NCBI GenBank assembly: GCA_014871385.1
Contig: CM026421.1
Span: forward strand, 20,326,865 to 20,390,864
Direction of reading: 5' to 3'
DNA length: 64,000 bases
Source of the DNA: Ceratodon purpureus
Taxonomy: Eukaryota; Streptophyta; Bryopsida; Pseudoditrichales; Ditrichaceae
Shown here piece by piece: positions 1-64,000 of the stretch. The stretch's first letter is position 1. The number at the start of each line of letters is the position of its first letter. The translations under genes and the position numbers were made by a program. The notes beneath the pieces are model-generated. The model was not told where the DNA came from. It saw only the letters and a list, made by a program, of their open reading frames with translations, and searched no databases.

Positions 1-2147
1 TTCAGTCAGCAAAAACAGCCTCAATTCTACCTGCTCAATTTAGCAAACCACAGTTTAAAGCATTCACCTAACATCACCTGCAGTTATATTCAACCAAAGT
101 GTCTTGTTGACTTTCCGCAACCTGCAAAAGAGCATAAGTACTTCCATTAAAAGTTGAAAAATTCAGAGTATGAAAAATTGAGTGTTGAAAGAACCCAACT
201 ACAAGACATCCAAACTGGAAGGCATGAACACAGACCAATTAATCACCAAAAAATATAGAATGTGACGAATTGGCACGAAACCGAATCTCCTAACGTATGG
301 TTATCGATATTATTTTGCCTGATTGGCATCACATTCACCGGGTATCAGTTGAGCCTGTAATTCGCTATTAGCATTTTTTCCAATCTGCACTTCCTCGTGT
401 TTGCCCTTCGGGAAGCGCGCAGCCTTACTATCTGGGACCTGAACGGCGCCAGCGCCACACGGTGCTCTTGACTACCTCCACTCACCTGATTTCGCAAAAA
501 TAAGGAAAAATTAAACAGATTACGGACATGGTCTTAGAGATGCCTGGCATCTAAAACAATAGAGTTATCTCAGTTGGCGCTGGCGCCGGTTCTCAGATAA
601 GCCGAGATCATTCCGTTATTTTCCCAGAAATCAATTTGGAGGACCGCGATGGAACTGGAATTCAGCATCTCCTGAATGTCCATTTATTCCATGATTCCGT
701 TGAACGATTATTCTGTCACATCATTACAGCAATAAAAATATATGAAGAATGAAATGTTTTTTAACCATTGCAAGTATCATATATGTAGAAAAGTTCATTT
801 GAGCCACAAGTTACACCAACTTCTTATAAGAAGGAAATATTCTCTGCACACTTATAGAAAAACTTGTTGATCTTAAAAAGACATAATCAGATGTCTGCTC
901 AGACCCTTGGATCCCGACGATTCCGGTCAGGGACCAGAATATTCATTTATGTGACAGGACTAAACTAATTCAATATACGAAAGATAATGATGGTAGAGTC
1001 ATCCAAGCCTTTCAGGACCTCGCCTAGCCTCCTGATCACTATTCGCAACTTTTTTATATAATCAGTTGCACCAAATATTCCCTGCCGTGAACCACCGTGA
1101 AACCAAATATGAACTATCCGAAGCAGTTCCATACTTTGGAAGGATATCTACCCGTTATTTAATTCCTTATTCCCACAAATATTCGGGCAGTAAAGAATGA
1201 CCTAGAACTACGAAGCTTTTAATCAGCTGTTGTTGCACTCTCGGCACTTAGAAGCAATTCCAAGCGTTAGGGCAAACTATCAATATCCTAAAATATTTCG
1301 GTTGTGATAAGTAAACGATTCTATCAAGCACATGCACTCTATGTGAGATTTTCGTGACCGTGTATTCGCACTCTATGCTGTTCATGGACGTCTAAACAAT
1401 ACTTTTCTTATAAATATCTGATACATGCTAGTTATGTATTTAATAAGACCATACAATAACATAGTGACGCTGTATATGCTGTTTTTGAATTTTCATTATC
1501 CATGCGGTCCTGTGAAACTAAGCTAAATAACAACTACGCTTACAACCAGATATTTGCAAATCTGAATGTACGACTTACCTCAAGTCTTAGCATTCGCATA
1601 ATTCAGTCAGCATATTGGTCGACTGCATTTTTGCGCTCCCCATGAATCATACCGATGGCACCATAGGAATGTTCGAATTACGCAACACTATCCAAGATAA
1701 TTAGCAAACTCAATATGAATCCGCAAAAGCAAGCATTCCACGAATAAGTTAAAAATGGCTAAGTAAATACGCAAATTTGTATCCTAAAAGAAAGGACATT
1801 TGCTTATGTAATATGATGTGGTTTAGAACTGGAACAAACCGAGGTGGCCAGCATGCATGTTCCGGAATTCATAATGACAGCACACCCTGCACTACCCAAT
1901 CAGGTCAATACCAAACAAAGCTCTCAATCAAATTGAACTGTGAAGTCATCCATTGCATTTGCACTTCCGACAGACTGTTTCTTTAGATATTAATATCAAA
2001 TACAAATTCGCTTCATCTCTTGATACTAAGATTTGAACAACACTTCCCCGTCATACAGAAGCACAGCCAAATAGTGAATTCAGCAAACATAACATCGCGA
2101 AGAAAAATCACCCGCGAGAAATTAAGCAAAATTTCATTTCCGTAAAC

Positions 2148-2161
2148 TGGCGCCAGCGCCA
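2148..2161. promoter_or_regulatory. Palindrome motif, perfect copy (centre CA)
   Basis: TGGCGC-CA-GCGCCA in spacer about 320 bp downstream of the broken gene that ends at 2485. Role unknown. Confidence 0.7.
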
Positions 2162-2352
2162 ACAGAGCACCCTGCATAATGGGATTGTCGTCTCAAGTAT
2201 CCGCCAAAAAATATTAGTCAATTAGGGTTCCCACGACAGACTCTACTGCTAGATACTTAACATAAAAACGCACTATTGCTGAATTTAAGCACAAGATATG
2301 AAACCCTAATCCTTGGCCATAGCCGCACCAATTGGACTACCATAGCCGTATA

Positions 2353-2366
2353 TGGCGCCGGCGCCA
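2353..2366. promoter_or_regulatory. Palindrome motif, perfect copy (centre CG)
   Basis: TGGCGC-CG-GCGCCA, about 120 bp downstream of the minus-strand stop codon at 2485. The intact paralogue has a copy at almost the same distance (13621-13634), so the site may be ancestral to both genes, perhaps in the 3' UTR. Confidence 0.75.
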
Positions 2367-2484
2367 TTTGCCTGCCTATTCTGGTTAGCACAATCTCAAA
2401 AGCAGTCACACGACTATGACAAGTATAGCCACCAAGACAAATCAATGTAAAACCTGACTTTCAATACTATGCAAACGTTTTTAC

Positions 2485-3117
2485 TCAGTCTAAGCGATCT
2501 AGTGGGGTCACCCAGATCTGCTCTGCGGACCCTTTGCATACACCGCGGACTGACTTTGTCAAGACGTTACGTAGGTTGGCAAGCTCGAGAAGTGACAACA
2601 TCGACATGGGCGAGTTCAGCTCGCGTGATGATAGTGGCGGATGCCGCTTACAATGCACGCAGATTGCCTTGGACTTGACAAAAGCATTTACGTTAGTCTT
2701 GAAATTCTCGAAGGGGTCCGCTTTTCCGTAGAAGGGGTGGCCGGGGTCAATCTCAACCGGCGAATATCCTGGAAAATGATACGGTTAGTTCGCAAATTGA
2801 TGACTGGAGAGTTCAGGAATGGCAAAACATGATACAGACAACAAACCTTGATCTGAATTTTTAAGTACTATGTAGAGGCTTACCTGAACCAGTCGAATTT
2901 TGGCGATATAGGTCCGCTTCCGACCTCGCTAGTCGCCACGCTGCCCATTCTGCAGAGTTTTCGATACTAGATTTCCACAAGGACGACACCGCCAACACCT
3001 CCGAAGCCTCTGCACCAGCCTCCTTTATCACTTTCCTCTTTGATTCAAAGGAGCCCTAAGCTTCGGCAGGAAGCTCCGCACCACAAGTTCATCAGGTATA
3101 CCAGCAATGAATTGCAT
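2485..3117 (-). pseudogene. Broken paralogue of the gene at 13763-14388 (F-box-like family, tentative)
   Basis: Exon 1 runs 3117-2884 and exon 2 2768-2485, with a phase-1 intron at the same place as in the copy at 13763-14388. Exon 2 is intact and closely similar to that copy: it shares the stretches NAFVKSKA, RHPPLS, LRNVLTKS and the identical ending QIWVTPLDRLD. Exon 1 begins MQFIAGIPDELVVRSFLPKL, matching MTFIDGIPEEVVVKVLLPKL of the paralogue. It then loses frame after about 29 codons, where a short segment matching the paralogue's ECDCGT region is missing, and reaches TGA. The matching reading frame resumes downstream (ENSAEWAAWRLAR). Host gene family of unknown function; the N-terminal LP-like helix pattern vaguely recalls an F-box. 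I call it a pseudogene because no splice choice seen restores the frame. Confidence 0.75.
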
Positions 3118-6100
3118 ATTGACTACTTCAGATAAACTATCCTCCGAGACAAAATACTCCTAAATCACTCAAATTGGACTTAGTCTGTGGTATGGACCCA
3201 AAGAGCAAAGAGAGAAAGCTAATAAGTGGAACCTAATCTTGTGTACTCCCATCTAATGAGTCGTCTCGAGCTATTGTTAAGTAATACTGATTAATCATAA
3301 TCCCCGAAGGTGGGTTTCTGTTGGTCCACCCCTTTCTGAGCTAGTGATAATCAAAAAACTTTAGAGCTATCTACGATAATAATCGAAATGAATTTCTTAT
3401 GGTTCAAATTCAGAAATGATGACTTTTTGATCTAGGTTCATGATTTGACATTTGAATTTCAGCTTTAGCACGATTATAGGTTAAACATAATAAGGAAGTT
3501 TAGAACTAAGTTTCTATTATTTATACTATGATGTTCATCGGACAAGTGTATTATAGAAGTACTCGCTTATGGAAAGAGTATCCAATGTGAAAGCATCAGA
3601 TAATATTGTACGTGAAAGAATAATTCTTTTCGCACTATTTGATTGAAAAAAAAAAAAAAAAAAAAAAAAAAAGGAGAGAAAAAGAATAATGCTCTGAGTA
3701 ATGTGATGCAATGTAAGGTGGGTAAAATTGGGCAATATTCCAAGAAAATCTGACCTTAGTACCAAGGCAAAATCAAATTTCTTTCTCAAATGAAAGGGCA
3801 GGTATTACCTCAATTTTAAAGGTTGTTATTGCTCGTTTTCGATATATGAGTTCCTTGTTCCAAACAGAAAAAAAAAAGAAAAAAAACAAATCCAAAAATT
3901 AAGTAAATATTACCTCTATACAGGTTCATCTTACAAATCAAGACCTGGATATGTTAGACACAAGTGAATAGATATTTGAATCAAATGAAATTGAATTATG
4001 AAGATTAGCATTATATTAAATTAGGAAAGTTGTATTAAGAATAAATAATCCAATCGCCAAGACGGAGTGGTGCGATTACCGAAGTTATGCTGGTGAAAAT
4101 GTATTAATTGCCAATATGTTATAACAAAAACTCGTGCTAGTAAAGCACTAGAACAAGATGACTTTCAAAGTGAGCATGAATGACACACCTCTTCAAGAAG
4201 CTGAATATTAAATAAATATGTATATTAAAAGTAATATACTTATCATTTAAAATTTTGAATAATAAAAGTGGATATAATGGTGGTTTTTATGCAATAATAA
4301 AATGTAAGACTTTTGAAATCATGTATCATATAAATAAATGAAAATACACATGTTTCTCTTATTGGTTAAATAACATATTTTATGAAGAAGTAATCAATTT
4401 TAAAGGATGGTAGCTCAAGTAAGAGTAATTCCGCTAGTTCCGATAACGAATGTATTATCGTCCACGCGCTCTTGTCGCTTCTAGAAACCTTTACTTGATC
4501 CATACGCCAAGGAATAGTCCTATGAAGGATATGGATTGAGCAAAACGAACTCGTGTTCCATGTGAGTCCGTGGGCCTTTGTAGTGCTTAAAAGCCATCCC
4601 TGGATCTCTTTGTGGATCTGGCGTTCAATGCCCGACACACATAGCTTAGATTCTCTCCCATCATTCATAAGAAATTTCGTCGGCGTCCACATCGTTCATA
4701 GCTAATGAATCCACCACAACACCTTCTTTATGTATGATGACTGCGGAATACATTGAAATTACTAATGGCCACCGCTAGACCGCTTTGTTACATGTTAGCT
4801 CGTTCTTACTAGATAGGATACTTGAACAGCTATTTATCACGTGTTTCAAAATTAAATAGATTAGATTTGCGCCTAGCCTTGTGTGCTTATTTGCACGGTC
4901 GTGCGTTTGTTTTATTATTTAGTGGAATAAATTGACCATTTGCTTCAGAAAAGAAAAAAAAACAAAAAGCGGCAGCGAGTTAAAATGATTAATCTATGAA
5001 ATTGTTAATCTATTTCTGACACCATTGCGCTACCAAGACAATGCAGGCAAGTTGCATGAATGATTGTTTCTGATAACCTTTTCTCAGATGACCTAGACTT
5101 GGTCAATTGCAATGACTATAGCTACTTCAAGTTTCTCAAATGAAAACGCTAGTTTTTCGTACAGTGCGGTTAATATTGCAGACCTTATGGTTTTGACATA
5201 AAAATGAATTTAAGACATAAAAAATTCATTGTAATCAATCTAATAACATATAAAATAAACAAATTTATATACAATCTTAATATAAATATGTTTTGTAGTA
5301 GTCGTTCATAATATATTGTCTTTAAATCAATCCAAAAATCATTCATAACTCAATCCAAAAATTAATAGTGCAACTATTTCTTATAAGTTTAATAGATATT
5401 AATTTAAACCAGACAAGTAATTAAAATGAAAAATAAATTATCATGTTTAGTCTTTTAATTTTCAAACTGTATATAAAATAAATTTTTCATGGCTTTTGTT
5501 AATACACATATAAAATGATTACAAACGACTATTACCTTGTTTATTTAAAACCTAAATTAATAAAGTTATTTTATTGAAGATTTAAAGTAATAATTACACA
5601 ACAAAAAAAAATTTAAGTATACGTTTATAAAGTTAAATTATGCTTATTAGTGTTATTAATTAATTAATTACGGCAAACTAAACCAATCCTAGTTAATTTG
5701 TATATATTTTGATTGATTTATCCAAAGTATTTGAATTTAACTAAAATTGGATTTTAATTAGTTTTATACAAAGTCTTAAGGCACATTAAGACAAAGTCTT
5801 GTGGTTTATAAATTGTATAAAATTACAATTCATGGTTTATTTATTAAACTTCATATGATTTTTTAAAATCAACGATCAATTTACAAAAACCATGAATTAA
5901 AGAACGTAGATGTCATTTTGTTTAGTTTAAAGTTATATATACATTTATCATATTAATATGTGTATAATTTTTTTTTATATATCTTTATAAAGTAATGTAT
6001 GCAATTGGTGAAAAATAAATGAATATCATCAAAATACTAATGATACTCGATTATACCATTTCATTTGCGTTACATTCTACTATGTTTTTTGAACTTTAAA

Positions 6101-9100
6101 TACATATTGTATTTTTGGTTGCATTAAAATATACATACGATTAGTACGCAAGGGTGTATAATAATTCTCGTTGAGGTTAACGAACCAAACAATGTTTTAA
6201 ATTATTATGCACTTTAAAAACTATTATTTTCACAATATGTATAAATATAATTTTCACAAGTTTATTTTACAATGTACAGTACAAAAACAAAGTGTGAAAG
6301 TAAAGTGCAGATCAGCTGTTATTCGAATTCATTAATTTTTTTTTATTATTTGCTTACTCTCTTTTACGTTATATTTCATTCGTAGATAATTGTTTACATA
6401 ATCATATTTATTATCTCTAAATAAAGTAATCTTTGACAAATTTGTGCAATTTATAACCACTTATAGATTGACGTATTATGTTTTGAATTTATTTTTGCAG
6501 CCTTTAAGTTTATCTTGATCAAGCGATGAAGCAAGTACTCGATCTTTTTCATAATATTGCAATGTTTTGTTTTAACGACTTTGTCAATTTGACATTAATA
6601 GATGCTTATAAACGTACAATTGTACTATAGTCATGTATGTTTTTAGTACTATAAACATTGTAATTTGAATACTTTGTAGCTCTTTAGAATTTGAACACTA
6701 CGATATTTATTGAAATTTGAATACTTTATTGCTCATTAAAATTTAAGGTTATGTTGCTATTGTAATGTACTGCCCATATGCAATGCATATTTCTATCAAA
6801 CACCAGATTAATCTTAAAAATTGTTTAATCTTAAAAATCTTATTATATTTTGCATTGAACAATAATAAATAAAAACCTTGTTTTAAATTTACAATTATAA
6901 GTTTAAGAAAGGAATTAATTTTGTATAATTAATATCTTTTTGTTTTTTTACAATACTCTACAAAATACGAAAAATACGCATTTGCATTAAATTTACTTAA
7001 CAAAAAAAATAAAATAAGTAGCCTTTCATAACACCTTATATGTTTTATAAAACACTTTAAATACATTGTTTCGCGTTTTTACGAAATTATATGATAATGA
7101 ATATTTCGTACATGTGGAATTCAAATTCTTGGATAGCATTTTTGAAATGTTTTGGTTTGGGGGAAAACTTTCGTTGATTTATTACAATACTTTGAAAGAG
7201 TTTGAGCCAACTTTAGACACCACCTCTTGAACCATAACAGACGGATTGCCAGGTAGCAACCTTCCCTCCCAATGTGACACGTATTGAAAAGTCATTCTAA
7301 GCAAATTACAGGTCTTTTTAAGCAATGTACTTCTAAATAAACCAAATATATCTGAACTCGTAGATTACAATAAAAATCTTTTTAAATTATGCTACGTCTT
7401 TAGTTTAGTTTGACGATTTTTGTTGTAAGGCTTTATATTATTTAATATTATTTAAGAATGCTTTTCCTTGTTTAAAAAGAAAATTAATAACATTAAAAAA
7501 GAATTAAATGATAACCTATTAATGCATTAAAACTAGCTACGTATTTGAAACACTATTTAAACTTTGTATTGATCCGAATTTTTATTACAATTTGGAGAAA
7601 AAAAACGAAATACAATCATCTAAACTATCAATTAACATTATTAATGGTATATTATGTGAACCGGAGCTAATTATAATTAGAAAACGTACAATTTTTTAAA
7701 TTTTAAATCACAACATATTCTGCGTATTAATGATATGTTGACGTTAAACAATTCATTACATAATTCATGACCAATGGTCTTTTTCTCACATAGGTGCTCT
7801 TGCAACCTAGGTTTTCATATTGTTGTATATCGTTTATATGATAACTAGTACTTGAATTGTAAGCTGCATTTTGGTATAGTTCACCTACTTAGAGTCACGT
7901 TATCTACTAATATGGCAAAAATAATAAATGTATTTCCTATAAATATTTAATGAAGATTTGAAATACCTGACGATTTTTCATAGGTTTAAGAATTGAGTAA
8001 GTAACAAATTTAATTAAAGTATCTAAGTGTTATATGATATGCAAATTAATAGCATTTTTTATGTATATTTAGAATTGTCCGTAATTTAAAAAATAAAAGA
8101 CAATAAAGCTTTAATCGGAATTTTATTAATGATATTGATCTTTAATTACTACAGATAAAAATTAAAAAAAATGTAATTGTGTTTTATTTTATATAATTGC
8201 AAAAAAATTTAAACAATTATTATTCCAATTAACTTCAATTATTGTTCAATTTAACTTCAATTAGTATATAAAACCTGAACTAAATTCTTTAAATTCAGTT
8301 GCACCTGTATTTTTGCCAAAATAAATTTAACATAATTTGTTTTATGCTCATTAGCTTAAAGATTTTTCTTTTATATTGTATTTAAAAAACATACGTTATA
8401 ATTATAAGAAGTATAATTTTTTATTAAAAGTAGATTATAACGGCCTAAAATAGTTATTATTGGCTTTATATTACACATAAGAAAATCTTAATTTTTCAAT
8501 GCTACACATTATGGTTCACATTTTACACATTATTTGTAATTTTAATATAATTAAAAGGCAATGATAGATCTATAGTATACAAATGATTAGAGACTGTGAC
8601 TACCTTTAATGTTTATGCTCTGCTTTAAAAGCTTTCGAGGATTTATGATTTTTTTAAAAACAAATTTTTAGTTATTTATGTCAAAGTAAAGACTCGTGGA
8701 AATTAAAACAATAGAATAAATTTGTTTTATTCAATTTATATGCGTTACAAGAATATAAAGATTGATAAATCTTACAAAGAAAATTACTGCTCTTGAAGAT
8801 ATATCAATAGCTCTTTATTAATGAATAACAGCAACCATCAATATCATGCACCTTAGGTACTTACTACAATAATTCAAATTTGTACTTAGTGACTTGATAC
8901 AACATTATAAACCTGATGAAAAATTATCATTTTTTAAAAATTTAAAGCATGGATTATTACTGTTGTAATACATCTTAATTATCAAATCAGGTGTGTGAAG
9001 CATTAAAGTTTTGTGAAGTATTAAAGATTACTTCGATTTGTTTCATTTTTATTTATATTTGCTATTTAATATTTTTTATGACTAATGGTAAACTTTCACT

Positions 9101-11340
9101 ACTAAAAGCTAATTTCAAAGATATACAACATTGGAGAACGTAGACACTTTGGTAGTGCTTGCAAATTAAGTAAAAAATCTCAATTCAAAGTGCAACAGCA
9201 AGATGTTTCCACCACTACATTGATATTCCACCACTATTAAGTGTTCGCATATGAATTTACTGGTGTGGAGTTGATATGATTGATTGTGTCGTGGACATCG
9301 CATTGCAGAAATGCGACGAGGAGAGTTTACGTTGGGTGGTTGAAAGGCAGCTGGGTTGAGAAATTCTAGCCATTTATATCATTTGCAATTGATATATTTT
9401 TGAATCAAAATTGATTAAATGAAGAACAATTAATAATTTTGAAAATTGACTATCATTTAGAATGCCATATTTTTGTACCACATATAATGAAAATTGTAGA
9501 TTTATAATTAATTTAATTTAATTTATGACGAATAATGGTTTTGTTAATTAATTGATATTTGTTTTAAAATCATCTCAGACAAAGAGAATTCATAATAATT
9601 GTAGAGTACACTCATAGATCATATAATGTTTAGCATAGATGAATTTGACTCTAGGTACCATATTAGTTACCTTGATAACAGAGTATAATAAAATTTAAAA
9701 ATACGATTAAGGAAACCTTAAACCGAAAAAATCAAGTAGCGGCCATGGTTTTACGCCATTAATTCATACTAGCTAGAACTGTTTCAATTTTAGGTGTTAA
9801 TCGAAATTTTAGATTGGATTGGAATAAATATTTGTCAATCACCAATTCAATTGTTTTGCAATGGCATTAAAGATCATCAGAACAAAGAATATTCTGTTTC
9901 AGTTGTGTAAAGAGGAGGCACGAGTAACCGACCATTTAAGAGATTTGACACTAAGATTGGATGTGTTTAGGTTGTGGGAGATTTTTCCTTGAAGTTGTGA
10001 GAAATGCAACTCTAAATGTCACGTTTACTTCAATATTTAATTTACTATGAATTTTGAAAGAATTACCAATATGAATTACCAATATGTAGGCCCACCTAAA
10101 TCCGACCACCATGACACCAAAACTTAATTACTGTGCTTCAATTAGAAGATTCCCTTCGATTCCATTTCTACGAACTATGCTTGATAAGTTCTTCTAGATC
10201 TCCTCAGATTTGAACAAAAAGTGGTTGGAAATGGAGATTGGAAATGGAGCAGTGTACTCATTAGTTATGGGTGCATGGCCGGCTATGGGTGCATGGTCGG
10301 CTATGGGCGCATGGGCGGCTATGGTTGCCTCCAACTTATATCTAGAGATGTTATAATACACAAACACTATTTACCTTTTTAACTTTGATAATGCACCCAA
10401 ATTCAGGATTTACGATTGACTCTCCAACGCTAGACTGTGGCACATTCTGGTTGCTCTTCGTCGGTTTATAGTTCAGATTGGTTGAACTGATAATAGTAGT
10501 TGGCAAAAGGGTCAATTTCTTATCTTGCCTGCTGACCGTGCACACCATTGCCTTGCACAATGTGATTTCTTTTCTCTGCAATAGAATTTCACCATTTCAA
10601 TCAAGAAAGGAAAAAATAAAAGAAAAAAAAACAAGAATTGCTGAATGTGTCTCTTTGGTAGTCGTTAGCAGCGTTGAATCAGGTAATTGTTTGATTAAGG
10701 AGCCATGGTAAGTCGCTAATCCGAGAAGGAAGTATATTAAGGAGTAGCAGAAGTGATCATCACGAAAAGCGTGCGGATCATAAGCCGTAGGAGAACTGAA
10801 GGAAATTACCCCCGGAGGCTGAATGATTTACAGCAGCACTATACCTGTTAAATCCGGAGGTCTGTCATTCACATGTCTATTAATATAAGCTCGTAAGCTC
10901 GATGTTTATCATTTGTATGATTTAAATATACCATATAGTTGCTTGTTAAGACTTGATCATGTGATTATCTCGGTATTTAGTCATCATGAATTTAGGAAAA
11001 ATATAAAGAGAAAAATTATAATTAGACTTATAAACTAAACTTGGACAATTCGTTTTAGATGTATGGTTCATGATTATTATAAAGCTAACGAGCAGATTAT
11101 CACATTCAGACTTATCTTTTTGCTCAGTAGATCTTATTCGTATACAATCTTGTAAAAATTCATCGGCATCTGTCTTGAATCGGTATTTTGAATTGGTTTA
11201 TACACCATCGAGATACACACCACCAATGCTCCCGGATTATCAATAAGGTGGATGGCTTCATGATTCTCGACCGAATGTTTCTGTCGTATAACAAGGAACT
11301 AGTGGGACGCCGCTGCGAAATTTTGTATAGGCATATTGGG
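3118..11340. other. Long A+T-dominated block without recognisable genes
   Basis: From about 3,300 to 10,300 the sequence is dominated by A and T, with many homopolymer runs (for example an A run at 3646-3672), no ORF that looks coding and no copy of the palindrome motif. Islands of more balanced composition lie at about 4,400-4,800 and 9,180-9,360 and may be gene remnants, but I could not identify them. The flanks on both sides carry the motif and members of one gene family, so the block may be a nested insertion or a heterochromatic spacer. No terminal repeats or target duplication were found by eye. Confidence 0.6.
10266..10329 (+). repeat. 18-bp minisatellite, about 3.5 copies
   Basis: The unit TATGGGTGCATGGCCGGC is repeated about three and a half times with single-base changes between copies. 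It lies at the border where A+T-dominated DNA gives way to more balanced sequence. Confidence 0.8.
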
Positions 11341-11347
11341 TGACAAT

Positions 11348-11361
11348 TGGCGCTGGCGCCA
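11348..11361. promoter_or_regulatory. Palindrome motif, perfect copy (centre TG)
   Basis: TGGCGC-TG-GCGCCA in spacer DNA; nearest gene model ends at 12041. Confidence 0.7.
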
Positions 11362-11843
11362 TTACATCCTCTCATAAGAAAAAAGGTCGGCAAACGATGA
11401 TCATGGATATTCTTCTCACGGACTTAACATGAGTATCTTGAAATGATTATCTAGTCCCACCAAGCGGGATACTTGAACCTGTCCATTGGTCGGCTCTTTC
11501 ACGCTCTGGACAAGGCTCCCATGAAGGCTGGGTGTGTATCTGTCACTTGCAATAGTTTACGTCGTTTTCTTCAAAAGGAAATCATGTGATTCTCACCTAG
11601 TTATGTCATACTTTGAATGATCATACGCATTTTTTGCCGATGATGGATCATCATTGGTCCGATTCAAGATGTGCAGAGGTGCAGCCTTGTGAAGATTGAT
11701 TTCCAAGGTCTACTCCCGGCATCACTGCTTTGATTCAAGATATGCAAAGGTGCTGCTCTGTAAAAGTCGGAACTACCATGGATCAGTAGCCCGCAAGACA
11801 TGATTTAAATTAGCAGTGCGTAATTACAGATTACGTGAACAAT

Positions 11844-11857
11844 TGGCGCCCGCGCCA
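11844..11857. promoter_or_regulatory. Palindrome motif, perfect copy (centre CC)
   Basis: TGGCGC-CC-GCGCCA, 184 bp downstream of the stop codon at 12041. One of several copies that sit 40-300 bp past a stop codon. Confidence 0.7.
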
Positions 11858-12040
11858 TACAATTGCGCCTCGGGTACGTAATCCACAAACATGCAACAAC
11901 CAACGGAACTACTCAGGAACGTAAGTCGGTGGACTCTAATCATTAGCGAGAAGGCGAGTATCTCAAACACGAATTACAAATTGAGAGTCATATTAAAAAA
12001 GCGTTAAGGCGTTTAAATCAACAGAAGAGCCTAACTTTGA

Positions 12041-12592
12041 CTATATAGACTGCTTCGGAGAAGAGCTACGCTCTTCACATGGATCCCCTAAGTCTTTGTT
12101 GCCGTGGTCAACAGGATATCTACAAAGATTCTTGAAAACCTGGTCCGCTAATAGTGGCTCAGATGGGCTTGATTCCTCTAGTGATAGACTTCTGCTAAAG
12201 TTGTATCGCAGTTGCTCCGCTAGTTTAATAGTCGTTGGGCCAGCAAACTCTTTCTCCACAAGCCGTTGCTTACGTCTCCGGTAAACTACTGTAGGACAAG
12301 CCCGCTTCAAAGTCTTTGGCGGGATGAAGGAACCGTCGGAGCCTGAAATTGGTGCTGCTAGGTGAGCGCCGCCCACTGAGGGGATCTTGGAAACTGCATG
12401 ATCTAATGGTGAGGGCCCGTCTAACGTTGTGACGAGCTGAACTAGTACGTTGGCACAATCTGTATCCGCCAGCTTCTCCGCGTCAGGGAGGCTGCCCATG
12501 TCTGTAGCTCGTTCAACGGAGGATACGTCCTGCACTACTTGACCGGATGGCATTGCATCGGCTTTCTCAATCATCACTGAAACGTCACTCAT
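12041..12592 (-). CDS. Unrecognised small protein, 183 aa
   Basis: Single open frame from ATG at 12592 to a stop at 12041. The product is acidic and Ser/Pro-rich with a short basic patch near residues 104-112 (YRRRKQRL) that could be a nuclear signal. No transmembrane segment, signal peptide or known domain is visible, and low-complexity Ser/Glu stretches near residues 133-145 suggest much disorder. It lies in the motif-marked block, same strand as the three gene models that follow it upstream, with a perfect palindrome 184 bp past its stop. It could be one exon of a longer gene. Coding status rests on length and amino-acid composition only. Confidence 0.45.
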   Translation of the reverse strand: MSDVSVMIEKADAMPSGQVVQDVSSVERATDMGSLPDAEKLADTDCANVLVQLVTTLDGPSPLDHAVSKIPSVGGAHLAAPISGSDGSFIPPKTLKRACPTVVYRRRKQRLVEKEFAGPTTIKLAEQLRYNFSRSLSLEESSPSEPLLADQVFKNLCRYPVDHGNKDLGDPCEERSSSPKQSI

Positions 12593-13762
12593 GATCGCTC
12601 AACTTTTCCTCTAGAATTCACTCCCAGCTCTGAAGGGGACCTTTGGCGAGATCAAGCAACCACCAACAATGGCCAAACCCGGAAGTGCACACAGAAGAAA
12701 CTATTGCTGGTGACATTGACTTATATGCGATGATAAGATGTCCATTTGGTTTCGTATAAATGCTGTGAGTTTTGGCGTCTTCCCGTATCGGCCTTGAGTA
12801 GTCTTGGGGAAAATTCGATCGCCACATTAATATCCAACGATCATGTTTAGTTGGTGGACACTGTTCTCGCCGGCGCAATCAATTGTTGCGTGCATCGAGA
12901 CCTGAGTTACTCTGCCGTTCACAATCAGTGTCAAAATGCGACATTTGAATAGCCGTCATATTTTCTAATGTCAGTCGATAGGTTCCTATGAAAATAACTA
13001 ATCTACGACTCCAACTAAGTTAAGATTCCTCGTCATTGATATTGTGCTTTCTCAGTATAATTTCTTGTATCAGTTCAAATGAGAGGAATTAACTGCAAAG
13101 GTTGCCATCTTAATTGTCTGTATGAGGCGTAGCAGTGTCTAGAATATCCAGCATCTAACTAAAGAAGAACACAACACAAGCCTCAGTTTTAGTACTGGTC
13201 AATGACAATGCCTCGACTTTTATGATCCTTCGGTGAAGAAGAAGGCCAATTTAATTTCCCAAATTGGTAATCTGTTTTCAGTATAATATTATAGTTTGGC
13301 GTAATGTATCTATAATAGCGTTCAAGATGAACCGATATGTGTGTTGACTGATACTTTGGATATCAGGAGGAATATTCATTTTGACACCAGACAAACTGGC
13401 CAGAGTTTAGAAATTTAGATTTATTGAGAATATTGAAACGAAGTTAGCATTAAGAAAACCAGTAAAGTGCCCCATTTGATTGTGCAATTGACATTTGAAA
13501 GTATCGAGTGATAAATAAATTGAAGATCATTTAGATTGAAATGATCATATCCCTTCAACTCAGGGCTTAGTCACTGTTCAAATTGGGCACAGAAAATGAA
13601 GGCACAGTGCTTATCAAGAATGGCGCCGGCGCCAAATGCCAAGAGCGGATTAAAACCACAGGTTGTTCTAGCTCCAGCGAATTGTGTCGGTTGCTAACAC
13701 AATATCAAGTGAGTTCTAGAGCAAACATTCTAGATTACTGGATTACCGATCTAGTCTAACGA
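12593..13762. other. Spacer between two minus-strand genes
   Basis: Contains short ORFs (the longest 86 codons at 12618-12878, minus) with no recognisable content, a weak motif relative near 12868 and a perfect palindrome at 13621-13634. Confidence 0.5.
13621..13634. promoter_or_regulatory. Palindrome motif, perfect copy (centre CG)
   Basis: TGGCGC-CG-GCGCCA, about 129 bp downstream of the stop of the gene at 13763. The broken paralogue has its own copy about 120 bp past its stop. Confidence 0.75.
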
Positions 13763-14388
13763 TTAGTCTAACCGATCTAATGGGGTTACCCATATTTGGC
13801 CCGACGAAATCTTGTTGTACCCAAAGATGGATTTTGTCAGGACATTTCGGAGCCTAACAAGCTCTTGCATAGATAGTTCCTGCAGAGGAGCGTGCAACTC
13901 TCTAGCTGAAAGAGGAGGATGTCTTCTGCAATAAACCCATACTGCTTTCGATTTCACGAAAGCGTTCAAATTCATAATGAAATTCTCGACGACGTCCGAT
14001 TTCCCAAACAGAGGGTGACTGGGATCGATATCAATTAGCGTGTATTCTGTTTACAATCATACAGGCACATAATCAGTGAATGTAATCTGTGGATACAACA
14101 TAGAATTGACTTGCGCCTTATGAAATTAAACTCACCATTTTCAGTGGACTCGACTTGGAATTGCAATGCTTCCCACCGGGCCAGCCGCCAAGCAGCCCAC
14201 TCTGCGGTGGATTCGATAATTGATTTCCACTGGGCAGAGGATGCCCAAATTCGTCTTATTCTGTTCAGACTCTCTCTCACAATCACTGTCCCACAGTCAC
14301 ATTCCCTCCGACGATTGAGAGGAACTCTGAGCTTTGGAAGAAGGACTTTCACAACGACCTCCTCAGGAATCCCATCTATGAATGTCAT
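13763..14388 (-). CDS. Two-exon gene, F-box-like family (tentative), 178 aa
   Basis: Exon 1 is 14388-14136 and exon 2 14046-13763; the phase-1 intron has a GTGAG donor and a CAG acceptor, and the joined frame is 537 nt. The product begins with an amphipathic segment IDGIPEEVVVKVLLPKLR that recalls the first helices of an F-box. A Trp-rich helical region follows (AEWAAWRLARWEA, about residues 60-73), and the C-terminal half ends in TPLDRLD. A second copy of the same family, with the intron at the same place but with a broken first exon, lies at 2485-3117. Conservation in exon 2 shows that the family has been under protein-level selection. Function unknown; the F-box reading is only a resemblance. 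Confidence 0.75.
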
Positions 14389-15170
14389 TGCGTCTATACT
14401 CAGCCTGAACTATTAGAAACTAAAACAACACTTGATAATGACAACTGAAGACGGTTATCTCCATTCTGAGGAGTAATTCAGCCATTCTTTATAGTGTCAT
14501 CTTCAGCTCCGCAGTCCGTACTGTTTTGATGACTTAACCGTTTGCGGTGCAGTATAAATTAGCTTACCAGATAGTTTTCAAATCGCTCAACCGAATTCTG
14601 TGATACTGGCAAGTATTAATCTTGTGATGACGGCTGAACTGCAGGTCATTGATCGCATACATTAATACTCTTGTGGACGTTGCCGATTGTTGGATAACTA
14701 GATTATTAAATGGAATTCATGGACATCCATGCTTATCTTTCTGGATTTTTACATTTAGGTCGGCTCAGATTTGGACCTCAGCGTCTGTTAATATTATACA
14801 CATCAAGTGTTGTAACATTTTAAATAATTTTAGCATTTTGTTGCAGGATGAGGATTCAGGTGGTTTTCAGATTTAGTATTCAGAAGCGCGGCGTCTAATG
14901 TCGTCACGGTAGTGCAGTCGACTGAGGTTCTTCACAATGAATGAAAATCGTGTTCTATTTAGGAAAGCACTCCAACCGAAAGGGTTGCCATCGCGAGGAA
15001 GAGTCGACAGTGCATGCAGAATTAGCGAACCTGAATCAGTACAACCTAGTGTCCAAAATGAAGCATTGTATAATAATCTTTATTGCGACCATAACATCAC
15101 AGAGATACAATAGAAACATCCCGACCCTGGGGGTAACCTCTCTTGTACTTAACTTTATAATGTCTATCCG
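14389..15170. other. Spacer, nothing recognised
   Basis: No supported gene or repeat. A plus-strand ORF beginning at 14941 runs into the next gene but is mostly antisense to it. Confidence 0.4.
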
Positions 15171-15692
15171 CTATTTGTCCTCTTCCCTAGGATACGCATA
15201 TCTAACAGTTCGTCCCGGGGTGCCATCGCCAGCGGGAAAATATGACATGACCTGTTTACGCCGGCCTTCTACTCTGGTTGCCTCCAAGGCCGGAGCAGGT
15301 AGTCGACTTGCCTCGGGACGTGTTAGATCTCTTACTATTGTGTCATGCAAGGTAAGCATGAGCTGCGCGCGGGATGGTGTGTACAACCGATCGGAAACCT
15401 TGCTCTCAGTCAGCAGAGGATCGTGGATTCTCGGGTCTTCGTTAGGGGTCAATTCACGAGGACTTTGTGGCGGTGTGTGGAAGACCTCATCTTTGGTATC
15501 CATGAAGGACTGCCTCTCCGCCTCTACCTCCTCAATAACCATCGACCGCTTTAGTGTCTGCCACACGCCGTTGCTCACTCGGTGGTACCTACGATCTTCT
15601 TCGCTCGAACTAACGTTGCTTTTCAACCCATGATCCTTCAGCTGTTCACGACCTACTTTACTGCAATGACCTGAAGACGACTTCTGCGACAT
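15171..15692 (-). CDS. Unrecognised charged protein, 173 aa
   Basis: Open frame from ATG at 15692 (MSQKSSSG) to a stop at 15171. The product is rich in Glu, Asp, Arg and Ser, nearly without Cys, with a Pro-rich stretch HTPPQSPREL near residue 78 that has proline-directed phosphosite patterns. No domain recognised. I prefer this strand over the 230-codon ORF on the other strand, whose Ser/Leu/Arg-rich composition is typical of antisense reading. It lies between the F-box-like gene and the RING gene, all on the minus strand. Confidence 0.45.
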   Translation of the reverse strand: MSQKSSSGHCSKVGREQLKDHGLKSNVSSSEEDRRYHRVSNGVWQTLKRSMVIEEVEAERQSFMDTKDEVFHTPPQSPRELTPNEDPRIHDPLLTESKVSDRLYTPSRAQLMLTLHDTIVRDLTRPEASRLPAPALEATRVEGRRKQVMSYFPAGDGTPGRTVRYAYPREEDK

Positions 15693-17152
15693 TCTCGCAG
15701 TGTCAAAAAATTCTAGCAACTGCGGCCGATAATTAGAGCGGACAGTCTATAACCAACGTTTAAGGGCAACATGAGCGATACAGCCAGCTGGAGAGTCACT
15801 GTGTTGGTGGTGCCTTTGTCGGTTTCTCATGTGCAACCAGTGCAAGTCGGCTCTGTCACCGAACTGCATGAATATCTTAACAGGTGTGTGATCGATTATT
15901 GTGCATGTCAGGGAATCGCTGCACTGGTTTCTAACTCGCAGAGATTAGGTGTAGCACATGCAAAATTCTAGATATCTTAGAACAAAGAATCATTCCAGAA
16001 GATAATGTCTCCAGAGATCATCATCTTATCTTTGTAATAGCAAGTAAATGTTAATCAAAACTTGGACCCCGGAGAGCACTGAAATTACGTAAATACTAGG
16101 ATTTTTAAAGCAAACGAATCAAATAATGACTATATTCTTTAGGGCTCTTTTCTAGGGGGATAGATTCGATCAAGTAATTGTTCATCTCAATTTTATTTTC
16201 AGGGCTATTTTAGTACTTGGCAGTTTCGTCTGATTTTGCAATGACGTGTTGAAAACGAAAAAATGAGGAATGCTGTTTTGGGTCCTGTTTAGAAGGTCGT
16301 TTATGAATGTGCTGTGTTAGCCTTCTTTCCAGAAACTAAACTTATTAAATAGATTCTATGATAAATCATAGGCAAGCGGTAAGCGAAGCAGGCGAACGGG
16401 GCAGATAACAGACTCAGCGAATACAGCAGACCAACCTATCTAACATGGCTTTGAAAAACAACACCCGAATGATGAGCTGAATTGTGCCTAAGGAAATAGA
16501 TTTCTTAATGTAGATTTAAATTGGAAGTACCATTTGGCGCCAGCGCAACTTGACCGCCTATGTGATTCATGAGGCACTTGGTGATACAGATAGTACATGG
16601 CGTGGTCACAGAATTTATTGTTCGACTTCTGATTGTTTCACAGAATTTGATTGCAGGCGTGCTTAGGATAGGACAATATTTCAAGTTTGTTAATCTTCAT
16701 TATACTAGTTGATGAGTACATCTTGGGGTGACCTTCAGATTGTAACGTTCGAGGTTTCTGTAAGTACAATTCCCGATGGTTGAGTCAATATCTCTCCAGA
16801 GATAAGTAAATGGTAATAGAGTTCCATATTGAAGTAGATCTACCACTTGGCGCCAGCGCTACTCGACCGCATATAAAAATACATGCACTTGGATATGGAA
16901 TATGAAATTGACTTGATCCAAAATTAGAATTCGCTTACAAATTTTCTTAGCTAACTAATACATCTGTATACTGATTCGATTTCCCAAAACCGGTACAAAA
17001 ATTACATGCTAGGTCGAAGCATGTCAAGATAATGTTCCAAGGACCTGACAAAATTGGTTTTGCTATTTATAATCTGAACTATATTTCTGATAATCAGTGA
17101 GCATCCACACTACGCATACTCTGCTTAATTCAACTGGACTAATCGTGGAAGT
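15693..17152. other. Spacer with two motif copies in a diverged duplication
   Basis: Near-perfect motifs at 16535-16548 and 16848-16861 sit in similar surroundings: both are preceded by GAAGTA-type sequence, followed by a CGACCGC or TGACCGC box and then by GCACTTGG about 40 bp later. A 313-bp offset joins the two, so this is an old local duplication. No gene seen. Confidence 0.55.
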
Positions 17153-18231
17153 TCAGGGATGAACTCTGCGGCGCTTTGTCAGGGAAGTCGGGGGAGAATC
17201 TGCATTCTCGATTGCATCCCCATCCTGACTCTCTTCTTGAGTCGCTGTGAGATTAAAGTTGCTGCTTGGACTGTCATTGTCTGTTAATACAACCGAACAG
17301 AACGGAGACATCAGAATTTAAAGTAAGATAGCTATATGAATGATTTTAATAAACAACGATTCGCACCATTGCTGGAGCGACCTGACGAAGATGTATCACT
17401 TGAACCATCCGTGCTCGATTCCGACTCAACAAATGAAGGAAAGCCGAAGTTACGCAGCCAGCAAGGTGGGAAACGCTCTCTGCAGGACTGTCGAGAGCAA
17501 TCTGGATAAATTGCGACTCTTATTGCCAGACAAAATAAATGATAAAAATGACCACAGGGGGAGATCTGCACTTCATTGGCAGGAAAGCCGTGGTCGCACA
17601 TTTCGCATCTCCGACCATCATCCGCTGCAGGTACTCTCGGATGGTGTATCCGCCGTGACAGCTTGAGGTGAGTATGCTGGGCGTAGCTATTGAGTGTCTC
17701 CAGCACCAAGTCGTTCTCCGCCTGGAGCTCGTCTAGGACCTCTCGAAGGTACGATGTCTCGCGCTCAGCCTCTAGCAGGAGTGCAAGTAGTGAGTTGAAC
17801 TCATTGAAGCTAGGGTGGTTGCGCAAATTAGTCTCAGCGCGAGAGCGATCCTGTCTGAGCTGAAACATCTTCTCTCGGAGGTCAATCAAATTTGCTCTAG
17901 TCTCACACCGAATCTCCGGGTCGATCGTGGTTGCATCGATACTCTCCGCTTGCGTGATAGCGTCCTTTACAGAGTTAGCACATAGCTCATACCGGCTATG
18001 TACATCACGGAGAATTTCCTCAAGCTCGGCTACCTCACTACAACCTTTTCCTTCCTCTGGAAGGGATGGACTTTCTAGTTTGAACTCCTCCCTCAACATT
18101 CTCTCCCGTACTTCTCCGAGGCTAAGGCTATTGCTCGCTTCATTCGCTAGGCGGCATTTATGTGCCAGAATTGCCGAGACTCTAGACGGGCGCGGACAAG
18201 GACTAACGTTCAGACGAGCTCCACTAGACAT
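17153..18231 (-). CDS. Coiled-coil RING-type zinc finger protein, 330 aa
   Basis: Exon 1 is 18231-17367 and exon 2 17280-17153; donor AATG|GTGCG and acceptor AACAG join in phase 1 to give 993 nt. Without this splice the frame ends soon after the donor, so the splice is inferred from the frame and from the coding look of exon 2. Residues of about 55-210 are heptad-like and charged (coiled coil). A RING-like finger follows at about residues 222-262: CEMC, then CGHFYHLFC, which fits the C-x-H-x2-H-x2-C core of RING-H2, then a less regular CSRQSC. A Ser-rich tail ends in KRRR, a likely nuclear signal. RING fingers usually make E3 ubiquitin ligases; the irregular last Cys pair leaves activity open. 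The start is the first ATG (MSSGARLNV). Motif copies lie 292 bp past the stop and 234 bp before the start. Confidence 0.7.
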
Positions 18232-18676
18232 GGCGAAACGCAAAGAAGGAACCTGAAATCGCGCTAGGTTTCACTCAAAATGTCAAGTGAATAAGAGAGC
18301 TCCACACAGTGTCGTACGCAAACAGCAAGGAGTTTAGTAGATCTGAGATCAGAATACATAACACATTGCTTATATATGCATCGTTGTGTTAAAGAAGACG
18401 TTTGTCGATGTCAGTGCCGGAATTCAAAAACCCTTGAAGCCAAACTGAATGCAGATTGGAGAAGCGGCGCCGGCGCCAATCGCAAGCTCCAAGTAGTTAA
18501 ACCCATTATAGCTTATACGGACATAGTCAGATACATGGTATCTTCTCTGACTGTAAATAATCGCGAGATCCTCTTTGAGGGACTGCTGCATAATGAATCC
18601 CAGCAACGATAACGAGCAACGATATTATTCACCAAACGATAAATAACAATGCCGTTTCGTTCATGTCGATGATTAA

Positions 18677-18690
18677 TGGCGCCGGCGCCA
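18677..18690. promoter_or_regulatory. Palindrome motif, perfect copy (centre CG)
   Basis: TGGCGC-CG-GCGCCA between the RING gene and the transposase gene. Confidence 0.7.
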
Positions 18691-19257
18691 TTCTTGTTTA
18701 AAATTGAGTATATCGAATTTCATTTTTGTTCTATTTGTACCACTTCGTCACACTTTGGAGGAATCTTATTCGTATGCTTAAGTCGTGTATTAAAATATGT
18801 TGAAATTTGCAATATTGTCTTGTCGCAATTTCAAAAGGATGCATTTCCTCTCATGAACACAGTGTGATGTTTATCAAGCCCCATTTCATTATATTACGAG
18901 TTTCTCATTTGCATTTGGTCCTTGGGGTTTACAGTTTGTTCTAAGAATTCACAATATTAGGAATAGAATCGTGCCACCCGTGGGATTGTACACAGTCATT
19001 TGCTATATGTACTAGATTTTCCCAATATTAGGAATAGATTGATCCTATCCGAGTCATAGCACACAGTCATGACGTACTGAGTAAAGGACAGAATAATTCT
19101 CAGATATTGTTAATGATCATCATGAGATATATATGAAAAGGATATGACAATTTTGATAGGGTAAAACATAATATATTTGAACTATAAATACGACCATTTT
19201 CATATCAAATAAAATTAGATTGAGTTGAAATCGCCTATAGTCATTCTGATCCTCAGT

Positions 19258-19271
19258 TGGCGCCCGCGCCA
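19258..19271. promoter_or_regulatory. Palindrome motif, perfect copy (centre CC)
   Basis: TGGCGC-CC-GCGCCA, 40 bp downstream of the transposase stop codon, so probably inside its 3' UTR. Confidence 0.75.
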
Positions 19272-19310
19272 TAACTAAGTTCTGAAGATGTACATGAATG
19301 GACATGTAAT

Positions 19311-22300
19311 CTATCGCGAGTTCCTCCAAGTTCTCATAATATCGTCAACCTCCACCCAACTCAAAGTGGCTTGATGAGGCCTCTCATCATGCAGTGGTAG
19401 TCCGACTACAACATTGTAAACATGGTACATATGTTTACACGTCAGAAAGTATTGACCATTTTTGCTATCAGCCACACTGCTGACAAAAAATGGGCAATTG
19501 CACCCAGGGGTGTCACTGATGGTGACTATATAGCTAACGGGTTTGTTTGTTGTTCGGGATATGGTGTTCAAGCCAAATCGGTAAGAACCTGACGCTGGTT
19601 CCTCATCCAGGAGGCGGACTTGGGCAGTCATCATTAGACCCTCCTTCCTTCGAGACTCGCCTGCATCGGTCAAGGTCCGTCTGTTCACCCTTTTGCCACC
19701 GCGCCGTGGAGGTCTCTTCAAAGGGTCGAGAAGGAAATTCTGAACTGGATTACTCACGCCAGCCTGATATGGATGAGATCTACCACTCTGGGGTACGTCT
19801 GTCTCGACTAGGGTAAAACCCCCGTTCCCAAGCTTAGCAGCTTCTTCCGTTGATAACTTTGTTCCTATCTCAACTGGCCAAATTGTGGGCAGTGCTGGGG
19901 GCTTACCGCCTCGAAGCAGCTGGACATGATCAGTCGCCACACACCCTCGCACAGTGGCCCCACAAAACCAATAAATCTGAAAACTTTTTTTATATCGCTG
20001 CTCCATAGTTCCGTAAAAACTAGGACCTGCATGGCTAGCTTCTGGCCGAGGCTTTATATTGCGCGAACAACTCTCCCATTGTCCATTGCGATAAATCACC
20101 GCTGAACATCTGGGATTTTCATTCGGTAGGCATCTCCGAATAGCCCAGTCCTTGTGATCTGTCTCTTTCTCGAGAACAAGCTGACCAAACTGGAAAGCAG
20201 GTGAGTCGTGCACGCCATGTCTTGGATTAGGATATACAGTTTGATGTGATGACGGGAGCGGTGACCAGGTGTCGTCAATTGGAACCATCGGAGGGGGTGT
20301 AATGTTGTGAAATCCATTGAAAACATCAGGGCTGCCCTGATAACCAGATGTTGGTCCACGAGCTTGGCTTTGGTACGGAGTGGATGGACTGCTGAGTCTT
20401 GTACCAGGAATATTGAATGAGTAATCACTGGCTAGGGCTCGATATTGCTCCGTAGCCCGAAGTGGGATCGATTCTGGAAATCGAAAGGACTCTGACTGTC
20501 CATAGTCATCATCACTTCGAGTGTGAGAGGTCTCTTCAAGCGAACGTTCATTGTTAGTAGACATGTACTGAGTTGGAGACGTAGGAAATCTCGAATGGTA
20601 TGGTTGGGATCGGTTGTGATTCATGGTCATTGGGACCTGTGTTGGCGCCGGCGCCATGACCTCTTCCTGAAACGACTCGAATGCACGGGTTGGCCGATAT
20701 GAATTCGGGTGGTTAGTTGGCGCTGGCGCCATCTCAGAGGCGATGACATTGTCTCTAAGATGCTGATGTGAATCCTGCCGCAGATGACTCCTGTGCGCTT
20801 GAGGCGAGTCGAAAAGATTCCTTTGAAATGTTTGTGGCGCAGATGGAGTCGCAAACGAGAATTCCGCCTGGGTGACCGGACCAGTATTATGATTCGACTC
20901 GACTCCTTCGAATCCTGTATTCCTCCTTCCCTGATCTTCCAAGTTCCGAAATCCTTGAGGTTGATGCCTGAGAGGGGGTCTAATGCTTCTGCTATCTTTA
21001 TCCGGTCTATGTGATCGGGCCATTTTTCGCCTTCCTGGGCGCGACTGGCATCTCACATTCTGGGTACGGTCCAAATCCCCTTCTAATCCTAAACCACGTG
21101 AGTGAAACTGAGTTCCTTCAACAGCTGCCTTAACGGCCATGGCGAAACGCTCTGGTTTATGAGACCTAGCTGCATTGCGCCACATTAATTCCGCCTTTGA
21201 TGGGCCAGTACCTCGCAAGAGTCCCTTTGATGCGGCCAAACAAAACTGTTGTTGTAGTAATGATCTCGTCATGTCCTCTGCACAGACGGTGTACAAATCC
21301 ATTTTAACTTTGAATCCGCTTGTTGATGTTGCCCACATGGAACTATGGACTGCTTCGCAAAGATTTGTGTTAGGTACCAATGCTTCTCGCTCAAGGTCAA
21401 GCTCGAGTTCATTGAGGTGGTGATATGCAAAGAGAGTGCGCCTGGCCATCCACCATGTCATCCAGGCCATCATGTTCCTGAGGTTGTCCTTGTGCACAGC
21501 TCCTGAGTTAGTCCAAAAATCCTCCAATTCAAACGCGATTTCGCGGAACTCCTCGTTTGTTGGAGCTGCAGCCCATCTTTTGCAGAGTTCTACATGGTGG
21601 GTGCGGTACTTCTCATGAACCCACTTGTTTGTATGATCACGAATACTTTGAACAAAATGGAAATAGCAGGTTCGCAGGATTGGGTCATTCGGATTCAGAA
21701 CTGGTTCCTCGTCCCCAACGTTGCCATCTAATCCCTCTGAGTGTCCAAAGACCTTTCTGACTGCGTTATAATTTGCTGGAGCGGCATCAGCCATAAACCC
21801 TCTGAACCTTGGACGAGGCTGACCACTATGAACTACCGTCTCTATCAGTAGCTCCCAAAACTTAACCTGGTTCTCAGTGTTTTCTAGTTTCATCTCACAT
21901 ACTGCAATTGTCAGTAGCCTCCCAAGGTTGTGGTCATATACGTGCGCAGCCATTGTTGTCCACAAATTCACACGTTTGATGTGATCAAACATGATGAAGG
22001 AATCCTTAAGATCCCCCGATTGCATCCTTTTTACAATGGCAACACCACTTCCAATACCCACGGTAGACATCTTGAACACAAATTTAATGCCATTATGAGA
22101 CTGTCCTGGAAAATGGCTATCTTGGATATAGCTATAACGAGAGAATTTCTTCAAGGCAAAAATACAGCGCTCCTGGTCTGACCTGAATTTTGTGACGACG
22201 TATTTGACCCGTCCCTTGTCGTGGTATGGTGGTGCAGTTTCGAGAATCTCATTGAGCTGCGATTCTGTCAAAAGCTGTTGTTCTTCAACGGTGGTCGAGT

Positions 22301-23696
22301 TCATAATCAAATCCAGGAAGTTTCTGTGCGCGCAACGGAACCCGACCCAGCCGGGAGCATCCATGAGCCAAGGATTCAGATCAAGGTACTTCTGAATGGT
22401 GATTGTCATGTTGGCATATGCTTCTCGACTTCTTCCAGGCGGTGATGGATGGGAATGCTTGCCAGTATGCACCACCGCTCGAGTATAGAGGTCAGATTCG
22501 TGGTGAACTACCCAAAGAGTACTTGAACACTGCGAGACACAGGTAGGAGTCCACCGGCAAAACGAGCACCTCCAGTCACCATCGATTGGAAAGTTTCCGG
22601 CTTTAGGCTTGGCCTGGCACCGGCCTTCCCAATAAAGCGTGTTTGGTATCCCATGAAGAGTGAGATGGCCGCACTCTGGACTTCTGCATATGAATGAACC
22701 ACTACAGAACGATTTCCGGACTCGGAGGCCTGCATCTTCTATGAGGTTTGACTTGTAACTATTGGACTTAACCCAAGGATGACCATCAAAAGATATATCT
22801 GTAGAGATTGTATCATCGTCTATCACTGGTGGGAGTTCAAATATACAATTCCCATCATAATCCATTGGAAGATAGTTGCATTTGGTCCTTTGAAAATCAG
22901 CAAACGGCAAGAATGCTAATTCCCCTGTACATCCACGGTTTGCCAAACCCATTAAAAGTGGTAGAATAGATCGACTACCTGGGATTTGAGCGACTTCCTC
23001 CACCTCGTTTGGCGCATTCGGTCTTGGCATGCTTGGGTACGATATGTCCTCCATGACGATGCCCTCAAAGCTGTCAATAATGGGTGTCGGGGCACAGGCA
23101 GCATCGTCAAATGTTTGTCCCACTACATTAATCAGTGGTGATTCGATCCTATGTCCAGTCGATGGTGCGAATCCCTCATCAGCTGGAGCTAATATCGTGT
23201 CTCGAGAAGAATGGCCACCAGGAGTTGGTGTATCGTCAATACGTTCAATTGGATAGTCTTCCAGCCTGTTAGGAGCTTGTGCAACCGTAGATGTACCTGG
23301 TAACACTCTGCGTGGGGACGACATCTGGCTCCTTGTGCTAGTCGTGTCCACAGATGTGTCGTCTAGCTCAATTAGTGGCGTCGGCGTCCTTGCCACTATT
23401 CCAGCAGCACTCAGAGGCCGTGAAGGACCTGGATTTTTCTCACCAAACACAATGAACGATGCACCATCAAGCACTGGCAGATTAAATCGGGACTGGCCTT
23501 CTATCTCCTCTGGCCAATAGTCCCCCCTCACCGCGCCCTGCAAATCTATTCTCTTAACGTGGACTGTGCCCACTTGCAGCCCGAAGGCCAGAACGAGTTC
23601 CAACTCTGGGATCTCGATGTCTGCATCAGATGACGAATATTTCAAATGAGAGAGCTCTCCCGCTAAACGAAAGATCATCTTACTGGAATGCGCCAT
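19311..23696 (-). CDS. MULE-type transposase with GRF and SWIM fingers, 1461 aa
   Basis: One uninterrupted frame from ATG at 23696 (MAHSSKM) to a stop at 19311. Order of parts: an acidic N-terminal region; a Cys/His-rich DNA-binding-like region at about residues 335-430 (WRCSFCRW and HTGKHSH, FLYWCH/WRKY-like); a DDE core with D near 570 (FIMFDHIKRV), D near 636 (MADAAPANYNAV) followed by CYFHFVQS, and E near 780 (NLCEAVHSSM); a long disordered linker; a GRF-like finger near 1190-1240 (CSAVIYRNGQWESC); and a SWIM finger near 1398-1420 (CNCPFF, then CKH). This is the Mutator superfamily plan, where such proteins cut and join transposon ends. Two perfect palindromes fall inside the linker and read as MAPAP. 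No terminal inverted repeats were found by eye, so it may be an autonomous element, part of a larger one, or a domesticated gene. It looks intact. Confidence 0.85.
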   Translation of the reverse strand: MAHSSKMIFRLAGELSHLKYSSSDADIEIPELELVLAFGLQVGTVHVKRIDLQGAVRGDYWPEEIEGQSRFNLPVLDGASFIVFGEKNPGPSRPLSAAGIVARTPTPLIELDDTSVDTTSTRSQMSSPRRVLPGTSTVAQAPNRLEDYPIERIDDTPTPGGHSSRDTILAPADEGFAPSTGHRIESPLINVVGQTFDDAACAPTPIIDSFEGIVMEDISYPSMPRPNAPNEVEEVAQIPGSRSILPLLMGLANRGCTGELAFLPFADFQRTKCNYLPMDYDGNCIFELPPVIDDDTISTDISFDGHPWVKSNSYKSNLIEDAGLRVRKSFCSGSFICRSPECGHLTLHGIPNTLYWEGRCQAKPKAGNFPIDGDWRCSFCRWTPTCVSQCSSTLWVVHHESDLYTRAVVHTGKHSHPSPPGRSREAYANMTITIQKYLDLNPWLMDAPGWVGFRCAHRNFLDLIMNSTTVEEQQLLTESQLNEILETAPPYHDKGRVKYVVTKFRSDQERCIFALKKFSRYSYIQDSHFPGQSHNGIKFVFKMSTVGIGSGVAIVKRMQSGDLKDSFIMFDHIKRVNLWTTMAAHVYDHNLGRLLTIAVCEMKLENTENQVKFWELLIETVVHSGQPRPRFRGFMADAAPANYNAVRKVFGHSEGLDGNVGDEEPVLNPNDPILRTCYFHFVQSIRDHTNKWVHEKYRTHHVELCKRWAAAPTNEEFREIAFELEDFWTNSGAVHKDNLRNMMAWMTWWMARRTLFAYHHLNELELDLEREALVPNTNLCEAVHSSMWATSTSGFKVKMDLYTVCAEDMTRSLLQQQFCLAASKGLLRGTGPSKAELMWRNAARSHKPERFAMAVKAAVEGTQFHSRGLGLEGDLDRTQNVRCQSRPGRRKMARSHRPDKDSRSIRPPLRHQPQGFRNLEDQGRRNTGFEGVESNHNTGPVTQAEFSFATPSAPQTFQRNLFDSPQAHRSHLRQDSHQHLRDNVIASEMAPAPTNHPNSYRPTRAFESFQEEVMAPAPTQVPMTMNHNRSQPYHSRFPTSPTQYMSTNNERSLEETSHTRSDDDYGQSESFRFPESIPLRATEQYRALASDYSFNIPGTRLSSPSTPYQSQARGPTSGYQGSPDVFNGFHNITPPPMVPIDDTWSPLPSSHQTVYPNPRHGVHDSPAFQFGQLVLEKETDHKDWAIRRCLPNENPRCSAVIYRNGQWESCSRNIKPRPEASHAGPSFYGTMEQRYKKSFQIYWFCGATVRGCVATDHVQLLRGGKPPALPTIWPVEIGTKLSTEEAAKLGNGGFTLVETDVPQSGRSHPYQAGVSNPVQNFLLDPLKRPPRRGGKRVNRRTLTDAGESRRKEGLMMTAQVRLLDEEPASGSYRFGLNTISRTTNKPVSYIVTISDTPGCNCPFFVSSVADSKNGQYFLTCKHMYHVYNVVVGLPLHDERPHQATLSWVEVDDIMRTWRNSR
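20643..20656. promoter_or_regulatory. Palindrome motif inside coding sequence (centre CG)
   Basis: TGGCGC-CG-GCGCCA within the disordered linker of the transposase, read as MAPAP on the minus strand. Confidence 0.7.
20718..20731. promoter_or_regulatory. Palindrome motif inside coding sequence (centre TG)
   Basis: TGGCGC-TG-GCGCCA, 75 bp from the previous copy and in the same reading frame, so the protein shows MAPAPT twice. Confidence 0.7.
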
Positions 23697-24261
23697 CTCA
23701 AAGCTACAGACTTCCAATTGCCGAGCAACTTGTTCCAATGGCAGTGGGCAGACCTCGATCTATTCACTCTGAGTAACACAACAGCTGTAAGTTGTAATTG
23801 ACATGATTCATTTCTGTTCAATCTTCTTTATAAAATCTAAATCGAGTCCGTTGGAATGGTTACAACGGGATCATTCACTTTTATTGCGGTGAATCAGTAA
23901 AGTGCTAATCAAACGGTCGATTACTTACGAATTAATCCATAGCCGTCAAAAGGAAGTAGACAATTTATGTATCAGCTGTAATACCTCAACAGTATTATTT
24001 AGCCGGCACCTATTCGTGCTCCAAAAGCGGATCTGAGTCATCGGCGGATGAGAAATGTGTTCCCAACGGATCTCTGTGGCGCCGATGGGACGTGAGGACA
24101 ATTCCAAATCTCGTATAAATAGAAGCTCTCCAGTTGACCATATCCTCACAGCGCCTTTACCTCTCTCTCGTGCCCTTCTGCTGCGTGTCATCCTCGTGTT
24201 CCATTATTAGTAGGCCACCAATATCTCGTGGACTTCCTCATAAGTTAGTTCAGTGGTCAAG
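23697..24261. promoter_or_regulatory. Divergent intergenic region between transposase and ParB/MTase genes
   Basis: This 565-bp space separates the starts of two divergent genes and should hold both promoters. On the minus strand a TATA-like TTTATAAAG-type sequence lies near 23828-23838, about 135 bp before the transposase ATG. The frame upstream of that ATG stays open to 23738 but has only a TTG start. No motif copy is present. Confidence 0.4.
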
Positions 24262-27200
24262 ATGATATCTGCGCCATCGTTCTTTGAAGGGCTTCTTTCT
24301 GGTTCTGCTGCTGGTAGGGGTTCGGGCACTGCATCGCTCGTAAGCATGGGGAAGAGTAAGCGCCTTGCGGAGTCGGACGGCAACAAGATCAAGAAGAAGC
24401 GAAAGGGGCCGGTTACGTTGTGGGTCGAGCAAGAGGTATGTCTTCCTGGCTTTCCTCTACCAATGTCGACTTTCTGGGTTATGCTTTTGGTAAATGGCGC
24501 TGGCGGCAATTCAAGTATTAGGGTATGGCTTCGACTGCAAATAACAAGACTGGTCTCTGCTCTAAACGAATGGGTTCGATTAGATTGTTGGGTGCAGTAT
24601 ATGAGCTTCACGGTTAGTGCGATATCGTTTATTTTTATGTGGGGTAGGAAGCTTGTGAATCACCTCTTATTTTGTCATTAATGGACCACACAGCTCTCAT
24701 CGGTCTGTCCTCACCTTGGCAGCGTTTGAGTCTTGTTGTATTGCCAAGATCTCGTTGTGATTTTCTTAATGATTTCATAATTTTCATTATTACTTGTCCA
24801 GTTCTACCAGCAATTTTATGTAGAGTATAGATTACATGTTTAACAGAGCCACAAGTCCGGTCACACCATTCCATCGTCTTTGTTCGGGTCAGATGGTGCC
24901 GGCGCGGGTAGGTTTTCCGACTTTCAGCAGGAGATTTCATTCAGATATAATTGGTCTTTTTTTCTTCAACTTGAGAGGAGTTTGATACGCAGACATGGTA
25001 ATGAAGTTATCAATTTTTGAGAAGCCGGCACTTGCAAAAAGGGTTTGCCGAATCTCTCGTTCAACCTGGGCCTGCGCGAATTGGAAGATTTCCCTGTTGT
25101 TATTCAGTCGACTCTAGTTTATTCTGTGGTTGATGTTCACCTAAGTTACTAATCTCGAATCGTCTTTCACAATCAACTGAAATTTTCAATATTGCCAAGA
25201 TTCTATTGTGATTGTTCCATGTCTGCCACGGATATCTGATTAACATGTGCTCTTGTATATGTTTCCGATATCTTGTTTGGTATCTAGTTTGGTCAGGTCA
25301 CATAAACCGCGGAGATCATTGCCTGGTCTTTGTTGCAGGCACATGGTGCCGGCGTGGGTTCGATATGGGTCCAATATTTTGAGCAATGAGGTGTACAGTG
25401 GGCTGGTATGGTCTTGGAATGTTTCGTATTTATAAGTCTTTGCCAGCTAGTGATATGTTATGAAATCAGGGATTTACCAACTAGGAAGCCTCGGTGTAAT
25501 CTCTTTGCTACGTGCTAAGATGTTGACTGAATGTGCTCCTCAGCAGTTCATAGGTACCAGACTCTAGTTGATTCTTTACGTAATCCCGTTGAGGGTGCCG
25601 GCGCGGTTCGTCCATGCGAGTGCTATTGATATTTGGATACGCTCTTCTTTTATTCGAACTTCTCACGGAATGGTTCATAGTATCAATAATTGCTATTTTA
25701 TTGGCCTGTTTTATTCTATCCTTTATTCTCGATATTTTCGTTTTCTTAGAAAATCCAATGCATTCAATCTTTCGATGCAGCACATTGTTCCTTTAAATTA
25801 GGGCCCCAGTATGGTGTCTGCTTAGTGTTTCTGTTTGGTTGCTGAGTGTTTCTTTTTGGTTGCTCAGAATGCAGACACAGGTCTCAGCGCTGCTCAACAA
25901 GACTGGGGCGAGATTGAGCCGGTCAACGACGACGATGGCTGTGAAGAGGCCATTGAACGGGGCAAAGACCCCAATCCATCTGTGACATCCTTCGAGAGCT
26001 TTCAAGAGAAATTGTTTAGCCAAGTCAACATCCGCAAACACTTGGAGATACGGAAGATAGTACCTGTGCGCCTTGAGATTCCGCTATGTAGGCTGAAACC
26101 AACATCATGGGTTCGACAAGCTCTTCCAGCGGATGTTCAGACAGTCTACGAAGGTTTCCATATCGGGAACTGGGGTACTAATTTTTGGGTTACTTGTTGT
26201 GGGAGCCCTGGAAAGTTTCCAGGGGAAGGATTCGAGGACTTGGGCCGGTGGCAAGCACTTTCTGATGAATTTGATGCTGAACTGAAGAGTCTTTGCGATA
26301 CCGACCCAGAGAACAAAGGTATGTATGAGAGGATTATTGGTCAGTACGTCAATGTGTGGGATGGGAACCACCGTGCTCTTGCATGGATGCAGCACATAAA
26401 AGAGAACAACGGTGACCCCATCAAAGTAAGCTGCTTCGTCCTGAACGATACTGAAGCAGATCGTGGCTGGATTTCCAACTTTATGCGTGATATAAATGAG
26501 TAAGTGTCGATGAGTTTGTTTATCCTGATGACTTGGTTGTTTCATTTCGCGATTTTAGGATCATCTCCTGATATGTATCATGTTTTCCGGTTCAACTTTG
26601 AATCCTATCTTTTTAATCTGTTTTATGTTTGAATTCCTGACCGTAGTGAAATGTGTTTGTGCCAGTGGAACCTCGAACACCACTGTTAAAAAGCAGCTGG
26701 CCCATGTCCTTTATGAAGTTATGCAAATCGCGAAGAGGGATCCGAAGGAGTATAGCCACTATTTCTCTGATGACGAGATGATAAGAATCAATGATGTTTG
26801 CAAAGGGCGCTGGTACAACATGACGTGCGATGCCGTCACTGAAGTATATTTCAAGGTGTGTTTTATCATTGTAATTTGTTTAATTGCGTATTGTTGATGG
26901 CTCTTTGGATATGCAACCTATGATTTTGGAGCATATCTGCTGCTTTTAGAATAAGCCGTGCGCGATTTCGTGATTTCTTTCGTACATCAGTCGGTCTCCG
27001 AAGAACATTCTCCCAGCGGACATGCCATCTTCTCAATTACAGACTTACTGTCTAATTGTCGTGTTTCTTGATCGATTCGTTCAGTAGAACAATTAGTTCC
27101 CTTATCAGCTTCTTGTATCTATTCTGAACCTGAATTCTTCACCTGAGGGGCAAATGGTGCCGGCGCCAGCAGCTCCTGAAGCTGGAGCGGTTCTAAAACT

Positions 27201-30200
27201 CGTCAGTTCTCATCATTTCTGTTCACTACAGTGTTTTAGTCTAATTTTTCTATCAGAACATTGCGCGTTTCGCAACTCTGGAGAACTTCATTTAGTGTCT
27301 GCTATATCTGGATGGCTGTACAGTTCGCAATTTTGATATCTTAAACATTATGTTCACTGTTTGCCTCGTTCTTTTAGCAACTAGTTGCGTTGATAGCGTT
27401 TGTAGCTAGGTTCCCAGATATCTTTAATGCTAGACATCGTTTTCGAAGTTGCTAAGCAGTCAGTTACTTTACTTTGCGGTTAAATTTTAACTTACTGAAG
27501 ATGGGAACCATTAACTTGGCATGCTGATCCACTATCAGTTGTTTCCATGTCTCTGCATCTCAACTAATGGCTACTGTCCTGTAATTACTAGCGTCCGATC
27601 AAGAAGGATCATCCATGGGTTAGTTTTGTTAGCTGTGATCTGGATGTTTTTTGAGATCCTGACGGTTTTATATCTGCTTACGCAGCGTGAGATAACTCTG
27701 GCTGAGCGAGAAGGAGTGAAGGCTTTGAAGGAAGAAGTAAAAAATCCGACGCCTAAGCAGATTGAGGAAGCTAAGTTTGAAGGCGCCCATTCTACAAGAA
27801 AGGAGAAGTTAGACTATATGAAGAAAATCTTCAGGCTATGCAATCCTAAATACCATCCCCATCTTGCTGATGAACTCGATGCTCACACGCGGGCACCTCA
27901 AAGGAAGACAGGTGCGATGACTATTGACAATCTTGGCATTCTTGTTGGGGCACAAGGGGTGGACATTCATAGGGTATTGAAGCTCTGGAATGGGACCACC
28001 GCTGATAAAGAACGGTACCACTTCCCCGACTTGGATTTTACCAGGGCTGCATTTCAAAAGTGGTTGAATCGTAGAGCTTGGTGGGAGCAGGTAGGCCCCA
28101 GTCATTTCGCTCAAACCGATGTACCACTGGATGGATTTACTTCTCCTACTCCGAATATCGTTTGTAATATGTTGAGTTCATCAATAATTGTTTTTTTCTT
28201 TTTTGCGTGAAGTTATAGCGATGTTAACATGATTAGTTAGATCTGGGATGTGTAGGGTGATTGCTAGATATGTGCTTTGATTTCGCAGAATGATGAGATT
28301 TTCGCATTGTGATGCAGATGGGCACCCGGGCATTTGAAATTCTCTCGGAATTGGTGTCGAAATCAAAACCAGAGAAGGGAGTTGGGATTGTTCGAGCTGC
28401 AGATTTACGTCCCCATTTTGAGGAGTATTTTGACAAGGTTATGGTTTATGGTTTTCACAACTTTTTCCCTGAGATTTTTATTCCTGACGGAGGGCCCGTT
28501 CGGCACAAGTGCTGGAAGGATCAGATTACCTACGACTTGGGCGAGAAGGCTGTCCGTCGGTTTGTAATGAGATTTGTTCGCTGGGTTTGCGAGACCACAA
28601 GATTGCTGCCAAGGGAGAGCGGGGATATCAGTAAGTTTCCCGTATTCCAGGACTGGCTCCGGATCTCCGAGGATGGGGTTTATACCAAGGAGCAGATATC
28701 GAAACTTGATCCACCGCATCTTAAAGGGCTTGGTTGGTATATCGAGAACGTTCCTGATGTAGAGGGCTTTCTGGATGTGCATGATGAAGCCCTTCTTGGC
28801 TGCGTTCTGAAGGAGATTGAAGCACTTGAATCAGCATCATTCTTGGAAAAGGCAGAGGCTCTCGACGCCACACTTGAAGAGATAAAAGAACTCGTGCAGT
28901 CGAAGACCGACATGGAGTCAGGAGATAGCGACACGGTAGTTCCATCCTCTACACTGCTTTCTGCGTTATCGGGTAGGCAAAACAAAGTGTACGTTCCTAT
29001 ATCTAACTCTTGGACTTCCGTCGCTCATTACGTTCCCGTAATGTTTCATGAGCTGCAGGAAATGATTGCCTCCAAAACCGGGAAGGAAGTCCAGAGTCAT
29101 CAATCGCAGGTTCAGGATGGTAGTGGCAGTATTCCAGGTGCTATATCGGATGTTGAGGGTGTGAATGCCCACCCTTCAGTTCCCAAACCGCGCAATTCGG
29201 AAAGTGGTAGCGATGCTCAGGAGGGTCGCAGTGGTGGTCACCTGCATAACTTAAGACCAAAGAAGATTTCGCAAGAGGTCCCGGTTGCTGATGACCTTCA
29301 TCAAAACGTCTCGGAGATTGGCTCTTCTCAGCGCAAGACATCCTCAAAAACTGGGAAGAAGTTACAGAAAACGTCGTTGCCGGGGAAATACGAAGCGCTC
29401 AAGATCGAAGGCGTCGCGCCGACTGTCAAGTTATCGATGAACTTTGCGTTTGATAAATTTGTCGAGGGAATGAAGCAATCAGACTTTAATTCATTCTTGG
29501 GCGCTATTAAGGAGGTATTTTTATTTTATTTTTTTCTTTCTTTTGGGAGAAGCAGGTTTTTTCCAAGTCATCTTAAATATCAATCTGGTTTGGTTTCGAA
29601 AAGTTCAGTAATCACCTTGAGTCTGAGTTATTTAACTCCTTCGATTATTTAGCTCGTATCAATCACTATTCCTTAGAGTTCCTTCGTATTGCAACTCCAA
29701 CAATGTATCAGAACATTCCAGGTCGCTAGTTAAGGTCTGTGCACATTCCAGGCCACGGCGCTGGCGTCAGTTCCCTCTTCGAAGCATGTTTTTCTGAGTC
29801 ATTTGCCCAACCTTATTTGTTTTGCTTAGTGGAACTTTGGTTATCTATTTTCCTTCTTGGATTTTGGAGTGTATGTAGCAAGTTATCTTCTTCTATGAGT
29901 TGGCGCCGGCGTCTTTCGCAGTTATGCTTGGTCATGACCTACCAAATCTCTATTATTGAGGTGGCAAGTCAGTTCGCGTGCATTCAGGATTTTGTTTTCC
30001 AAATCTGCTTATTGCTTTTCTATCCACATTGTTTTCATTAAGCATCTTGATACAGAGAACAGCTTGCTACGATACTGACTGCGATTATGAAGGTGACGTG
30101 GACAAATACCGTTAGGAAATCATTCGACTTCTCACTGGGCATAGGTGGCGCCGGCGCCAACTGGGATTCCCTTAGGAATCCAAGTACTATTAATGTCAGA

Positions 30201-31466
30201 ATGTATTTAGATGAATGGACAGTATGTACCGTAGACTACCTAGCCTTGGTTTTCAATTGCATCTTAAGTTGACTGGTGGACTGTGCCAATTTGGAATTCA
30301 GTCGACCTCTTAATGTTCAAGGTTGGCGCCGGCGCCAACTGAGAATTTAGTTTACCTTCTAATATTTTTTTCTATTTTGTTATACTTGTAGATCAATGGA
30401 GGACGGCTCCGGCAGCATAATAGAGTATGGAGCCCACATTGTGTCGACCTGATTCTCTGCGACACGCCGGATAATAGCGAAGTACCTGATGTAACTGTCA
30501 ATGGAAGATCTGAGACGCCGCCTTGGAACATGGTTAAGCGAACCACATTTCCGGCCATATTCCATGTTGCGGAAGCCGTACTAGCGGACTCGGGATTTAT
30601 TCTGTTATTCGTTCCTGCGGAGGAGCAACCAACGTTGATGTCCCCGGTCTGGGCTAGCGACTGGGAATGTATGCGGACCTTTTATGTGATCAACCACAGG
30701 CCATTTTCGCCCCTCTGGGTACATCTTCTCATTTTGTGTCCTTTACTTAATATATGTCTAATTCGTTTTTAGCTCATTCCGTTTTGCCGAACTTGGATTC
30801 CTCACTGAAGTGCGTTTTGTTTGTTGACTTCAGAAGCGGCTCTTCAAAGCTAAGGTGCTAAGGCGAAAATCTATGAGCCACATCAAATTCCAATTTAACG
30901 AAATTGCAAGCAAGGTCATGGATTGGAATCCCGAATCGTCCGATGTGCTTGAGAATGTTGTGACGGATGATAATCTACTTCGCTGCGAGGAAACTGTGTC
31001 GTATCGGGGCTCAAAACAGAAGTCACCTGCTTTCATGGAAACTATGATAGAAATCTGTACTGGAAAAGGGAGCGCCGTTCTCGACTTGACAGGAGGAATT
31101 GGTAAGGCTATCCATAGTGAAATCAAACTATAAACCGAGAATGGGTGAGCATTTGATTGATTTTAACATTTTCTATAATCATGACAAATATGGGCTGATG
31201 AGTTCGTGATGCTGCTGTTGGTCATGACAGGATCATCTGTCCGGGCCTGTGAGTTAAGCGGCAGACATGTACTCGCCCTGGAGGCGGACGAGGCTGCATA
31301 CAACATGTGTCTCAATGAATTCCCAGTGACACTCGCCGCGGACAGGGGAATCGAGGACAGTCGCCTGCTAACCTTGCATCAGCACTTCGCCGAGCTGGAC
31401 GCTCAGTTTTCCCATCCTACGCCACAACCGGCCCTCAGCGGTAGTTCGAATGGAATAGCTATCTAA
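24262..31466 (+). CDS. ParB-like / DNA methyltransferase-like fusion protein, eight exons, 1142 aa
   Basis: Exons: 24262-24435, 25868-26499, 26666-26855, 27686-28090, 28318-29514, 30392-30718, 30834-31101, 31231-31466. All introns are GT..AG and the joined frame is 3429 nt without a stop. Exon 1 has a bipartite nuclear-signal pattern (KSKR...KIKKKRK). Residues near 219-230 read VWDGNHRALAW, the DGxHR signature of the ParB/sulfiredoxin-like fold. The centre (about 270-870) is unrecognised and ends in a basic disordered part. The C-terminus follows the order of a beta-class N4/N6 DNA methyltransferase: VDLILCDTPDN near 883-894 in the place of the catalytic (D/N/S)PP(Y/F/W) motif, then AVLADSGFILLFV, then VLDLTGGIGSS near 1057-1067 (SAM-binding motif I) and GRHVLALEAD (motif II). 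ParB-like plus methylase fusions are known from phages and bacteria. The altered catalytic motif suggests lost or changed catalysis. Decayed palindromes crowd introns 1 and 5. Confidence 0.8.
30146..30159. promoter_or_regulatory. Palindrome motif, perfect copy in intron 5
   Basis: TGGCGC-CG-GCGCCA in the 877-bp intron 5 of the ParB/MTase gene, with two weaker copies at 29756 and 29901. Confidence 0.7.
30324..30337. promoter_or_regulatory. Palindrome motif, perfect copy in intron 5
   Basis: TGGCGC-CG-GCGCCA, extended by GT and AC to an 18-bp perfect palindrome, 55 bp before the start of exon 6. Confidence 0.7.
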
Positions 31467-31820
31467 GAGACGATTTCCGAAATGAATTGTTTAGTACGGT
31501 TTAACGTAGTCGCATATCAGACCTATTCGCTCAAATGATATTAGTGAACAAGGCTATTTGCTCGAATGACTTTATTTGCACTGTATCTGTTATCTTTAAA
31601 TCTATAAGTTATATACACATTCAGTCAAATTCAATTTCCAGTTCATTGGTATCTCAATGTTTCATTTGCCCATTAATGTCCCATCGATGTCCCATTCATG
31701 TCCTACGGCATACCATTGAAAGCTTCTCACAAGCAAAGCTGACTACTCCTCAAGGTCTGTGTCATTCACTAGTCCTCAAAGTCTGTGTCACTCAGTAGTC
31801 CTCAAAGTCTGTGTCACTCA
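31467..31820. repeat. Convergent intergenic spacer with 26-bp minisatellite
   Basis: Between the stops of two convergent genes. A tandem repeat of about 26 bp (TAGTCCTCAAAGTCTGTGTC plus six bases) with about four copies spans 31742-31850 and runs into the 3' end of the minus-strand ORF at 31821. On the minus strand each copy encodes a variant of SDT-D-ED followed by a stop, so the repeat seems to have grown from the gene's own last codons. Confidence 0.75.
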
Positions 31821-32490
31821 CTAGTCCTCAAGGTCTGTGTCACTCACTATGTCAACCCAGAACTTTGAAATCATATCAAAGTGCATTACTGCATCACCTG
31901 ATTCTGAATCTGCTTGGATGCCTGGCTCCGCCGTTGCTGGGTTCGAAACGAAGTTAGTTCGCTCCACAGCCCGTTCGGTGGCAGACACGGGGATGCCCAT
32001 TCGTTCAGCAGTCTCCATGCTTGGTATCCAAGGTGCATTCGCTAGCGGTTGATTGAGTTGCGAATGCCACACACAGCTGGGTTCTGCAGAAGCACCGTTC
32101 AATTAGATTAACAAGACATCTGTACAAGCAGAGCTCAGCGATACCAAATAATGAATTCGAAATCATGTAGAGACACTATTCATAAAACAAGAATCCAGGT
32201 ACTTGAACAGCCGATACCAGACGTCCTTCTGCTTCTCGCTCTCTGTCTTGCTTCCCAGAGCAATCCATGGCGACTCCGTCGCTTCGGAGCCTTGCGCAAC
32301 CTTCGCCTGGGAGTGGCCATCTAACGAGACGGAGTTTATGCTCTAAAGACTGGCCTCTCACTTCTATGTTTATATTCACCAGATGTTTGGACTGCGTTGG
32401 GTTTTGAGTTATTGCAGTAAGTGCGAATGATCGTCTCCAAGATGCGCCGAAAGTAGGGCCTGCACCACTTCCAAGGATAACAACGCCCAT
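31821..32490 (-). CDS. Unrecognised small gene, two coding segments
   Basis: The first segment opens with ATG at 32490 (MGVVILGSGAGPTF) and stays open to about 32179. The second open segment covers 32088-31821 and ends in VSDTDLED. An acceptor ending in CTGCAG at 32089 precedes the second segment. To keep its long frame the donor must be in phase 1, for which GAAG|GTTGCG near 32304 is the best candidate seen; the stronger-looking CAA|GTACCT near 32201 would end after a few codons. The exon join is therefore unsettled, and these may be two separate ORFs. No domain is visible; the second segment is acidic. The gene runs towards the ParB/MTase gene and away from the one at 32869. Confidence 0.4.
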
Positions 32491-32868
32491 TATGATGGAT
32501 GCGCCAGTTTCAGATCTCGACTGTACATGTTGATGTTGTTTGGATCTTTGATATTTTCTTCCAGAATCTTAATGAGGAAAGCCATATATATATTGACATA
32601 GTTAACCAGCATTATTACCTGGACGTAGCATTAATAGTTGGTTGTTTGAATTTGCCCATGTATTTTTAATAATCCTCAGGGTATCACCACCTTTTGCTGC
32701 ATTGGTATATGACAGCTCGACGTCTTGGCTTATCATTAGTTCTACGTTGTGCTTTATCAATTTCTAGAACCTTGTTGAGAAATTTGCAAGTGTCTGGCCT
32801 TATCGCACCAGCGCCGTTCGTCCAGTCACTACCTGGTGCTATTTCGATTCAGGATACTCGTTTCTTCG

Positions 32869-33507
32869 ATGGCGGAGAAGCGCTCCACATGCTTTCCATC
32901 TGCATTGCTGGTGAGCTCAGCCCCTAGGGCTCCATCGTCGAATGGTCCGATACTTGATGCGTTAATGGCTGGATTTGCAACGAGGTGGGTTGATTGTATC
33001 CCGGGCGCTCAGATTGTCTCCGGTGAAGGCCAAGGTGATAGTAGCGACTCCGATTTCGAACCGAATTATGATTCCATTGTGCCAAATACTTCCTTGAGTT
33101 CTCGATGGTTTCGATCACTATCCTCCGGTAGATTGATGAAGCTACTAGCTGAGATTCTTCCTGTGTTAGAGCCATGCCCTGAGGAGACGTTCTCTTGGAC
33201 ATCGATCTGCGATGGAGTTTGCGCCGATAAGTTTCCTTATCATCCTCACTTCATTTTGATTCGTGGAGGGAGTTTTGGGCCAGTTTCCGACCAAGTATCG
33301 CTCTTCTTGGATTCTAGTTGGGAATCGCTGCCCGCAATGCAGGTCCTCCTTCCAAGGCGGGTGAGAGGAGGCCTCCGTATGGAAGTTCTCGATTTCTGGC
33401 AGCTTGACCGGGTGGAGAAGCGCTGGATCCACCGGGGTACAGTGAGATATTTGGTAACTGGCAACAACCGCTGGGAGGAACTTGAGCTCCAGCTCACTCA
33501 CACATAA
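32869..33507 (+). CDS. Unrecognised protein, 212 aa
   Basis: Open frame from ATG at 32869 in good plant start context (CGATGGCGG) to a stop at 33507; it remains open 33 bp upstream of that ATG. The product has an acidic segment near residues 60-72 (GEGQGDSSDSDFEPNY) and a globular-looking C-terminal half rich in Trp, Leu and Arg. No known domain recognised. A perfect palindrome lies 225 bp past the stop and another 412 bp past it; after these the motif disappears from the window. Confidence 0.55.
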   Translation: MAEKRSTCFPSALLVSSAPRAPSSNGPILDALMAGFATRWVDCIPGAQIVSGEGQGDSSDSDFEPNYDSIVPNTSLSSRWFRSLSSGRLMKLLAEILPVLEPCPEETFSWTSICDGVCADKFPYHPHFILIRGGSFGPVSDQVSLFLDSSWESLPAMQVLLPRRVRGGLRMEVLDFWQLDRVEKRWIHRGTVRYLVTGNNRWEELELQLTHT

Positions 33508-33731
33508 ATGGACGACTGATCGACTAGAAGGATCCTGCATTCGATCTCTTCCTTTGGTGCCTAGTTTGTCTTAGTTATATTTGTTGGTTATGTTTAGATC
33601 AGATTTTTTTTTGCCATTATTTATATCTGATCTGTCGTGACACTCACCCCCGGTTCTATAAGATTTTTATCTTAGTCGCTTAAGCCGTTGTTGTTGCTCG
33701 TAGATTTTATTTCTCGGGCTACATTTCCGAG

Positions 33732-33745
33732 TGGCGCTGGCGCCA
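33732..33745. promoter_or_regulatory. Palindrome motif, perfect copy (centre TG)
   Basis: TGGCGC-TG-GCGCCA, 225 bp past the stop codon at 33507. Confidence 0.7.
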
Positions 33746-33918
33746 ATGTCGTTCCTTGCGTGCCTTATTCAGAAATATATCTGCTGTTCTGATGGTATAC
33801 TTGGTTGGGATATTTCAATATATTGTTCCGTGAAATCGATTGCCGATTTTTTTTCGAGGAATGATGTTCGTGCTTACTTGGCAGCGCTGAAGGTGCCATG
33901 TTGTCTTGCTTTTGCATT

Positions 33919-33932
33919 TGGCGCCGGCGCCA
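33919..33932. promoter_or_regulatory. Palindrome motif, perfect copy in a 20-bp palindrome
   Basis: The flanks extend the site to a perfect 20-bp palindrome, ATTTGGCGCCGGCGCCAAAT (33916-33935), which contains TTTGGCGC in both orientations. This also fits the E2F consensus TTTSSCGC. Last copy in the window. Confidence 0.7.
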
Positions 33933-34690
33933 AATGGTTATTTAATACCGAAGCTTTTATTTTGATTCTGCACTGCATGAGCTGATTTGATTCGATCTAG
34001 TCGTTAACGCTTTTATTATTGGTACCATGCGAACTCAATATTGTATTAATCTCGGGAGGCTATGTGCTTGTATGTGTCTCTATCTGTTTTCAATTAAATT
34101 CTGTTTGTTTCTCCACGACATTTGCGCACTTGGGATCTGAGCAATATGTGTACACTTATTCTCTGCAGTCTAATTGATTCATTCAGTCTATCATCGGATA
34201 CACTATCCAACTTTTCACTCGTTTGGTGGATAATCTGATTTCTACTGTTTTGTGAATGCCTTGTTTGTCGTTTATTCTAATCTCACCTTCTGTACATCAG
34301 TTATAAGTTCCATGCTTAACCGTAGCGGGACGTATAAGTGTAACCGAGTATGTATATACGTATTTTGTACTGGATGAGATATTTGTGTACAAGAGCTTTT
34401 CATCCTCATGGTATTCGACTGTATACATACTCGGTTTGCACAGGTATTTTTCATTTAGTCATTGACGAATGTCCAATGTCGTCTGCTTTTTCTTTCGCAC
34501 CACGTGTTGGTTCTGACATGCGAACTGGCTGGTGCCAGGTCTACGCGCACTCCGAGTGGCACACTCCGAAACTCTCATCCCTTCAATTCCGCTGCATGTG
34601 CAGTGGGGTTACGTTAACTTTGTTGGTCTCTCTCACATGCCTTGTCGCTGAGGAGCGTTTACATTTACATGGTGGCCCGTGTTTTTAAAA

Positions 34691-37300
34691 AAATAAATAA
34701 AACTGCAACAGCCATACTTCTCACTACATAGTAATTGAGACTGTGCACCAGATCATACTTGGGAGTTTGGAACTATAAGACAAATTTCTTTTCTCCCATA
34801 TTGATACATGGCTTCTTGTGATTTGTTCAAAGAGGGAATAATACTAAAGGAGGTTGATGCTCATTGCAAACTAGATGGATTCTGCACTGTGCTGTGCAGT
34901 ATATGCTAAACCGGTAGTCCCCCACTCACTCCCAAGGTTACCTCCCCCTTTCTAACTTCGGAGTCAAAATATCTTGAACTACTTCTCTGGTTCGTTGAGA
35001 GCTCTTAGAGAGGTGGAGAGACCTCACAGAAATAAGGTTCCAAATGGTGCAGAGTCTGTCCCCGCCTTATATACCCAGACACCCGATTTAAGTTGATAGG
35101 CACTATTCTTGTTAGTTTAAACCCCAAAATCTCTAGACCATTTCTCACCCGAGACACTCCAAAATTGTCACGTCCAAAGTGAAGAGTAAAAGAGCCAAAT
35201 TAGAAAAGCCTTTTTAACATCTCCAACCTTAGGATTTTGCTCAATTAGATTATTGTGAACAAATTTTTTACATACCCTGACCACAAGATCATCAGACTTT
35301 GACTTCTCTTGATGTCAAAATTTTGCTCTACATAAGGTGTAAATTTATATTAGTATAGTGAATATGACGCTTTTTCATTTACATCAATTTTTAGAGGTTG
35401 CAAAAGGGGTGTCACATTGTAAAACAATTGTGAAAGAGACCTAGCTTTAAAATATTGCCAATACACATTTTATTTTTTTATTGATGCAATTTTTCATGGA
35501 GTTATAGGCAAAACTAGTTTATGGTTTATTTTTCAAATAGAAAGAAAATTTTATATATATTTATAAATCTTCACTTTACGCAATCTATTCTTGAAAAGGG
35601 GGAGTAAATCTTTACTTCAGAATCTATATCTTTATCCTGTGGGCATTGGATTGGGAGTGAATCAAACCAACACTTAATTCACGTCGGTCTCCTCTGGAGC
35701 ACAAAGTTTCTCTCTCTTCCTCACTTTACATGTTAGAAAGACTTTTGTTTTGTGCATAGTGAACAAAATGGATGAGAAAATTTGACTCTTCATGGAATGA
35801 ATTTTTTTGACTATATATGGACCAAATTTTTTTAACACCTTCAAAGGCATTGATCATATTTGTTACTTGTATAAAAAATCTCAATCATATTAAAACCTTG
35901 TAGCAAATTTTATGAAGTTGCTCCCCATTGTGAAAATTGACTTGAAGGAGTGTGAATTTCTCCTAGAGCCCCAATAAAAAATAAACACATTTCCATGAAG
36001 TTCTTGGAATTGATTACATCCATAGATGTTTTTAAAAAACCACATTCAAAATTGACATTGTAGAACTTGCCTCATATCTTAGTTACATGTGGATGTAGGT
36101 GGAACAAACAATAATCCGCTTAGGGCTAATTCATCGAGCATCTTAGAAAAATGATTACGATAAAAAAAATATATCCTTAACCTCTAATCGGTTATGACCA
36201 TTTCTCACCAAAAACACTCTAGAAACTATCATTTCAAAAGCAAGAAGCAAGAGTGAACAAATCAAAAATATAATTGCTTTTGCATCTCCAATCGTAGGGT
36301 CTTACTTTAAAATTCTAAGAGATCATGCACAAAAAATTTCAATAAATTTGATCGCGCGGATTAGAAACTATAGAGTTTGAAATTAAAAACATTGTTCTTT
36401 TTATCTTTCTAAAACAGGATCAACTGACTTTGACTTCATTTTGAGTAGATTTTTTGGACTATACATGTTGGAGGCTTTGTATTAAAATGATGTACATGAT
36501 ATTAGTTACTTGTGCACCAAATCTTAGATTTTACAAAAAGGTGTAGCATTGTGAAAAACATTGTATAAAGAACACATGTTCATATTATTGTCAATACTAA
36601 TTTTTTTTTTTTGATAAACCATTTTTTGTTAGGATAAAAATCCATGCGGCCAAAACAAAGGTCTATGTCTATTCTTGAAGTAAAAAAGAAGAAGAGAAAA
36701 AAAAGAACAAATCTCTATCTTTTATGTGATTAAAAAAAAAGTTTTTTCATGCTAGACCGAAAAAATGATAAAACTTTGAATCCTTATAGAATGGAAATCT
36801 TCTACAACATAAGATTTTTTGTAAAACCTTCATTATTTTTTAAAATTTTTTAGTTTTTATATAATCTCAAAACCAATCATGTTAATTACTTGTACTAAAA
36901 TCCCAAAAGTTGTTGAAGGGTGTATCAAAATTTTGGAGCTGCCCGAGAAGTAGAAAAAATCGCTTTGGGCACCATGAATATTTTTTTCAATGTCTAGTTC
37001 AAAAAAAAAATTATACTCCCGCGAAGTTCTTGCAATTCCATACATCTATGAAAAATTCAGAAACTTACATCCAAAATTGACATCGTAGAAACTTGCCCAA
37101 AATTTTAAAAAACCCATTGTAGGACTTTGGCCGTTTAGGGGTTTAGTAAAATTATGCACAAATGCTCCAAAACACATTCAGTAAAAGAAAATATTATGAT
37201 TTTTGGTAAATTCTTAAAATAAATCTTTGAAGATCCCTATATTTATTACTAGACTAATTCATTCTTGTACAAACATTATCCACCAATCACTTACCTTCAT
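34691..37300. repeat. A+T-rich spacer with a diverged tandem duplication of about 1 kb
   Basis: Two blocks resemble each other at an offset of about 1.02-1.06 kb. GACCATTTCTCACC recurs near 35136 and 36196. The pair AAGTTCTTG...ACATC and AAAATTGACAT recurs near 35999-36060 and 37023-37085. No coding sequence of transposon type was recognised, so the family is unknown. A TATA-like box (TTATATACC) lies near 35068. Confidence 0.5.
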
Positions 37301-38362
37301 AATGGTTTTGTTTCACTATAGTTTCAAGTATCAAGGTAACTAAATCACAAATTATGGTGTTGGACTAAAAACTAAAATGTTGGACACAAGTACACTTTTA
37401 GAGGACTTCTACACATCACCAACGGAAATAGTCTGCTTTACGTCACTACTAAGGTCGAGCCACCCATTACCAACTAGGAACCCATCGACAACATGTAGGG
37501 TATATAGAAATAGTCATGGGCTGGACGCATTTCCGACCATGTCCACTTTTTGTGGATGCTTCTAAATAAACTTAGGTGGTTCACTCTTAGTGGTTCTTAC
37601 AATTTGTGTTAAAGAAATTCTGACTTTCTTTGTCCACAATTATATGCACCGGCAATGAGCAGTTATGTAGTACTCTAGATATTGGTTGTGGGTTCCGAGC
37701 AACTTTTCACTTCAAATAATTACAACTATTAAAATAGTGGAAATAAAATTATGGGACTTTTTTGCATTCAACAAGAACCTTATGTTTGCACACATGAAAA
37801 ATCCTATACAAATTATATACCTTATTCTCATATGCTAAAATCCTTAAGTGATCGGTTATAGGTGGCTCGACCTTACTTCGGTGGCAAAGGGATTTTGAAT
37901 GTCCTTTGAAATCCAACATGCTTTACAGATGCAGTTATTTATTATGTGGCTCAAAGATTTATCCTACCGTTTCTAAATTACTGTAACTTCAACTTTGTGT
38001 TTCAAACTAGTGGGACTCGTGCCCTTGAACCCATTGACCGCAACTACGTTTGTCTCCTTGATGAATTCGAGCTCGAAACGGTCGAGCGAGACTAACCGAG
38101 CTGAACTGTATAATAGATGTCTTGGGGACTCCGGCAGTGTGAATCTTTTATTAAACCTGGCTGGACAGAGCCTTGTCCAACTTGAGGAAGGGAGAGTGGT
38201 ACCAAGGAGATGCAATAGGCAACAGGGTGCTTTGGATACGCCTGACCAGATGTAACTTAGCTAACTCAAGTGTTTTGGAATGCCCTTTTTTTGCTGGCAT
38301 CAAGTAATTGACTGTTGCAATGGGAGGATGTTCAGTATAGCCAAGGGGGTTGAAATGAATAG
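37301..38362. other. Spacer, no gene
   Basis: Only short ORFs. A 14-bp inverted repeat AAGGTCGAGCCACC pairs about 37450-37463 with 37862-37875. Confidence 0.4.
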
Positions 38363-39020
38363 TACTCCCTCTATCCCATAATGACTTTCTCATAGGTTCT
38401 CTAAAATCTACCTGTGGAGGCTGTGATTCACTGGGTTAGTAAAGGTACTAAGAACAAGAACCCAACCCCCCAGTACTCTGTTAAGCAATGCCTTTTTGGG
38501 CAACCAATCAGGCTCAGGAGGATGGGCATGAAAAGAATCTGGGAACTACTGCGGGGCATTGCTGTGTGGGGCTTATGGATCCTCAGAAACGAATTCGTAT
38601 TCGAAGGCACAGTCTGGAGCTACCAAAAAGTTCAAGATTACATTTGGAGCGCTATAATAGATTATGGCAGGGTGGATTGGGCTAGAACTCTCAAGGTCAT
38701 CCAGACCTCAAACTCTCCCGATAGATGTCAAAATGCTGTGTGCTCTTTTGATTCAGTTTGGTTGCATGATGATCTGTTTTGCACTAGATCTGATCTTAGT
38801 GTCAAGTGGAAATTAGTTCCCCCTGACGTCCCTCTAAATTTTTGGTGACTTCTGGTTACTTGTGATTCTTTCCACCCTGGACTTTTGTCCGAAGAGGGTC
38901 TGTACTCTATTTTCCTGCAATGAATCTTCTTTTTATGCTTCAAAAAAAATTTAAAAAATCTACCTGTGGAGGTAGATTTTAGAGAACCTATGAGAAAGTC
39001 ATTATGGGACAGAGGGAGTA
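38363..39020. mobile_element. Stowaway-type foldback MITE, split by a LINE
   Basis: The left half begins after TA at 38363 with CTCCCTCTATCCCATAATGA and the right half ends at 39018 with the inverse, followed by TA. Without the insert the element is a nearly perfect palindrome of about 110 bp. The CTCCCTC.ATCCCATAAT terminus and TA target duplication are those of the Stowaway (Tc1/mariner-related) MITEs. It has no coding capacity. Confidence 0.85.
38421..38954 (+). mobile_element. 5'-truncated L1-type LINE, 3' end only
   Basis: Inserted into the middle of the MITE and bordered by an 18-bp direct repeat AAAATCTACCTGTGGAGG (38403-38420 and 38955-38972), the target duplication. The coding part, up to the stop at 38848, reads GIAVWGLWILRNEFVFEG, the W..W..RN...F signature of the C-terminal end of plant L1-type ORF2. 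A 3' UTR and a short A-rich tail near 38941-38954 follow. The reverse transcriptase and endonuclease parts are absent because of 5' truncation, so it is a dead copy. Confidence 0.85.
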
Positions 39021-41120
39021 GATCATTTGAGTAGTAAACTATGATATATTCTGAGCTGAACATAAAAGAACTTCGGTCTCTAGCATCAAGAGTAGTGTAG
39101 TGTATGTCCATCTGGTCCACATGCCCAGAAAGGTGTAATAGCATGCAAAACAAAATAGTGTTGACTCTTCTGCTCCACGTATAGTCTACTGGGGGATGGT
39201 GGGGTACATTCTTCTCAAATAGCTTACATGTATTTTGTTCATGTCCATAGACATCTCCTATGAAACTCTTGTTTGGTTTTTGTTTTTTTTTTTGTTTTTT
39301 TTTTGTTTCTGTTTTGTTTTGTTTTTGGAAAGAGGTGACCATCAATTAGTGCAAAAAAACCCAACCCCATAATATGAAACTCTTGTTACCAACTTCTAGT
39401 GCAAGGATTGAATGTTCAATGGGCCGCAATGTGCTCAAAATAAAAATAAGACAAAAAACAGAGAGTACCTCAAAGGTTCAGATAGAATCCAAATGATAGC
39501 AAATTTAGGAGACGGTTCTTTCTACTCAAAGAAATTTTCTAGAATGATGTGAAGCTCTCATATTCTAAAATCCTATCACTATCCAGTTGTGATGAACCAG
39601 GACATTGTAGGGCCTCTTCATCATTAGTCATCATTTTTAATTCCCCATTGAAAAGGAAAAGAAAATAAAAGTTGAGTCACCTGAAGAGATAATATTGCAA
39701 ACAGCTGGATTCGGTGAACACTGTCATCACTTTAGAGGATCCCCAAACAAAATCCATTTAAATGGCCATGAAATGTCCAACTGGCCAAGTTGTGTTTGGT
39801 TCTCATATTTAAGAATATAAAATTTATTCGACCAGCCTGACTTGGGCTTTGCAATGCTGCTGAGTCCCGGTTGTATATATTCTTTCCCTTTTAACACGTG
39901 GCGTTATTTCCTTTTGTTTCAAAAAATTAAAACTAAATTATTCTTTAATCCCTAAAGGTTCTGGAAATCCAAAATGGCTCTCGGCTGTTTTGGGCAGCCT
40001 ACATGAAGGGGTTAAAAGTAATATTTTTGCCTAAGAATTTTACTGGATGCTCCCTATACCGCAAGGTGTATGTGGTAAAATTTGCAAAGCCAAATTTCAC
40101 TTTTAGAACCTTCATCTAGAAATTTTAGGTTTCAAGTCCAAAACGGGCAGTTTAAAATTAGGTTTTTTTAGATTTTTTTTTTTTGGAAATGTGTTCATAA
40201 CCAATTCACTACTCAAAATCCAAAGTGGCCTATGTCAAAATGCTTACCAATTTTACAAGGGCAGCCTCCAAAAATTACAAAAACAATGTTCACAGTTTTT
40301 TAAATTTACAATTATTTATTTCAAAATTTGTCAAAATTTGAGATTTTGGAATTTTTCAAATAACTCAAAAACTCATAGACGTAACTTTTGATTGTTCACT
40401 TTTGGAAAAAACCAAAAACATTTGACGTTATTTAAGTTTTACCATATTGTGGTTTTTGTACCTTCTTCTGGAAAACAATTTTCTTGAAGGTCAAAAAAGC
40501 GTAATGAGACTCTAAATTTTTTCATGGAGGTGCCCAACTTAGTCACCTACATGGAAAAAAATATGAGCAAAATGTTTGGGGTAACAATCATCAAGTCTCC
40601 CTTGGCACCATTTAGAATATGCCTTTTGCAAAAAGCCAAAAAAAAGAAACAGTAAACTTTGAACGTTATAATCTTACAAATGATAAAGATCCAACTGTTG
40701 AAATTTGACATGGTGTTATTTCAGGTAGTTAGTTTCAAGATCTTACGGTTGGATGTACCAAAAAAGTATAAAAATAAGAATCATACTCCAACTTCTACAA
40801 GGTTGTCAAAAATCACAGTTTTTGGTTTTGGAGGTCCAAAAACGGCTTGAACCTTTAGGAGTTAACATTCTCAAGTCTCTACAGCATAGAGTTGTCAAGT
40901 ACTTCATCAGATGGTGTGGGAAGAACCTTAACTGGCTTGGGGAAAAATTTGGAGAGGAAGGTGGAGAATTCCAAACAATTTTTGTAATATTACTCACATA
41001 CAGTTACCGAAAATTTGTTGCAATGTTATTTTTTTATCATTCAATGTGTATCATTTAAGGCAGGGCTTAGGTTTTCTGGAGGTTTTAGATTGAAATGAGA
41101 TCTTCATTCCACCCAAAATA
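39021..41120. other. A+T-rich spacer, nothing recognised
   Basis: Contains T-rich low-complexity sequence at 39276-39326 and no ORF with coding character. The text looks like degraded repeats, but no family could be named. Confidence 0.4.
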
Positions 41121-41126
41121 AGACAG

Positions 41127-41754
41127 CTTTTAGAACTTTGAAGTAAACACTGAGCTGAGACACGACCATGTTTGCAATTGGAATATGTGCTCAAACTATT
41201 TCAACTCCATTGCGCTACAGAATAATAACTTACATAAGTTAGTCGAATGTACTTGATGAATTGGCAACTGATTGTGTCTTGCATAGCAAACAGGGAATTC
41301 CAGCTGATTGCAGAGGTTACAAGAACACCCAAATGCTTCTCAAACATGAGCGGATTTCAGACTACTATCATGTAGCATGTAACTGGTACAACAAGTGCCC
41401 ACCTCACACGAAAACGATGAGGTCCATATGGTGGTGACCTTCTCAAACAAGTAAGACAACTTACATAGGAGGCCTCCTTGCAATAACTTACAAAATTGAT
41501 GTGATTGTACAAACTGCTGCACTATTAAAAAAAACCTCTTTAGTCATGTGCTCTTTTCCCCCTTCAACTAATCAGTGCAACTTTTTGCAACTTTGTGGAC
41601 CACTTGCTGCGCTATCTCGTCTGCACTGCAAACATTGAAGTAAAATGCACACAAAATTGAGCAGGCAGAGGCCCCTCATATTCCAATTGCAAACATGGTC
41701 GTGTCTCAGCTCAGTGTTTACTTCAAAGTTCTAAAAGCTGGCAGAGGCCCCTCA
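41127..41754. repeat. 61-bp inverted copy inserted with a 15-bp target duplication
   Basis: The segment 41679-41739 is a perfect reverse complement of a stretch at about 41127-41188, 490 bp upstream. The inverted copy is bordered on both sides by GGCAGAGGCCCCTCA (41664-41678 and 41740-41754). This looks like a filler copied from nearby DNA into a staggered break. Confidence 0.8.
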
Positions 41755-43009
41755 CCATATGATCCAGAGGTTGATAGTAACAATACCATTTCTTCCAAGT
41801 TAGATGCTGCACGAAATGAACAAAGAATGCAAATTCTGGCAACTCACTTTGTATCAGTTCACACTATGATGAATGATACCAGTAAACTTCAACACCTAAA
41901 GCACATGCAATTTCACATGAATATTAGAATGTAATGGATCAGGACCAGAGTCCTCAATAAAATTCATTGATATTGAATCCTCATTTCAATAGCTATTTAT
42001 GAATACAAATGTTTTATTATGCAGACCCACCTCATATACCAACCTTCTTTGTTGGACTACCTGTCTCTATGAACAAAGCACATATTCCAAGATTACAAAA
42101 TTTCAACTACCTTTGACCACCTCATCTAGCATCTTTAGTCAAAATATTCTTTTAGGAAACCTTGGACAAGCTTTAGAATCTTGGATGAAAAAGCGGATGA
42201 GTTTACAAATACTCTAATGCTTGCACATGTCAAGAGCAATGAATTCAAGCTTCAGAGAACCCCATGGGTTTATGAATATTAAATAATAGGAAAAATCAGG
42301 AACTAACTCCAAAAGGGTATGAAAGTGAACCCTACGTTTCCTTTCTATCAGTAAAATACAAATCAAGCGATCAATGATAGACCGCTTGACGAATGATATG
42401 ATATTCCATGCACTTTCATTGGCATGGAGTACAATGGTAAGACACTAAATCGTGCACTACAGTTTTGAATTAATACCTACAAGCATTACTGCAATGTAAC
42501 TATCCATTCTGCTACAATCTACAATTGCCGTTCAGCTATTCAGCTGGCTATGATCCACTCAAGGAGCCAATCTAGTAGCAGAAATGTAATTAATAGGCAC
42601 AAACTCACCACATCGTTCTCCCAATAACTGAATGAAACTCTTCCGATGATCTCAATCAGAGCCGCTGCAGCAGTGATTACCTGCATCAATAACTGACAGA
42701 AGGAAGAGATTGTGGCTTGTGCAAAGAGCGTTGGGTGTTTTATGGCACAACAAAGAATAGTATACACAATTCTATAGTAGTAGGACAGCTGTAGAGCACA
42801 AGGATATGTGAGATCAGAGAGAGGTGCTGATATTTTCACCACCTTGGCATGGGAAAGAATCGACATTCTGGTCTCTAAAAATTCATCTGGCGAACCAAGA
42901 GGGATTGGTCAGTTGTTCACAGCTGCATATTGGAGAGAATAAGCCTGCCCCAAAAAGTCAAGTGATGGCCTGGGAATTCCGTTGCTCCATGGAAACATGT
43001 TCTAACTGA
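41755..43009. other. Spacer and probable 3' region of the RETICULATA-related gene
   Basis: No gene found. The part next to 43009 should contain the 3' UTR of the minus-strand gene that ends there. Confidence 0.4.
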
Positions 43010-46000
43010 TCATGGTGATCGTGTTGGCTCTGACTCCTGTTTCTTTTCCACTCCATCTGTGCTCTCCAGTGGCGAAGAGGGTTGTTCCCAGGCTCCTTTG
43101 TTTGCTTCAGAAGAATCCTCAGCCTTAGCTTCTTGTTCTTCAAGAATTGGAGATGAGGGAGGGCCCTCGTCTTCCGAGGACTGAAGACCAGTCAAGCGAG
43201 CAAGATCCACCCATTGCTGCATCCATACAGGTAGCACATCAAGTCAATACGTTGACTCAGTTCAGCAATCCATGACAGCGCTAAATTTCTACAAAGCAAG
43301 AGTTTTACTTATTAATTTTAAAACAACGAGCTTCAAATAACTCTTTGAGGACATATCACAAACTTAGATCGCTAAACGAAGGTTGGGAAGCGTTAAATAA
43401 CATACCCCAGTTCCCCAATACGAATTTCCGACTCGAGCAGCAAACGATAGCGCACTTCCTGCTAGTGGTTGGGAAGCCAAGAAGTAGTCTGCAATCCAGT
43501 GCTCAATAATTCCTGCAATTGCCTGTGTTCAGGCAACAGTCTCTTAAACGCTTGAAATGCAGCTTCATAACCAGCAGGAAAGGAGTACTTCGTAGGCATA
43601 CATGATTCTGACAATATGACGACAAGAATAAACCTACCTGATAACGCAGATTGGCGGAGAGACCCAGAAAGCTTCCATATACAAACGCTGTCTTAAACAT
43701 TGGGGATCGCTTTGTCGAGGGTTTCTGAGACATATCACGGTTGATAGCTTTGCGGATGGCCCACACCCCGTTAGACACAGAGAGGGTACCAATACTTGAT
43801 ATAAAACCGACACCGAAGAGTTTTAAGCCACCAAGTATTACAGCAAGCCCCCTTGCCTTCAGGTCATAGTTTTCTCCTAGTCTTGCTCTTTGGAAGGCGT
43901 TATCCGGCACAGTTCCAAGCAAGCCCGCAAACCCTTCAAAAAATCCTCCGGAGCCCTGCCAAGGGATGAATGTGTCCAGTAAGTACATAATTTCAACCGG
44001 AACGAGCAAACGAGCCTGCTACTTTCAAGTTATGAATCATGGGATCTCTGCACACAAAGTATTCAACTGGTGAAAATTCAATGATATCCTTGCAATTATA
44101 GCTGACCTGGGTGTCCAGCGATCGGAAAGAGAGAGTAGGTGCTGGTAACCAGACGGTGAAAAAATCAACAACTGCTCCACGAACAGAGTCTGTAATCACA
44201 TACTCAATCTCATTCCAAAATCGGTCCCCTCTACGTTGATACTGTGCCAGTAATGTAGTTGTGATGGATATGGATTCTTCAATTGCAAGCCTCTGCAGGA
44301 ACCGAGGGTCTGCAAGCCATCTTTCCCTCAGACCCTGCAACCAACACTCGTTAATGTTGTGAAACCAAAAGATGGTGTTCAGAACACATATTCTGCTGGT
44401 GAGCTTGTTAAGTATCTACATTTACTATTGAGAATAGTGAAAGGAAAAATGCAAGCATAAAATAGAATACAACAGGAAATATGACGTCTTAACAAAAATA
44501 AGAGTAGAAAGACAAATATCATAACTAGGCAGCAGAGAAGATTTCTATGAGCATAGGGCTGTAGCAGCAGAAAGTAACCTGGAAGCGGCGAGTCAGTTCC
44601 GCAATGATTGGGTTTTGTTGGTCCAATTCAAAGAAACTCTTCAAAACCTCTGGATCTACCAGCCCTCGCTCAAGTCCAGCTTGAATATCCTACTCATCCA
44701 TATACGACAACTACTACTTGATTACTAACAAATGACAGAACTGATGAGGAAAGTTGCTAGATGCCACACACCCATTTACCCACGTACAGAACGCATGTTG
44801 CCAAAGTAAATAAACTTGAGATCAACAATCAAACTTCCTTATGTATTGGTAACAGTAGGTTATTGATAAGTGACAGTGCCAGCTTCTTTTCTAAAGTGTT
44901 AAAAGTAACTCCAAGTAGGCCATATTTCACTAAGTACGAGGGCACGCTAACCTGAGGCAACGCATCACGGCGCATGCCGGCAGCATCCATTACGCGAGCA
45001 ACCTCAGCTCGGTCGAAGCAATTCCGATTACATGCTCTAGCGGCAGAGTACCATAAGAAATCCGCCTCTGGGACAATGCCTTCTTTTCGTATCCGCTGTC
45101 GCTCAGGATTCAGCAGCACTACAGCTTGCGTTTTCTTGTACAGCTTCTTTTGTACTCTAGCAGGCAGCCCTGTACCTCTCGAACCATAAGCGACATGAGA
45201 TGCCCCAGTGATAACAACTAACAGTCCGTAAGACCCCCCGTCCACCATACCCTTCTCAACAACCTGTACAGAAACGGGGCGGAAATCAGCAAGCAATACA
45301 TAGGGCGGCCATCGCTGTGAATAGGACAAAGTGAACCCTTAAATGCTTCCTGAGAGCAGCAATGACTGGGTATTGAAAGAGGGTAACACCTCATTTACAT
45401 GCAGGATCGGAAGTGTACCTGAGTCATCACATTATCGGCAACAATTCGGGCTTGAGAGTACTGAAAAGGGCCAGGACCATACGGAATTGCTGCTGAATTT
45501 GGAGCACTCTCAGCCAAAGCTAATTGGTCAATGAATGGGATAGCAAAAGCTCCAAATGTTCCTCCAATCTGTGGAATATATTTCTTCCTGTCTTCTTCAC
45601 TCAGACCTTGTATTCCTTCGGCTTGAATTGTGCGCAAGACCTGAGTCGACGTACAAAAATAGATTGAGATCATTCGAAAAGAACAAACCAAACTGGAACA
45701 GATCACCTACCATTTCTACTATCGACATGCGAAAGTACTCTGTATGTGTGTTACATCCATATTAAGGTCATCTTGAAGCAAAAGATATGACAGCCACCTC
45801 AGGAGGAGTTCCACAAGCCATAAGTCGAACACCACTTGTTCGACAATACTGCAATATTGGCAAGTATTCTTGCCATAACCCTTCGTGCCAAAACCCAACC
45901 ATAGACTTTAGCTCATCATCAGTTAATCTGCCACCAAATTCAGCAAGAATAAACATAAGAAATCTCTCATCACAAAGCCAATACATCAGAAACTGCCGTA

Positions 46001-47226
46001 TAGAAGCTGTAAACTAACATAAATTGAAAACACTTGGACCTCATGCCACCGCTGCAACCTCCACGTGACTCCATAACCATCACAAATTCACAATTTCACA
46101 AAAGAAACAAATTCATGTATGAAAGGCAATAAGCCTTTGTTCAAGCCACAATAAAGAAGCAAGCGCATTGCTTAGAGCTTCCCATAAGTCAGTACTAGAG
46201 GGTGCAAGACCAACCTCTTGCTCATATACTTATCTAGTGATCCCTGAAAAGCAACTGGAAAAGCTTCGAGTGCCAAAGACACCGGACGTTGCTGCTCGAA
46301 ACACGCATCACGAAGCTTGCGCAAGATCCCCAGCTCCAGAATCTATCATTCACAACTCAATTTCAATTCAACAAAACCTCACAAACTATTACATTACAGA
46401 ATCTCCACAACGGCATTCCCTCCTAAGTCCGACGATCACATGTTCGACCTAATCAGTCCATAAAACATGACACAGAATTCTCTCCAACGCTAGCATACAA
46501 AACCCTAAACATGATGCACCACTCAGGCTTGCAATTGTTAACCCTGTCATCAGGATCCGGCACCCGCTCCGCCTCGCCGAGGTAAACAACCCTGGCCTGC
46601 AGCAGCTTCTCCCACACTCTGCTTCTGTCGCCACTCACAGCCACAGGCTCCCCCAGCACCGTCGCATCATACACCCTGGACATCTTCCACTTCTCACCAA
46701 TCTCTGCTCCAGCATTCTCATCCTCCTTCCTCTTCCCACCCTTCAGCTTCCCCTTCCCATCTCCAACATCACCTTCCGAGAGAGCCAACCCTGGTCGATC
46801 AAAATTGCTCAAGGCCACCGCTGCAAACACGCTCCCCAGCATCATCCTCCGCCCTAACTGCACCCCACATTCCGCCCCATCGTCTCTTCCACTCGGAGAC
46901 GCATCCCCTTGCCTGTCCTCTTCTCCACATGTTCCATCATCATCCACCGCACCATCTTCACATCGCAATGCAACGGGCGCTACTCTCACAAACCTCCTTG
47001 CGCATTTCCCATTAGCCCTACTTGCAATTGACATGCGCTTTCCCACTAGAAACCCACTCTGCGTCTCCCGGTAAACCCTCCCTCCCGCATGGAGCGTGAC
47101 ATTCCGAACCTGGGCTGCGAGCTTCACCCTGCTTGCTTCCCCACAGCCTGATCTGTCCACCTTCCGTGCCACAACAATCCCTGAACACTCAAGACCGGCA
47201 CTCGCAGTCGCGAGCTTCGCCGCCAT
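43010..47226 (-). CDS. RER5/RER6: RETICULATA-related protein (ChaN-like + DUF3411), chloroplast, 818 aa
   Basis: Exons: 47226-46543, 46342-46215, 45927-45798, 45640-45419, 45263-44952, 44689-44579, 44334-44107, 43955-43638, 43522-43406, 43216-43010. All introns (115-287 bp) are GT..AG and the frame is 2457 nt without a stop. The N-terminus is Ala/Ser/Arg-rich and nearly free of acids over about 60 residues, a likely transit peptide. Residues of about 190-460 match the ChaN-like DUF399 part of Arabidopsis RER5/RER6 ([43 protein letters not shown]). Residues of about 550-780 match DUF3411 ([37 protein letters not shown]), with hydrophobic stretches fit for an envelope membrane. RER proteins act in chloroplast and leaf mesophyll development; their biochemistry is unknown. 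The extra length over the Arabidopsis proteins lies in the N-terminal region and a disordered acidic tail. The gene looks complete and functional. Confidence 0.93.
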
Positions 47227-48100
47227 GGCTGAGACGAGGAGTTGCCTCCAGAGCTAATTCCACAACTTCCTCCTCCAAAATCCTCCAGAAACAAAATTGA
47301 AAGCAATCGATTCATTCACTGATTCACCAAGAAAAACAAACTAACTTACAACATTCACAGCTTGTGCTCTTCAACACCTTGCACATGAAAATGAATATTA
47401 CAAATGGTCTGTGAATTCTCCAAGAGAGAGGTTGAAAAGCTTGAAGCTCAATCTGCCCTACCCACTTCGTCAAGGCTCCTGAAGTCATTCCATCTTCCTA
47501 TCTTACACCCAAGTACTAGGACAAAAGTGCCGTTTTTAATCAACAGTTGTGTAAGATTGGTGTCAAGACAGAATTGTGATGATTTTCGATCACCAATTGT
47601 GTAGGATTGGTACTGAGAGTAGCATGCATGCACTGAGTAACCCAACTGAGAAATGCTGGTCTTTCGACAAGAATGGATGGGTAAGGTAAGGTGAATGAAT
47701 GGTAAGAAGTTAGTTGTGAGATGCATGAATGCAATGGCAAGTTGAAGTTGAGAAAGCAGGATGGAGGAATGAGATGGTGGAGTGAATTAAGTTAGGGCTG
47801 TAAGTTGTAATGTGATGTGGGATTGATAGAATGCAAATTTGGAGAGTAACAGTGGCCTCTCTCCTCTCCTCAGATGGGAGTGGGAGTGGAAGAGAGAGGG
47901 TACCGTAAAGTTGAATTGATGTGATCAGTTTGGAGTTATCCAATATGATTCGTCTTTGTCAGGCTAGTCGTAGCTAGACAAGTTCCCAGTTGCACTGTTT
48001 TGCTGCTCTGCTGCAGCATCGCCCCTTCCTGGCTTCCGTATCTTTGGAGGATGGATTCAAGTCACTTGAGCAATCAGTTGGAAGTTGGGAGGGGGGTTTA
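47227..48100. promoter_or_regulatory. Upstream region of the RETICULATA-related gene
   Basis: Holds the promoter and 5' UTR of the minus-strand gene starting at 47226. A purine/pyrimidine-biased segment of CT and GA runs lies at 47851-47901, a common plant promoter composition. No clear TATA box was picked out. Confidence 0.4.
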
Positions 48101-48107
48101 AGGTAGG

Positions 48108-48495
48108 TTGTCCTGTAACCAACCACTTAAGCAATCTGACCTATATTTAGCAGTGGTGAATCTTAAAAAAAAATGACGGCGTATTGCAACATATAATTTG
48201 TTTTTCAAAACTATGGTGGTCCTATTTTTTGTTGATGATCAAACCCAAAACCAACCACTACAAGATGCATGAACTGAAAATTGCTCTTGGCTATAATCAA
48301 TCATGCTGAAAATGAAAACTAGTTGCTCACATGCTCCCACTCCATACTCCACTCCACATCAACCTAGTGGCTCACGTGCTCCCACTCCATACTCCACTCC
48401 ACATCAACCCAAAACCAACCTTGCATGGACCCTTCATTTTTGCAAGTCCTACAAATCACTACATTCAGTTCTCACTATGGTTGGTTACAGGACAA
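48108..48495. mobile_element. Possible MITE with 18-bp inverted ends and internal 44-bp duplication
   Basis: TTGTCCTGTAACCAACCA at 48108-48125 is the exact inverse of 48478-48495. Between them a tandem pair of about 44 bp (CTCCCACTCCATACTCCACT and flanks) covers about 48319-48407. There is no obvious target duplication and no coding sequence. It may be a small non-autonomous DNA element; chance or an unrelated inverted duplication is not excluded. Confidence 0.4.
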
Positions 48496-51400
48496 GTCAA
48501 CCTGATGATTTTGGGGTGGTTGTTGGTAATAGAACAGCCTCTCTTAGTTAAACTAGGAGTCCCTTATATAAAGCGGGGATAGACTTTGCCTATTTGTAAC
48601 TTTAATTTCGTGCCTTCTCTCCACTTCTCTTAGTCTAACTCTTTTCCTTAGAGCTCTCTTCGAATGAAATTACTAGTCAAGCAACTTTTGACCTGTGAAT
48701 GGAGCGTCATATTGTCTTACTTCTGACTTTCCCTGTAAGTGAGGGTTACAGCATCTCCACCATGCCGGACATGATGTCTGGTTGAGGAATGAGTAGCACA
48801 GATGCTCTATTAGTTCCCAGAATTGAGTTTTTATTGTGAATTTTGTACCTAGACCAAGTCAGAATAAGAGTATACAATAATAGCACCTATAGTCATAATA
48901 CAAGCTATCTCCAAAGTTGTTAATAGGATCATATATCATTGTCATTAGTCCAAAATCATGGATTCCTATGTTTATCCCTGACAAGTCTTGCAGCTTCCTT
49001 TGTCGCACAATGATGCAGCCCTTCTTTCTACAACCTTTGACTTTGGTAAGCCTCGTTTCATCCAAGTTTGCCACTCCCTCCATGTCTAGATACCTAGCCT
49101 ACACGTTTGAGCATCATTTCCTTGTCTCTATTAGTATACCACTCTGGCCCTTTTCATCTAGTTGATTCCTCAAATCATACTTTGGCAAAAACCCTTTGTA
49201 GATTAAGTCTCTTCCACCTCAAATCTTTATGTAAGTACACCATAAAATATATTTGAGAAAGGTTCTAATTTTGGAGTGTGGTAACTTTAATGGTGACCTT
49301 TGATTTGCAAAAGAGCGGTTTAATGATCTTCGAGACACGAGAGGCACCTTATCAAAAATGGTCCAATAATTGTATAGCTTCCAATCTCTATGTTTTTTTC
49401 ACAATTCAAAACTGATTGACATTTGGAGTTCTATTCCAAAGCAAAACTAGAGGAAGATAGATCAATCTCACACTCTAAAGACATTTAAACCTTAAAACTC
49501 CTTTAATTCAGATTAAGATTTAGGCTTTACAGTTTGCTAGATGATATAATAAAAATAAGTATTTTGGTATAAATTCTTTTATAGAGGAAGATCAAATTGC
49601 AATCTAGTTGGGTGACTTTAAAATAAAAAATTAAAAAAAATTTAACGATTTTTTTACAAACCACCTCTCTTCAAATTTATGGTAATCACGACTATTAAAT
49701 TTAAATAATGTTTGTTTTCAAGACTTTCTCTAATTGAATTTAGGTTTACTCTCAAAAAGATTCCAAAAAATTTTCTTAGAATTTTTCAGGTAAGTTGAAT
49801 CATATTATCAAAAACCTATTGACATTGTCAACCAACCACAATTGAAATATCTATAAATTCAACCAGAACAAGCTTCAAAGTTTGACTAAAGAAAAATTGT
49901 AAAAGTTGCTCAAAACAATACATTGCTTAGATTGAAATTTAAACGGAATGAAATAAAAAGGGTGAATTTTGGCACCTCTTGCTCCAAAACCACCACAAAA
50001 ACATTCAAAGAAACTTATACTTGCAAGGACAATCTACTATATCAATACACCACTTTCACCTCATTCAAACAAGTAAATCAAGCTAAAAGGAGACATCTTA
50101 CGTCTACACATAGTGAAATGCACTTTAATCCAAGAAAAAAAATCACCACCTTCCTCAAAATCACAAAAAAATGAATTAACTCTAGAACAAGGATCTTCCT
50201 CGTGAATCACAAAGGTCTTCCAACAATCAAGCACAACAACTAAGTCAACCACTCAATGTAAACCTCAGTTCACCCTCAATCCAATCCAATCATAGATTGC
50301 TACAGCATTTTATGCTTTCTACAGTTTAAGTATCCAGGCTAAAGTCGAAAGGCCTCAAAACTACCAAAAACCTTCAAAACTAGACTTTTTCAATACGGTG
50401 TGATTGTCTCAACTTCAACCTCCAAGCTGATTGAACCATCCAAACATATCCAACAACAAAAGCTCTACTCTATAGCATACTACAACAAGTAAGGTCATTC
50501 TCAAACTTTGAATTCATCTACCATTCATACCCTAAATCCTAAATCAGGTACTCAAGCTAAAACAAAGGTTGGTGACTCCACTCAAAGTTACATGCCATTT
50601 GATAAATATACAAATAAGCAAACTTCCTCCAAACCACAAAATTATTAATTAAAAATATAATAAAGAACTTTCTAATAAACAACAAAATTATTTGAACACT
50701 CGATCATAACAACTAAGTCCACAACTTTGTGTGAACCTCTATCTTTCACCCTAAATCCAAACTAATTATAATATGCAACATCATTTTAGCAATTTAATCT
50801 TGATGATTGTACGAAATGCCAAATTTTGTGGTATGACACTGTCCAAAATCTATGGGAACTCATAGTGATGAACTTGTAATCAAAGTACAACATAGCAGTC
50901 TAACATTCAATCAAGTGTGTCTCACTTAATTTTGAGATGTTTGTTATTAAAACCAATAAGAATTGCACGTCATCCTGCCGTAAACTTTGATGACCCAATT
51001 ATTCTTAAAACTCAACTTGCTACCCCATGATTTCTTCATTTCCAATTGAAGTTTCCATGTGTCTAACAATCATCATGTATTCAAGAGACATGATGCAATC
51101 ATACAATAAAGGACTAAATTATGATGAGTGAGGGGGTAATGAGTACAATTCATAACAACTTAATCCATGATGACTACAAGGCTTGAATCTGCTTGAATTT
51201 TCAAGCAAAGTGTCGATGTTTCCAACCTCCGCCAACTCTAGAAATTTACATTGATCGATGACTTGATACCTGGCAATTCCAAGGATGGGTAACCTTCTAA
51301 ATTGTATTACGATCTTCCTTCTTTCTTTCTCTACCAGATAGGATTTGATGGAAGAGTGCAATATGTTAAATGGTGTAAGGATGGTGACTATTACAGTAAC

Positions 51401-51726
51401 ATTCTCTAAGCAGCGTCGTCAGGGTTGTATAGGCAGGTTTCTCTGCAAAACATCTGGGTAAGACCACAATCATGCTGGATATTGTCAGCGTGGCGGTGTG
51501 TCTGCAGACTCCCAGCTGAAGTGGGCTAATGGAGCAACAAACAGTGATTTGAGGCTGCGGCTATCTGGTATTCACTGCCTGACATGCATCATGTGATTAG
51601 AGGGACTAGGTGCAGCCTTGCCTTGAAATCCAGACCATGATGGAAACTTAGAGAAACGAAACTTGAATCCGCCACATTCTCCAAACAAACGCGCTCATGG
51701 AGCGACACCTCTTCTTGAGTGGAGCG
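48496..51726. other. Spacer between the RETICULATA-related gene and the tRNA array
   Basis: No gene. The part from 49,500 to 51,000 is A+T-rich with weak internal repetition: AACAACTAAGTC recurs near 50236 and 50709 in similar surroundings. Minus-strand text near 51170-51330 resembles the edge of the tRNA unit near 51690-51810 (both encode LAEVG...NSSRF), a diverged relative of the repeat border. Confidence 0.4.
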
Positions 51727-51935
51727 GGATTTAAAAGGATGGAATCGTGAGGAATTGGCAGGTTTGACAACCGTCCCAGTCTCACCAACCTCGGCAAGTT
51801 TAGAATACCGCACCAGTCAGCATTTATGAGAAGAAAGCTGCACATTCCTGGCATCTTCTTGGGACCCAGCTCGTGACCGGCGCCTCGCTGTCGCAGCCTG
51901 AGCCGGTTCGGGGTGGGGGAGGGTGAGAAATCCCT

Positions 51936-52009
51936 GATTTCGTGGTGTAGTTGGTTATCACATCAGTCTAACACACTGAAGGTCTCCGGTTCGAACCCGG
52001 GCGAAATCA
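51936..52009 (+). tRNA. tRNA-Val-AAC: tRNA-Val (anticodon AAC)
   Basis: 74 nt with a 7-bp acceptor stem (GATTTCG/CGAAATC), anticodon loop CTAACAC, T arm with GGTTCGAAC and discriminator A. No intron. First gene of the trio; only 2 nt separate it from tRNA-Glu. Confidence 0.97.
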
Positions 52010-52011
52010 TT

Positions 52012-52083
52012 TCCATAATAGTCTAGTGGTTAGGATACCTGGCTTTCACCCAGGCGACCCGGGTTCGAGCCCCGGTTATGGAA
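52012..52083 (+). tRNA. tRNA-Glu-TTC: tRNA-Glu (anticodon TTC)
   Basis: 72 nt; acceptor stem TCCATAA/TTATGGA, anticodon loop CTTTCAC, T arm GGTTCGAGC. No intron, no internal Pol III stop. Confidence 0.97.
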
Positions 52084-52096
52084 TGACACGTGTCAT
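52083..52096. other. Palindromic spacer between tRNA-Glu and tRNA-Phe
   Basis: ATGACACGTGTCAT is a perfect 14-bp palindrome with a CACGTG core (G-box type). Its first base is the discriminator of tRNA-Glu; the rest is the whole 13-nt spacer. The same spacer is in all four trios. In an RNA it could fold into a small stem between the two tRNAs. Confidence 0.8.
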
Positions 52097-52101
52097 GCGG
52101 G

Positions 52102-52144
<43 letters not shown>

Positions 52145-52169
52145 GCGTGTTCGATCCACGCTCACCGCA
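52097..52169 (+). tRNA. tRNA-Phe-GAA: tRNA-Phe (anticodon GAA)
   Basis: 73 nt; anticodon loop CTGAAGA, T arm TGTTCGATC, discriminator A. The acceptor stem GCGGGGA/TCACCGC has one G-A mismatch, which is usual in plant tRNA-Phe. Confidence 0.97.
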
Positions 52170-52179
52170 TTACTCCTTC

Positions 52180-52183
52180 TTTT
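52180..52183 (+). terminator. Pol III terminator after the tRNA trio
   Basis: The first run of four T on the coding strand after tRNA-Val is TTTT here, 11 nt past tRNA-Phe. None lies inside the trio, so one Pol III transcript could carry all three tRNAs. Confidence 0.75.
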
Positions 52184-52188
52184 GAAAA

Positions 52189-52213
52189 ATAGATAGATAG
52201 ATAGATAGATAGA
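52189..52213 (+). repeat. GATA microsatellite
   Basis: About six copies of GATA directly after the terminator; present in every copy of the unit. Confidence 0.9.
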
Positions 52214-53752
52214 AACACTAGCCCTTTAGCAGGGCCGGCGTGAATAAAGTGTCCGTTTGTGGTGCCATTGACCCGGTGCCTCAAAATATCTACTATTTGG
52301 ATATTATATGAATTAGTTATGAGTTTTGAAGATGTCACCAAAATATACTCTCCACAAAGATAAACCAAGACTAGCATTTATAACTTATCATGTCATTCTT
52401 AGAAAGTAGGTGAATGGTCAATCAAGTGGATCAAACATCATGGTATTGAAAAAAGTTTTTCCACATCCACCTCCTAAGATCAAACAACATGTTAGCAATA
52501 ATGTTCCAAATCACTCTCAACCTTATAAAAATGGAAAGCCTACACTCATTGATGAAATGTTTGAAACCTTTGTTTTACTTTAATATAGCATGCAAGGGAT
52601 GTTGGTCTTAGCACCAACAAGGTACATTGGATGCCAAAGAGAAGGCTTTGGCTTGTAACATCCTCTCATAAGATGCTGTCAAATAGTCAATTGTGGTTTC
52701 AAGTCTGCTTGCATGGATTATTGTTAAAAGTTTTAAATCATTATTGTGGAAGATTTGAAGTTCTTGGTGATAAATAGAGTTATGGTCTTATTCTATATGT
52801 GAGAATCACTTTTGATTTGGTTGTGATTTAAGAATTTAGAGGGGTCCATGAATCTCATTATTGAAATGTTAGAATTCAATCATGAAAGATTTTCATCAGA
52901 CTCTAGTGTTCACAATATCACAATTGACTATAGTATCAACATGGCTGCTCATTTTGTGAATTTTGATGCCAATATTGCCAGCTTTGGATGAGGATTTTTT
53001 GTCATTGATATTAGAGATCCAACATTCATAATAAGGCCATATTATCTCTTTTTAAAGACCACAAAATGACAAGATGTTTTTGCTTTAAACACCTAGTCTT
53101 TTGCTTAATACCTTATGATGAACTACTTCATTGATGTTGGACCTACATCTTATAAATATGCGGATGTTTTTTGTTAAATACACTACAATCAAAATTGATT
53201 GGTGAAATTCTTTTTTCATATATAATTTTCTTATTTATCTACCTATTATGTATTTTGTACAAATATTCAAAAGGTGGGGTTATGTATTTTGTGTTTTGAT
53301 TGTATTGAATGCTACATATGACGTTGCAAGATTATTACATGCAAGGATTCCCGCAAGGCAGTGAACAACAAGGTATGAGCAAGCCAATTTCTTTTTGATC
53401 AACAAAGGCGAGCTCCACAATTAGCAGCAGGTTACACACAATGGAAGAGCACTGGAGCCCAAGTTTAATAGGGTTTAGTTCAAAATCCCGAGAGATACCC
53501 TCTGGTATGTATACACCAATCCTATCCAGCACTTACGCAACTTCATCAGCAACCCTATCGTCCTAGCCATCCGAATACTACACATTGGGCAGTCAGAGAA
53601 ATAGGTCTTGAAGAAAAATCGTAGTAGGTTCCACACCGACGACCTCCATATGTACAAACACCGAGGCTCAACCTTGGCAATCAAGTCCACTTCTTCGCGG
53701 CATCATCAATCTGTGGAGGTGCATTGAAATGCAGAGCTCCCAAGCGTGCAAG

Positions 53753-54370
53753 TCAATAATTCTCTGATGCATCGGAATCTGAAGAGTCCGGATATGGCAC
53801 GAGGGGACCCGACACCTTCACCACCACTGCTCCATCAGCAGCACTAGAGAGAATCACGCGGGAAGGACCAACGCCATCGCCCACAACAACTATTCTAGCA
53901 ACTGCACCACAATGAGGACCACTGAAGCCGGAAGAACCCCCGCCACAAAGTGGATCGCCATTGTGGCGAAGCAAAGCAGAAGAGCTTATGATCATCTTAC
54001 CCTTTCCCTTGCAACAAATGGTTCGTTTCTTTGCCACGGGATAATCGCCCGAGGACGCTGGAGCTGCCACTGAGTTAGCATCCGAGTTGGGCTGCACGGA
54101 GAGATCAATAGGATGGGCGGCACATGCTTCCGGCACTGCCAACACAAGAATCACGCGATCCATCAGGTAATCCTTGAAGAGCAAACCAGCCAAAGCCTCC
54201 AACTTCCGGATGTGTCGCCACACCTTGGGATTCCACCTTGGCCGGACAATTGACGTAGTAATCAGCAAACGGCTCAAAGTAGGGGTCTGAGGATAGCGCA
54301 GATTCTTCCGCTCCAAAACATAGTGGACATGCGAGAGCCATCCACACACGTTGCCCTGCCTACCAGACAT
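53753..54370 (-). CDS. Unrecognised ORF of the tRNA repeat unit, 205 aa (copy L1)
   Basis: Frame from ATG at 54370 (MSGRQGN) to a stop at 53753, opposite in strand to the tRNAs; the frame stays open upstream to 54451. The middle is basic and helical (WNPKVWRHIRKLEALAGLLF), with a KKRTICCKGKGK patch, a Gly/Ser-rich region and an acidic tail (PYPDSSDSDASENY). No known domain. Predicted protein is identical in the copies at 59160-59777 and 62578-63195, but identity here reflects recent duplication and does not prove that it is a gene. Confidence 0.4.
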   Translation of the reverse strand: MSGRQGNVCGWLSHVHYVLERKNLRYPQTPTLSRLLITTSIVRPRWNPKVWRHIRKLEALAGLLFKDYLMDRVILVLAVPEACAAHPIDLSVQPNSDANSVAAPASSGDYPVAKKRTICCKGKGKMIISSSALLRHNGDPLCGGGSSGFSGPHCGAVARIVVVGDGVGPSRVILSSAADGAVVVKVSGPLVPYPDSSDSDASENY

Positions 54371-55353
54371 TGTGTAAAACAATCCGCCAGACAAGTTCAG
54401 CAATGAGACAGCACCAACTCCACCAACACGACCAAATCCGACTTCGAACAAGAGGGAGGAAAAAGACGCACCTGCCCATTTTTACAGAGAGCAAGAAGGG
54501 AGGCCCGCAAGACATTGCCTCACCCAACGCATCACCCATCAAGAAGCCTCACAAACCTTAACCTGTCACTTATACCCGTAACCCTAGTCATCACTTTTCA
54601 GTTCATGAGAGGTAGACAGTCACTTCAAAGCGCAACATCATCAAGTGCGACTAACGAGAAGATTCGACGCAACACTACATGGCACCCTCGCCACCACCAA
54701 GTCGAATTGCAATGAGACCCTATTGCACATTCACAGGGAGAAGCTGGTCTCATTCTACACCCTTGTGCACAGTGAGTCCCCAGCTCTAGTGAACATGTCA
54801 GCATTAGACTAGGTTTTAATGCAAGGAACCCCACTAGTAGTCTCTGAAAAGCTCTCGCTTCTCTCTTTCTTCTTTAGTTGTGCTAGGCTGAGGGTTTCCG
54901 TCCCTCCCGAGGGCAACATCCCTTCAGCTCCAGAGACAGTTAGTTAGTTTGGCTGGAAGTAGTTCAGCTGATTTTGTTTTGAGTTCTCTTTCGGGGCTTG
55001 GTTTTCCATGGATTTCCTTGCTCGGGGTCGTCACGCTAGGGTCAATTGACGAGAATGTGACGCGTGGACGACCCCAAGGACCGGTCCCTGATCCTTCCCC
55101 GTTTTTTGGGTTTTGTTTTGTTTTGCTGTTTTTAACCCCGGTGCGGATTTAAAAGGATGGAATCGTGAGGAATTGGCAGGTTTGACAACCGTCCCAGTCT
55201 CACCAACCTCGGCAAGTTTAGAATACCGCACCAGTCAGCATTTATGAGAAGAAAGCTGCACATTCCTGGCATCTTCTTGGGACCCAGCTCGTGACCGGCG
55301 CCTCGCTGTCGCAGCCTGAGCCGGTTCGGGGTGGGGGAGGGTGAGAAATCCCT

Positions 55354-55427
55354 GATTTCGTGGTGTAGTTGGTTATCACATCAGTCTAACACACTGAAGG
55401 TCTCCGGTTCGAACCCGGGCGAAATCA
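55354..55427 (+). tRNA. tRNA-Val-AAC: tRNA-Val (anticodon AAC)
   Basis: Second copy, exactly 3418 bp from the first; same stems and loop. Confidence 0.97.
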
Positions 55428-55429
55428 TT

Positions 55430-55501
55430 TCCATAATAGTCTAGTGGTTAGGATACCTGGCTTTCACCCAGGCGACCCGGGTTCGAGCCCCGGTTATGGA
55501 A
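55430..55501 (+). tRNA. tRNA-Glu-TTC: tRNA-Glu (anticodon TTC)
   Basis: Second copy in the plus-strand array; anticodon loop CTTTCAC. Confidence 0.97.
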
Positions 55502-55514
55502 TGACACGTGTCAT

Positions 55515-55519
55515 GCGGG

Positions 55520-55562
<43 letters not shown>

Positions 55563-55587
55563 GCGTGTTCGATCCACGCTCACCGCA
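55515..55587 (+). tRNA. tRNA-Phe-GAA: tRNA-Phe (anticodon GAA)
   Basis: Second copy in the plus-strand array, followed by the same TTTT terminator and GATA tract. Confidence 0.97.
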
Positions 55588-56371
55588 TTACTCCTTCTTT
55601 TGAAAAATAGATAGATAGATAGATAGATAGAAACACTAGCCCTTTAGCAGGGCCGGCGTGAATAAAGTGTCCGTTTGTGGTGCCATTGACCCGGTGCCTC
55701 AAAATATCTACTATTTGGATATTATATGAATTAGTTATGAGTTTTGAAGATGTCACCAAAATATACTCTCCACAAAGATAAACCAAGACTAGCATTTATA
55801 ACTTATCATGTCATTCTTAGAAAGTAGGTGAATGGTCAATCAAGTGGATCAAACATCATGGTATTGAAAAAAGTTTTTCCACATCCACCTCCTAAGATCA
55901 AACAACATGTTAGCAATAATGTTCCAAATCACTCTCAACCTTATAAAAATGGAAAGCCTACACTCATTGATGAAATGTTTGAAACCTTTGTTTTACTTTA
56001 ATATAGCATGCAAGGGATGTTGGTCTTAGCACCAACAAGGTACATTGGATGCCAAAGAGAAGGCTTTGGCTTGTAACATCCTCTCATAAGATGCTGTCAA
56101 ATAGTCAATTGTGGTTTCAAGTCTGCTTGCATGGATTATTGTTAAAAGTTTTAAATCATTATTGTGGAAGATTTGAAGTTCTTGGTGATAAATAGAGTTA
56201 TGGTCTTATTCTATATGTGAGAATCACTTTTGATTTGGTTGTGATTTAAGAATTTAGAGGGGTCCATGAATCTCATTATTGAAATGTTAGAATTCAATCA
56301 TGAAAGATTTTCATCAGACTCTAGTGTTCACAATATCACAATTGACTATAGTATCAACATGGCTGCTGGGC

Positions 56372-56398
56372 TTTAGGGTTTAGATTTAGGGTTTAGGG
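56372..56398 (+). repeat. Telomere-like tract, TTTAGGG orientation
   Basis: About four degenerate TTTAGGG units directly after the broken end of repeat unit L2. The G-rich strand runs rightwards, the orientation of a chromosome end that points right. Confidence 0.8.
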
Positions 56399-56404
56399 GC
56401 TTAC

Positions 56405-56995
56405 ACCACACCCCTCGTGTAATTGGACACACTCACTCCATGTCCTCGAAGGATCACATTGGTGTGACCCGGGTGTAGGCAGACAATGTGACTTGGGTGT
56501 AGCAGGCACTCTCACAACTCATCTCTGTGGGGTACATTGGTGTGACCCCGGGTGTAGGCGGGCAGTGTGCCGCTTGGTGTAAGCTGGGACACTCACACCT
56601 CACCTCCTTGAGGGTACACGGGTGTGGGCCGATGCGCTCACACCTCAATTCCGTGAGCTTACACCACACCCCCGGTGTACTTGGACACACTCACACCTCG
56701 TCCTCCCAGGATCACACCGGTGTGACCCCGGGTGTAGGCCGATGCACTGTCATCATATATCTAAAGAGGTCACAGTGGTGTGACCTCGAGTGTCAGCGGA
56801 CACGCTCACACCTCATCTCCGTGAGGTTACACCAGTGTGATCCTGGTGTAGGCGGACAGTGTGACTTGGGTGTAGGCTGAGACACTCACACCTCATCTCC
56901 GTGAGGGTACACCGGTGTGTGATCCCAAGTGTGGGTCTATGCGCTCACACCTCATCTCTTTGGAGTTACACTTGTGTGACCCCTAGTGTAGGAGG
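56405..56995 (+). repeat. Degenerate minisatellite, period about 60 bp
   Basis: About nine variable copies built from CTCACACCTCATCTCCGTGA, a TACACCGGTGTGA-type palindrome and a CCGGGTGTAGGC box. Copies differ in length and sequence, so it is older than the flanking units. This is the centre of the inverted arrangement. Confidence 0.8.
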
Positions 56996-57617
56996 GGCGA
57001 TGACAGGAAAGAGTGTGCGCTAGGAAGACGGTGTTGTTGCTGTTTGAAGGGCGCCGGTGTGAAGTACGCTACACCGAGGATCATATAGTCTAAAGCCCAA
57101 AAACTGGATTAAGCAAATCCCACATCCAAAGTCACATCTCAGACTCCAAATGAACTCGACCCTAAAACCTCAACCTCCCAATTCTCATTTCATCCTTGAT
57201 CTGCCCGCATTGGTGATAGAGCGCCCTAGATGTCGCCGACGATTGGCTGCTGGTTGTGTTGCAATCCTCCTCAACGAGCCCCTCTCTCAATAGTGCCGAT
57301 GGAACACAGCCCACTTGCACATGCTTTCTAGAATACTTCGACAAGACAGAACTTCAAAGTGAAAAATTGTTCGGGCCGTGCCATTCGTAATTACAACATT
57401 GATTTCCGAACGCTACCACGACCAAACCGCCTCTACCCACAGCAATGTCAACGATTTCAATTAGTTCCCTCTTCTCACGATCGGTTTCCTTCTCCCTGAC
57501 TCGCCAATTGGCTTTGCAGCTTCACCTCTCGACCCACTTATCCATCGTACTTACTCATGTAGATTACGGACTGTAGAGATGGCCCCCAGTGGCTCAGGCT
57601 TTAGGGATTACACCACA
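56996..57617. other. Unique part of the centre between the arms
   Basis: About 600 bp of non-repeated sequence with no convincing ORF between the minisatellite and the right telomere-like tract. Confidence 0.5.
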
Positions 57618-57657
57618 CCCTAAAACCCTAAAACCCTAAAACCCTAAACCCTAAAAC
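57618..57657 (+). repeat. Telomere-like tract, CCCTAAA orientation
   Basis: Five units, one of them CCCTAAA and the others the eight-base form CCCTAAAA, directly before the broken end of unit R1. Orientation is that of a chromosome end that points left. Confidence 0.85.
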
Positions 57658-57942
57658 TTCTTTCAACACCATGATGTTTAATCCACTTGATTGACCATTC
57701 ACCTACTTTCTAAGAATGACATGATAAGTTATAAATGCTAGTCTTGGTTTATCTTTGTGGAGAGTATATTTTGGTGACATCTTCAAAACTCATAACTAAT
57801 TCATATAATATCCAAATAGTAGATATTTTGAGGCACCGGGTCAATGGCACCACAAACGGACACTTTATTCACGCCGGCCCTGCTAAAGGGCTAGTGTTTC
57901 TATCTATCTATCTATCTATCTATTTTTCAAAAGAAGGAGTAA

Positions 57943-57967
57943 TGCGGTGAGCGTGGATCGAACACGC

Positions 57968-58010
<43 letters not shown>

Positions 58011-58015
58011 CCCGC
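57943..58015 (-). tRNA. tRNA-Phe-GAA: tRNA-Phe (anticodon GAA)
   Basis: Third copy, inverted arm; same sequence features as 52097-52169. Confidence 0.97.
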
Positions 58016-58028
58016 ATGACACGTGTCA

Positions 58029-58100
58029 TTCCATAACCGGGGCTCGAACCCGGGTCGCCTGGGTGAAAGCCAGGTATCCTAACCACTAGACTATTATGGA
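58029..58100 (-). tRNA. tRNA-Glu-TTC: tRNA-Glu (anticodon TTC)
   Basis: Third copy, inverted arm; separated from tRNA-Phe by the same CACGTG palindrome. Confidence 0.97.
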
Positions 58101-58102
58101 AA

Positions 58103-58176
58103 TGATTTCGCCCGGGTTCGAACCGGAGACCTTCAGTGTGTTAGACTGATGTGATAACCAACTACACCACGAAATC
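58103..58176 (-). tRNA. tRNA-Val-AAC: tRNA-Val (anticodon AAC)
   Basis: Third copy, inverted arm; promoter-proximal gene of the trio on the minus strand. Confidence 0.97.
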
Positions 58177-59159
58177 AGGGATTTCTCACCCTCCCCCACC
58201 CCGAACCGGCTCAGGCTGCGACAGCGAGGCGCCGGTCACGAGCTGGGTCCCAAGAAGATGCCAGGAATGTGCAGCTTTCTTCTCATAAATGCTGACTGGT
58301 GCGGTATTCTAAACTTGCCGAGGTTGGTGAGACTGGGACGGTTGTCAAACCTGCCAATTCCTCACGATTCCATCCTTTTAAATCCGCACCGGGGTTAAAA
58401 ACAGCAAAACAAAACAAAACCCAAAAAACGGGGAAGGATCAGGGACCGGTCCTTGGGGTCGTCCACGCGTCACATTCTCGTCAATTGACCCTAGCGTGAC
58501 GACCCCGAGCAAGGAAATCCATGGAAAACCAAGCCCCGAAAGAGAACTCAAAACAAAATCAGCTGAACTACTTCCAGCCAAACTAACTAACTGTCTCTGG
58601 AGCTGAAGGGATGTTGCCCTCGGGAGGGACGGAAACCCTCAGCCTAGCACAACTAAAGAAGAAAGAGAGAAGCGAGAGCTTTTCAGAGACTACTAGTGGG
58701 GTTCCTTGCATTAAAACCTAGTCTAATGCTGACATGTTCACTAGAGCTGGGGACTCACTGTGCACAAGGGTGTAGAATGAGACCAGCTTCTCCCTGTGAA
58801 TGTGCAATAGGGTCTCATTGCAATTCGACTTGGTGGTGGCGAGGGTGCCATGTAGTGTTGCGTCGAATCTTCTCGTTAGTCGCACTTGATGATGTTGCGC
58901 TTTGAAGTGACTGTCTACCTCTCATGAACTGAAAAGTGATGACTAGGGTTACGGGTATAAGTGACAGGTTAAGGTTTGTGAGGCTTCTTGATGGGTGATG
59001 CGTTGGGTGAGGCAATGTCTTGCGGGCCTCCCTTCTTGCTCTCTGTAAAAATGGGCAGGTGCGTCTTTTTCCTCCCTCTTGTTCGAAGTCGGATTTGGTC
59101 GTGTTGGTGGAGTTGGTGCTGTCTCATTGCTGAACTTGTCTGGCGGATTGTTTTACACA

Positions 59160-59777
59160 ATGTCTGGTAGGCAGGGCAACGTGTGTGGATGGCTCTCGCA
59201 TGTCCACTATGTTTTGGAGCGGAAGAATCTGCGCTATCCTCAGACCCCTACTTTGAGCCGTTTGCTGATTACTACGTCAATTGTCCGGCCAAGGTGGAAT
59301 CCCAAGGTGTGGCGACACATCCGGAAGTTGGAGGCTTTGGCTGGTTTGCTCTTCAAGGATTACCTGATGGATCGCGTGATTCTTGTGTTGGCAGTGCCGG
59401 AAGCATGTGCCGCCCATCCTATTGATCTCTCCGTGCAGCCCAACTCGGATGCTAACTCAGTGGCAGCTCCAGCGTCCTCGGGCGATTATCCCGTGGCAAA
59501 GAAACGAACCATTTGTTGCAAGGGAAAGGGTAAGATGATCATAAGCTCTTCTGCTTTGCTTCGCCACAATGGCGATCCACTTTGTGGCGGGGGTTCTTCC
59601 GGCTTCAGTGGTCCTCATTGTGGTGCAGTTGCTAGAATAGTTGTTGTGGGCGATGGCGTTGGTCCTTCCCGCGTGATTCTCTCTAGTGCTGCTGATGGAG
59701 CAGTGGTGGTGAAGGTGTCGGGTCCCCTCGTGCCATATCCGGACTCTTCAGATTCCGATGCATCAGAGAATTATTGA
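59160..59777 (+). CDS. Unrecognised ORF of the tRNA repeat unit, 205 aa (copy R2)
   Basis: Same predicted protein as the copy at 53753-54370, in the inverted arm, starting with ATG at 59160. Opposite in strand to the tRNAs of its unit. Confidence 0.4.
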   Translation: MSGRQGNVCGWLSHVHYVLERKNLRYPQTPTLSRLLITTSIVRPRWNPKVWRHIRKLEALAGLLFKDYLMDRVILVLAVPEACAAHPIDLSVQPNSDANSVAAPASSGDYPVAKKRTICCKGKGKMIISSSALLRHNGDPLCGGGSSGFSGPHCGAVARIVVVGDGVGPSRVILSSAADGAVVVKVSGPLVPYPDSSDSDASENY

Positions 59778-61360
59778 CTTGCACGCTTGGGAGCTCTGCA
59801 TTTCAATGCACCTCCACAGATTGATGATGCCGCGAAGAAGTGGACTTGATTGCCAAGGTTGAGCCTCGGTGTTTGTACATATGGAGGTCGTCGGTGTGGA
59901 ACCTACTACGATTTTTCTTCAAGACCTATTTCTCTGACTGCCCAATGTGTAGTATTCGGATGGCTAGGACGATAGGGTTGCTGATGAAGTTGCGTAAGTG
60001 CTGGATAGGATTGGTGTATACATACCAGAGGGTATCTCTCGGGATTTTGAACTAAACCCTATTAAACTTGGGCTCCAGTGCTCTTCCATTGTGTGTAACC
60101 TGCTGCTAATTGTGGAGCTCGCCTTTGTTGATCAAAAAGAAATTGGCTTGCTCATACCTTGTTGTTCACTGCCTTGCGGGAATCCTTGCATGTAATAATC
60201 TTGCAACGTCATATGTAGCATTCAATACAATCAAAACACAAAATACATAACCCCACCTTTTGAATATTTGTACAAAATACATAATAGGTAGATAAATAAG
60301 AAAATTATATATGAAAAAAGAATTTCACCAATCAATTTTGATTGTAGTGTATTTAACAAAAAACATCCGCATATTTATAAGATGTAGGTCCAACATCAAT
60401 GAAGTAGTTCATCATAAGGTATTAAGCAAAAGACTAGGTGTTTAAAGCAAAAACATCTTGTCATTTTGTGGTCTTTAAAAAGAGATAATATGGCCTTATT
60501 ATGAATGTTGGATCTCTAATATCAATGACAAAAAATCCTCATCCAAAGCTGGCAATATTGGCATCAAAATTCACAAAATGAGCAGCCATGTTGATACTAT
60601 AGTCAATTGTGATATTGTGAACACTAGAGTCTGATGAAAATCTTTCATGATTGAATTCTAACATTTCAATAATGAGATTCATGGACCCCTCTAAATTCTT
60701 AAATCACAACCAAATCAAAAGTGATTCTCACATATAGAATAAGACCATAACTCTATTTATCACCAAGAACTTCAAATCTTCCACAATAATGATTTAAAAC
60801 TTTTAACAATAATCCATGCAAGCAGACTTGAAACCACAATTGACTATTTGACAGCATCTTATGAGAGGATGTTACAAGCCAAAGCCTTCTCTTTGGCATC
60901 CAATGTACCTTGTTGGTGCTAAGACCAACATCCCTTGCATGCTATATTAAAGTAAAACAAAGGTTTCAAACATTTCATCAATGAGTGTAGGCTTTCCATT
61001 TTTATAAGGTTGAGAGTGATTTGGAACATTATTGCTAACATGTTGTTTGATCTTAGGAGGTGGATGTGGAAAAACTTTTTTCAATACCATGATGTTTGAT
61101 CCACTTGATTGACCATTCACCTACTTTCTAAGAATGACATGATAAGTTATAAATGCTAGTCTTGGTTTATCTTTGTGGAGAGTATATTTTGGTGACATCT
61201 TCAAAACTCATAACTAATTCATATAATATCCAAATAGTAGATATTTTGAGGCACCGGGTCAATGGCACCACAAACGGACACTTTATTCACGCCGGCCCTG
61301 CTAAAGGGCTAGTGTTTCTATCTATCTATCTATCTATCTATTTTTCAAAAGAAGGAGTAA

Positions 61361-61385
61361 TGCGGTGAGCGTGGATCGAACACGC

Positions 61386-61428
<43 letters not shown>

Positions 61429-61433
61429 CCCGC
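61361..61433 (-). tRNA. tRNA-Phe-GAA: tRNA-Phe (anticodon GAA)
   Basis: Fourth copy, inverted arm, 3418 bp from the third. Confidence 0.97.
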
Positions 61434-61446
61434 ATGACACGTGTCA

Positions 61447-61518
61447 TTCCATAACCGGGGCTCGAACCCGGGTCGCCTGGGTGAAAGCCAGGTATCCTAA
61501 CCACTAGACTATTATGGA
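61447..61518 (-). tRNA. tRNA-Glu-TTC: tRNA-Glu (anticodon TTC)
   Basis: Fourth copy, inverted arm. Confidence 0.97.
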
Positions 61519-61520
61519 AA

Positions 61521-61594
61521 TGATTTCGCCCGGGTTCGAACCGGAGACCTTCAGTGTGTTAGACTGATGTGATAACCAACTACACCACGAAATC
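61521..61594 (-). tRNA. tRNA-Val-AAC: tRNA-Val (anticodon AAC)
   Basis: Fourth copy, inverted arm. Confidence 0.97.
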
Positions 61595-61803
61595 AGGGAT
61601 TTCTCACCCTCCCCCACCCCGAACCGGCTCAGGCTGCGACAGCGAGGCGCCGGTCACGAGCTGGGTCCCAAGAAGATGCCAGGAATGTGCAGCTTTCTTC
61701 TCATAAATGCTGACTGGTGCGGTATTCTAAACTTGCCGAGGTTGGTGAGACTGGGACGGTTGTCAAACCTGCCAATTCCTCACGATTCCATCCTTTTAAA
61801 TCC

Positions 61804-64000
61804 GCACCGGGGTTAAAAACAGCAAAACAAAACAAAACCCAAAAAACGGGGAAGGATCAGGGACCGGTCCTTGGGGTCGTCCACGCGTCACATTCTCGTC
61901 AATTGACCCTAGCGTGACGACCCCGAGCAAGGAAATCCATGGAAAACCAAGCCCCGAAAGAGAACTCAAAACAAAATCAGCTGAACTACTTCCAGCCAAA
62001 CTAACTAACTGTCTCTGGAGCTGAAGGGATGTTGCCCTCGGGAGGGACGGAAACCCTCAGCCTAGCACAACTAAAGAAGAAAGAGAGAAGCGAGAGCTTT
62101 TCAGAGACTACTAGTGGGGTTCCTTGCATTAAAACCTAGTCTAATGCTGACATGTTCACTAGAGCTGGGGACTCACTGTGCACAAGGGTGTAGAATGAGA
62201 CCAGCTTCTCCCTGTGAATGTGCAATAGGGTCTCATTGCAATTCGACTTGGTGGTGGCGAGGGTGCCATGTAGTGTTGCGTCGAATCTTCTCGTTAGTCG
62301 CACTTGATGATGTTGCGCTTTGAAGTGACTGTCTACCTCTCATGAACTGAAAAGTGATGACTAGGGTTACGGGTATAAGTGACAGGTTAAGGTTTGTGAG
62401 GCTTCTTGATGGGTGATGCGTTGGGTGAGGCAATGTCTTGCGGGCCTCCCTTCTTGCTCTCTGTAAAAATGGGCAGGTGCGTCTTTTTCCTCCCTCTTGT
62501 TCGAAGTCGGATTTGGTCGTGTTGGTGGAGTTGGTGCTGTCTCATTGCTGAACTTGTCTGGCGGATTGTTTTACACAATGTCTGGTAGGCAGGGCAACGT
62601 GTGTGGATGGCTCTCGCATGTCCACTATGTTTTGGAGCGGAAGAATCTGCGCTATCCTCAGACCCCTACTTTGAGCCGTTTGCTGATTACTACGTCAATT
62701 GTCCGGCCAAGGTGGAATCCCAAGGTGTGGCGACACATCCGGAAGTTGGAGGCTTTGGCTGGTTTGCTCTTCAAGGATTACCTGATGGATCGCGTGATTC
62801 TTGTGTTGGCAGTGCCGGAAGCATGTGCCGCCCATCCTATTGATCTCTCCGTGCAGCCCAACTCGGATGCTAACTCAGTGGCAGCTCCAGCGTCCTCGGG
62901 CGATTATCCCGTGGCAAAGAAACGAACCATTTGTTGCAAGGGAAAGGGTAAGATGATCATAAGCTCTTCTGCTTTGCTTCGCCACAATGGCGATCCACTT
63001 TGTGGCGGGGGTTCTTCCGGCTTCAGTGGTCCTCATTGTGGTGCAGTTGCTAGAATAGTTGTTGTGGGCGATGGCGTTGGTCCTTCCCGCGTGATTCTCT
63101 CTAGTGCTGCTGATGGAGCAGTGGTGGTGAAGGTGTCGGGTCCCCTCGTGCCATATCCGGACTCTTCAGATTCCGATGCATCAGAGAATTATTGACTTGC
63201 ACGCTTGGGAGCTCTGCATTTCAATGCACCTCCACAGATTGATGATGCCGCGAAGAAGTGGACTTGATTGCCAAGGTTGAGCCTCGGTGTTTGTACATAT
63301 GGAGGTCGTCGGTGTGGAACCTACTACGATTTTTCTTCAAGACCTATTTCTCTGACTGCCCAATGTGTAGTATTCGGATGGCTAGGACGATAGGGTTGCT
63401 GATGAAGTTGCGTAAGTGCTGGATAGGATTGGTGTATACATACCAGAGGGTATCTCTCGGGATTTTGAACTAAACCCTATTAAACTTGGGCTCCAGTGCT
63501 CTTCCATTGTGTGTAACCTGCTGCTAATTGTGGAGCTCGCCTTTGTTGATCAAAAAGAAATTGGCTTGCTCATACCTTGTTGTTCACTGCCTTGCGGGAA
63601 TCCTTGCATGTAATAATCTTGCAACGTCATATGTAGCATTCAATACAATCAAAACACAAAATACATAACCCCACCTTTTGAATATTTGTACAAAATACAT
63701 AATAGGTAGATAAATAAGAAAATTATATATGAAAAAAGAATTTCACCAATCAATTTTGATTGTAGTGTATTTAACAAAAAACATCCGCATATTTATAAGA
63801 TGTAGGTCCAACATCAATGAAGTAGTTCATCATAAGGTATTAAGCAAAAGACTAGGTGTTTAAAGCAAAAACATCTTGTCATTTTGTGGTCTTTAAAAAG
63901 AGATAATATGGCCTTATTATGAATGTTGGATCTCTAATATCAATGACAAAAAATCCTCATCCAAAGCTGGCAATATTGGCATCAAAATTCACAAAATGAG
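61804..64000 (-). repeat. tRNA repeat unit, running off the window (right arm, R3, inverted)
   Basis: The distal 2.2 kb of a further inverted unit. Its tRNA trio would lie beyond the window, so the array continues to the right. Confidence 0.93.
62578..63195 (+). CDS. Unrecognised ORF of the tRNA repeat unit, 205 aa (copy R3)
   Basis: Third copy of the predicted protein, identical to the others. Confidence 0.4.
   Translation: MSGRQGNVCGWLSHVHYVLERKNLRYPQTPTLSRLLITTSIVRPRWNPKVWRHIRKLEALAGLLFKDYLMDRVILVLAVPEACAAHPIDLSVQPNSDANSVAAPASSGDYPVAKKRTICCKGKGKMIISSSALLRHNGDPLCGGGSSGFSGPHCGAVARIVVVGDGVGPSRVILSSAADGAVVVKVSGPLVPYPDSSDSDASENY

Follow-up and report, generated by a model that had tools for sequence, protein, structure and literature searches.

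A predicted ParB-fold and methylase-like fusion gene carried by a giant DNA transposon of the moss Ceratodon purpureus

Introduction

The escape of large transposons from silencing is understood in detail for few systems. In the VANDAL21 element, VANC21 binds the motif YAGTATTAY in introns, intergenic regions and terminal non-coding parts (PMC5735166). Fusions of a ParB-CTPase fold with an N6_N4 methylase have been reported from phages (Kaljevic et al. 2025, PMC12704722), in a paper whose main text does not contain the words plant, moss or fung. Fungal DNA transposons encoding TET/JBP dioxygenases have also been described (PMC12730594); ParB and moss are absent from the main text of that report.

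In this study, a stretch of 64,000 nucleotides from Ceratodon purpureus (contig CM026421.1), called the window below, was analyzed computationally. It contains a gene that joins a ParB-like and a methylase-like domain. All positions refer to the window.

Results and Discussion

Structure and conservation of the fusion gene

24262..31466, + strand: ParB-like/methylase-like fusion gene, 8 exons, 1141 aa (script, diverged copies, public Ceratodon protein)
25868..26499, + strand: exon 2, ParB/sulfiredoxin-fold domain with the box VWDGNHRA (predicted structure)
26666..28090, + strand: exons 3-4, conserved stretch following the ParB domain (pN 0.15-0.20 vs pS 0.72-0.94)
28318..29514, + strand: exon 5, fast-evolving (pN 0.35-0.42)
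30392..31466, + strand: exons 6-8, beta-order amino-methylase-like domain (Pfam, PHROG, motif order, pN/pS)

A preliminary description of this DNA had joined eight exons in frame into 1142 codons, and this structure was confirmed. The exons were located on the + strand at 24262-24435, 25868-26499, 26666-26855, 27686-28090, 28318-29514, 30392-30718, 30837-31101 (or 30834-31101) and 31231-31466. All introns were GT-AG, internal stops were absent, and the reading frame encoded 1141 aa plus a stop; use of the acceptor at 30834 adds one codon. The motifs VWDGNHRALAW, VDLILCDTPDN and VLDLTGGIG were all found at the positions given earlier.

Copies were aligned by a spliced aligner written for the present analysis, with the fusion protein of the window as query. 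Recovery of exons 2-8 from the window was a program check only, because the query was the window's own protein. The real support for the gene model came from seven diverged copies (L038-L044), which had an identical seven-segment layout of exons 2-8 without stops. The aligner gave stop-free results for 16 of 17 loci, a set that includes all seven diverged copies, which were hand-chosen. The public Ceratodon purpureus protein M758_11G066700 (P0001, 1084 aa) showed 98% identity over 94% of the fusion protein. It used the acceptor at 30834, and its first exon differed from that drawn in the preliminary description. The latter version of exon 1 is probably real, since it aligned in two other copies (L012+L036 and L026+L037). 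Exon 1 contains a basic stretch, and exon 5 appeared by eye to be basic and of low complexity near its end.

For the ParB part, for exons 3-4 and for residues 867-1085, comparison with the seven diverged copies gave a pS of 0.72-0.98 and a pN of 0.15-0.20. The fusion gene is therefore not a product of chance, and the substitution pattern indicated strong purifying selection on these diverged copies.

The giant transposon

1..34581, no strand: the giant element's right part; its left terminus falls beyond the window
13766..14409, - strand: two conserved element ORF pieces (73% and 53% identity in an independent site cluster)
17335..18270, - strand: RING-like coiled-coil ORF (relatives in L058 and, at 27% identity, in the independent site cluster)
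19314..23759, - strand: Mutator-like transposase ORF, open, 1482 codons stop to stop (relatives in further elements)
34556..34581, no strand: right terminus of the element, GTGGCACACTCCGAAACTCTCATCCC (sharp homology end between copies)
34582..34590, no strand: 9-bp target site duplication TTCAATTCC (C1), partner beside a left terminus outside the window

The assembly has 39 places with the fusion gene, spread over ten contigs (34 counted by hand, plus five). The right terminus GTGGCACACTCCGAAACTCTCATCCC occurred at 32 places genome-wide at up to 3 mismatches, and at 19 of these, exon 5 of a gene copy lay 4.7-5.4 kb before the terminus (compared by hand); beyond this terminus, the flanks were unrelated between copies. 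The left terminus was defined from two copies. Two clean copies, on C4 and C8, measured 52,534 bp with the 9-bp duplication AAATATTGA and 62,665 bp with the 9-bp duplication CCTTGGGCA, respectively. The terminal inverted repeats were imperfect, matching by eye at 17 of 27 positions and at 13 of 15 in the core.

The transposase ORF lies head-to-head with the fusion gene. Its relatives had the same place and orientation in four of four further elements and were open as far as fetched. We take it to have a zinc-finger-like N-terminal part, a DDE-like core and a SWIM-like C-terminal end. No Pfam transposase model matched any of the five ORFs scanned, and none of 3979 candidates reached E<=1 in a protein search with the transposase core. 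Ten other element ORFs gave no Pfam match above cut-off, and the Pfam RING match of the RING-like ORF was weak. The target duplication of MULEs is reported as 8-11 bp (PMC6446971). It was 9 bp at C4, C8 and C1, where the pair TTCAATTCC spans two separately assembled stretches. The element is thus probably Mutator-like, judged by duplication length, terminal repeats and the presumed transposase motifs.

A tandem duplication on C1, where two right ends lie 45,985 bp apart, was considered and rejected. The C1 stretches were read as a misjoin because the first is followed by the same flanking sequence as the C4 copy. On C1 the part adjoining the window thus looks misjoined, and one of the 39 gene places may be spurious.

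These results indicated that the fusion gene is an accessory gene inside a giant multi-copy moss DNA transposon. The preliminary description had instead proposed a nuclear host gene captured from a phage or bacterium. Splicing, the public gene model and the basic stretch in exon 1 would suit such a capture; however, the gene recurs many times as part of a mobile element, with 19 copies beside the terminus, and all four copies looked at adjoin the transposase. The element structure contradicts this reading, which is now scarcely tenable, and copy number together with element structure ruled out a host gene captured once.

Relatives of the fusion protein

Full-length and C-terminal protein searches found the Ceratodon protein alone (for the full-length search, among the best 8000 candidates scored). 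Three viral-contig scans gave no relative. Phage matches to the methylase half were weak (best E 2e-4, 25% identity), and the ParB half gave nothing convincing against phage (two ParB exons) or viral contigs, leaving a direct phage origin unsupported. Plasmid matches were also weak, with E 0.09 and up among the matches listed. PDB sequence searches returned no match, and a literature search on Ceratodon and ParB found nothing.

The ParB-like domain

Structure prediction gave a ParB/sulfiredoxin fold in model residues 67-210, corresponding to about residues 125-268 of the protein. The fold proposed from the VWDGNHRALAW box was thus borne out by the model, in which exon 2 is predicted to form a ParB/sulfiredoxin (ParB-CTPase) fold. 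In profile searches, PHROG matched a ParB-like partition protein for 9 of the 13 members, weakly (best E 0.084), and ranked an unnamed PHROG higher in 7 members (E 0.004). Pfam gave no ParB for this part, with weak matches such as TehB (E 0.0088 in 3 members), and the PDB search by sequence gave no ParB. Canonical, parS-binding ParB works with a ParA partner and has an HTH following the ParB domain, a position matched here by exons 3-4.

The methylase-like domain

A relationship of the C-terminal part to the methylase family was supported. Pfam PF01555 matched residues 1034-1088 with E 4.6e-5 and 23.9 bits, under the curated cut-off of 26.7, and the best PHROG DNA methyltransferase match had E 8.5e-6. 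The motifs were CDTPDN in the IV slot, GSKQKSPAF for X and DLTGGIGSS for I, in the expected order IV, X, I. The last 55 or so residues of the fusion protein were looser (pN 0.32-0.43).

The catalytic motif of beta-class N4/N6 amino-methyltransferases is (D/N/S)-x-P-(Y/F/W), and the fusion protein departs from it, with aspartate in place of the aromatic residue. CDTPDN was kept in 25 of 27 loci showing the motif IV slot; the variants were L021 and L024, both copies with stops. Two phage methylases, examined out of 127 phage records matched, had CDLPY where the moss protein has CDTPD, in an alignment of motif IV that scored low (2.4 and 0.5 bits) and rests on the surrounding match. The fusion protein keeps the SAM motif and has lost the catalytic aromatic residue, and the comparison supports the changed or lost activity suspected earlier.

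An active methylase might still mark the palindromes described below, for example with N4-methylcytosine, as a self/non-self label like those of phages. N4-methylcytosine has been reported from bdelloid rotifers as an epigenetic mark (PMC8885841), and the SAM motif, domain order and strong purifying selection are compatible with activity. The CDTPDN of 25 of the 27 loci, in the place of the CDLPY of the two phage enzymes, and the lack of adenine in the palindrome's 12-bp core count against it, and we regard active marking as improbable.

Palindromic sites in the element

11349..33931 (further copies at 445, 576, 2149 and 2354), no strand: palindrome array, wTGGCGCCGGCGCCAw (mismatch count, weight-matrix scan)
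20644..20730, no strand: two sites within the transposase ORF, translated as Met-Ala-Pro-Ala-Pro (frame reading)
29757..30336, no strand: four sites in intron 5 (identity among seven copies)

The palindrome TGGCGCCGGCGCCA had 25 matches at up to 2 mismatches where the window belongs to the element, against 0.28-0.3 expected; from 34.6 to 64 kb, outside the element, 0 were found against 0.1 expected. Genome-wide, 793 exact matches were counted and 0 for the reversed control. Among 50 listed exact sites, all on C1, 47 fell into four clusters and three were single. Three clusters hold the fusion gene; the fourth had none in the 6.9 kb fetched. A cluster picked by sites alone contained element genes. 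The seven diverged gene copies had 1 to 4 sites each, against 0-0.2 expected.

In intron 5, three sites were near-invariant among the seven copies (0.95-0.98). The first site, at 0.83, was not above the best non-motif window (0.84), and the fourth was missing in one copy. Pairwise identity was 0.93 in the motif columns (38 of 48 invariant) and 0.58 elsewhere (140 of 762), the former value being inflated by the choice of columns by motif match. Within the fusion gene, the weight matrix scored nine intronic sites above 14 and no exonic ones; 7 of the 9 outscored the best of 30 shuffles (15.7). The pattern indicates that the palindrome is under constraint and kept inside diverged introns.

The sites were spread across the element, occupying introns, intergenic stretches and the transposase linker, and were not gathered at the ends. 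All 12 sites in the transposase linker shared one frame. Local repetition has multiplied some sites: intron 5 holds a 55-nt repeat, and the L058 transposase has a repeat of 26 residues, recognised by eye.

The palindromes may be accessory sites of the transposase, helping a transposon of such length to bend or to form a synapse, while the fusion protein does something else. The open transposase of the four further elements, its zinc-finger-like N-terminal part and the one-frame sites in its own linker suit this explanation. It is nevertheless rather unlikely, given the dispersal of the sites away from the ends, the nine sites in fusion-gene introns and a symmetry that suits a dimer such as ParB.

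The ParB fold, the numerous palindromic sites and the size above 50 kb could also point to an element that passes through an extrachromosomal form, perhaps derived from an endogenised DNA virus, and that has a partition or copy-control system of the ParB-parS type. The 9-bp duplications and the transposase-like ORF, however, speak for ordinary transposition, and no credible virus hallmark or ParA match was obtained among the element ORFs scanned with Pfam, where short exons could hide them. We consider such a partition system very improbable.

Proposed role of the fusion protein

Our tentative preference, held at somewhat below an even chance, is that the fusion protein serves the element that encodes it, either in self-recognition or anti-silencing, in the manner of VANC, or in mobilising more than 50 kb of DNA. 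The fusion protein would recognise the palindromes TGGCGCCGGCGCCA as self. Its ParB-fold part, probably with exons 3-4, would load at the palindrome like ParB at parS and cover the element, and the methylase-like part, with the SAM motif kept and the aromatic residue lost, may act as a module that binds DNA or SAM. The element would thereby be shielded from host silencing, as by VANC for VANDAL, or helped to mobilise. We infer that the fusion protein binds the palindrome and clamps with nucleotide, with anti-silencing as the outcome. In a more specific form, possible but doubtful, a ParB clamp with a dead methylase would load at dozens of palindromes over more than 50 kb, coating the element in the nucleus to block silencing or organise transposition. 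If true, this would to our knowledge be the first time that a clamp of this kind, together with its cognate sites, is described from the nucleus of a eukaryote.

The zinc-finger-like part of the transposase could bind the sites instead of the fusion protein. An anti-silencing argument from CpG depletion was tried and set aside, the signal being too weak and giving little support for a lack of methylation: CpG observed/expected was 0.78-1.1 in intact introns, 0.65-0.89 in broken copies, 0.68-0.85 in host flanks and 0.46-0.65 in the window outside the element.

The element family, the candidate recognition protein and the candidate sites are all defined from sequence, so that self-recognition can be tested by one binding assay. 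The ParB fold, known from bacterial segregation clamps, is extended to a eukaryotic mobile element, and a methylase fold is seen to be kept under selection after loss of the catalytic aromatic residue.

Comparison with known systems

VANC and the moss fusion protein are presumably unrelated in sequence. Like VANC of the Arabidopsis VANDAL elements (MULEs), the fusion protein is a non-transposase protein of a plant element that appears to be of Mutator type, and for both a short motif is enriched within introns and between genes of the element family concerned (PMC5735166). VANC targets, too, multiply through local repeats, as some moss sites do. The VANC motif is not palindromic, whereas the moss site is; the moss element exceeds 50 kb, and its protein combines ParB and methylase-like parts. 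Moss sites also occur in transposase coding sequence, while VANC21 motifs are mainly non-coding.

Unlike the ParB and Noc CTPase clamps with their parS and Noc-binding sites, the moss protein is eukaryotic, spliced and fused to a methylase-like domain, and it has the box DGNHRA. It shares with the phage fusions of PMC12704722 the two folds in one protein and the link to mobile elements; it differs from those described there in its 1141 aa, the long exons 3-5 between the domains, the altered motif IV and its location in a plant transposon. The fungal transposons with TET/JBP dioxygenases likewise carry a gene aimed at DNA modification, with a different enzyme fold (PMC12730594).

The Fusion Gene and Its Copies

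The ParB-like/methylase-like gene had been described as an in-frame join of eight exons, and this was borne out: the join gave 1141 aa without a stop, with GT-AG at all borders. With this protein as the query of a spliced aligner, the layout of exons 2–8 was recovered identically from seven diverged copies; its return from the window itself served only as a check of the program. Exon 1 as previously drawn was alignable in two other copies. The first exon of the closest public protein, M758_11G066700 of Ceratodon purpureus (98% identity, 94% of the query covered), differed from it.

The assembly was searched genome-wide (362 Mb, 151 contigs). Protein search and a VWDGNH pattern one base off the window sequence together located the gene at 39 places, 34 of them counted by hand and five additional. 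The largest contig, C6 (110.5 Mb), held 11 of the 34 and four of the five; judged from its size, it may be a sex chromosome. Six exon-5 matches contained stops, all on C6, one of which (C6:86647241, L042) turned out open in spliced alignment.

Among the 17 loci put through spliced alignment, 16 were stop-free, the exception being L014 with three stops. Synonymous change against the seven diverged copies was 0.72–0.98 per site. Nonsynonymous change per site came to 0.15–0.20 across the ParB part, exons 3–4, and residues 867–1085. Exon 5 (0.35–0.42) and the final ~55 residues (0.32–0.43) were less constrained.

Structure of the Element

Features of the putative Mutator-like element and its surroundings
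Window 1–34581: right part of the element; left terminus outside the window
Window 19314–23759, minus strand: 1482-codon transposase-like ORF
Window 24262–31466, plus strand: fusion gene, eight exons
Window 17335–18270; L052:5941–7128; L063:6094–6900 (fetched loci): RING-like coiled-coil protein family; cysteine pattern by eye, Pfam weak
Window 53756–54481, 59049–59774, 62467–63192; L046:2650–3486 (fetched locus): ORF family CGWLSHVHYVLER, by eye

In the 1482-codon ORF, placed head-to-head with the fusion gene, the D, D, C..H, and E residues of Mutator transposases could be recognised, and its end was SWIM-like, as in those enzymes. No Pfam transposase model matched the ORF or its relatives, and the core had no match in a large protein collection (E ≤ 1, 3979 candidates). 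Relatives had identical position and orientation in all four further elements; they were open throughout the fetched sequence, and two extended past it. The RING-like family carried by the elements is possibly ubiquitin-ligase cargo. Since the CGWLSHVHYVLER family has three copies beside the element and one within another element copy, it is probably another repeat that inserted into that element.

The right boundary at window 34581 was sharp in copy-versus-copy comparison, and the left boundary was derived from two copies. The termini formed an imperfect inverted repeat (17/27 positions, by eye). The 26-bp right terminus occurred at 32 genome places with up to three mismatches (control, 0). 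Nineteen of these lay 4.7–5.4 kb beyond exon 5 of some gene copy; at the other 13, no gene was detected by protein search, and these are possibly non-autonomous relatives. They were chiefly of the variant GGGAAGAGCGTTTTGGAGTGTGCCAC. Copies on C4 (52,534 bp) and C8 (62,665 bp) had the duplications AAATATTGA and CCTTGGGCA, respectively. On C1, one assembled stretch had TTCAATTCC as its left flank, matching the sequence that borders the window copy on its right, and the region between these flanks looks misjoined.

Window 3000–10000, inside the element, was AT-rich (GC 0.21–0.34) and is perhaps an insertion; no palindrome site lay between 2354 and 11349. Beside the element, window 51727–64000 contained long inverted repeats of 4151 nt, spaced 1775 nt and free of mismatches (100% complementary), and a second, overlapping pair (3420 nt) extending to the window's end, either a real palindrome or an assembly artefact. 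Degenerate direct repeats rich in GTGTGA/TCACAC lay at 56410–56982.

Distribution and Conservation of the Palindrome

With up to two mismatches, GGCGCCGGCGCC occurred 25 times in the window, always before 34 kb (0.28 expected); the consensus with flanks was (A/T)TGGCGCCGGCGCCA(A/T). The exact 14-mer occurred 793 times genome-wide (reversed control, 0). Among the 50 exact matches listed, all on C1, 47 fell in four clusters, three of which contain the fusion gene, and three were single. As a blind test, a cluster without a previously found fusion gene (C1 689–718 kb) was chosen by its sites. The 6.9 kb fetched there contained relatives of the element ORFs (identities of 73% and 53%; RING-like, 38% and 27%), and the fusion gene was absent from these 6.9 kb.

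The fusion gene had nine sites in introns and zero in exons, and the seven diverged copies had 1–4 sites apiece (expected 0–0.2). Four copies of the transposase ORF had 12 near-exact sites between them, every one in the same frame and reading (M/V)APAP; the sequence of a fifth copy is cut off ahead of the site-bearing part. In intron 5 of the seven copies, identity was 0.93 in motif columns versus 0.58 elsewhere, a contrast somewhat inflated because these columns were selected by motif match. Three of the four sites had identities of 0.95–0.98 and the first 0.83; the best non-motif window reached 0.84. Sites were carried by a 55-nt repeat in this intron and, by eye, by a 26-residue repeat in one transposase.

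Comparison with Known Systems

The fusion protein may bind the palindrome, clamp, and act against silencing. Through its ParB fold, binding at a site could plausibly be extended to cover a long stretch of DNA. For the methylase-like half, the preferred reading is a module that binds SAM or DNA. CpG statistics did not decide anti-silencing either way.

ParB–methylase fusions are indeed known from phages, as the preliminary description stated (PMC12704722), and transposons bearing epigenetic enzymes are also known (PMC12730594). Searches of a largely open-access literature turned up neither a plant transposon described as encoding a ParB-fold protein nor any earlier mention of the element palindrome. 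According to PMC5735166, VANC proteins bind short motifs in the introns, intergenic parts, and terminal parts of their own VANDAL family and lower DNA methylation. These motifs multiply via tandem repeats. The Arabidopsis VANDAL elements resemble the moss element in anatomy, and the moss sites, like VANC targets, ride on repeats, here the 55-nt and 26-residue ones.
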